From an uncultured Oscillospiraceae bacterium (GTDB lineage: Bacteria > Bacillota > Clostridia > Oscillospirales > Oscillospiraceae): a DNA stretch of 33,071 nt. The position numbers and the translations under genes were made by a program. Where the stretch lies: NCBI GenBank assembly GCA_947627735.1, contig CANQXG010000023.1, forward strand, positions 1 through 33,071, read 5' to 3'. Each line of letters begins with the position of its first letter. Position 1 is the first letter of the stretch. The notes below the pieces were generated by a model. The model was not told where the DNA came from. It did not search any database and saw only the letters and a list, made by a program, of their open reading frames with translations. Below are positions 1 to 33,071 of this stretch, one piece after another.

Positions 1-105
1 CCTTCACACATCCGTCTACTTATTCCCTTACACTAGGGGGCTTTTTCCCTGTCCGTTTCGCTTGGTACAGTTCACATGTCCCTGCCGGTCTTATATTATC
101 TTTTT

Positions 106-1341
106 TCAGAACAGCGCCTCGCCGCTGGCGGGGGCGGATTGGGCCAGCTTCCGGCCCGCCTTCCAGGAGGCCAGCACCGGGGCGTCCTGCACCAGGGCGT
201 CGTAGTAATTCTCCGCGTCCAGGACGATGAAGTCGGCGCTCTTGCCCTCGCCGATGCCGTAGCCGTCCCCCAGATGGAGGGTGCGGGCGGCGTTGTGGGT
301 GATGAAGCGGTAGGCGTTGACGATGTCCTCGTAGCCCATCATCTGGGTCACGTGCAGGCCCAGGAACACCACGTCCCGGAGGCTGCCGTTGCCCATGGGG
401 TACCAGGGGTCGAAGATGTCGTCGTGGCCGAAGGAAACGTTGATGCCCTCGGCTGTCAGCTCCTTGACCCGGGTCACGCCCCGGCGCTTGGGGTAGGTGT
501 CCGCCCGGCCCTGGAGGTGGGTGTTTACCAGGGGGTTGGACACGAAGTTGATGCCGCTCATCTTCAAAAGCCGCATCAGCCGCAGCACGTAGGCGTTGTT
601 ATAAGACCCCATGGCGGTGGTGTGGCTGGCGGTGACCCGGTCCCGCAGGCCCAGCTCCAGGGCCCGGGCGGCCACGGTCTCCAGGCCCCGGGAGGCCTCG
701 TCGTCTATCTCGTCGCAGTGCACGTCCACCAGCCGGTCGTACTTCACCGCCAGGTCCATGGCGAAGTTCAGCGACTCCACGCTGTACTCCCGGGTGAACT
801 CGAAGTGGGGGATGGCGCCCACGCAGTCGGCGCCCATCCTCACCGCGTCCTCCAGCAGCTGCTTGCCGTTGGGATAGCTGAGGATGCCCTCCTGGGGGAA
901 GGCCACGATCTGGATGTCCATCACGTCCCGCAGCTCCTCCCGCAGCTGGAGCATGGTCTCCATGGCGGTGAGCTTGGGGTCGGTCACGTCCACGTGGGAG
1001 CGGATGTGCTGCACGCCGTTTTTGGCGTACATCCGCACGGCCCGGTTCACCCGGTCCCGGATGTCCTGGGCGGACAGCTTGTCCTTGCGCTTGGCCCAGC
1101 ACTCGATGCCCTCGAAGAGGGTGCCGGACATGTTCCACACCGGGTCGCCGGCGGTCAGGCAGGTGTCCAGATGGACGTGGGATTCGATGAAGGGCGGCAG
1201 CACCAGCTTCCCCCCCAGATCCTCCGTTTCCTCCCCCGGCAGGGGGTCCAGATGGGGGGCAATGGCCTGAAAGCGCCCGTCCAGGACCCGGATGTCGGAG
1301 CAGGTCCCGGCGTTCTCGATGCGCGCGTTTTGAAAGAGCAT
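106..1341 (-). CDS. codA: Cytosine deaminase (amidohydrolase superfamily)
   Basis: Hydrolyses cytosine to uracil and ammonia in the cytoplasm, feeding pyrimidine salvage. The 411-residue protein has the metal-site motifs of CodA: HVH at residues 55-57, His208 and Glu211 in VHCDE, His240 in ASHTTAMGSY and the GHDD aspartate at 307-308. Length matches the family (about 420). A GTG two codons upstream is also open, but GGAGG sits 8 bases before the ATG at 1341 and only 2 before the GTG, so the ATG is chosen. It lies 68 bases downstream of the cytosine permease and is almost certainly cotranscribed with it from the promoter near 2800. Related amidohydrolases acting on isoguanine, creatinine or other cyclic amidines cannot be excluded, but the permease partner favours cytosine. 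Confidence 0.9.
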   Translation of the reverse strand: MLFQNARIENAGTCSDIRVLDGRFQAIAPHLDPLPGEETEDLGGKLVLPPFIESHVHLDTCLTAGDPVWNMSGTLFEGIECWAKRKDKLSAQDIRDRVNRAVRMYAKNGVQHIRSHVDVTDPKLTAMETMLQLREELRDVMDIQIVAFPQEGILSYPNGKQLLEDAVRMGADCVGAIPHFEFTREYSVESLNFAMDLAVKYDRLVDVHCDEIDDEASRGLETVAARALELGLRDRVTASHTTAMGSYNNAYVLRLMRLLKMSGINFVSNPLVNTHLQGRADTYPKRRGVTRVKELTAEGINVSFGHDDIFDPWYPMGNGSLRDVVFLGLHVTQMMGYEDIVNAYRFITHNAARTLHLGDGYGIGEGKSADFIVLDAENYYDALVQDAPVLASWKAGRKLAQSAPASGEALF

Positions 1342-1369
1342 GGTCACATCCTCCGTTTCATTTGATGGC

Positions 1370-1392
1370 GGCCCCGCGTTTTCCGCGGGGCC
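1370..1392 (-). repeat. Intercistronic hairpin between codB and codA
   Basis: A perfect 9-bp GC-only stem (GGCCCCGCG with its complement) and a 5-base loop lie between the codB stop and the codA ribosome site. No T-run follows it on the minus strand, so it is more likely an RNA-stability or processing element than a terminator. Function is inferred. Confidence 0.45.
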
Positions 1393-1409
1393 GGCCGGTC
1401 ATTCGAGAT

Positions 1410-2648
1410 TCAGCTCTTCTTCCCGGCCAGGGCGGTGTACACGCCATAGCACAGGCAGGCCACCACCATGGCGTTGATGGAGGCGATGCCCCAGGGCACG
1501 AAGTTGCCCACCAGCGCGCCGGCCACTACGCCCAGCACCGCGCCGATGTTCACCTTCTCGGTGACGGGCACGTCGTCGGAGTAGTTCTTCCCGTGCAGGA
1601 AGAAGTCCAGGGTGATGATGGCGCCCACGGGGGGCAGGGTGGCGTTGAGGAAGTTCAGCCAGGAGATGAAGTTGTTGTACAGCCACAGGGCCGTCACCGT
1701 GCCGATGACGCCGGCCACCAGCACCATGGGGCGCTTGCGCACGCCGGTGATGTTGCTCAGACCCAGGCCGGAGCTGTAAAGGGCGTTATCGTTGGTGGTC
1801 CAGATGTTGGCCCCCAGCACGATCAGCGCGGGGATCAGCAGGCCCTGGGCCATCATCACGTAGAAGATGTCGTCCTTGCCGGTGAAAGCGCCGCCCACCG
1901 CGCCGAAGGCGAACATCAGGGTGTTGCCGATGAAGAAGGCGATCACGGTGGTGATCACCGCAGTCTTGTTGGTGCGGGCGAAGCGGGTGAAGTTGGGGGT
2001 GGCGGTGCCGCCGCTGACGAAGGAACCCATGACCATGCCCACGCCGCCGAACAGGCTCACGCCGCCGGCGTTCTTGGCGAACACGGCTGCCAGGCCGCCG
2101 CCCGCCGCCGTGGCGGTCACCATGGAGTACACGCCCAGGATGGCGATCAGCGGCACGGAGACGTAGCTGACGATCTCCAGGCCCCGGATGCCGAAGTAGG
2201 CGGAGGAGGTCATGCACACGCCGGCGATGACCACCAGCAGGATGGGGCTGACGTGCAGCACCTCCGCCGCGGGCACCGCGAACATGGCCACGCCCACGCC
2301 GAACCAGCCGATCTGGGTGAAGCTGATCAGGGCCGAGGGCAGGTAGGAGCCGTAGCGGCCGAAGGACCGCTGGGCCAGCAGGTCCAGGCTCATGCCGGTG
2401 CGGCTGCCGATGTAGCCCAGCACGCCGGTATAGGCGCCCAGGATCACGCCGCCGATGAGCACCGCCCAAACGAAGCCGCTCAGGTCCAGGCCGTTGCCCA
2501 GCTTGGCGCCCACGGACATGCTGGCGGAGAAGAAGGTGAAGCCCAGCATGATGAAGAACATGGGCCAGAAGCCCTTCCGGGCGGACTGGGGCACGCTCTC
2601 CAGGGAATAATCCTGGTCCTTCACGGGGGTCTTGGCTTTCTCGTTCAT
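1410..2648 (-). CDS. codB: Cytosine permease, NCS1 family
   Basis: Integral membrane symporter of the nucleobase-cation-symport-1 family, importing cytosine for the downstream deaminase. The 412-residue protein has about 12 hydrophobic segments and opens with the family-type stretch SVPQSARKGFWPMFFIMLGF near residues 16-35, followed by GAKLGNGLDLSGF. The open frame extends 35 codons further upstream, but that part overlaps the leader terminator; GGAGG eight bases before the ATG at 2648 fixes the start. NCS1 relatives carry allantoin, uracil or hydroxymethylpyrimidine; pairing with codA makes cytosine the likeliest substrate. Expression is probably attenuated through the leader at 2688-2787. 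Confidence 0.88.
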   Translation of the reverse strand: MNEKAKTPVKDQDYSLESVPQSARKGFWPMFFIMLGFTFFSASMSVGAKLGNGLDLSGFVWAVLIGGVILGAYTGVLGYIGSRTGMSLDLLAQRSFGRYGSYLPSALISFTQIGWFGVGVAMFAVPAAEVLHVSPILLVVIAGVCMTSSAYFGIRGLEIVSYVSVPLIAILGVYSMVTATAAGGGLAAVFAKNAGGVSLFGGVGMVMGSFVSGGTATPNFTRFARTNKTAVITTVIAFFIGNTLMFAFGAVGGAFTGKDDIFYVMMAQGLLIPALIVLGANIWTTNDNALYSSGLGLSNITGVRKRPMVLVAGVIGTVTALWLYNNFISWLNFLNATLPPVGAIITLDFFLHGKNYSDDVPVTEKVNIGAVLGVVAGALVGNFVPWGIASINAMVVACLCYGVYTALAGKKS

Positions 2649-2687
2649 CTTTCGTTCCTCCGATGTCAGTTTTGGTGCCGCAGACGG

Positions 2688-2719
2688 AAAAACGCGGCTC
2701 CCCGGCAAGGAGAGCCGCG
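2688..2719 (-). terminator. Intrinsic terminator in the codB leader (attenuator)
   Basis: On the minus strand an 11-bp stem (one G-U pair) with loop TTGCC is followed immediately by TTTTT. It stands 39 bases before the codB start and downstream of the leader promoter, so it must be bypassed for codBA expression. This is the expected expression platform for the PyrR-like element just upstream. Confidence 0.85.
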
Positions 2720-2754
2720 CTTTGACACACGGATAGACCCGCGCACGGGTCACA

Positions 2755-2787
2755 GTCCTTGGAGGTCTCTCAGGGCCTCATTAAAGC
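2755..2787 (-). promoter_or_regulatory. PyrR-like RNA binding hairpin (anti-antiterminator)
   Basis: The leader RNA contains CUUUAA, then a stem closed over the hexaloop CUGAGA, then AAGGA. This order and spacing match the known PyrR-binding consensus (CUUUAA, AGUCC-NGNGA-GGCU, AAGG). The hexaloop fits CNGNGA; the U-G pair below the closing C-G pair is replaced here by C/A. By analogy with the pyr attenuators of Bacillus, PyrR with UMP would stabilise this hairpin and favour the downstream terminator. A second small hairpin (stem GACCCG, 2736-2751) lies between them. I could not resolve the antiterminator fold by eye. Confidence 0.72.
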
Positions 2788-2796
2788 ACCGGGGTC

Positions 2797-2825
2797 ATTA
2801 TAAGCCGACGGATTTTGCCTGTCAA
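2797..2825 (-). promoter_or_regulatory. Promoter of codBA
   Basis: TTGACA (2825-2820) and TATAAT (2802-2797) separated by exactly 17 bases: a perfect sigma-A consensus. Transcription should begin near 2790, just ahead of the PyrR-like hairpin, which fits attenuation rather than weak initiation as the control point. Confidence 0.9.
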
Positions 2826-2914
2826 CGGCTTTTCCATTTTTCGCCGTTTCGCCAAATACCCGCGCCCTCCGGGCCGGTCTTTTTGTCAACTCCCCCGGTC
2901 TGCGCCCGCCGCCC

Positions 2915-2943
2915 TTGCGCCGCGGCAAGGGCCATGGTATACT
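2915..2943 (+). promoter_or_regulatory. Promoter of azlCD
   Basis: TTGCGC (2915-2920), 17-base spacer, TATACT (2938-2943). The minus-10 is good and the minus-35 moderate. It is divergent from the codB promoter and leaves a short leader with an AGAGGTG ribosome site before the ATG at 2967. Confidence 0.6.
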
Positions 2944-2966
2944 GTACCGCAAAAGAGGTGTGCGCA

Positions 2967-3683
2967 ATGAAACCTGATAAAAATCCGGCGTCGGGCGCCG
3001 TGGTGCGGCAGGCCTTCCTCCGCTCCGTCCCCGTCATGGCGGGCTATATCGTGCTGGGCATCGGCTTCGGCATCCTGCTGCGGGACGCGGGCTACGGGGT
3101 GCTCTGGGCGCTGGCCATGAGCGTGCTGATCTACGCCGGGTCCATGCAGTACGTGGGCGTGAGCCTGCTGGCCGGGGGCGCGTCGGTGCTCACCGCCGCC
3201 CTGACCACCGTGATGGTCAACGCCCGGCACCTCTTTTACAGCATCTCCATGATCGACCGGTACCGGGACGCGGGGAAGTACAAGCCCTACCTGATCTTCG
3301 CCCTGACCGACGAAACATACTCCCTGCTGTGCGGCGGCGACGGGCCGGAGGGCCGGGACGGGGACCTGTACCGGTTCTTGGTGTCCGCCTTCGACCAGTG
3401 CTACTGGGTGACCGGCAGCGTGCTGGGCAACATCCTGGGCGCGGCGCTGCCCTTCAGCACGGCGGGGGTGGAGTTCTCCATGACCGCCCTGTTCGTGGCC
3501 TCCTTCACCCAGCAGTGGCTGGACTCCCGGGACCACATCCCCGCCCTGACGGGCCTGCTGGGGACGCTGGCGTGCCTGGTGGTGTTCGGGCCGGACCGGT
3601 TTTTGATCCCCGCCATGCTGGCCATCACCCTGACGCTGACCCTGCTGCGGCCCCGGCTGAGCGGAAAGGGGGCGGCGAGATGA
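2967..3683 (+). CDS. azlC: AzlC family branched-chain amino acid exporter, large subunit
   Basis: Large membrane subunit of the two-component AzlCD exporter (LIV-E family), which effluxes branched-chain amino acids or analogues. The 238-residue product has the AzlC hallmarks: an early glycine-rich helix GYIVLGIGFGILL, then YAGSMQYVGVSLL and MVNARHLFYSISM, and later TDETYSLL. The frame is open far upstream through the codB leader, so the start is set by the ATG at 2967, which follows AGAGGTG and lies 23 bases after the minus-10. Its TGA overlaps the azlD ATG (ATGA), indicating translational coupling. Confidence 0.9.
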   Translation: MKPDKNPASGAVVRQAFLRSVPVMAGYIVLGIGFGILLRDAGYGVLWALAMSVLIYAGSMQYVGVSLLAGGASVLTAALTTVMVNARHLFYSISMIDRYRDAGKYKPYLIFALTDETYSLLCGGDGPEGRDGDLYRFLVSAFDQCYWVTGSVLGNILGAALPFSTAGVEFSMTALFVASFTQQWLDSRDHIPALTGLLGTLACLVVFGPDRFLIPAMLAITLTLTLLRPRLSGKGAAR

Positions 3684-4003
3684 CCCAGTCCCACGCCGCG
3701 GTGCTGGTGGCCGTCATGGCCGCCGTCACGGCCCTGCTGCGCTTTCTGCCCTTCCTCATCTTCCGGGGAGGCCGGAAGACCCCGGCATACATATCCTATC
3801 TGGGGGATGTGCTGCCCCAGGCCATCATCGGCATGCTGGTGATCTACTGTCTGAAGGACGTGTCTTTCGCCGCGGCCCCCTTCGGGCTGCCGGAGCTGAT
3901 CGCCGCGGCGGCGGTGGTGGTGCTGCAGATCTGGCGGCGCAGCTCCCTGGTGAGCATCCTCTCCGGCACCGCCATCTACATGCTCCTCATCCGCCTGTTC
4001 TGA
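3680..4003 (+). CDS. azlD: AzlD family small subunit of the branched-chain amino acid exporter
   Basis: A 107-residue hydrophobic protein with about four transmembrane segments, the usual size of AzlD. Family signatures include RFLPFLIFR near residues 21-29, ISYLGDVLPQAIIGMLVIYCL and a terminal hydrophobic helix. It starts inside the azlC stop codon and ends 42 bases before a strong terminator, so the pair forms a complete two-gene operon. Works only with AzlC; substrate range is inferred from the family. Confidence 0.87.
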   Translation: MTQSHAAVLVAVMAAVTALLRFLPFLIFRGGRKTPAYISYLGDVLPQAIIGMLVIYCLKDVSFAAAPFGLPELIAAAAVVVLQIWRRSSLVSILSGTAIYMLLIRLF

Positions 4004-4045
4004 CGGCGGACTGAACCGGAGCCGGTCATAAAAAAGCATCAAAAA

Positions 4046-4090
4046 GACCGTTGACTTTTCACCGGGGAACCGGTGTGTCAACGGTCCTTT
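4046..4090. terminator. Bidirectional terminator between azlD and the GNAT gene
   Basis: Stem GACCGTTGAC/GTCAACGGTC encloses a second stem CACCGG/CCGGTG. CTTTT follows on the plus strand and CTTTTT on the minus strand, so it can end both convergent transcripts (azlCD and the gene at 4101). Confidence 0.85.
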
Positions 4091-4100
4091 TAATGAGGAT

Positions 4101-4520
4101 TCACCCCTCGAACGCGAACATATTTCCAAGCGGGATAGAAAAACCTAATGACTGATACATTTTAATGTCGCAGTCCGCACATCCAACTGTGAGGGAACCC
4201 ACACCGCTTTCTTGATAAGCAAATCTGACTAACTGTCTTGCGATCCCTCTGTGCCGGTATTCGGGAACGATGTAGAAATCTTCAAACACGCCCCCTGTCT
4301 GGTAGTTAAATGTGGAATAGGTCGGTGTGACGGAGCAGCAGGCGACCAATCTGTCCTCATCAACACATCCGTAAAAGATGATCTGCCCCTTTTTGATGGC
4401 CTCAGAGAGGCTGTCAAAGTCCTCATCCGTAGGCGGCTGCTCTCCGATCTCCTGTTTATAACCTTTGTTAAGCGCTTTAAGTCCGTCCATATCGTCATTC
4501 GTTATACGAATATATCTCAC
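4101..4520 (-). CDS. GNAT family N-acetyltransferase
   Basis: A 139-residue single-domain acetyltransferase using acetyl-CoA; substrate unknown. The GNAT core is visible: beta-4 EDFYIVPEYRHRGIARQLV at residues 81-99 includes the RHRGIA acetyl-CoA pyrophosphate loop (R/Q-x-x-G-x-G/A), and the C-terminal YQSLGF at 127-132 is typical. Start is GTG, with CGGAGAG six bases upstream. Its codons are clearly AT-richer than the genes around it (TTTGATAAGC-style usage against near-uniform GC-ending codons), so recent acquisition is possible. It ends at the bidirectional terminator and lies 35 bases after the nitroreductase gene, so it may be read through from that operon. Confidence 0.8.
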   Translation of the reverse strand: MRYIRITNDDMDGLKALNKGYKQEIGEQPPTDEDFDSLSEAIKKGQIIFYGCVDEDRLVACCSVTPTYSTFNYQTGGVFEDFYIVPEYRHRGIARQLVRFAYQESGVGSLTVGCADCDIKMYQSLGFSIPLGNMFAFEG

Positions 4521-4555
4521 TTATTCTCTCCGTTTCAGTTGTTATTCTTCCCGCC

Positions 4556-5227
4556 TCACTCCGCCCAGGAGAAATTCTCCGGGCCGGCGCCCAGCATGAA
4601 ATGGTACTTCGCGATGCCCAGGTCCACCAGGGAGAACGGGCCCTTCATGGCCTCGGCCCGCACCCTGCCGTCCGGCGTCAGGGTGAAGCGGAACTTCTGC
4701 TGGTTGATGGCCGTGGGCGCCAGCATGGCGCACTCCATCCCCCGGCGGAACCAGTCCGGCATATCACCCTCCACCCGGCACAGCTTCTCCATGGGCTTGT
4801 CCTTGTGGGCCGCGCCCTGGGTGGCCCCGTAGCCCAGGGAGATCACCAGCACCAGCTTCTCCCCCGGGTCCATCTGGATGCGGGCCTTTTTCTTGGAAAA
4901 GGTCAGCCCCACCCAGCAGGTGTTCAGCCCCAGCGTCTGGGCCAGGAGCACCAGCCTCTCGCCGTAATAGCCCGCCCGCTCCTCCAGGTCGTCGCCCGCC
5001 GGACCTACCAGCACCAGGTAGTTGCGCACGCCGGAAAAGCTGCCGTATTTGGCCATGGCGCAGTCGAACGCCCGGGGTTCGTCGGCCACCAGCTGGATGT
5101 GCAGATCCCCCTCCCGGTTGCAGGCGTCCACCTCCGCCCGGAGCGTGTCCAGCACCTCCGCCGGGATGGGCTTGTCCAGATATTGCCGCACGCTGTGCCG
5201 CGCCCGCATCGCCTCAAATACGTCCAT
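4556..5227 (-). CDS. Nitroreductase family protein (putative TM-nitroreductase type)
   Basis: Predicted FMN-dependent oxidoreductase of 223 residues. The N-terminal EAMRARHSVRQYLDKPIP is the classical nitroreductase start (FMN-phosphate Arg/Ser/Arg), and GYYGERLVLLAQTLGLNTCW near 98-117 plus CAMLAPTAINQQKFRF near 167-182 match the family variant with two nitroreductase half-domains in one chain. Natural electron acceptor unknown. The ATG at 5227 is preceded by AAGGAGG; an ATG six codons upstream has no such site. It follows the flavodoxin by 32 bases, so the flavodoxin or a shared reductant may be its redox partner (inference). Confidence 0.82.
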   Translation of the reverse strand: MDVFEAMRARHSVRQYLDKPIPAEVLDTLRAEVDACNREGDLHIQLVADEPRAFDCAMAKYGSFSGVRNYLVLVGPAGDDLEERAGYYGERLVLLAQTLGLNTCWVGLTFSKKKARIQMDPGEKLVLVISLGYGATQGAAHKDKPMEKLCRVEGDMPDWFRRGMECAMLAPTAINQQKFRFTLTPDGRVRAEAMKGPFSLVDLGIAKYHFMLGAGPENFSWAE

Positions 5228-5259
5228 GATGCCCCTCCTTGTCAAGAGATGGATATATA

Positions 5260-5739
5260 TTATGTCAACTTATCGCAAAATTCCGCCAGGGCGGCGTCGT
5301 TGGCCGGGCTGGGGTGGCTCTTGGGGTCTTTAAGGCTCAGGGTGGGCACGTCCTCCGTCACGCCCAGAAGGGCCTTCAGGTTGTCAAAGGTCCTGCCCGG
5401 GCTGCCGCCCATGCTGCTGGCCACCAGGGCCAGCCGCTTGCCGGACAGGTCCTCCTTTTGGATGAACGTGCGCAGCGGGGGCGCCAGGGTGCCGGCCCAC
5501 ACCGGCGTGGCCAGGACGACCTGCTCATATTTTGTTATGTCAACTTCATACGGCTCCAGCTCCGGCGTCTCCTTCATCACGGCGCTCTTGCCGCCGAACA
5601 GGAATTTCTTGAACCCCTTGTCCGGGTAGGCGGCCACGGGCACCAGGCGCAGGGTGTCCGCGCCCAGCTTTTCGGCCAGCATTTCCGCCGCCCATTTCGT
5701 GTTGCCCTCCAGGGAATAGTAGACGATCAGCGTTTTCAT
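5260..5739 (-). CDS. Flavodoxin family protein
   Basis: A 159-residue FMN-binding electron carrier or small flavoprotein oxidoreductase. The phosphate-binding loop YYSLEGNTKWAAEML at residues 7-21 is the flavodoxin S/T-x-T/E-G-N-T signature; the second FMN region is ATPVWAGTLAPPLRTF and the third SSMGGSPG. Length is standard. The ATG at 5739 has GGAGAA seven bases before it and overlaps the stop of the upstream DJ-1-type gene (ATGA), so the two are translationally coupled. The family includes menaquinone-dependent protoporphyrinogen oxidase-like and NAD(P)H-oxidoreductase-like members; I cannot tell which. Confidence 0.87.
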   Translation of the reverse strand: MKTLIVYYSLEGNTKWAAEMLAEKLGADTLRLVPVAAYPDKGFKKFLFGGKSAVMKETPELEPYEVDITKYEQVVLATPVWAGTLAPPLRTFIQKEDLSGKRLALVASSMGGSPGRTFDNLKALLGVTEDVPTLSLKDPKSHPSPANDAALAEFCDKLT

Positions 5740-6398
5740 GGCTTCTCCTTTCTCCGATCCGTTATGGGGGCGTACGCCTCCAGCTCCTGCAAAAATTCCC
5801 GATAGTCCCCGTCGGACCAATAGAACGTCAGGTCCTCCTGGGTGTACTCCTCCGGGGCGTCGCGCATGAACCTCTCGCCGACGTCATAGCCAAACCGCCG
5901 CAGCACGGCCTGGGCAAATTCCCGGAAAAACATGCCGATGCCCGTGATGACGTTCCCGTCCTCCACCACGGCGTCGTGGACGAAGTTCTCCTCTTCCACG
6001 AAGTCGAACGTTTCCGCCATCTGCATGAAGTAGCCGGCGGTAAACCTTCTGCCCCGCAGCAGCCCCGCCCGGGACAGCAGGATCGGCGCGGAGGAGATCG
6101 CGGCGAATACCACATCGGAACCCACGCCGCTGCGCAGAAAACCGATCAGTTTCTCGTCAAACAGCGCGGGCAGGGGGTCGATCGTCCCCGGCAGGATCAC
6201 GCACGCGTAGTCTGTTATCTTCGCGTCCGCCGTCGTCCGGGTGGGCATGACGGGCAGACCCTCCTCGCTGCGGTATTCCCTGTTTTCACTCGCGATAAAG
6301 TCGATCTCCTCGCCGAACCAGACCGTCAGCGCGGATGTGAGGCAGGTGATCTCCTGCAGAGAAAAATTCGGATACAGCAAGACTGCAAATCTTCGCAC
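5736..6398 (-). CDS. DJ-1/PfpI family protein with Ser at the usual nucleophile position
   Basis: A 220-residue class-I glutamine amidotransferase-like fold. MRRFAVLLYPNFSLQEI is the family N-terminus (Glu at 16) and VVFAAISSAPILLSRAGLLRGR (residues 97-118) is the nucleophile elbow. Family members normally have AAICxxP; here Ser102 replaces the Cys, so classical DJ-1 glyoxalase or PfpI chemistry is unlikely unless Ser acts. A C-terminal extension of about 40 residues, rich in acidic residues, follows. Start is GTG with GGAGG seven bases upstream. The gene lies 29 bases after the MmcQ-like gene and overlaps the flavodoxin gene. Confidence 0.8.
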   Translation of the reverse strand: MRRFAVLLYPNFSLQEITCLTSALTVWFGEEIDFIASENREYRSEEGLPVMPTRTTADAKITDYACVILPGTIDPLPALFDEKLIGFLRSGVGSDVVFAAISSAPILLSRAGLLRGRRFTAGYFMQMAETFDFVEEENFVHDAVVEDGNVITGIGMFFREFAQAVLRRFGYDVGERFMRDAPEEYTQEDLTFYWSDGDYREFLQELEAYAPITDRRKEKP

Positions 6399-6427
6399 GC
6401 GCGTTCCTCCAAATATGTTCTTCTCCC

Positions 6428-6781
6428 CTATTTCGCCAGGTCGTAGCTGATGTCCAGCAGGGCGGCGACGTCATCGTCCGGCGCGGCGCCGTCCAGGCGG
6501 ATGGACACCCAGTTGGTCTTGCTCATGTGGTAGGCGGGCAGGAACCCCTCCCGGCCCAGGCAGGACCCCAGCAGCGCGGGGCCGCACTTCACGTCCGCCA
6601 CGTCGGCGCTGCCGCCGCCCGCCAGGCCCAGCCGGTCCCGGGGCACGTCCATCACCAGGGCGAACCACTTGCCGTTATCCGGCCGGCGCAGCACGAAATA
6701 TCCCGGATATTTCCGCCACAGATACTCCGGCTCCGCCCCGAACCGCGCCAGGGCGTGGTCGATCAGTCCCTGTCTGTCCAT
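6428..6781 (-). CDS. MmcQ/YjbR family protein
   Basis: A 117-residue protein of the YjbR/MmcQ fold (double-wing, CyaY-like). Recognisable stretches are EYLWRKYPGYFVLRRPDNGKW near residues 18-38, KWFALVMDVPRDRLGL, and the C-terminal HMSKTNWVSIRLDG near 85-98, which carries the conserved K-x-x-W. Some members bind DNA, but the molecular role is not established. The open frame runs 71 codons further upstream into the GNAT gene; the ATG at 6781 with GGGAGG is the real start. Confidence 0.82.
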   Translation of the reverse strand: MDRQGLIDHALARFGAEPEYLWRKYPGYFVLRRPDNGKWFALVMDVPRDRLGLAGGGSADVADVKCGPALLGSCLGREGFLPAYHMSKTNWVSIRLDGAAPDDDVAALLDISYDLAK

Positions 6782-6803
6782 CTCGCCGTCCTCCCTGGAA
6801 AGC

Positions 6804-7295
6804 TCACGCCTGGGCGCCGGGCACTTGGCACCGGTAATACCGGAAGCCGTCCGCCTCACCCACGAACCGAAAGCCCGCCTTTTCCAGCACATGCTGGCTG
6901 CGGGTGTTTTTGATGACCGCGTCGGCGTTGACAGCGGCCAGGCCCAGCTCGTCAAAGGCGTATCCCAGGGCCAGCCGCTCCGCCGCCGTGCCATAGCCGC
7001 GGCCCTTCACGGCGTCGTTTTGCATATGGATGCTCAATGTGCACTCCCCCCGCGCCCGGTCGATGCGCTTCAGCTGCACCTCCCCGATGGGCGCGCCGTC
7101 CCTCATAATGGCGAACAGCACCCGGGAGGGGTCCTGCCGGGCGTCGAAGTACCGGTCCACGGCCTTCTCGTCGTACCGGTAGGGGGCGAACAGCGCCATG
7201 TCCGCGTAGATGGCGGGGTCGTTTTCCCAGCCCTTATACAGCTCCCGGCACAGCGCGCGGGTCATCACCCGCAGGGATATCTCCCGCTCAGGCAT
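6804..7295 (-). CDS. GNAT family N-acetyltransferase, RimJ/RimL type
   Basis: A 163-residue acetyltransferase. MNDAV-type beta-4 (CTLSIHMQNDAVKGRGYGTAAE, residues 85-106) contains the KGRGYGT acetyl-CoA loop, and the C-terminal NTRSQHVLEKAGFRFVGEADGFRYYRC is characteristic of RimJ/RimL-like enzymes. Target unknown: ribosomal protein termini, small amines or antibiotics are all possible. It overlaps the upstream unknown gene by 8 bases and has only a weak ribosome site (GGGTG), so coupled translation is likely. Confidence 0.82.
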   Translation of the reverse strand: MPEREISLRVMTRALCRELYKGWENDPAIYADMALFAPYRYDEKAVDRYFDARQDPSRVLFAIMRDGAPIGEVQLKRIDRARGECTLSIHMQNDAVKGRGYGTAAERLALGYAFDELGLAAVNADAVIKNTRSQHVLEKAGFRFVGEADGFRYYRCQVPGAQA

Positions 7296-7914
7296 CGAAG
7301 CACCCGTACTCTTTCATCTGCCGCCAGCACTGGTTTTCCAGCTCATGCACATCCTCCGTCACGGTGACGGTGGGCGTGTCGTCCGTGTGGTAGACGCATG
7401 TGAGCTTGCCGTCCCGGCACAGGAAATACCAGCGGAAATAGCGGTCCTCATACAGCAGGTCCGAGCTGTCGAAGCAGGGGAACCGCTCCGCCAGCACCAG
7501 CACGTCCCGGCCGTACACGTCCTTCGCCCAGGGGCCGTGGGGGTCTTTGCGGGCGGTGAGCTGGGCCCGGCTGGCATAGGGCCTGCCCGCCGCCAGGAAG
7601 CCCACCTCCGGCACCGTGACCGTGAGGGCCTTGGGGGTGCGGGTGCGCAGGGGCTGGCCGTCGGCGTCCGTCTCCCGGCTGACCCACTCCAGCCGGACGG
7701 AGCTGCCGCTCATATAGCCCCCGCCGCCGGAGCGCTCGATCGACTTGCCCCGACCGGCCTCCCGGGGGACCATGTCCCCCGCCCAGCTGCCGCGGATCGG
7801 CTCCGTCTGCACAGGCTCGGTCGGTCTCGGCTGAACGGTATCGGCTCCCTCCGCCGGTACGTTCTGGGGCGCCTTCCCATGGAAGAGCCGCCCTAGGATA
7901 TCCTTCAGCGCCAT
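7288..7914 (-). CDS. Hypothetical protein, 208 residues
   Basis: I do not recognise the family. Residues 1-65 are a low-complexity, Pro/Glu/Gly-rich segment starting MALKDILGRLFHGK, resembling a flexible N-terminal extension. Residues 70-160 look like a folded beta-rich domain with VRLEWVSRETDADG and LTVTVPEVGFLAAGRPYASR. The tail has many aromatics and cysteines (FPCFDSSDLLYEDRYFRWYF, CVYHTDD, CWRQMKEYGCF). No signal peptide or transmembrane helix. GGGAGG lies before the ATG. It follows the zinc-finger membrane protein by 14 bases, and the two probably act together (inference). Confidence 0.75.
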   Translation of the reverse strand: MALKDILGRLFHGKAPQNVPAEGADTVQPRPTEPVQTEPIRGSWAGDMVPREAGRGKSIERSGGGGYMSGSSVRLEWVSRETDADGQPLRTRTPKALTVTVPEVGFLAAGRPYASRAQLTARKDPHGPWAKDVYGRDVLVLAERFPCFDSSDLLYEDRYFRWYFLCRDGKLTCVYHTDDTPTVTVTEDVHELENQCWRQMKEYGCFDA

Positions 7915-7928
7915 AAAATGTCCTCCCT

Positions 7929-9332
7929 TCAGTCGATCCAGCCGTCACCGCCGCAGTAGTTGCAGTCCACCTCGCCGTCATGGCATAGGCTGTTGGGGCA
8001 GTCGTGGCGCTCCCAGCCGCTGTTGGAGCCAAAGGTGCTGCCGGAATAGTTGGGCACGGAAACATACTCCTCGATATATCCCTTGCCGTCGCAGGTCAGG
8101 CAGGTCCGGGTGCCGCCGTTGCAGTGGGTGCACCGGGTCCGCCCGCCGTCATCGTCGTCATCCCAGTCGATGCCGCCGCCGGGGGAGGAATAACCGCCAC
8201 CCATGGGGCCGGAGAAGCCGTTTTCGGTATCGTCCACCAGGCCGGTGATCGAGCACCGGTCGCCGGTGTCCGCCACGGTCAGATCGTCGGAGAAGTCGAT
8301 GCTCATCTCGCACCAGCCCCACTTGGGCCAGTCGTTGACCCTGACGATCACCGCGCCGTATACGTAGTCCGAGTTGGTATACAGAGACACCTGGTCCACG
8401 TCCCTGCTGCCGGTATAGTCAAAGAAATACTCGTATGTCATGTCCGAACCGCTGTGCTCGTCGGTGATCGTCTGCCTCAGCGTCAGGCCAAAGCGGCCGC
8501 TGTTCAAAAGATCCACATACTCGTACATCGCCGCCGCGTATTCCTGTTTTACGGAGAATACGGCCTTCGTCCCGTTGGTGATGTCCTCCTCGGTGTGGAT
8601 CAGCTCGCCGTTGAAGAAGGCGTGGGCGTCCGGCAGGATACCGTCGCCGGAGGTGACGGGGGTGGGAACGGGCGTGCTGACAGTTTCAGCGGCATCGGTA
8701 GAGACGATCTCACCCACGTCTTCGGAGTCGGTCATGTAGTATACGCGCTCGATGCCGGTGTCGTACGGAGCGATATCCATAGGGAAACCATCGCCCCATA
8801 TCAGCTCTATGAATCCGTCGCCGTCCTGCGGCAACATCAGGCACACCGTCAGATCGCAGCGCGTCAGGCTGTACGAGCTGCGCACCTTCCCCACGCTCTC
8901 TCCGCCTGTGTAGGTGTAGCAAGCCTCCTGGCCGCTGCCGCCAGAATCTCTCTCATACTGCTGGCGGGACATCTCCTGCAGGCAGTCTTCCTCGCTCAGC
9001 TGGTCGGCGTAGGCCTGGAATATCTGCCGCGCGGTGTCCGCGTCGTCCTCAACAATGAAGCACACGCCGGTGACGCTGCCGTCCTCAGAAGTGTCCCAGT
9101 CGTACAGCTCATAGGCGTCCGCCTTGCCGTCAAACCAGACCAGAGGCCGGAACGTGTCGCTCAGTTCGTTCTCCTGCCCGCCGTCATCGGCGGATTCTTC
9201 GGTCCTGGTGTCCCGGTCGGAGGCGGCCAGGTCATGGCTGTGCAGCACGGAGCGGGCCAGGAAGAAGACCGCTATCAGCACCACGATCACCAATGAGACC
9301 GGAAACTCTCCCGTTTTGTTCTTATCGTTCAT
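7929..9332 (-). CDS. Membrane-anchored protein with C-terminal DnaJ-type zinc finger
   Basis: A 467-residue protein with one N-terminal transmembrane helix (about residues 11-28) and an acidic segment after it. The large central region is not recognised. The last 67 residues form a DnaJ-like cysteine-rich domain with four Cys pairs at 401/404, 411/414, 445/450 and 457/460, within CTHCNGG, CLTCDGKG, CPNSLCHDGE and CNYCGGDG, which should bind two zinc ions. A poly-Asp run precedes it. No J domain is present. With an uncleaved N-terminal anchor the sidedness is uncertain. GGAGG precedes the ATG at 9332, which overlaps the stop of the ADP-ribosylglycohydrolase gene by 4 bases. Confidence 0.78.
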   Translation of the reverse strand: MNDKNKTGEFPVSLVIVVLIAVFFLARSVLHSHDLAASDRDTRTEESADDGGQENELSDTFRPLVWFDGKADAYELYDWDTSEDGSVTGVCFIVEDDADTARQIFQAYADQLSEEDCLQEMSRQQYERDSGGSGQEACYTYTGGESVGKVRSSYSLTRCDLTVCLMLPQDGDGFIELIWGDGFPMDIAPYDTGIERVYYMTDSEDVGEIVSTDAAETVSTPVPTPVTSGDGILPDAHAFFNGELIHTEEDITNGTKAVFSVKQEYAAAMYEYVDLLNSGRFGLTLRQTITDEHSGSDMTYEYFFDYTGSRDVDQVSLYTNSDYVYGAVIVRVNDWPKWGWCEMSIDFSDDLTVADTGDRCSITGLVDDTENGFSGPMGGGYSSPGGGIDWDDDDDGGRTRCTHCNGGTRTCLTCDGKGYIEEYVSVPNYSGSTFGSNSGWERHDCPNSLCHDGEVDCNYCGGDGWID

Positions 9333-10441
9333 ATCCTGTCCTCCCTGTTCTCTCCGGGCGGCGCATATGTCCCGGAAACATATCGACTGTTCCAATCCGG
9401 GTCCTGGGCATCAGTCTTCGGGCCGAAGCGCCAAAGGTCCGTCCCCACTTCCCCTATCACATCCCGCAGCTCCAGGCCGTCCAGGTACTTTTCCGGAATG
9501 GCGCCATAGCCCAGGGCCGCGCCCAGGATGTTGCCCGTGATGGAACCGGTGGAATCGCTGTCCCCGTCGTGGTTCACCGCGGCGGCGACGCCGTCTTCAA
9601 AGCTGCCGGCGTATTTCAGCGCGCAGTACACGGCGATGGCCAGGGCCTCGTCCCCCACCCAGCCCTCGCCCAGCCGGCGGATGGCGGTCAGATCGTCCAT
9701 ATCCTTCCCGGCCAGCCGGACGGCCGTCTCCACCAGGGCCAGCAGCCCGCCCATGTGCTCCGCCCCAGGGAAGGCCGCCGGCAGGGCGGACAGGGCGTCC
9801 GCCACCGCGCCCGCCACCGTGTCGCCGTATCCGGCGAGGCGGGCGATGATGTGGGCCAGCATGGCCGCCGGCAGATAGCCCAGCTCATGGCCGTGGGTCA
9901 GCGCCGCGGACGCGGCCCCCAGCCGGTCGATGTCCTCCATGGCCCAGCCGCTGTCGCAGAAATACAGCCCCACCGGCGCCGCCCGCATGACGCCGCCGCA
10001 GCCCCGGCTGTGGTTCAGCGGCGCCGCCATGGTGCCGTTCCCGCCCGCCGCCAGGGCGCCCATGCAGGTGTTCCCCGGCGCACGGCGGCTGAACAGCGCC
10101 GGCACGTTCACCAGCCAGGAGCAGCCGCTCCCCGCCGGGAGCGGGTAGTGCTGGGTCTGGGTCTTGTACCAGTCCCGGTAGGCGGCGGCGATGTATTTCT
10201 CATAGCCGTCCCGCTCCGCGCCGCAGGCGGCGCCCCGCAGCAGGCCCGCGGCGGTGAACAGGGTCATCTGGGTGTCGTCGGATATCTCCGCCGTGCCGTG
10301 GCGCGGGGCATACTGCCTGATCCCGCCCTTGCCGTACTGATGAAAGATGGCGGACGCGGGCAGAAACTCCACCGGGTAACCCAGCGCGTCCCCCACGGCC
10401 CCGCCGATAAGACAGCCTGTGAACCGATCCAGCTCCCCCAT
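9329..10441 (-). CDS. ADP-ribosylglycohydrolase family protein
   Basis: A 370-residue, all-alpha, Mg-dependent hydrolase of the DraG/ARH family, removing ADP-ribose from proteins, nucleic acids or small molecules. The N-terminal GCLIGGAVGDALGYPVEF (residues 9-26), the metal ligands in SDDTQMT (54-60) and the C-terminal HDGDSDSTG (291-299) are all intact, so activity is expected. GGVMRAAPVGL in the middle is also typical. AAGGAGGAGG precedes the ATG at 10441. It is the first gene of the run and no ADP-ribosyltransferase is adjacent. Target unknown. Confidence 0.88.
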   Translation of the reverse strand: MGELDRFTGCLIGGAVGDALGYPVEFLPASAIFHQYGKGGIRQYAPRHGTAEISDDTQMTLFTAAGLLRGAACGAERDGYEKYIAAAYRDWYKTQTQHYPLPAGSGCSWLVNVPALFSRRAPGNTCMGALAAGGNGTMAAPLNHSRGCGGVMRAAPVGLYFCDSGWAMEDIDRLGAASAALTHGHELGYLPAAMLAHIIARLAGYGDTVAGAVADALSALPAAFPGAEHMGGLLALVETAVRLAGKDMDDLTAIRRLGEGWVGDEALAIAVYCALKYAGSFEDGVAAAVNHDGDSDSTGSITGNILGAALGYGAIPEKYLDGLELRDVIGEVGTDLWRFGPKTDAQDPDWNSRYVSGTYAPPGENREDRI

Positions 10442-10452
10442 CGGTGTCCTCC

Positions 10453-10490
10453 TCCTTTTGACCCATTGTCCGGTATCCGTCCTTTTGACC
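10453..10490 (-). repeat. Direct repeat in the ADP-ribosylglycohydrolase leader
   Basis: The 11-mer GGTCAAAAGGA occurs twice on the minus strand (10490-10480 and 10463-10453), 27 bases apart. The second copy runs into the ribosome-binding site, so it could be a translational operator or a duplicated ribosome-site sequence. Function unknown. Confidence 0.5.
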
Positions 10491-10520
10491 ATTTTAGTCT
10501 GCGCGGTACATCCGTGTCAA
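10491..10520 (-). promoter_or_regulatory. Promoter of the ADP-ribosylglycohydrolase operon
   Basis: TTGACA (10520-10515) and TAAAAT (10496-10491) with an 18-base spacer. It is the only clear promoter I see for the packed minus-strand genes from 10441 down to 4556, most of which overlap or are under 35 bases apart. Confidence 0.7.
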
Positions 10521-10536
10521 GTGCGCAGTCTGCGTA

Positions 10537-10617
10537 CGCCGCCGGGTGAGCGGCGGCGCGGTCCTTCGTCCAAGATACAGGCGCCCCCGGACCGGTCCCA
10601 AAGGACCGTCCGGGGGC
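10537..10617. terminator. Two GC-rich hairpins between the XRE gene and the next operon
   Basis: Hairpin one (10583-10617) pairs GCCCCCGGAC-GGTCC with its complement around a CAAA loop, with a single bulged C. Hairpin two (10537-10558) has the stem CGCCGCCG with loop GGTGAG. Neither has a strong T-run on either strand, so termination of the XRE transcript is probable but not certain. Confidence 0.4.
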
Positions 10618-10665
10618 GGTTTCGATGCTTATATGGATGCCTCGAAGGGGCCGGCGGCGCGGCGC

Positions 10666-10872
10666 TCAGGTGAGCCGTATCCCCAATATCTCGTCCGCTG
10701 AAACACGGTACAGCTCGCACAGCGCCACCAGATGGCGCAGGGGCAGCTCATTGGCGCCGCGCTCATACCGGGCGTACATCGTCTGGGACGTGCCCAGATA
10801 CTTCGCCACCTGCTCCTGGGTCAGGTCATGGTCCTCCCGAAGCGCCCGTATGCGCTCCTGATAGCTTTTCAT
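10666..10872 (-). CDS. XRE family HTH transcriptional regulator, 68 residues
   Basis: A single-domain Cro/CI-type repressor. The helix-turn-helix is LTQEQVAKYLGTSQTMYARYERG (residues 17-39), with no extra domain, so it should bind DNA as a simple dimer. The C-terminal ELPLRHLVALCELYRVSADEILG is a standard XRE helix 4-5 ending. It is divergent from the acyl-CoA ligase and shares a 108-base control region with it, so autoregulation and control of the ligase are likely. GGGGTGG is its ribosome site. Codon use is GC-rich, like the host and unlike the ligase. Confidence 0.85.
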   Translation of the reverse strand: MKSYQERIRALREDHDLTQEQVAKYLGTSQTMYARYERGANELPLRHLVALCELYRVSADEILGIRLT

Positions 10873-10894
10873 GGCCCCACCCCCTGATAGAGGG

Positions 10895-10954
10895 AGTATA
10901 CCTCAGTAAAGAAGTTTACTATTGACTTTAGTACATATCTTTACTAATATGTAC
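10895..10954. promoter_or_regulatory. Divergent promoter/operator region between XRE and acyl-CoA ligase genes
   Basis: Plus-strand promoter: TTGACT (10922-10927), 17 bases, TAATAT (10945-10950). Minus-strand minus-10 TATACT (10900-10895) with a poor minus-35. Repeated boxes AGTAAA (10905-10910), TTTACT (10915-10920) and TTTACT (10940-10945) overlap both, the first two forming an inverted repeat with a GAAG spacer. A second inverted repeat, GTACATAT with ATATGTAC (10931-10954), spans the plus minus-10. These are good operator candidates for the XRE protein. Confidence 0.65.
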
Positions 10955-10980
10955 ACATCATCACCTTTGGGAGGGACACC

Positions 10981-12693
10981 ATGGAACACATATCACCACC
11001 GACCGGTTATCCGTCCGTCGACAAACCCTGGCTGAAATACTACAGCGACGAGGCAATCAATGAACCTTTGCCCGAGTGTACGATGTATGAGTACCTCTGG
11101 GAGAACAACAAGGACCATCTGGACGATGTGGCATTGGTTTACTTCGGGCGGAAGATCACATACAATACGTTATTCTCGAAAATTGAGCAAACGGCTGTTG
11201 CATTTATAACTGCCGGCGTATCGGCAGGCGATGTTGTTTTAATGACGACTGTAACTGTCCCGGAAACGGTCTATGCGTTTTATGCGCTCAACCGGATCGG
11301 CGCTATCTCTAATATGGCGGACCCGAGAACAAGTACAGAAGGGATACATAAATATGCCCAAGAAGTAAACGCAAAAATAATACTGACCATTGATGTAGCA
11401 TATCCCAAAATAGCAAAAGCCGCTATTGGAACGTCTGTTGAAAAGATCGTCACACTCTCTCCCGCCGATTCGTTGCCTCCGATCAAAAGAGCTGTCTACA
11501 AGGCCACAAATCATCAAGTAAAATCAAATGATAACTATTGTGAAAGCTGGGACGAGTTTATATCATCTTCTAATGGCGACATATGTCTTTCACCTGTAAA
11601 CGCATCGTCAGATTGCTGTGTTATGGTCCATACGGGAGGTACGACCGGAACACCTAAAACCGTAATGCTCAGCAATCAAAATCTTAATACCATGGCAATG
11701 CAGTATGCACTGCTTGGGATCGACATTAGCAGAGAGCAAAATTTTCTCAACATCATGCCGCCATTTATTGCGTATGGCGTCGTGCTTGGAATACACATGC
11801 CTTTGTGTCTTGGGTTGAACGACATCCTCATTCCGCAGTTCGATCCAAGCAAGTTTGCAGACCTTATTCTCAAATATAAGCCCGCGCATTTAGCCGGCGT
11901 GCCAATGCACTATGAGCAGCTTCGGACAAGCCCAAAAGCGAAGAAGGCCGATCTTAGTTTCTTCCGTATGACCGGCTGCGGCGGAGATGGCATGGCGGAA
12001 GGCTTTGAACTCGCTATCAACGAGTTTCTTTTTCAGCACAAATGCAAGTATCCTATTACAAAAGGATATGGCATGACGGAGATCAGTTCGGCCGCAACAA
12101 CCAATAAATTGGAACTCAACAAGCTGGGGAGCGTTGGCATCCCCCATCTAAAGACGACTGTAGCTATATTCGAGATCGGCACAGACAAAGAACTACCCTA
12201 TGGAGAAATCGGAGAGATATGTATGCGTTCTCCTACGGTCATGCTTGGTTACTACAACGCTCCTGACGAAGAAAATAAGGTCCTGCTTAAACATAGCGAT
12301 GGAGAGATTTGGATACACTCCGGAGACATTGGGCACATGGATACGGACGGCTTTCAATATATTAATGGTCGTCTGAAACGTATGATTATCCGCCCTGACG
12401 GCCACAATGTTTGGCCATCACAAATAGAAAATATTATCCTCTCATATCCCGGGGTAGAAAATTGCGCAGTTGTGGGTCTTCCCAATCCGAGCGGAAAACA
12501 CGGAATGATACCTACAGCATTTATCGTCTTAAACGATACCGGGATCACAGCCGACGCCATCGACGCCTATTCAAAAGAGCATCTCCCCGAACGGGATTGT
12601 GCTCTGGACTATCGATTTGTGCAGGACATACCACTCACGCCTATCGGTAAGGTTGACTACCGTGCTCTGGAACGGCAAGCGGCACGAGAATAA
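10981..12693 (+). CDS. Acyl-CoA ligase / AMP-dependent synthetase (ANL superfamily)
   Basis: A 570-residue adenylating enzyme that activates a carboxylic acid as acyl-AMP and probably transfers it to CoA. Motifs are intact: P-loop HTGGTTGTPK (217-226), YGMTE (363-367), SGDIG (447-451), GRLKRMI (463-469, hinge) and the A10 lysine K557 in LTPIGKVDY. No carrier or thioesterase domain is attached. GGGAGG lies eight bases before the ATG. Base composition is far more AT-rich than its neighbours (GC near 48 percent by eye), suggesting horizontal transfer. It is a single-gene unit with its own promoter and terminator, divergent from an XRE regulator. Substrate not predictable; fatty, aryl or bile-type acids are possible. 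Confidence 0.85.
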   Translation: MEHISPPTGYPSVDKPWLKYYSDEAINEPLPECTMYEYLWENNKDHLDDVALVYFGRKITYNTLFSKIEQTAVAFITAGVSAGDVVLMTTVTVPETVYAFYALNRIGAISNMADPRTSTEGIHKYAQEVNAKIILTIDVAYPKIAKAAIGTSVEKIVTLSPADSLPPIKRAVYKATNHQVKSNDNYCESWDEFISSSNGDICLSPVNASSDCCVMVHTGGTTGTPKTVMLSNQNLNTMAMQYALLGIDISREQNFLNIMPPFIAYGVVLGIHMPLCLGLNDILIPQFDPSKFADLILKYKPAHLAGVPMHYEQLRTSPKAKKADLSFFRMTGCGGDGMAEGFELAINEFLFQHKCKYPITKGYGMTEISSAATTNKLELNKLGSVGIPHLKTTVAIFEIGTDKELPYGEIGEICMRSPTVMLGYYNAPDEENKVLLKHSDGEIWIHSGDIGHMDTDGFQYINGRLKRMIIRPDGHNVWPSQIENIILSYPGVENCAVVGLPNPSGKHGMIPTAFIVLNDTGITADAIDAYSKEHLPERDCALDYRFVQDIPLTPIGKVDYRALERQAARE

Positions 12694-12720
12694 TAAACAC
12701 AACTATCCATATACGCCAAA

Positions 12721-12756
12721 GGAACGGTGACCGGATCACGGTCACCGTTCCTTTTT
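12721..12756 (+). terminator. Terminator of the acyl-CoA ligase gene, possibly bidirectional
   Basis: A perfect 13-bp stem (GGAACGGTGACCG with its complement) and a GATCA loop are followed by TTTTT on the plus strand. On the minus strand TTTGG follows, so it may also end the operon that finishes at 12810. The same stem is found at 23977. Confidence 0.9.
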
Positions 12757-12809
12757 GGCAGAGATCGCGCTATTTGATACAACGCCGCGCTCCGGCGCGC
12801 CGGGGCGGG

Positions 12810-13520
12810 TCACACCAGCGCGATGACACCGGATATGAGCAGCAGGATATAGGTCAGCAGCAGGAACTTCTGGGCGGATATGCGCTTGGCCAGCCGGCTG
12901 CCCAGCCACACCGCCAGGAGGAAGGGGATGGCCGAGGCGGCCAGCAGCCCCAGCACCTCCGGCACGAAGTAGCCGGCCCGGTAGTGGCTGTACAGAAGAT
13001 AGCTGTTCAGGATCACCCACACCGCCGAGACCGTGGCCCGGAACTTTTCCTTCTCGGGCATGGCCCACACCGCGTACACCACCAAAAACGAGCCGCCGGA
13101 GATGAACATGCCGTGGAACAGTCCCGCCAGGAACAGGCAGCCGTACAGCGCCGCGGCGGGCAGCTTGAACTCCTTGTGGATGAACAGCTTCTTCAGCGCG
13201 ATCAGGATGATGACGGCGCCGTACAGGCGCAAAAGCAGGTCGAAGGCCAGCGTGTCGAACAGCCATATGCCCACCAGCAGGCCGGCGCCCATCAGCAGCG
13301 TGATCTTTCCCAGCTGGCGAAAGTCGATGTCCCGCCAGTGGCGCAGCGCCACATATACGCTGCTGGCGCCGCTGACGATGGCAACGATGGGCTTGGCCGC
13401 CTCCACACCGACCAGGCGGATGGACGGGGGCATGGCCAGCAGAGCGCCGGCAAAGCCCGTGATCACCTGGATGGTGTTGGAGATGAACAGCGTCAGCAGA
13501 AACAGCAGTTTGGAAAGCAT
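12810..13520 (-). CDS. TauE/SafE family membrane transporter
   Basis: A 236-residue polytopic membrane protein with about seven to eight hydrophobic helices. Family features are the N-terminal NTIQVITGFAGALLAMP (residues 15-31), which is the conserved G-F-x-G segment, and the repeated internal half with FLAGLFHGMFISGGSFLVVY near 130-149. TauE/SafE proteins export sulfite, sulfoacetate and related anions or other organic acids. It is the last gene of the operon headed by the AlkP-superfamily enzyme, starting 15 bases after the ATPase gene, and probably removes an anionic product of the pathway. Its ribosome site is weak, fitting coupled translation. Confidence 0.82.
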   Translation of the reverse strand: MLSKLLFLLTLFISNTIQVITGFAGALLAMPPSIRLVGVEAAKPIVAIVSGASSVYVALRHWRDIDFRQLGKITLLMGAGLLVGIWLFDTLAFDLLLRLYGAVIILIALKKLFIHKEFKLPAAALYGCLFLAGLFHGMFISGGSFLVVYAVWAMPEKEKFRATVSAVWVILNSYLLYSHYRAGYFVPEVLGLLAASAIPFLLAVWLGSRLAKRISAQKFLLLTYILLLISGVIALV

Positions 13521-13535
13521 ACCGTCAGCGCCCGG

Positions 13536-14282
13536 TCACCACCACTTGATCTGCTCGGTGATGTGGTTGCGGATGGCGATGAACTCCGGAGAGGTGACGT
13601 CCCGGGGCCGGGGCAGGTCGATCATGACCTCCTCCTTGATCTTGGCGGGCTTGTTGGTGAGGATCAGCACCCGCTGGGCCAGGTACACGGCCTCCTCGAT
13701 GTTGTGGGTGATGAACACCACGGTGGTGCCCGTTTCCTTCCACAGGCGGACCACCTCATCCTCCAGGTAGAAGCGCAGCTTGATGTCCATCTGGCCGTAG
13801 GGTTCGTCCATCAGCAGCAGGTCCGGCTGCATGGCGAAGGCGCGGCCGATGATGATGCGCTGGGCGGTGGACACGGACAGCTGGTGGGGGTAGTTGTTGC
13901 GGAACTCCTCCAGCCCCAGCAGCTTGATGATGTTCTCCACCCGGCGGTTTATCTCGTCTTTCGGCAGCTTCTTGATCTCCAGGCCGAAGCGCAGGTTCTT
14001 CTCCACCGTCAGCCAGGGCATGGAGGAGGGCTCCTGGAACACCACGGAGATGCTGTGCTTTTTCGGGTCGGCGGGTTCGCCGTCGATGTACAGGTCGCCC
14101 TTGGTGGGCATATAGATCCGGGTCAGCAGGTTCAAAAACGTGGTCTTGCCGCAGCCGGTGGGACCCACCACGCACAAAAACTCGCCCTTTTTGATGTCGA
14201 AGGACACGTCGTCCAGCACGTGCAGGCTGCCGAAATACTTCGTCAGGTGCTCCACCCGGACTTTCACATCGTTGTTCTCCAT
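13536..14282 (-). CDS. ABC transporter ATPase, NitT/TauT type, with degenerate signature motif
   Basis: A 248-residue cytoplasmic ATPase of the SsuB/TauB/NrtD class. Walker A is GPTGCGKTT (40-48), the Q-loop VFQEPS (81-86), Walker B LLLMDEP (155-161) and the H-loop His193 in ITHN. The signature, usually LSGGMxQR, reads LSVSTAQR (135-142), and the D-loop region is YGQMD. So it can bind and polarise ATP with its own Walker motifs but offers a poor signature to its partner. The partner ATPase encoded next door has the opposite defect, so the pair likely forms a heterodimer with one canonical site. Confidence 0.85.
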   Translation of the reverse strand: MENNDVKVRVEHLTKYFGSLHVLDDVSFDIKKGEFLCVVGPTGCGKTTFLNLLTRIYMPTKGDLYIDGEPADPKKHSISVVFQEPSSMPWLTVEKNLRFGLEIKKLPKDEINRRVENIIKLLGLEEFRNNYPHQLSVSTAQRIIIGRAFAMQPDLLLMDEPYGQMDIKLRFYLEDEVVRLWKETGTTVVFITHNIEEAVYLAQRVLILTNKPAKIKEEVMIDLPRPRDVTSPEFIAIRNHITEQIKWW

Positions 14283-14297
14283 CTGTGCATGCCCTCC

Positions 14298-15065
14298 TTA
14301 CAGCGCCAGGTCGGTGTTGGCCGACACCTCCGAGCGTATCCGCAAAAACTCCGGGTCGGTCATGTTCCGCGGCTTCGGCAGGCCGTTCAGGTCATAGATC
14401 TGCTTGACGGTCGCCGGGCAGTTGCTCAGAAGCACGATCCTGTCCGCCAGGAACACGGCCTCCTCGATGTTGTTGGTGACGAATATGATGGTGCGCTTTT
14501 CCTGGCCCCAGATGCGCAGGACCTCTTCCTCCATGGCGTACCTCGTCTGGGCGTCCAGGGCGCCGAAGGGTTCGTCCATGAGCAGGATCTGGGGGTTATT
14601 GGTATAGGCCCGGGCGATGCCCACGCGCTGCTTCATGCCGCCGGACAGCTCGTGGGGATAGGAGTTCTCAAAGCCCTGCAGGCCCACCAGGTCTATGTAC
14701 TTCTGGGCGACGGCCCGGCGCTCGGCCTTCTTCACCCCGGCCAGCTCCAGACCGAACTCCACGTTGCCCATGACCGTCCGCCAGGGCATCAGGTTCATGG
14801 ACTGGAACACCATGCCGATGCGCCGGTCGCTGCCGTGGATCTCCTCGCCGTCCAGGAATATCCTGCCGCCCACGGGCTTCTCCAGGCCGGCGATCATGTT
14901 CATCAGCACCGTCTTGCCGCAGTGGCCGGGTCCCAGGATGACCAGAAACTCGTTGTCATATATCTCGAAGGACACGTTCTCCACCGCGTCCTTGACGCCG
15001 TTCTGGACCACGTAGCTCTGGCAGATGTTCTCCAGTCTTAATATGACTTTTTTCTTCTCGTCCAT
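14298..15065 (-). CDS. ABC transporter ATPase, NitT/TauT type, lacking the H-loop histidine
   Basis: A 255-residue ATPase of the same class. Walker A is GPGHCGKTV (45-53), the Q-loop VFQSMN (86-91), the signature LSGGMKQR (140-147, intact) and Walker B LLMDEP (161-166). The H-loop reads VTNN with Asn198 where His is expected. Its signature can complete the ATP site of the neighbouring ATPase, while its own Walker site should be poorly hydrolytic. The frame is open far upstream over the permease gene, but the ATG at 15065 with AAAGGAT is the right start; it overlaps the permease gene by 28 bases. Confidence 0.85.
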   Translation of the reverse strand: MDEKKKVILRLENICQSYVVQNGVKDAVENVSFEIYDNEFLVILGPGHCGKTVLMNMIAGLEKPVGGRIFLDGEEIHGSDRRIGMVFQSMNLMPWRTVMGNVEFGLELAGVKKAERRAVAQKYIDLVGLQGFENSYPHELSGGMKQRVGIARAYTNNPQILLMDEPFGALDAQTRYAMEEEVLRIWGQEKRTIIFVTNNIEEAVFLADRIVLLSNCPATVKQIYDLNGLPKPRNMTDPEFLRIRSEVSANTDLAL

Positions 15066-15853
15066 GGACAGATCATCCTTTCTGCAAACTGCGTTACGAC
15101 GGCCAGTATGGCGCCCACGATGCCGATGGCCACCATGCCCGTCAGCACCAGAGGCATATCCAGCGAATCCATGCCCCGGGAGATGAGGAAGCCCACGCCC
15201 GCGTTGGCGCCCAGCATCTCCGCCGCCAGCACCACCATCCAGGCCGCGCTGGTGGAGGTGCGCACACCGGCGAAGATGGCGTCCAGCGCCGAGGGGAAGG
15301 CGATCTTCATCAGCCGCTGGCGGGGCGTGGCGTTGAACACCGTGCCCACGTCCAGATACATCTTCTCCACGTTGCTCATGCCCGCCTGCACGTTCACCAC
15401 GATGCTGGCCAGGGAGCCGAAGATGACGATCAGCACCTTGGGGAACTCGCCGATGCCGAACCACAGGGTGATCAGGGGGATCCAGGCCAGGGGCGGGATG
15501 GCGCGGAAGGCGTTGAACAGCGGCCCCAGCAGGGCCTTGGCCCGGGGGAACCAGCCGATCAGCACGCCGAAGGCGATGCCGAAGGTCCAGTCGAACAGCA
15601 GCGCCAGACCGATCCGGCGCAGACTTATCAGCACATGGCCGATCAGGGTCAGCTTCTTGACGGGCTTGACGAACAGCTGCACCGTCCGATCCCACACCTG
15701 CGCGGGGGACGGGAAGCCGGTCCCGCTGGAGGAGGCGGCCAGCCACAGAGCGACCAGCAGCAGCACGGATACCACCGGCAGTATTTTATAGAGCACGCTC
15801 AGCCGTTTTTCCCGTATTTCGGCGGCGCTCAGCATTTCCTGCTTCTTACTCAT
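15038..15853 (-). CDS. ABC transporter permease, NitT/TauT type (second subunit)
   Basis: A 271-residue permease with about six transmembrane helices. The family segment FRAIPPLAWIPLITLWFG and the EAA-like cytoplasmic loop ending in KIAFPSALDAIFAG, which couples to the ATPase, are visible. The ATG at 15853 overlaps the stop of the other permease gene (ATGA); a GTG four codons upstream is also open but less likely. It differs clearly from the adjacent permease, so the membrane channel is probably a heterodimer. Confidence 0.87.
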   Translation of the reverse strand: MSKKQEMLSAAEIREKRLSVLYKILPVVSVLLLVALWLAASSSGTGFPSPAQVWDRTVQLFVKPVKKLTLIGHVLISLRRIGLALLFDWTFGIAFGVLIGWFPRAKALLGPLFNAFRAIPPLAWIPLITLWFGIGEFPKVLIVIFGSLASIVVNVQAGMSNVEKMYLDVGTVFNATPRQRLMKIAFPSALDAIFAGVRTSTSAAWMVVLAAEMLGANAGVGFLISRGMDSLDMPLVLTGMVAIGIVGAILAVVTQFAERMICPWTRRKKSY

Positions 15854-16686
15854 AGCTTCTTCCACCCCAATACGAGATTTTCCAGAAGGTTGATGAGCGC
15901 GGAGATCACCACGCCCAGGATGCCGATCACCAGGATGCCCATGATGACCAGGTCAACGCGGCCGTAGGAGCGGCCCATGAGGATCATGTAGCCCAGGCCG
16001 CTGGAGGAGGCCAGCATCTCCGCCGCCACCAGGGTCGCCCAGGCGTTGCCGATGGCCACCTTGATCCCGGCGAAGGTCATGGTCATGGAGGAGGGGATGC
16101 CCACCTTCCAGAATATAGTGAAGTAACTGGCGCCGCAGGTCTTGCCCACGTTCTTCAGCACTTCTTTCGTCTGGCGTATGCCTGTGTAGGAGTTTATAAG
16201 ACAGGGCACGAACGCCGCGAAGAACACGATAAACGCCTTGGCCTGCAGGCCCACGCCCAGCCACACGATGGTCAGGGGTATCCAGGACACGGGCGGGATG
16301 GGGCGGATGATCTCGAAGATAGGACGCATGAAGCTGTCAAAGCCCCGGTACCAGCCCATCAGCCAGCCAAGAGGGATACCGATCAGCACCGCCAGCCCAA
16401 AGCCGCACAGCGCGACCTCCAGGCTGGACCATATATGCACCGGAAGGATGGCCCCGTCCGGTTTTTTGTCGACAAATTTAGTGATGAACAGGCGGAACAC
16501 CTGCAGCACGTCGCTGAGCTTATTGCCCTCGATCACACCGCTGATGGCCAGAAATTCCCACAGCAGCAGGAACCCCAAAATGCCGGCGATGGACAGCATC
16601 GCGCTCTGGTAGGTCAGCTTCCGCTTCTGATCCTGCACCAGCTTTACCCGCTGTTCATTGGTCAGCACGTTCGTCGTCTCGTTCAA
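15850..16686 (-). CDS. ABC transporter permease, NitT/TauT type (first subunit)
   Basis: A 278-residue permease with a long cytoplasmic N-terminus and about six transmembrane helices. IRPIPPVSWIPLTIVWLG near residues 129-146 and the EAA loop KTCGASYFTIFWKVGIPSS near 188-206 mark it as a SsuC/TauC-like subunit. The start is TTG (16686), preceded by GGGAGAG; no ATG with a ribosome site is available nearby. It lies 109 bases after the binding-protein gene, separated by a hairpin that may lower its expression relative to that gene. Confidence 0.86.
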   Translation of the reverse strand: MNETTNVLTNEQRVKLVQDQKRKLTYQSAMLSIAGILGFLLLWEFLAISGVIEGNKLSDVLQVFRLFITKFVDKKPDGAILPVHIWSSLEVALCGFGLAVLIGIPLGWLMGWYRGFDSFMRPIFEIIRPIPPVSWIPLTIVWLGVGLQAKAFIVFFAAFVPCLINSYTGIRQTKEVLKNVGKTCGASYFTIFWKVGIPSSMTMTFAGIKVAIGNAWATLVAAEMLASSSGLGYMILMGRSYGRVDLVIMGILVIGILGVVISALINLLENLVLGWKKL

Positions 16687-16721
16687 ATCTCTCCCTACTT
16701 TCTGCGAAACGGTTTTTCCGA

Positions 16722-16752
16722 TCCCGGACCTGCCGGGAGGGCAGGCCCGGGA
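16722..16752 (-). repeat. Intercistronic hairpin after the binding-protein gene
   Basis: TCCCGG-CCTGCC pairs with GGCAGG-CCGGGA, with one A/C mismatch and a 5-base loop. No T-run follows on the minus strand. Such hairpins after binding-protein genes commonly protect the upstream message and reduce read-through into the permeases; this role is inferred. Confidence 0.5.
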
Positions 16753-16795
16753 CTGCTTGTTCCTTTGCTAAACAGCTGTGCCGGGGAAGGGGATA

Positions 16796-18061
16796 TCACT
16801 CCACGGGGATGCCAAGGATCTCCGCGGCGGCCAGGGCCACGGACGGGTCGATGCGCTGATCGTCCAGGAACTGGGTGCGGTCCTCGTTGGAATAGTTGCC
16901 CTGGCTGATGAAGAAGTCCAGGCCGAGCATGATGTCCTTCTCCACCTCCAGCAGGTCACGCTTGGTGTACAGGCCGGCGTCGTCGGGGCTGGTCTTGGTG
17001 TACAGCTCGATCCACTCCTCGGTGGTGGGGCCGCGGTACCAATCCATGGTGCGCTTAGCCACGTCCTCGTTGCACAGGAAGCCCTCTTCGTCGCAGTGAT
17101 CCAGATACCACTCGGCGGCCTGGGCCATGTTCTCCTCGGAGGCATAGCACCACTCGACGGCCTTGTGGAACACGATGCAGGCGGTCACGACCAGGTCGAA
17201 GTTGTCCTCAAGGATCTCCTGGGTGGCGAAGGTGCCGCAGGCCATGGGGATGCCCAGCTGGCCGGAGTCGGAGATACGCACGTAGCCGGCGTCCTCCGCG
17301 GACAGGGCGATGGCGTTCCAGCAGCCCAGCACGTCGCCGGTGCCGCCGTTGAAGCCGGTGAGGGCGTTGGCGTTATCCATGTTGACGCTCTCCACGTCCT
17401 CCAGGCTCAGGCCGATGTTGGTCAGGAACTTGGCCAGCACAGCCTGGGCGGTGGTGCCGGTGGGATACACGCAGGTGGCGCCCTTCCACAGCTCGGGGTT
17501 CTCCGGGTCGGCCGCGATGTCGGAACCCTCCCGGGCGAACAGAGCCAGGTTCTCCTCAAAGTCGGTGATGTCGATCAGGGAGAAGTCATAGCCCTTCAGG
17601 CCGTTGCACAGGCCGCCCATGCCGCAGGAGGCGATGTCCCATTCGGCGTTGGCTTCCATCATGGCGGGGCCGCCGGTGAAGCAGACATACTCCAGATCGA
17701 TGTTCAGCTTGTCGAACACGCCCAGCTTATCCGCGAACAGGAACGGATAGGAAAGCGGAGAGCCGGTAAAGAAGCCGATCCGCAGGGTCTGGCGCTCATC
17801 GAAGGGGGTCAGGCCCCAGGTCAGGTCCTCGCCCTCCGCCTCGGCGGCAGGCTCTTCCGCGTCGGCGGCGGGTTCCTCCGCGTCGGCGGCGGGTTCCTCC
17901 GCGTCGCCGGAAGGTTCTTCCGCGTCACCGGCGTTGCCGGCGTCAGCAGCGGGCTCGGCAGCGGGTTTGTTCTCTTCCTCGGTCTTGCCGGAGCCGCCGC
18001 CGCAGGCGGCCAGAGAAAAGACCATCACGAGGGCAAGCAGCAGTGCGATCAGTTTTTTCAT
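16796..18061 (-). CDS. Substrate-binding lipoprotein of a NitT/TauT-type ABC importer
   Basis: A 421-residue secreted receptor anchored by an N-terminal lipid. The signal peptide MKKLIALLLALVMVFSLAAC ends in lipobox LAAC with Cys20. Residues 21-78 are an acidic, Ala/Glu/Pro-rich linker with heptads DAEEPAA. The binding domain starts near residue 92 (TLRIGFFTGSPLSYPFLFAD) and continues with FTGGPAMMEAN and SCGMGG, the NMT1/SsuA-like pattern. Several cysteines in the mature part are unusual for a secreted receptor. AGGAGG precedes the ATG. It sits between the racemase-like gene and the permeases, so its ligand should be the operon substrate, not known. Confidence 0.87.
   Translation of the reverse strand: MKKLIALLLALVMVFSLAACGGGSGKTEEENKPAAEPAADAGNAGDAEEPSGDAEEPAADAEEPAADAEEPAAEAEGEDLTWGLTPFDERQTLRIGFFTGSPLSYPFLFADKLGVFDKLNIDLEYVCFTGGPAMMEANAEWDIASCGMGGLCNGLKGYDFSLIDITDFEENLALFAREGSDIAADPENPELWKGATCVYPTGTTAQAVLAKFLTNIGLSLEDVESVNMDNANALTGFNGGTGDVLGCWNAIALSAEDAGYVRISDSGQLGIPMACGTFATQEILEDNFDLVVTACIVFHKAVEWCYASEENMAQAAEWYLDHCDEEGFLCNEDVAKRTMDWYRGPTTEEWIELYTKTSPDDAGLYTKRDLLEVEKDIMLGLDFFISQGNYSNEDRTQFLDDQRIDPSVALAAAEILGIPVE
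17851..17934 (-). repeat. 21-bp tandem repeat coding for the acidic linker
   Basis: Four consecutive 21-bp units, the first two nearly identical and the outer ones diverged, encode DAEEPAA-type heptads between the lipid anchor and the binding domain. Unit number may vary between strains by slippage; the frame is preserved because 21 is a multiple of three. Confidence 0.85.
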
Positions 18062-18103
18062 GTTTTTCCTCCTTAAAGTTGTTTATGGTCGTCGGTCAAA
18101 TAA

Positions 18104-18158
18104 GGCCTGCCGGGGATCCGGTACGCGCCTGTCCGCGCCGCCGGACCCGGCCTGCCGG
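18104..18158. repeat. Direct repeat in the gap between racemase-like and binding-protein genes
   Basis: GGCCTGCCGG occurs at 18104-18113 and 18149-18158, within a very GC-rich 109-base gap between two cotranscribed genes. The gap has no convincing promoter on the minus strand. Related CCTGCC/GGCAGG blocks recur in the hairpin at 16722. Possibly RNA structure that sets relative expression. Confidence 0.45.
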
Positions 18159-18170
18159 ACTCACGTCATA

Positions 18171-19664
18171 TCAGCCGCAGCAGCAGTGGCCTGCGCCGTC
18201 CCGGCTGTGGCTGTCCTGGTCCGGGTCTTTCATGCACAGGTGCACGGCGCCTGTGGTGAACGCCCGGGGCAGGGCCAGGATATTGGGGTGGGGCCCCACG
18301 TACTTCTTCATGGCGTCGGCCAGGGCCTCCTCCACGGTGGCCCGGGTCTTCAGACCCATGCTGCGGGCGATGCCCGGCTCCCGGGCACCCACGATGTAGA
18401 TGGCGCTGGTGTGCTCCTCCGCCAGGTGGCCGCAGCTCATCATGGAGAAGCCGTGGAAGGGATGGAAGGCGTTGGCGAAGCGGTACTTGTCCGTGTACTC
18501 CTTGCGGGTGGCGAAATACTCGCCGTACCGGTCCATGTCCGGCAGGATCTGCATGTAGTCGTGCTGGAACATCTCATACAGCTCCCGCAGATAGGGCCAG
18601 CGCTCGTCGTGGAACCACCCGTCGCAGATGCTGGGCACGATGAACACGCAGTGGTCGGCCATCACCCGCTTGTGGCGGATGACCTGGGCCGACAGGGCCT
18701 GCATCATCTGGATGGGGTTGGTGCCCATGCCGGGGCCGTAGTGGAAGTCGGTGGGCATACCGAACACCATCACGTCGTACTTCTTCTCCGCCCAGTGGAC
18801 GTAGGTGCGCTTGTCGGCCATCTTCCAGCTGATGGGCTGCATCTCCTTGGCCCAGCCGGAGTTGATCTCGATCTGACGGCTCTTGGAGTCCAGCACCGCG
18901 TCGCAGCAGAAGAACTTGTGGCCCATCTTCTCCTCCATCAGCATCCCCTGCTCGTCGAACTTCGAGCGCATGACGCTGTTGGTGGATACGGGCACGAAGT
19001 CCGGCGCGTGCATCACCCGGGGGATGTGGTGGCCGGCGATGGAGCGCCAGTGGGTGATGCCGGTGGCGCAGTGCTTGTACCCGCCGGAGTAGCCGCCGTA
19101 GGGGTTGCCCTGGGTGTGGCCGATGAGGATGGGGATGTCCGCGTCAAAGACGTACTTGTTCATCAGCACATGGTCGCCGGAGGCGGTGAAGCCCAGGTCC
19201 ACCATGTGGTCGTAGTCCTCGCTGTCGTGGCTGGTGATCTGGGCGGTGGGATAGAACTCGTTGAACAGCTCCTCGCCCAGGATGGTGCGCATCTCCTTCA
19301 CGGTGGCCCGGGGATGCAGGCCGTTGGAGATGAGCAGCAGGATGTCCTTCTTCTCCACGCCCGCGGCGTAGAGTTCATCCAGGCAGGCCCGGATGGACAC
19401 CTTCCGGTGGCTGGTGGGCTGGACGCCGCCCTTGACGATGTCGGGGATGACGAACACCACCGTCTTGCCCGGGCCGGCCAGCTCCTTCAGGGAGGGCATG
19501 CCGATGGGGTGGCGGATGGAGTCCAGGGTGGCGGCGTAAAGGCTGTCCCAATCCTGGGGCAGGCAGGGCGGATCGGGCACCGTTTCGCCGGGGATGAACA
19601 CGTCGGTCCAGTCCGGAAGCTGGGCGCTCATCATGCCGTGGCCGTACTCAAAATCCAGTTTCAT
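18171..19664 (-). CDS. LarA-family (nickel-pincer nucleotide) racemase/epimerase homologue
   Basis: A 497-residue protein of the lactate racemase family (DUF2088). In LarA of Lactiplantibacillus plantarum the key residues are His108, His174, Lys184 (covalent link to the nickel-pincer cofactor) and His200. Here His117 in SNGLHPRAT, His183 in IGHTQG, Lys197 in GGYKHC and His213 in AGHHIP fall at intervals of 66, 14 and 16, against 66, 10 and 16, so cofactor binding is expected. It is longer than LarA and ends with HCCCG. Expected reaction: racemisation or epimerisation of a 2-hydroxy acid. AAAGGAG precedes the ATG. No larB, larC or larE is in the window. The neighbours argue against plain lactate. 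Confidence 0.82.
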   Translation of the reverse strand: MKLDFEYGHGMMSAQLPDWTDVFIPGETVPDPPCLPQDWDSLYAATLDSIRHPIGMPSLKELAGPGKTVVFVIPDIVKGGVQPTSHRKVSIRACLDELYAAGVEKKDILLLISNGLHPRATVKEMRTILGEELFNEFYPTAQITSHDSEDYDHMVDLGFTASGDHVLMNKYVFDADIPILIGHTQGNPYGGYSGGYKHCATGITHWRSIAGHHIPRVMHAPDFVPVSTNSVMRSKFDEQGMLMEEKMGHKFFCCDAVLDSKSRQIEINSGWAKEMQPISWKMADKRTYVHWAEKKYDVMVFGMPTDFHYGPGMGTNPIQMMQALSAQVIRHKRVMADHCVFIVPSICDGWFHDERWPYLRELYEMFQHDYMQILPDMDRYGEYFATRKEYTDKYRFANAFHPFHGFSMMSCGHLAEEHTSAIYIVGAREPGIARSMGLKTRATVEEALADAMKKYVGPHPNILALPRAFTTGAVHLCMKDPDQDSHSRDGAGHCCCG

Positions 19665-19691
19665 GTGTCGCTCTCCTTTGTTGTGATGTTC

Positions 19692-20606
19692 TTACTGAAA
19701 GCTGTCGTAGTGGCGCTGGAATACTTTATACACGGCGCTGCTGTCCTGGCCGCCCAGGCCGTCGGCGCTGGCCAGCTCGTTGTACATCTGCACGGTGCCG
19801 GCGATGAAGGAGGGCGCCTTGGCGTCCTTGGCCATCTGCAGGGCCAGCTTGGTGTCCTTCAGCAGCAGGTCCACGGTGAAGGCCGGCGTTTCGAAGGCGT
19901 CGTCCAGGATGCACTTGCCCACCTCCCGGAACAGGCCGCTGACCGTGGCGGCGCTGCTGGAGGCCACGGTGTCGTAAAACACCTTCTTGTCGATGCCCAC
20001 GTGGTCACAGATGGCCATGACCTCGCTGCTGATGGCGTTGATGCAGGAGAACATCATCTGGTTGAGCAGCTTCAGGGCGTTGCCCGCGCCGTGGCCGCCC
20101 ACATGGATGGCGTTGGCGGCGAAGGTGAGCAGGACGGGCCGTGCATATTCCAGAGCATTGGGGTCGCCGCCGGTGGGCAGCATCCACTTGCCCGTGGCGG
20201 AGGGCCGGCCCAGGATGGGGCAGTCCAGATAGGCCGCGCCGGTGGCCTCCACGCCCTCGGCGTTGCGGCGGGTGGTGTCCGGGTCCACGGTGCTGGTGTC
20301 GATGACCACCTGGCCGGGGCGCAGCACCTTCACCATGCCGTTTTCGCCGAACAGCACCTCATCCAGCTGGGCGGGGCCGGGCAGGGACATGATGATGACA
20401 CTGGCCTTCTCCGCCACGCCGGCGGGATCGGCGGCCACCTGGGCGCCCATCTTTCCGGCGCGCTCGGCGGCGGCGGGGAACGCGTCGCAGGCCACCACCT
20501 CATAGCCGGCGTTCAGCATGCTCTCCAGCATGCAGCAGCCCATGCGGCCGCAGCCCACCAGGCCGACTTTTTCGATCTTATCGCTCAATGCGGTCCAGGA
20601 CGTCAT
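19692..20606 (-). CDS. Beta-hydroxyacid dehydrogenase (3-hydroxyisobutyrate dehydrogenase family)
   Basis: A 304-residue NAD(P)-dependent dehydrogenase. The Rossmann loop is VGLVGCGRMG (14-23), the cofactor-side motif DTSTVDP (103-109) and the catalytic Lys179 sits in GAGNALKLLNQ. The substrate loop, normally DAPVSGG-x-x-GA-x-x-G, reads DCPILGRPSATG (128-139), so substrate preference probably differs from 3-hydroxyisobutyrate or tartronate semialdehyde. AAGGAGGTG precedes the ATG at 20606, which overlaps the end of the AlkP-superfamily gene by 29 bases. It likely interconverts a hydroxy acid and a semialdehyde in the same pathway as the LarA-like racemase. Confidence 0.86.
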   Translation of the reverse strand: MTSWTALSDKIEKVGLVGCGRMGCCMLESMLNAGYEVVACDAFPAAAERAGKMGAQVAADPAGVAEKASVIIMSLPGPAQLDEVLFGENGMVKVLRPGQVVIDTSTVDPDTTRRNAEGVEATGAAYLDCPILGRPSATGKWMLPTGGDPNALEYARPVLLTFAANAIHVGGHGAGNALKLLNQMMFSCINAISSEVMAICDHVGIDKKVFYDTVASSSAATVSGLFREVGKCILDDAFETPAFTVDLLLKDTKLALQMAKDAKAPSFIAGTVQMYNELASADGLGGQDSSAVYKVFQRHYDSFQ

Positions 20607-22602
20607 ACAAAACACCTCCTTCAGCATCCTTGGGGACGTCCACGTTCAAAAGCTTCGCCAGGGTCGGCGCCACGTCGATAATCCGGGCGGGGTACTTGCG
20701 CTCATACTTGGGCACCCCCGGACCCACCATCAGCATGCAGGCGTGCATGTCGTGGAGGGTGGGTTCCGCCAGATGGACGCCGGTGAAGTTGCCGCACACG
20801 GCGGAGTAGTCGCCGCCGTTCTCTTCCACGATGTCCTGGATCAGGTCGGGGAAGTTCTTGCACAGCCGGGCCTCCTCGTACAGCTCCCGGTTGGCGATCA
20901 TCCGCTCGGAGCCGTCCCGGTACTTGATGGCGGAGCGGTAGATGAACGGATGGGACATGTAGCCCGGCTTCCAGGCGTACAGCACGTCGCCCACCCGGTC
21001 GTAGCCAGGCCCCTCGTAGATGCCCAGCCGACCGGCCTCCTTCTTCTTCAGGGCGTAGGCCACCACGTTCTCGCCGGTCTCCGGGTTGCGCATGGCCAGC
21101 AGGGTGTTGATGATCTTCTCCTGCACCTTCTCGTAGTCCTCCGGCTCCACGATGCCGTGGGGGTCGCGGCCCTTCAGGTTGATGAAGATGTGGGCGTGGC
21201 AGGGCTCCAGGGGATGGCACATGGTCTTGTCCCAGTCGATGGTCAGGTTGGAGGGGTCGTCCGTGGACAGGTCCAGGTTGTATTTCAGCAGCCCCGCCCG
21301 GGCCAGATGCTCCTTCACGAAGGGGTTCCAGTCCAGATGGGTCATGCCGTGGTCGGAGATGAGCACCACATATGTATCGTCCAGGTCCACCGCCTCCATG
21401 ATCTTGCCGATGTTCTCGTCCACCTGGCGGTAGACCTCCCGGATCATGTGCCAGCAGAAGGGGGCGGTGCGCTCGCTGTACACCCGGGCGGTGGGTTCGA
21501 TGCCGGCGTACAGGGCGTGCTCGATGTGGTCGATGGTGCCCACCCAGGAGAAAGCCATGTCCCACTGCTGGTGCTCCAGCACGTAGCGGGTGGCGTTGCC
21601 CCACCAGTTGGCGTGCAGGCTCAGCTGCTCCAGATACAGATCGGAGTTCATCCACCCGTCCATGAAGGCCCAGGGGTCGTCCACCTCCATGTAGGCGCCG
21701 GCGACCGCCTCCACCTCCTTGCTCAGGCTGGCGGGCACGGAGTAGGGTTCGGCCATGTTGATGGAACTCTGGTAGAGCTTGAAGTCCTTGCCGTCGGGAC
21801 TCAGCTCCAGGATCTGGAAGCGGAACCGGCCGTCCCGCTGGTAGTCCCGGGCGTGGAAGTTTTTGGTGATCCAGGGGCCGTAGTCGCCCATGGTGATGTC
21901 GGTGATGGCCTGGGAGGCGTCCTTGCTCTCGGAGATGAGCATCCGGTCATAGCCGGCGTCGGCGCTGGCGTAGACCAGCACGTACATCTTATAGCCCTCC
22001 ACATAGGTGGGCGGCACGGTGATCTCGAACTGCAGATGGGGCTTTTTGCTCTCCGGCATGTTGCTCCAGCCCTCCGCCGGCTCGGTCTGGACCTGGACGG
22101 CCCGGCCGGGGATCTGGTTGCAGTGCAGCAGCTTGTTGGAGAAGCAGGCGCTGGAGGCCACGTCCCACAGCGGCATGTAGAAATACCGGAACGGCGGGTT
22201 CAAAGACCCGGCCAGCTGGCAGCCGTCCTCCTCGGTGATGGCCCCCATGGGGAAGGTCACCGGCCAGTTGATGAGGGCGGTCTTTTTGCCCAGGCGCTTG
22301 CCCACGTCCCACAGGGTCTCGCACAGCACCTCGTTGCGGTCAAAGGAGGTGTGCCAGTGGTCCAGCTCCTCGCCCTGGTGCTTGACCATCAGGCTGGGCA
22401 CGCCGTTGGTGCCCGAGCCGGCGCCGCTGACGATGGCCGTCCACGCCGCCGCGGTCAGAGGCGGGAAGACGGTCTCCAGCCGGGAGAATACGCCCCGCTG
22501 CATCAGCTTGGCGGTATTGGGCATGGCGCCCTCCGCCACGAACTTCTGCATCAGGTCGGGCATGGCGGCGTCCAGGCCCAAAAACAGTATTTTTTTGTCC
22601 AT
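20578..22602 (-). CDS. AlkP-superfamily phosphohydrolase/phosphodiesterase (COG3379-like)
   Basis: A 674-residue metal-dependent hydrolase of the alkaline phosphatase superfamily, type I phosphodiesterase/nucleotide pyrophosphatase branch. Metal ligands and nucleophile are in order: Asp11 in LGLDAAMP, Thr50 in FPPLTAAAWT, Asp358 and His362 in TIDHIEH, Asp417 and His418 in SDHGMT, and His617 or His620 near the C-terminus before VGPGV. Thr rather than formylglycine-type Cys argues for a phospho- or phosphono-ester over a sulfatase. The inserted region 130-340 is large and unrecognised. No signal peptide, so cytoplasmic. It is the first gene of the operon; AGGAGG precedes the ATG. Confidence 0.83.
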   Translation of the reverse strand: MDKKILFLGLDAAMPDLMQKFVAEGAMPNTAKLMQRGVFSRLETVFPPLTAAAWTAIVSGAGSGTNGVPSLMVKHQGEELDHWHTSFDRNEVLCETLWDVGKRLGKKTALINWPVTFPMGAITEEDGCQLAGSLNPPFRYFYMPLWDVASSACFSNKLLHCNQIPGRAVQVQTEPAEGWSNMPESKKPHLQFEITVPPTYVEGYKMYVLVYASADAGYDRMLISESKDASQAITDITMGDYGPWITKNFHARDYQRDGRFRFQILELSPDGKDFKLYQSSINMAEPYSVPASLSKEVEAVAGAYMEVDDPWAFMDGWMNSDLYLEQLSLHANWWGNATRYVLEHQQWDMAFSWVGTIDHIEHALYAGIEPTARVYSERTAPFCWHMIREVYRQVDENIGKIMEAVDLDDTYVVLISDHGMTHLDWNPFVKEHLARAGLLKYNLDLSTDDPSNLTIDWDKTMCHPLEPCHAHIFINLKGRDPHGIVEPEDYEKVQEKIINTLLAMRNPETGENVVAYALKKKEAGRLGIYEGPGYDRVGDVLYAWKPGYMSHPFIYRSAIKYRDGSERMIANRELYEEARLCKNFPDLIQDIVEENGGDYSAVCGNFTGVHLAEPTLHDMHACMLMVGPGVPKYERKYPARIIDVAPTLAKLLNVDVPKDAEGGVLYDVLDRIER

Positions 22603-22680
22603 TTCATGCCTCCTAAATTTACGAAAACTTATGATTTACGGCAATTCTCTTCCATAAATAGGGATTTTAGTCTTAAAAAA

Positions 22681-22763
22681 TGACAACTTGTCACCGTTTA
22701 TCGTCACATAAAATTGTACAGATGGCACAACCATCTGTCAACAGCTATTTGCCCAAACGTTTG
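22681..22763 (-). promoter_or_regulatory. Promoter and operators of the AlkP-LarA-ABC operon
   Basis: Minus-strand promoter TTGACA (22741-22736), 17-base spacer, TACAAT (22718-22713). An inverted repeat ACAGATGG/CCATCTGT (22718-22738) fills the spacer exactly. A LacI-family-type palindrome CAAACGTTTG with central CG (22754-22763) lies 12 bases upstream of the minus-35, and a third palindrome, TGACAACTTGTCA (22681-22693), lies in the early transcript region. The divergent LacI-family regulator is the natural candidate for the CG-centred site. Confidence 0.82.
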
Positions 22764-22803
22764 CATTGTGTTTCGTAAAAAACGGAGAAAAACCGACTTT
22801 TTG

Positions 22804-22832
22804 TTGTTTTCCCCCGTTCGATATGGTATGAT
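22804..22832 (+). promoter_or_regulatory. Promoter of the LacI-family regulator gene
   Basis: TTGTTT (22804-22809), 17 bases, TATGAT (22827-22832), 64 bases before the ATG. It lies about 40 bases from the CAAACGTTTG palindrome, so autoregulation is possible. Confidence 0.55.
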
Positions 22833-22896
22833 ACACCCACTGTGTCGGTCCCGGGCGCGCTCCGGCGGCCCATCGGGACGAAAGGAGACCCCTGCT

Positions 22897-23958
22897 ATGA
22901 ACCTGAAGGATATAGCGAAGCTGGCGGGCGTATCCGCCTCCACCGTCTCCCGGGTGGTCAACGGCGGCGACACCTCCGCCGCCAGCCGGGAGACCCAGGA
23001 GAAGATATGGTCCGTGGTGCGCATGGAGGGGTACGTCCCCAACCAGACCGCCCGCAGCCTCCGCCAGCCCCAGAGCCAGTCCAAGCGGACCATCCGGGAG
23101 ATCGACTGCGTCTATGCCCGCACCGCCGGCTCCCTGATCGACCCCTTCTTCACCACCCTCATGCACCACGTGGAGGTGGAGGCCATGGCCCAGGGCTATA
23201 ACCTTCGCTACCAGTTCTCCATCGCCGACCTGGAGCCGGAGAAATTCTCCAGCTCCCTGTCCAATGTGGAGGCGGCCATCGTGCTGGGCCGCATCGACGA
23301 GCGGGCGCTGAAGAGCCTGCGCAAATACTACCGCCACCTGGTGTGCACGGGGCTGCAGGAGACGGACTTCCCCGTGGACCAGGTGATCGCCAGCGGCTAC
23401 CGGGCCGCCTACAGCTGCGTGGAGTACCTGATCGCCCTGGGGCACAGGGACATCTGCTACCTGGGAGAGACCATCAACGAGCAGCGCTACCAGGGCTACG
23501 CCGACGCCATGCGCGCCCACGGCGTGGAGGACAGTCTGCCCTATGTGGCCGAGGCGCCGTTCTCCCCCGCCGGCGGCTTTGAGGCGGTCAACCGGCTGCT
23601 GGAGAGCGAGCGGCCCTTCACAGCCATCCTGTGCGCCAACGACATGCTGGCCATGGGCGCCATGAAGGCCCTGCGGGAGCACGGCCTGCGCATCCCCCGG
23701 GACGTGTCCCTGGTGGGCATCAACGACATGGAAACGGTGCGCTATCTGGACCCCATGCTCACCACGGTGCATGTGCCCCTGGAGGAGATGGGCCGCCACG
23801 CGGCGCGGCTGCTCATCGACCGGATCGAGGGCGGCCACAGGCTGCCGGCCAAGGTGATCCTCCCGGCGGAGCTTGTGCTGCGGGAGTCCTGCGGACCCAT
23901 CGGGGACAAGCAGAAAAAGGGAAAGAAGCCCCCCGCGGACGCCGGATCTTCCAAATAA
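22897..23958 (+). CDS. LacI family transcriptional regulator
   Basis: A 353-residue repressor/activator. The N-terminal helix-turn-helix MNLKDIAKLAGVSASTVSRV and hinge helix PNQTARSLRQ are standard, followed by a periplasmic-binding-protein-like effector domain (residues about 62-335) with ILCANDMLAMGAMKAL and VSLVGINDME. The tail is basic (KQKKGKK). AAAGGAG lies before the ATG; the longer upstream reading frame crosses the promoter region and is not coding. It is divergent from the nine-gene operon and probably responds to its substrate or an intermediate. Confidence 0.9.
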   Translation: MNLKDIAKLAGVSASTVSRVVNGGDTSAASRETQEKIWSVVRMEGYVPNQTARSLRQPQSQSKRTIREIDCVYARTAGSLIDPFFTTLMHHVEVEAMAQGYNLRYQFSIADLEPEKFSSSLSNVEAAIVLGRIDERALKSLRKYYRHLVCTGLQETDFPVDQVIASGYRAAYSCVEYLIALGHRDICYLGETINEQRYQGYADAMRAHGVEDSLPYVAEAPFSPAGGFEAVNRLLESERPFTAILCANDMLAMGAMKALREHGLRIPRDVSLVGINDMETVRYLDPMLTTVHVPLEEMGRHAARLLIDRIEGGHRLPAKVILPAELVLRESCGPIGDKQKKGKKPPADAGSSK

Positions 23959-23976
23959 TATATGGTATAAAGCAAA

Positions 23977-24011
23977 GGAACGGTGACCGAAAACGGTCAC
24001 CGTTCCTTATT
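23977..24011. terminator. Terminator after the LacI-family gene
   Basis: Stem GGAACGGTGACCG with its complement, AAAA loop, then TTATT on the plus strand and TTTGC on the minus. The 13-bp stem is identical to the one at 12721. It stands between two convergent genes and may serve both. Confidence 0.82.
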
Positions 24012-24070
24012 AAATATATCGCTCGTGCGGACGGTCCGGAAGCTCCGCGGCATGCGTCCGGTGCCCCCCG

Positions 24071-24691
24071 TCAATACGCGATCACTTCGTCGATCTTTGC
24101 CTCCGGCATGAGCCGCTTATAGGGATACCCCGCCGGGACGATGAGCGTGCCGATGATCGTTTCCTTGAACTGCCGGCCGCCGCAGGCCAGTCTGCCCGCC
24201 GCCTCCTGCTTCCACCGCCCATCCTTCGCTCTCTCCCAGTACCATCCGTCCTCCGGCTCCGCCAGCCCCGCGCCCAGGCACAGCCGCTGGATATAGCAGT
24301 TCATGATGGCCCCGCAGCCGATATACCGCACCGTTTCCGGCAGCTCCATGTCCATGATAAGGCTGCCGGACAGGACATTGTCCCGCAGGCTCTCCAGGGT
24401 GGAGGGAAACCGCAGTTTCCCCACGATGATCGAATCCCGGAAGGTCCCCTCAGGGGAAAAGGAATCCGGGTCCGCACTCCCGAGGATGCGGACGCCCTCC
24501 GGGATGACCAGATCCCGCACCCGGTATGCCTTATAATAGATCAGGCCGCGGCGCTCCATGTCAAGGCGATGGGGGCCGAAGGGTCCGCGGTACAGGCAGT
24601 TGTCCTCCCGCGGCTCTATGGTGAGCAGAAGCCCGCTTTCGTCGCAGTAATAGGTGCCCGTGTCATTGTCGAACTTTAACTTCCAGCTCAT
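24071..24691 (-). CDS. Leucine-rich-repeat-like protein (BspA-type), 206 residues
   Basis: A small cytoplasmic-looking protein without signal peptide or membrane helix. From about residue 55 it shows irregular repeats of the BspA/LRR_5 type: VIPEGVRILG, LRFPSTLESL, ELPETVRYIG and LIVPAGYPY, each a proline-led beta strand followed by a hydrophobic turn. The N-terminal part WKLKFDNDTGTYYCDESG resembles a beta-hairpin. Role unknown; the family often mediates protein contacts. GGAGGAG precedes the ATG at 24691. No own promoter is obvious, and it lies just after the tRNA terminator, so read-through is possible. Confidence 0.7.
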   Translation of the reverse strand: MSWKLKFDNDTGTYYCDESGLLLTIEPREDNCLYRGPFGPHRLDMERRGLIYYKAYRVRDLVIPEGVRILGSADPDSFSPEGTFRDSIIVGKLRFPSTLESLRDNVLSGSLIMDMELPETVRYIGCGAIMNCYIQRLCLGAGLAEPEDGWYWERAKDGRWKQEAAGRLACGGRQFKETIIGTLIVPAGYPYKRLMPEAKIDEVIAY

Positions 24692-24726
24692 GTTATCTCC
24701 TCCCCGGCCCGGCTGTATATGGTACG

Positions 24727-24763
24727 AAAAAAGGAACGGCATTTGTATCACAATAACCGTTCC
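24727..24763 (-). terminator. Terminator of the tRNA-Thr/tRNA-Tyr unit
   Basis: On the minus strand GGAACGG pairs with CCGTTCC, 17 bases apart, followed by TTTTTT. It starts five bases after the tRNA-Tyr CCA end. Confidence 0.8.
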
Positions 24764-24767
24764 TTTT

Positions 24768-24852
24768 TGGTGGGGGAAGGTGGATTCGAACCACCGAAGG
24801 CATTGCCAGCAGATTTACAGTCTGTCCCCTTTGGCCACTCGGGAATTCCCCC
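24768..24852 (-). tRNA. tRNA-Tyr (anticodon GTA)
   Basis: An 85-base class-II tRNA with a long variable arm. The acceptor stem is GGGGGAA/TTCCCCC with an encoded CCA end; the T-loop is TTCGAAT. The anticodon loop CTGTAAA places GTA at 34-36. The top anticodon-stem pair (27-43) is an A/C mismatch, which is slightly unusual. It is second in a two-tRNA unit. Confidence 0.95.
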
Positions 24853-24890
24853 ATATTCTGTTTTCCCCGCCCGGGGGTCTCGGTAAGTTC

Positions 24891-24966
24891 TGGAGCTGGT
24901 AGACGGACTCGAACCCCCGACCTGCTGATTACAAATCAGCTGCTCTACCAACTGAGCTATACCAGC
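24891..24966 (-). tRNA. tRNA-Thr (anticodon TGT)
   Basis: A 76-base tRNA with acceptor GCTGGTA/TACCAGC and encoded CCA. The D-arm is AGCTCAGTTGGTAGAGC and the T-loop TTCGAGT. The anticodon stem GCTGA/TCAGC holds loop TTTGTAA, giving TGT. First gene after the promoter at 24985-25013. Confidence 0.95.
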
Positions 24967-24984
24967 TGATCTTCCAGCCGTTGA

Positions 24985-25013
24985 ACTATACCACACTTCC
25001 GGGCGCTTGTCAA
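24985..25013 (-). promoter_or_regulatory. Promoter of the tRNA unit
   Basis: TTGACA (25013-25008), 17-base spacer, TATAGT (24990-24985), 18 bases before the tRNA-Thr 5' end. Near-consensus, as expected for stable RNA. Confidence 0.85.
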
Positions 25014-25117
25014 CGGGAAAATACAAAATCGCCGCCTTCCGCCCCCTTTTCCCCGCGCATAGGACAGCCGCCGCCCCGCATAGGATGCAGGGACACATAA
25101 AGCTGTGGGAGGGAGAT

Positions 25118-26434
25118 ATGACGGAGCAGCCATATATACGCCGTACATACGCCGCCCTGGCCGGTCGGGACCCGGGCCAGACCGGGTTTTTGCAGGCGCT
25201 GGAGAGCCTGTGGGAGAGCCTGGCCCCCTGGCTGGAGGAGCGGCCCCAATGCGAGGCGGCCGGGCTTCTGGAGCGGCTGGGCGAGCCGGAACGGACGGCC
25301 CTGTTCCCGGTGATATGGACCGACGACCGGGGGCGCGTCCGGCACACCCGGGGCTTTCACATCCGCTGCACCACCGCCCTGGGACCATGCCGGTGCGCCC
25401 TGGCCCTGGGGCCGGGGCTGGACCTGTCCGCCGCCAAGGCCCTGGCCCTGGACATCAGCCTCTGCCGGTCTCTGGCGGGCCTGCCCCTGGGCGGGGCGCT
25501 GGCGGGGGCGGACGTGGCCCCGGGCGGCCTCAGCGACGGGGAGAGCCGCCGGTTCTGCGCCGGGTTCATGGCGGGGCTGTATCCCCTGCTGGACCGGGAT
25601 TTCCGCCCGGACCAGTGGGCGGGGCAGGCCCCCAGCCGGGAGCTGGACTATCTGACGGGCTGCTATGAGCGCATGGCGGCCCTCACCGGCCGGGGGGAGC
25701 GCTCCGCTCCCCCGCCGGGACCCATGACGCCGGCCCAGGCGATAGGCTGCGGGCTGTGCCATTTCGCCCGGAGCGCCCTGAAACGGCGAGGCGGCCAGCG
25801 GCTGGAGGGCCAGAGGGTGCTCATCTCCGGCGCGGGGCCGGCGGCGGTATGGGCCGGGGAGACCGCCGCCCGGATGGGGGCGCTGCCGGTGGCCCTGGGG
25901 GACGACGCGGGGTGCCTGTACGCCGCCGCGGGGCTGCCGCTGGCGCTGCTGCGGAGCATGTTGCGGGAGCCGGGACTGCCCCTGCTGTTATGGGCCGTCC
26001 GGTCCCCGGGGGTGGAGTACCGGCCCGGGCCGGTGCTGTGGGACATCCCGGCGGACGCGGTGTTCCTGTTCGGCGGCGGGACGAAGCTGGGTTCCGCCGC
26101 CGCCCGGCGCGTCGTGCTGCACAGGCCGGCGGGGGTGTTCGAGGGGGCGTTCCAGTCGGTCACCGCCCGGGCGGGGCGGATCTTCGCCGAGGGCGGGCTG
26201 TATGCCCCCGCCATCGCCGCCGGGGCGGGCGGGCAGATCATGGCCCACCGCCGGTGGGACGGCCCCGCCGACCGGTGGGAGGCGGACCGGCGGCTGCGCA
26301 CGGCCATGGAGGAGGTGTGCCGCACCGTGTGGGACGAGAGCGAGCGCTGGGGCCGGCCGGGAGACCTTCTCCTGGGCGCCCGCACCGCCGCCGTGGAGCC
26401 TATCGCCCAGGCCCTCATCCGCAAGGGCATATGA
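25118..26434 (+). CDS. Glutamate dehydrogenase-like protein with lost catalytic residues (probable pseudoenzyme)
   Basis: 438 residues, colinear with hexameric bacterial glutamate dehydrogenase along its whole length (about 450). Matching blocks are GRVRHTRGFHIRCTTALGP (72-90), SRRFCAGFMAGLY (143-155), a Rossmann segment VLISGAGPAAVWAGETAARMGA and the C-terminal AGAGGQIMA. Yet the active site is gone. Relative to Clostridium symbiosum GDH, K89 becomes Arg92, K113 becomes Cys116, the catalytic K125 (in GGAKGG) becomes Leu128 (GGALAG) and D165 becomes Gln170. The reading frame is intact, so this looks like a kept non-GDH function: another substrate, a regulator or an inactive oligomer partner. 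GGGAGGGAG precedes the ATG at 25118; upstream in-frame starts lack a ribosome site. Confidence 0.8.
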   Translation: MTEQPYIRRTYAALAGRDPGQTGFLQALESLWESLAPWLEERPQCEAAGLLERLGEPERTALFPVIWTDDRGRVRHTRGFHIRCTTALGPCRCALALGPGLDLSAAKALALDISLCRSLAGLPLGGALAGADVAPGGLSDGESRRFCAGFMAGLYPLLDRDFRPDQWAGQAPSRELDYLTGCYERMAALTGRGERSAPPPGPMTPAQAIGCGLCHFARSALKRRGGQRLEGQRVLISGAGPAAVWAGETAARMGALPVALGDDAGCLYAAAGLPLALLRSMLREPGLPLLLWAVRSPGVEYRPGPVLWDIPADAVFLFGGGTKLGSAAARRVVLHRPAGVFEGAFQSVTARAGRIFAEGGLYAPAIAAGAGGQIMAHRRWDGPADRWEADRRLRTAMEEVCRTVWDESERWGRPGDLLLGARTAAVEPIAQALIRKGI

Positions 26435-26437
26435 AAA

Positions 26438-26475
26438 GCGCCGGACAGGTCGGACCTGTCCGGCGCTCGTATTTT
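26438..26475. terminator. Bidirectional terminator
   Basis: A near-perfect inverted repeat, GCGCCGGACAGGTC with its complement, separates the convergent GDH-like gene and efflux operon. ATTTT follows on the plus strand and TTTT on the minus. Confidence 0.82.
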
Positions 26476-26479
26476 GTCA

Positions 26480-27742
26480 TCACTCCCGGCGCAGGGCGTC
26501 GATGGGGTTCAGGTTTGCCGCCTTCACGGCGGGCAGCATGCCGAAGATCACGCCGATGAACATGGAGAACACCACCGCCACCAGGATGGCGGGGTAGCTC
26601 ACCGCCGTGGGCGTGCCCATGACGGAGGCGATCAGGCGGCTGAGGATGACGCCCGCCGCCACGCCGATCACGCCGCCGATGCTGGTCAGGGCCGCGGCCT
26701 CCGTCAGGAACTGCCACAGCACCCGGCGCTTCTTCGCGCCGATGGCCTTTTTCAGGCCGATCTCCCGGGTTCGCTCGGTGACGGTCACCAGCATGATGTT
26801 CATCACGCCGATGCCGCCCACCAGCAGGGAGATGCCGGCGATCCAGATCAGCTGGTTGTTGGTGGCGTTGGACATCTCCTGGATCTGGGCGGCCTGCTCC
26901 ATCAGGTCGTCGCTCTGGTAGGAGAAGGTGCCCTGGGTGGAGGTGCCGGTGATCTGGCTGGCGGTGAGCAGGTCCTCGGCCTGCTGGCCGATGGAGGTCA
27001 TGTCGTCGGTGCTCCGGGCCTTCAGCACGGCGGCCTGGGGTTCGTCGAAGCGGTAGATGGTCGGCCAGACCGCCTGGGGGATGAACACCCGTCCGCCGGA
27101 GGTGTCGGCGTACATCTGGTAGTCCCGGTAGCTCTCGATGGCGAACTCGCCGGTGCGGGACTTATCCATCACGCCCACCACGGTGAAGGGTTCGCCCTTG
27201 ATCTCCAGTATCTCCCCCACCGGGTCGGTCTCCCCGAACAGGGAGGCCTTGGCGGACGGGTCCAGCAGGGCCACCTTGTGGAAGTTTTTATAGTCCTCCT
27301 CGGTGAAGCCCCGGCCATAGCTGAGGACGTAGCCGCTGGCGTAGAGATAATTCTCGTCCACGCCATACAGCTCGCCGGAGTAGGCGGTGTTCTTGTAATA
27401 GATCTCGCTGTTGTACTGCCGGGAGCAGTAAAGCCCCACGGACTCCACGTTGTCCAGCTCCGCCAGCTTCTGGCGGGTCTCCTCGCTGATGGGTTCCACG
27501 CCCTCGGGGGGCGGGTTCCAGTCGCTGAAGGTATAGGGATAGTTGTCCTGGTACAGCTGCACGGTCACGGCGTTGGTGCCGGAGCCGATCAGGCTCTCCT
27601 TGATCTGGTCGTTGGTGCCCTTGATGGTGGACACGATGGTGATGATGGAGGCGATGCCGATGATGATGCCCAGCATGGTCAGGAACGACCGCATCTTATG
27701 GCCCCAGATGCCCTGGAACGCCAGCGCTATGTTCTCAAACAT
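26480..27742 (-). CDS. MacB-type ABC transporter permease (FtsX domain)
   Basis: A 420-residue permease with the MacB topology: one N-terminal transmembrane helix (about 18-42, MRSFLTMLGIIIGIASIITI), a large extracytoplasmic MacB-like domain (about 43-275) and three C-terminal helices with the FtsX motif (MLVTVTERTREIGLKKAIGA then LPAVKAANLNPIDALR). No ATPase domain is fused; it is encoded separately two genes upstream. GAGGAGGCGGAG precedes the ATG. Last gene of the operon, ending at a bidirectional terminator. Exports peptides, drugs or cell-wall-active compounds, or senses envelope stress; substrate not predictable. Confidence 0.88.
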   Translation of the reverse strand: MFENIALAFQGIWGHKMRSFLTMLGIIIGIASIITIVSTIKGTNDQIKESLIGSGTNAVTVQLYQDNYPYTFSDWNPPPEGVEPISEETRQKLAELDNVESVGLYCSRQYNSEIYYKNTAYSGELYGVDENYLYASGYVLSYGRGFTEEDYKNFHKVALLDPSAKASLFGETDPVGEILEIKGEPFTVVGVMDKSRTGEFAIESYRDYQMYADTSGGRVFIPQAVWPTIYRFDEPQAAVLKARSTDDMTSIGQQAEDLLTASQITGTSTQGTFSYQSDDLMEQAAQIQEMSNATNNQLIWIAGISLLVGGIGVMNIMLVTVTERTREIGLKKAIGAKKRRVLWQFLTEAAALTSIGGVIGVAAGVILSRLIASVMGTPTAVSYPAILVAVVFSMFIGVIFGMLPAVKAANLNPIDALRRE

Positions 27743-27757
27743 ATCTCCGCCTCCTCA

Positions 27758-29824
27758 TCAATAGTAGCTGCCCACGAGGGTCTGCAGGTCCTCCTGATAG
27801 GCCACCTTGGCGCCCTCCTTCACGGCCCGGCCATAGGGGAAGGCCACGTAGTCGTTCTCCATGTCCAGCCCGCCGGTGATCTCCACCGACCAGCCGTCGC
27901 CGGCGCCGGTGGTCACATAGCGCTTCTCCAGCCTGTCGCCGTTGGCCACGTAGACATAGCTGCGGCCGCCCTCTGTGCGGACGAAGGACTGCTCCATATA
28001 CAGGGAGCCTGCTGCCTCCTCATCGTCCTCCGCCGGCGCGCCGCCGGTGGAGAAGGAGATGCTCACATAGTAGCCCTCCCGAAGCCCGGCGTCCTCCCCC
28101 ACCCGGACGGTGAAGGGATACCGGCTGACGTTCTCGTTGCCGTTGGGACTCCAGTAGTAGTAATAGTTGTTCCGGCTCTGCTCCACGGGGTAGGGGGAGA
28201 TCTCCGTGACCTCCGCGTCCAGGGTGGTGCCGCTGCGCCAATCCTGGACGGTGACCGTGTCGCCCACGTGCAGCACGTCCAGGTCGAACTCGCCCAGCAC
28301 GCCGGTGATGTAATACCCGCCGCCGCCGGACACCAGCACCACGGGCTGCTCCTGCTCCAGGGCCTCGGTGGGGTCCAAAACGGACTTCACCACGCCGGCG
28401 GTGGTGCACAGCACCTCGCCGTTGGAAAGCTCGAACTCCAGGGCCTTCAGCTCCTGCTCCGCCAGGCGCAGGGACAAGGTGGTGTCGGTGATCTGCTGCT
28501 GGGTCTCGGTCTTCATCCGGTTGATCTCCTCGGCGGTGTATACCTCGCCGGAGAAGCCGCCGCCCCAGGATACGCCGACGTCGTCGCTGCCGTCGTCCAG
28601 GGGGGTGTAGGCCGGCTGCACCAGCCGGAATATCCAGGTGGTCACCGGCTCATCCGCCGCGTCCAGACCGCCCCACAGCTGCCGGAACGCCACCTCGAAA
28701 GCGGAGTACACATAGCCGTTCAGGGCGTTGGCCTCCCGGATCTCAAATACCATATAGATGCTCCCGTCGCCGGGATCGGTCGGCTCCTCCGGCTCCGGGG
28801 ACACCTCCGGTCCCGGGGATTGCTCCAGCTCAGGCTCCGGCTCGGTCTCCGCCCGCAGCATCCGCCCGGTCCGGGCGGGGGCGTAGGTCACCGGCCGCAG
28901 GGATGCCGTGTCGGCGCCATCCGCCTCGCCCTCATCGCCGGCGGGCGCCTCCGGGCTGGCAGACGCCTCCGGGGTCTCGGTGGCCGCCGGCTCTTCCGTG
29001 GCCTCCGGCTCGGCGGTGGCTTCCGGCTCCGCCGTGGCCTCCGGCTCAACAGTGGCTTCCGGTCCGGCGGTAGCCTCCGGTTCCGCCGTGGCCTCCGGCT
29101 CCGGCGTGGGAGTGGGCGACGGCTCCGGGCTGGCCGTAGGGGTGGGGGCCGGGGTGGCGGTGGTGGGCACGTCCGGCTCATCGGGCACCGGCGGCATCTG
29201 GGCCTCCTCGCCCCGGGCCACGGCCACCAGGTAGTCGATCATGGCGTCGAAGAACGTCAGCTCCTCGCTCCACAGGAACACGTAGGGGTCCTCCCGGGTG
29301 CCGCTGCCGCCCTGGAACCAGGGCACGGCCACGCTCTCCAGCGGGGGACGGCTGGGTTCCGGGGGCGCGAAATACCCCGGGGTGCCGATGCGGTAGGAGC
29401 CGATCTCCTTCAGCTTCGCCTGGGCGTCGCTCAGGTCCAGCTTCAGCTGGTCGATCTCGATCTGCTTTTTCTCCAGCTCCACCTCGTCCAAAGTGGTGTC
29501 AAAGGCCAGGATGGGGTCGCCCACATTGACCTGCTGGCCCTCCTGCACATATATCTCCGTGACGGTCTGGGTGCTGGTCAGGTACACCGACTGCATCCGG
29601 TCGGCCACCACAGGACCCTCGGTCTCCACCCGGTTGCGGTAGCTGTCCTGATAGCCCAGCATGCTCACCGGGTACACGTTCACGATGCTGCCGGCGCGGT
29701 TTTTCAGGTAGTAAAATCCGCCGCCGCCGGCCGCGCCCAGCACCAGCGCGCAGATGAGCACGATGGTGACGATCCTCTTTCCCTTGGGACCCAGCCTGCG
29801 CTTGCCCTCGCTCTTACCAGGCAT
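27758..29824 (-). CDS. Membrane-fusion adaptor protein with large Pro/Glu/Ala/Thr-rich insertion
   Basis: A 688-residue HlyD/MacA-like adaptor anchored by an N-terminal transmembrane helix (about 18-40). Half of the lipoyl domain and the first coiled-coil helix are at 85-143 (VQEGQQVNVGDPILAFDT, then LEKKQIEIDQLKLDLSDAQAKL). The second helix starts only near residue 420 (EEINRMKTETQQQITD). Between them is about 280 residues, including a WSEELTFFDAMIDYLVAVA helix and Pro/Glu/Ala/Thr-rich repeats at 219-299 and 326-353. The beta-barrel and membrane-proximal domains follow. AAGGAGGTG precedes the ATG at 29824, which overlaps the ATPase gene by 11 bases. Confidence 0.83.
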   Translation of the reverse strand: MPGKSEGKRRLGPKGKRIVTIVLICALVLGAAGGGGFYYLKNRAGSIVNVYPVSMLGYQDSYRNRVETEGPVVADRMQSVYLTSTQTVTEIYVQEGQQVNVGDPILAFDTTLDEVELEKKQIEIDQLKLDLSDAQAKLKEIGSYRIGTPGYFAPPEPSRPPLESVAVPWFQGGSGTREDPYVFLWSEELTFFDAMIDYLVAVARGEEAQMPPVPDEPDVPTTATPAPTPTASPEPSPTPTPEPEATAEPEATAGPEATVEPEATAEPEATAEPEATEEPAATETPEASASPEAPAGDEGEADGADTASLRPVTYAPARTGRMLRAETEPEPELEQSPGPEVSPEPEEPTDPGDGSIYMVFEIREANALNGYVYSAFEVAFRQLWGGLDAADEPVTTWIFRLVQPAYTPLDDGSDDVGVSWGGGFSGEVYTAEEINRMKTETQQQITDTTLSLRLAEQELKALEFELSNGEVLCTTAGVVKSVLDPTEALEQEQPVVLVSGGGGYYITGVLGEFDLDVLHVGDTVTVQDWRSGTTLDAEVTEISPYPVEQSRNNYYYYWSPNGNENVSRYPFTVRVGEDAGLREGYYVSISFSTGGAPAEDDEEAAGSLYMEQSFVRTEGGRSYVYVANGDRLEKRYVTTGAGDGWSVEITGGLDMENDYVAFPYGRAVKEGAKVAYQEDLQTLVGSYY
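28988..29104 (-). repeat. 18-bp tandem repeat coding for PEATxE units
   Basis: About six degenerate 18-bp units encode PEATAE-like hexapeptides (residues 241-279 of the adaptor). As in-frame repeats they can expand or shrink without a frameshift, so linker length may vary between strains. Confidence 0.8.
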
Positions 29825-30509
29825 CGCCCACACCTCCTTCTCCCTCCGGCTGCAGCACGCCGTCCAGGATGCGCCGCAGGCGCTTGGCCCGGGCGCCCAC
29901 CCCCGGCTCATGGGTGATGAGCACGATGGTGGCGCCCCGGTCGTTCAGCTCGTCGAACAGGTCCATCACCTGATGGCCGCTGGTGCTGTCCAGCGCGCCG
30001 GTAGGCTCGTCGGCCAGCAGGAGCTTGGGGTTGTTTATCATGGCCCGGGCGATGGCGACCCGCTGCTGCTGGCCGCCGGACAACTGGTTGGGCATGAAGT
30101 CGATACGGTCCTCCAGCCCCACCATCTTCAGGGCCTCCTCCGCCCGCTGGCGGCGCTCCCGCTTGCCCACGCCGGCGTACAGCAGCGGCAGGGCCACGTT
30201 GTCCCGGGCGTCCAGCTTGGGCAGCAGGTAAAAGCTCTGGAACACGAATCCCAAAGTGGTGTTGCGTATATCCGCCAGGCGGTTTTCCGACGCCTTGCCG
30301 ATGTTCTCGCCGTTGAGCAGGTACTCCCCGCTGGTGGGCACGTCCAGGCACCCGATCAGGTTCATCAGCGTGGTCTTGCCGGAACCGGACGGACCCATGA
30401 TGGCAAGGTAGTCCCCCTCGTCGATGGTGAGGTCCACGTTTTTCAGGATCTTCACCACGTCCTTGCCCTGGGGGTAGTCCTTGCATATATCCCTCATCTC
30501 AAGAAGCAT
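29814..30509 (-). CDS. MacB/LolD-type ABC transporter ATPase
   Basis: A 231-residue ATPase with all motifs intact: Walker A GPSGSGKT (39-46), Q-loop FVFQSF (88-93), LSGGQQQR (143-150), Walker B LLLADEPT (163-170) and His200. The phrase DEPTGALDS and [15 protein letters not shown] are typical of the MacB/LolD class that pairs with FtsX-fold permeases. AAGGAGG precedes the ATG at 30509; the frame extends upstream over the previous gene's end but has no good start there. It lies 10 bases after the first adaptor. Confidence 0.92.
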
Positions 30510-30519
30510 GGCCGCCTCC

Positions 30520-31764
30520 TTACCCCACGACCCGGGGTTCTTCCACGGCCCCCGGCTCCTCCTGGGCGGCGGGGTCATACTTCTCGGTGGGCTGGCCCTC
30601 GGCCAGGCCCTCCGCGGGGAAGGCGATGTAGTCGGTCAGCTCCAGGCCCTCCGCGATCTCGCAGGTGCCCATCATGTCGTCCTGCACGCCGATGGTCACG
30701 GGGCGCTTTTCCAGCTTGTCGTTCTTCCCGGCGGCCCAGACATAGGCGCTGCCGTCCTCCTCGTACTGGACATAGTACATCGGCAGCATAGGCCCGGCGG
30801 GGGCCTCGTCCCCGTCGCCCTTGTCCGGCTCTATGTACACGTGCTGGCCCAGCATCAGACCCTCGGTGTCGTCCAGCTCGATGTAGAACGGATACTTGCT
30901 GGCGGTGGTCATCTCGTCGGAGGAGCTGTCGCTGCTGCTGATCATCACCATGCTGCCGTCGTTGTTGTTCTGCACCGGGTTCTCCCAGTCGATCATGGAC
31001 AGGGTCCCGGTCCAGGTCTGTTCATTGTCCAGCCGGGAGCGGACCGTCATGGCCATGCCCTCGGTGAGGGCGGAGGCGTTCATCTCGCTGATGACGCCCT
31101 GGACGCGCAGGCGGGTCACGTCGGTGATGGTGATGTAATCCACGCCGCCGGCGCCGGGCTGGTCGCCGTAAACATCATAAGAGGAATTGCCGCCTGTTTC
31201 GTCCACGCTCATCACCCGCCCGGAGATGGGGGCGGTGACCTCGGCGTTCTCCAGGGCCGCCTCCTTGGAGGCGATGTCCCGCTCCTGGAGGGTGATGTTG
31301 TACTGGGCCTCCCGGATCTCCACGTTCTTCGAGTCGATCTGCAGCGTATAGCGCAGCTTGTCGGAGTCCTTGGCCTTGTCCCGCTCGCTCTCCAGCTCCT
31401 TGATGGAGTCCTGGGCGGAGGCGATGGTGTTCTCCAGCTTCTCCTTCTCCAGATAGGCCTTCTCCAGGTCCAGCTGCATGGCCTCGGTGTCATAGGCGAA
31501 CAGCACGTCCCCGGCCTGCACCAGGTCGCCCACCTCCACATAGGTCTCCAGGATCGTCTTTTCCTGATCCCGCTTCACCTGGGCGGTCTCGCCCGCGGCC
31601 ACCATGCCGGCGTAGCGGTCGGCCAGGCCCACGGCGCCCATGCTCACGATGGAGCTGACCTGCTCCACCGGCACGGCCTCGCCGGAGGCGGCGCCGCCGG
31701 AGCAGCCCGCCAGCATCCCCAAAACCAGCGCCCCCGCCAGGAGCGCCGAAACCGTCTTTCTCAT
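30520..31764 (-). CDS. Membrane-fusion adaptor lipoprotein of the ABC efflux system
   Basis: A 414-residue HlyD/MacA-like periplasmic-adaptor homologue, here an extracytoplasmic lipoprotein. Signal peptide RKTVSALLAGALVLGMLAGC has lipobox LAGC. Lipoyl half-motifs TILETYVEVGDLVQAGDVLF and ENAEVTAPISGRVMSV flank a coiled coil at about 90-170 rich in Lys and Glu. The barrel and membrane-proximal domains follow. AAGGAGG precedes the ATG at 31764; an open frame 12 codons upstream lacks a ribosome site. It is the first of two adaptors in the same operon. Confidence 0.87.
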   Translation of the reverse strand: MRKTVSALLAGALVLGMLAGCSGGAASGEAVPVEQVSSIVSMGAVGLADRYAGMVAAGETAQVKRDQEKTILETYVEVGDLVQAGDVLFAYDTEAMQLDLEKAYLEKEKLENTIASAQDSIKELESERDKAKDSDKLRYTLQIDSKNVEIREAQYNITLQERDIASKEAALENAEVTAPISGRVMSVDETGGNSSYDVYGDQPGAGGVDYITITDVTRLRVQGVISEMNASALTEGMAMTVRSRLDNEQTWTGTLSMIDWENPVQNNNDGSMVMISSSDSSSDEMTTASKYPFYIELDDTEGLMLGQHVYIEPDKGDGDEAPAGPMLPMYYVQYEEDGSAYVWAAGKNDKLEKRPVTIGVQDDMMGTCEIAEGLELTDYIAFPAEGLAEGQPTEKYDPAAQEEPGAVEEPRVVG

Positions 31765-31880
31765 AACGTCCTCCTTATGATCCGTTTTCTCCCGCGGCAA
31801 GCGCCGCGTCCGCCGCCCTGAAGACCCGGGCGGTTCGGGTCAATAATAGCCCTTTTTCCCGGGAAAGTAAATAGAGCAAT

Positions 31881-31897
31881 TCTTAAGATTGTGTTAA
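31881..31897 (-). promoter_or_regulatory. Direct-repeat site upstream of the efflux operon
   Basis: TTAACA (31897-31892) and TTAAGA (31886-31881), 11 bases apart on the minus strand, have the spacing of OmpR/PhoB-family response regulator sites. A TATTTA box 18 bases downstream of TTAACA could be its minus-10, at 31873-31868. No two-component genes are in the window. Weak evidence. Confidence 0.35.
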
Positions 31898-31981
31898 TCC
31901 GCCTTACATTTTCGCAACCTTCCGTTGCCTTTTTTTATCCGACGTCCCGGCGGGAAAAAAGTTCCCGCCGCCGAGGCCCGG

Positions 31982-32010
31982 TTGACAAGGGCCGGCCCTT
32001 GGGATATACT
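31982..32010 (+). promoter_or_regulatory. Promoter of the DMT transporter gene
   Basis: TTGACA (31982-31987), 17-base spacer, TATACT (32005-32010): near-consensus. It shows that the start codon must lie downstream of about 32016, which decides the TTG start of the next gene. Confidence 0.85.
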
Positions 32011-32052
32011 GACCGGCAGGCGGCGCGGCGCGCCGGAAAAGAGGTCCTTCCC

Positions 32053-32979
32053 TTGCATCTGCGATCACTGAAAAACTCCGCCCTTCTGCTGCTGACGGCC
32101 TTCATCTGGGGCGTGGCCTTCGTGGCCCAGAAAAACAGCATGGCCTACATAGGCCCCTTCACCTACAACACCACCCGCTCCTTCATCGCGGGGTTTTTCC
32201 TGCTGGCGATGCTGCCGGCGCTGGATAAGCTCCGCAGCCGGGACGGCGCCTTTGAAAAGGGTTCCCGCCGGGACATCCTGGTGGGGGGTATGGCCTGCGG
32301 GGCGGTGCTGTTCGTGGCCGCCATTTTGCAGCAGTCCGGCATCGCCCTGCAGAGCGCCGAGACGAACGTGGGCAAGGCGGGGTTCATCACCGCCTGCTAC
32401 GTGGTCATCGTGCCGGTGCTGGGGCTGTTCATGGGCCGGCGGTCCCCCCTGCTGGTGTGGGTGGGCGCGGCGGCGGCCGTGGCGGGCTTTTTCTTCCTGT
32501 GCCTGATGGACCCGCTCATGGCCGGCCAGGGCCTGGAGCTGGGGATGAGCGATCTACTGCTGATGCTGTGCGCGGTGGGCTTCTCCGTGCACATCCTGGT
32601 CATCGACCACTTCTCCCCCATGGCCGACGGGGTGCGCATCAGCTGCGTGCAGTTCTTCACGGCGGGGCTGCTGGGCCTGCCCGGCATGTTCCTGGCCGAG
32701 TCCCCCGCCTGGGCGGACATCGTCGCCTGCGCCGGGCCTATCCTCTACGCGGGCGTGATGAGCAGCGGCGTGGGCTACACCTTGCAGATCGTGGCCCAGA
32801 AGGGGGTCCACCCGGCGGTGGCCAGTCTGCTGCTCAGCCTGGAAAGCGTATTCTCCGTGCTGGCGGGATATGTGCTCATCCCAGGCTCGGCCCTGTCCCG
32901 GTGGGAGATGCTGGGGTGCGCGCTGGTGTTCGCGGCGGTGGTGCTGGTCCAGATCGGACCCCGCAAAGCGGAAAAATAA
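32053..32979 (+). CDS. EamA/DMT family transporter
   Basis: A 308-residue drug/metabolite transporter with ten hydrophobic helices in two EamA halves. The first helix ALLLLTAFIWGVAFVAQK, then NTTRSFIAGFFLL and SAETNVGKAGFITACYVVIVP, and in the second half SLLLSLESVFSVLAGYVLI, are typical. The frame is open upstream, but the promoter at 31982 rules that out; TTG at 32053 with AGAGGT 8 bases upstream is the best start. Such proteins export or import amino acids, cofactors or nucleotide sugars; substrate unknown. Confidence 0.87.
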   Translation: MHLRSLKNSALLLLTAFIWGVAFVAQKNSMAYIGPFTYNTTRSFIAGFFLLAMLPALDKLRSRDGAFEKGSRRDILVGGMACGAVLFVAAILQQSGIALQSAETNVGKAGFITACYVVIVPVLGLFMGRRSPLLVWVGAAAAVAGFFFLCLMDPLMAGQGLELGMSDLLLMLCAVGFSVHILVIDHFSPMADGVRISCVQFFTAGLLGLPGMFLAESPAWADIVACAGPILYAGVMSSGVGYTLQIVAQKGVHPAVASLLLSLESVFSVLAGYVLIPGSALSRWEMLGCALVFAAVVLVQIGPRKAEK

Positions 32980-33031
32980 AGACCGCCCGGACGGTGTGAA
33001 CTGTACCGGGAAAAACAGACAATAGGAAAAG

Positions 33032-33069
33032 CCACCCCCTGGTGTAAGATAGAAAACACCAGGGGGTGG
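33032..33069. repeat. Perfect 14-bp inverted repeat at the window edge
   Basis: CCACCCCCTGGTGT and its exact complement ACACCAGGGGGTGG enclose a 10-base loop. On the minus strand it is followed by CTTTTCC, so it is probably the terminator of a minus-strand gene beyond the window. The plus-strand context is cut off, so a two-way role cannot be judged. Confidence 0.65.
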
Positions 33070-33071
33070 AC

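Follow-up and report, generated by a model that had tools for sequence, protein, structure and literature searches.

The operon between positions 12810 and 22602 of the window (the whole stretch of DNA that was analysed, 33,071 nucleotides from an uncultured Oscillospiraceae bacterium) raises the question of which compound it imports and what its LarA homologue does with it. According to the reading preferred here, to which we give a probability of roughly 45%, its beta-hydroxyacid dehydrogenase (HIBADH) and the TIM-like enzyme of related loci would make one shared C3 intermediate bearing a non-phosphate oxyanion X, uptake would be by the importer, and LarA would consume this "C3-X".

Layout of the operon and its regulatory region

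An open reading frame check and Pfam searches bear out the nine open, tightly packed minus-strand genes and divergent LacI gene of the preliminary description, both in position and in family assignment:

12810..13520, minus: TauE/SafE exporter (PF01925)
13536..14282, minus: ABC ATPase 2 (Pfam; signature LSVST, not LSGGQ-like, read off the translation)
14298..15065, minus: ABC ATPase 1 (nearest NCBIfam family taurine ATPase, under its cut-off)
15038..15865, minus: NitT/TauT-type ABC permease 2 (BPD_transp_1, Pfam)
15850..16686, minus: NitT/TauT-type ABC permease 1 (BPD_transp_1, Pfam)
16796..18061, minus: lipoprotein-type substrate-binding protein (SBP), NMT1/SsuA-like (Pfam)
18171..19664, minus: LarA homologue, single-catalytic-His subfamily (LarA_Bw/LarA_Sp; Pfam, PDB search, alignment)
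19692..20606, or to 20627, minus: beta-hydroxyacid dehydrogenase, HIBADH/YihU/GarR superfamily (Pfam, NCBIfam)
20578..22602, minus: AlkP-superfamily hydrolase (PF01663), 674 aa, N-terminus not signal-like
22713..22741, minus: promoter-like TTGACA-17-TACAAT of the nine-gene operon (11/12 consensus matches)
22754..22763, strand not given: putative LacI-type operator core CAAACGTTTG (sequence comparison)
22897..23958, plus: LacI-family regulator, divergent from the operon

The transcription order is AlkP, HIBADH, LarA, SBP, permease 1, permease 2, ATPase 1, ATPase 2 and TauE, with successive gaps of -29, +27, +109, +109, -16, -28, +15 and +15 bases. An in-frame ATG in permease 2 turns the -16 overlap into -4, and the HIBADH start at 20606 is likelier than that at 20627.

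The promoter-like element is the sole such match in 22500-23000 and is weak by itself (shuffle mean 0.5, sd 0.7); identical hexamers and spacing are present in the related locus L002. The operator core lies upstream of the -35 box in the window, L002 and L072, and the spacer between the two is exactly 12 bases in all three. A perfect 21-base palindrome (22718-22738) was also considered as operator and rejected; it has no second exact copy in its own genome and is not kept in L002, so the upstream core is preferred.

Conservation of the gene set

A second bacterial family has the full set of nine gene families too: they lie on one strand of contig C20 of genome G312, with LarA first, where eight proteins are 53-82% identical to those of the window and TauE was identified by Pfam. 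This joint recurrence rules out a chance assembly of the set. Conservation of the gene order, proposed earlier as a check, holds for G312 and, up to the end of its contig, for L002, but not for most close LarA relatives: among 80 close LarA loci, many of them truncated by contig ends, a single one carries AlkP. These loci are the best 80 of 121 confirmed ones, and counts out of 80 thus describe close relatives only; the profiles used for counting gene families were built from some of the same loci, and gene clusters were named mostly by eye, with some representatives run through Pfam or NCBIfam. The window LarA is the only match to LarA in its own assembly, and a plasmid search for LarA gave distant matches only (9 records below 60% identity).

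A LarA with a single catalytic histidine

The best PDB matches of the window LarA are by far 9q3j (LarA_Bw, 7e-252) and 9q2u (LarA_Sp, 3e-233), the next being at 1e-18. Residues H117, N187, K197, H213, H308, Y309 and H404, representing the catalytic His, an Asn for the second His, the NPN-binding Lys, the Ni-ligand His and the His-Tyr-His of the substrate site, are present in the window LarA and in 81/81 relatives. As judged by alignment, the window LarA is confirmed as a member of the single-catalytic-His subfamily. The full-length alignment, the active-site residues and the glycolysis-like neighbours are shared with LarA_Bw and LarA_Sp (9q2u, 9q3k) as presented in PMC12611868, which in November 2025 still called the substrate of the subfamily an open question. 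The canonical lactate racemase (5huq, 6c1w) likewise has the N-terminal NPN domain (Lar_N); in contrast to it, the window LarA lacks the second catalytic His, and the alignment is confined to approximately residues 48-264. None of the NCBIfam LarA equivalogs (LarAH14/15/16, MAR, LarAH10, LarA) was reached, the best score being 168.8 bits against a cut-off of 740.

Asn187, standing where lactate/2-hydroxy-acid racemases have their second His, together with the finding in section 2.5 of PMC12611868 that no lactate racemisation was seen with the Streptococcus plurextorum member LarA_Sp, makes it unlikely that LarA racemises or "stereo-corrects" a 2-hydroxy acid, as had been supposed, and the active site argues against a lactate-type racemase. 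The same evidence weighs against the idea that, after import of a hydroxy-acid ester and its hydrolysis by AlkP, LarA racemises the resulting 2-hydroxy acid, which HIBADH then uses. The gene content agrees with this idea by family names, and relatives of HIBADH act on hydroxy acids, but the nearly constant TIM-like partner and the hexose modules of the LarA loci have no place in it, and we consider it improbable.

The genome of the window has a LarC match with larB/larE-like neighbours. LarC was found in 8 of 13 LarA genomes and not in G120, G188, G214, G279 and G304, two of which are 99-100% complete, which sits badly with an obligate nickel-pincer enzyme. The LarE search gave a match in 1/7 genomes and missed G006 although this genome carries LarC, so it is no test of NPN synthesis.

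A TIM-like partner and altered phosphate sites

A profile search of all open reading frames found a TIM-like gene in 70 of the 80 LarA loci, 69 of them with the gene within 400 bases of LarA. The count is unchanged at E 1e-60, and all 70 have TIM-like motifs; a gene map based on a home-made codon score missed genes and gave TIM in 62 loci. Where the locus lacks it (10/80), the gene lies elsewhere in 8 genomes and was found in neither of the other 2. Among 391 genomes of the class, 12 carry the TIM-like gene, all within the 13 that have a LarA of the single-His type (hypergeometric 6e-22, with the kinship of the genomes left uncorrected). The exception, G312, is the genome with the AlkP-HIBADH-LarA operon, and the genome search likewise found no TIM-like gene in L072, which has HIBADH-LarA-MFS. 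These two absences suggest that HIBADH replaces TIM. In the LarA tree, the HIBADH-linked members are scattered over at least three positions within the sugar-type ones. In the L073 genome LarA is present and TIM was not found, and its short locus is also without HIBADH, a case that counts against the preferred reading.

The TIM-like loci mostly carry hexose modules (NagA, NagB-like or PGI-like, PFK, FBA), transaldolase or transketolase, and the genome of the window itself has NagB-NagA and FBA-PFK-TIM-TauE loci. The TIM-like proteins retain the catalytic residues (His95 in 61/61 and Glu165 in 62/62 non-gap cells, 63 rows), while Ser211 is Gly in 62/62 and loop 8 is mostly ALTRFxGEIGFY; Ser211 and the loop 8 Gly-Gly belong to the phosphate site of TIM. 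The ordinary TIM of the same genome retains the phosphate motifs YGGS and GGASL. Loop residues 43-44 of the NagB-like proteins are gaps in 48/48 (about a third of this cluster also lacks catalytic residues), and AKNFET replaces SKTFTT in 12/12 PGI-like proteins. FBA retains its C1-phosphate side. The altered TIM-like, NagB-like and PGI-like phosphate sites favour an oxyanion other than phosphate.

LarA could instead act on the imported sugar or another C5-C6 intermediate, its link to TIM then being mere membership of sugar operons. In sections 2.4 and 2.6 of PMC12611868 an extra mass of 316.5 Da was found for LarA_Sp and a phosphorylated aldose was speculatively modelled. However, the recognised genes of the HIBADH-LarA operons include no sugar-processing enzymes, and LarA is constant while hexose, transaldolase and transketolase modules vary. 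We regard action on a C5-C6 compound as very improbable.

The dehydrogenase and the hydrolase

HIBADH shares the GRxSA motif with 3-sulfolactaldehyde (SLA) reductase (YihU): it reads GRPSA in the window, L002, L072 and G312 and GRTSA in YihU, with GGEPKA instead in GarR. In YihU this motif, at the anion-binding loop, binds sulfonate. HIBADH stays under every equivalog cut-off among the NCBIfam families listed: SLA reductase scored 156.5 bits (cut-off 348), and L-threonate dehydrogenase higher, 168.5 bits (cut-off 350). Tartronate semialdehyde reductase is the best PDB match, followed by YihU.

AlkP scores 117.5 against a PF01663 cut-off of 23 bits. D11, T50, D358, H362, D417 and H418 are present in 4/4 aligned homologues and H620 in 3/4; these are presumably the metal and nucleophile residues. 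A PDB search gave nothing beyond a weak C-terminal match to PafA, and the AlphaFold model has a mean pLDDT of 46. The TIM-type operons offer no role for AlkP, which counts against the preferred reading. Phosphonoacetate hydrolase belongs to the AlkP superfamily, and X might be a phosphonate, or the substrate a phosphodiester, with AlkP as key enzyme and LarA handling the carbon remainder. In G456, a distant AlkP (34%) is flanked by an NMT1-type binding protein on one side and a NitT/TauT-like ATPase-permease pair on the other, and a class-V aminotransferase with PhnW among its NCBIfam matches is encoded nearby. This aminotransferase, however, reaches the cut-off of none of the families listed, the 18.9 kb stretch of G456 yielded no LarA call, and the rarity of AlkP among the LarA loci also speaks against a phosphorus compound, which appears to be of low probability.

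Transport and the case for sulfur

Pfam agrees with a NitT/TauT-type importer made up of an NMT1 binding protein and a pair each of permeases and ATPases, as first described, and the TauE/SafE exporter stands at 88.8 against a PF01925 cut-off of 32.6 bits; none of the importer genes reached an NCBIfam cut-off among the families listed. Across the 80 loci, TauE occurs in 35, sulfatase in 5, anSME-like radical SAM in 4 and NitT/TauT-type permeases in 43. The excess of TauE near LarA is mild (0.038 per kb within 5 kb, 0.024 further out). The sulfonate-like substrate suggested at the outset is plausible: X is probably a sulfonate, as in 2,3-dihydroxypropanesulfonate (DHPS), or a sulfate ester, and could be some other oxyanion that is not sulfur-based.

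A proposed pathway

We infer the following order of reactions. The importer would take up a small 2,3-dihydroxypropyl-type compound bearing X, which may enter as an ester that AlkP would open in the cytoplasm. Oxidation by HIBADH would then turn the C3 unit into either an aldehyde (3-sulfolactaldehyde) or a ketone (3-hydroxy-2-oxopropyl-X), and the single-His LarA, presumably with the nickel-pincer cofactor, would consume the C3-X compound. In related bacteria, and through the NagB-NagA and FBA-PFK-TIM-TauE loci of this genome, 6-X-hexoses would be cleaved by the aldolase and the TIM-like isomerase would yield C3-X. With the sugar loci and the HIBADH operon both delivering the same C3-X, LarA would be the common end point of several feeder routes. 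It counts against this scheme that HIBADH would need to oxidise C2 if LarA acts on the TIM product, and that TIM would be superfluous in the sugar operons if LarA acts on the aldehyde.

For LarA itself the chemistry favoured here, though on its own rather doubtful, is a transfer of hydride to the cofactor with cleavage of the C3-X bond; the carbon product would be at the methylglyoxal level, and TauE would export the sulfite or sulfate set free. With C3-X placed in the same way, LarA might do no more than isomerise or epimerise it (acting on one enantiomer of glyceraldehyde-3-X, for example, or turning aldose into ketose) or shift a hydride from one substrate to another, and TauE would export the organosulfur product intact. 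The activities reported for LarA homologues in PMC7583248 and PMC11770544 are racemisations and epimerisations, a one-way racemase/epimerase is proposed for the single-His structures in section 2.5 of PMC12611868, and intact DHPS is exported in E. coli sulfoglycolysis as described in PMC9594981. The gain of a further isomerisation after TIM is nevertheless not obvious, and the clusters present in at least 10 of the 80 loci include no reductase or dehydrogenase for the product that was recognised by eye, although transketolase-type loci do have SDR and ADH genes. Isomerisation alone is accordingly held to be doubtful. The broadest form of the cleavage proposal, which we consider unlikely, is that the single-His subfamily consists of C-S or C-O-S lyases that depend on the nickel-pincer cofactor and free sulfite or sulfate from a C3 fragment. 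LarA would then be the common final enzyme of a number of undescribed pathways for 6-sulfated or sulfonated sugars (including GlcNAc-6-sulfate) and, in the nine-gene operon, of one for a C3 organosulfur compound. We know of no LarA enzyme that breaks such a bond.

Relation to known systems

No described pathway with this exact gene set was found in the literature searched, in line with the preliminary description, and no fitting report on GlcNAc-6-sulfate or glyceraldehyde-3-sulfate catabolism was among the matches listed. The sections of PMC12611868 on the gene neighbours treat them in general terms, without naming a substrate. What the present comparison contributes is the AlkP-HIBADH-ABC-TauE context together with the altered TIM, NagB and PGI phosphate sites. 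Sulfo-EMP (sulfoquinovose, E. coli yih genes) shares the logic of isomerisation, C1 phosphorylation and aldol cleavage to DHAP and a C3 oxyanion aldehyde, with a HIBADH-family enzyme for SLA, whereas the LarA-linked loci use a PPi-PFK type, class II aldolase and NagB/PGI, and end in TIM-like and LarA rather than SLA reductase. Sulfo-TAL and sulfo-TK (Firmicutes, Faecalicatena) resemble those LarA loci that have transaldolase or split transketolase genes, in part along with RpiB; the words LarA, racemase and TauE are absent from the sulfo-TAL and sulfo-TK texts searched. The YihU homologue DhpA of Desulfovibrio sp. DF1, as described in PMC9594981, oxidises DHPS to SLA, a likeness to the window HIBADH, but that route ends with SlaB and SuyAB, and the Pfam matches of the operon include no aldehyde dehydrogenase or SuyAB family.

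Taken together, the operon and its relatives restrict the candidates for the substrate of single-His LarA to C3 compounds bearing an oxyanion other than phosphate, and they point to the TIM-like enzyme and HIBADH as partners that could make this substrate in vitro. If the lyase reading is true, single-His LarA would be the first non-isomerase of the LarA superfamily. If the sulfur reading is true, gut Clostridia and some bins labelled Chloroflexota would have an unrecognised route for sulfated or sulfonated sugars, maybe releasing sulfite or sulfate.

Organization of the operon

The preliminary description had claimed nine minus-strand genes divergent from a LacI regulator, and these are borne out in the window (operon genes in transcription order, Pfam families in brackets).

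Features of the window
12810-22602 (-): nine-gene operon, AlkP (PF01663), HIBADH (PF03446 + PF14833), LarA (PF09861), binding protein (PF09084), permeases 1 and 2 (PF00528 twice), ATPases 1 and 2 (PF00005 twice), TauE (PF01925)
22897-23958: divergent LacI regulator
22741-22713 (-): promoter-like TTGACA-17-TACAAT
13536-14282: ATPase 2
18171-18200: LarA C-terminus, HCCCG
10981-12693 (+): AMP-binding ligase (PF00501), convergent with TauE
24768-24966 (-): tRNA-Tyr and tRNA-Thr genes
25118-26434 (+): Glu/Leu/Phe/Val dehydrogenase-family gene, after the tRNA genes

Intergenic gaps in the operon range from -29 to +109 bases, and a ribosome-binding-like sequence precedes several starts. In the window and in two related loci, L002 and L072, a CAAACGTTTG-like core stops 12 bases upstream of the -35 box. 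The binding protein begins like a lipoprotein, and the AlkP N-terminus is without a hydrophobic stretch. The ABC signature of ATPase 2 reads LSVST, where an LSGGQ-type motif is usual; therefore, the two ATPases of the importer may be functionally unequal. Many LarA relatives align only to about residue 480, and thus the Cys-rich LarA tail is not universal. The GC content of the 2 kb blocks over the AMP-binding ligase is 55-57%, versus 59-69% in the rest of the window.

Conservation and novelty of the gene set

AlkP was found in 2/391 class genomes and 2/388 phylum genomes, with the window's own genome included in both counts. The other class genome, G312, is from a different family and carries the set on one strand in the order LarA, AlkP, HIBADH, binding protein, permeases, ATPases, TauE (identities: AlkP 73%, HIBADH 53%, binding protein 65%, permeases 70% and 67%, ATPases 76% and 82%). 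The search for a conserved gene order thus recovered the set in G312 and, as far as its contig reaches, in L002 of a close relative (LacI, AlkP, HIBADH, LarA, binding protein, contig end). L072 has LacI (55%), HIBADH (60%), LarA, and an MFS transporter. This recurrence, together with the scarcity of AlkP, leads to the conclusion that the nine-gene operon is real but rare. In genome G456, a distant AlkP (34%; L122:4688-11517) has an NMT1 binding protein on one side and, on the other, a NitT/TauT-like ATPase and permease, i.e., it is again set among NitT/TauT-like importer genes as in the window; a class-V aminotransferase lies nearby.

The claim that no such pathway had been described holds among the matches listed in open-licence PMC papers (LarA with sulfonate, SLA [3-sulfolactaldehyde] enzymes, GlcNAc-6-sulfate breakdown, and glyceraldehyde sulfate), none of which describes one. 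The words racemase, LarA, TauE, and triosephosphate are absent from the 2026 sulfoquinovose-breakdown review (PMC12890257) and from the Faecalicatena paper (PMC11659671).

A single-histidine LarA and its putative cofactor supply

The solved structures closest to the window LarA are 9q3j (E 7e-252) and 9q2u (E 3e-233), while ordinary LarA structures match at E 1e-18 or weaker, chiefly over the N-terminal domain. From PMC12611868, we infer that these entries are the Blautia wexlerae and Streptococcus plurextorum proteins, respectively. That paper describes a LarA subfamily with a single catalytic His, Asn replacing the second, glycolysis-like gene neighbours, and an unidentified 316.5 Da ligand; the S. 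plurextorum protein (LarA_Sp) shows no lactate racemisation. Its nickel-ligand His is numbered 211 once and 221 elsewhere (sections 2.4, 2.5); at the position matching 211, the window LarA and 81/81 relatives have His, and at the one matching 221 the window LarA and 80/81 have Phe. Of the window LarA, H117, N187, K197, H213, H308, Y309, and H404 are each conserved in 81/81 relatives.

For the nickel-pincer supply, the own genome carries larC on contig C25, adjoined by larB- and larE-like genes (named by eye). In five of the 13 class genomes that carry this LarA type (G120, G188, G214, G279, G304), two of which are 99-100% complete, a LarC search found no match; the missing LarC counts against the reading developed below.

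LarA loci in relatives

A scan of the genome collection confirmed 121 LarA relatives, and gene content was counted by profile search of all ORFs in the best 80 loci. Most of these are from metagenome bins, judged by record titles. TIM-like genes are present in 70/80, within 400 bases of LarA in 69.

Gene families at the best 80 of 121 LarA loci (in brackets, loci at E 1e-60)
Class II FBA: 47 (44)
PPi-type PFK: 45
NitT/TauT-type permease: 43 (38)
NagB-like: 39
TauE: 35 (32)
NagA: 34
PGI-like: 13
Split transketolase: 12
Transaldolase, two types: 5 and 3
Sulfatase: 5 (3), with no background frequency for comparison
anSME-like: 4 (3)
HIBADH: 2
AlkP: 1

The operon types include NagA-NagB-FBA-PFK-TIM-LarA-TauE, GH3-FBA-TIM-LarA-TauE-PFK-PGI, transaldolase-TIM-LarA, and transketolase-SDR-ADH-Rpe-AraD, the last with an importer of the window's type (two permeases, two ATPases). 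Flavonifractor sp. An82 (L038) and Pseudoflavonifractor phocaeensis An507 (L057) are isolates whose operon reads NagA-NagB-FBA-TIM-LarA-PFK-TauE. By profile counts, 10/80 loci have no feeder module, several being short contigs. TauE is only mildly denser close to LarA (25 genes within 5 kb, 0.038 per kb; 12 farther away, 0.024 per kb), which also counts against the reading developed below. Sulfatase and/or anSME-like radical SAM genes lie close to LarA in some loci (L020, L021, L023, L067), pointing to sulfated glycans. Loci in bins labelled Chloroflexota and Spirochaetota (L027, L028, L030, L035) are nested among Clostridia in the LarA tree, suggesting transfer or mis-binning.

Altered phosphate sites and the proposed chemistry

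In the E. coli or animal counterparts, the residues compared here bind phosphate or serve in catalysis. In the TIM-like proteins (63 aligned rows), His95 (61/61) and Glu165 (62/62) are conserved and loop 6 is mostly kept; Ser211 is Gly in 62/62, loop 8 is chiefly ALTRFxGEIGFY, and 51/63 have an N-x-K-R start motif. The own genome's ordinary TIM retains GHSE, YGGS, and GGASL. Among 48 NagB-like proteins, loop residues 43-44 are gaps in all, 46 have His or Gln for Lys208, and 47 have Ile, Ser, or Val for Arg172. Asp72 is conserved in 34, His143 and Glu148 in 33 each, and Asp141 in only 6; the cluster is mixed, because a minority also lacks catalytic residues. PGI-like proteins have AKNFET in place of SKTFTT (12/12), and FBA retains SHGSS (42/45) and NVDTDIR (45/45).

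The C6 substituent of the hexose is thus probably not phosphate. This combination of changed and retained sites is consistent with a 6-X-hexose that is phosphorylated at C1 and split to DHAP and glyceraldehyde-3-X, where X is a non-phosphate oxyanion. TauE, the NitT/TauT importers, the sulfatases, and the anSME-like genes make sulfonate or sulfate the natural choice for X; GlcNAc-6-sulfate would fit as the source for the NagA/NagB module.

We propose that LarA would break the C3-X bond of the C3 compound. This reaction would explain both the frequent sulfite-type exporter and why hexose-type loci share no further dedicated enzyme. Almost as likely, LarA would be an isomerase whose organosulfur product is exported intact. 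A possible role for the window AlkP is to hydrolyse an ester of the imported compound.

HIBADH and TIM as alternative feeders

The HIBADHs of the window, L002, L072, and G312 have GRPSA (E. coli YihU, GRTSA; GarR, GGEPKA). In NCBIfam, L-threonate dehydrogenase outranks SLA reductase for the window protein, every listed family being below cut-off, and in the PDB that protein matches tartronate semialdehyde reductase best, followed by YihU; both results count against an SLA-reductase-like reading of GRPSA. According to PMC9594981, a YihU homologue in Desulfovibrio oxidizes 2,3-dihydroxypropanesulfonate to SLA.

The LarA type occurs in 13/391 class genomes and TIM-like in 12/391, all within the 13 (hypergeometric value 6e-22, ignoring kinship, with five genomes of one genus). 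Any LarA match at E 1e-20 gives 18 genomes, the additional five being partial (2e-22 to 6e-21). The sole LarA genome without TIM-like is G312, which bears the AlkP-HIBADH-LarA operon. The TIM profile is unmatched in 10/80 loci (L002, L003, L004, L029, L032, L037, L072, L073, L074, L079). Eight of their genomes have TIM-like elsewhere, and none was found in the possibly incomplete assemblies of L072 (HIBADH-LarA) and L073. The TIM-free genomes suggest that HIBADH and TIM yield the same product.

In the LarA tree (82 sequences, midpoint-rooted drawing), the HIBADH-linked LarAs need four label changes, and supported branches force a minimum of three of them. The tree does not tell gains of the link from losses. 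The G312 and L072 LarAs branch early, and the window LarA is nested among sugar-type or feeder-less loci. By this topology, LarA has switched between HIBADH and sugar feeders, whichever the direction.

Moreover, the own genome holds FBA-PFK-TIM-like-TauE on contig C34 (L096:9200-13148), cut by the contig end with no LarA in the sequenced part, while the end of contig C7 (L124:6617-10239) has NagA-NagB next to NitT/TauT-like permease and ATPase genes that run divergently, likewise cut and with no LarA there. Since the assembly (86% complete) contains one LarA copy, the window LarA is its only candidate for both the C7 and C34 routes.
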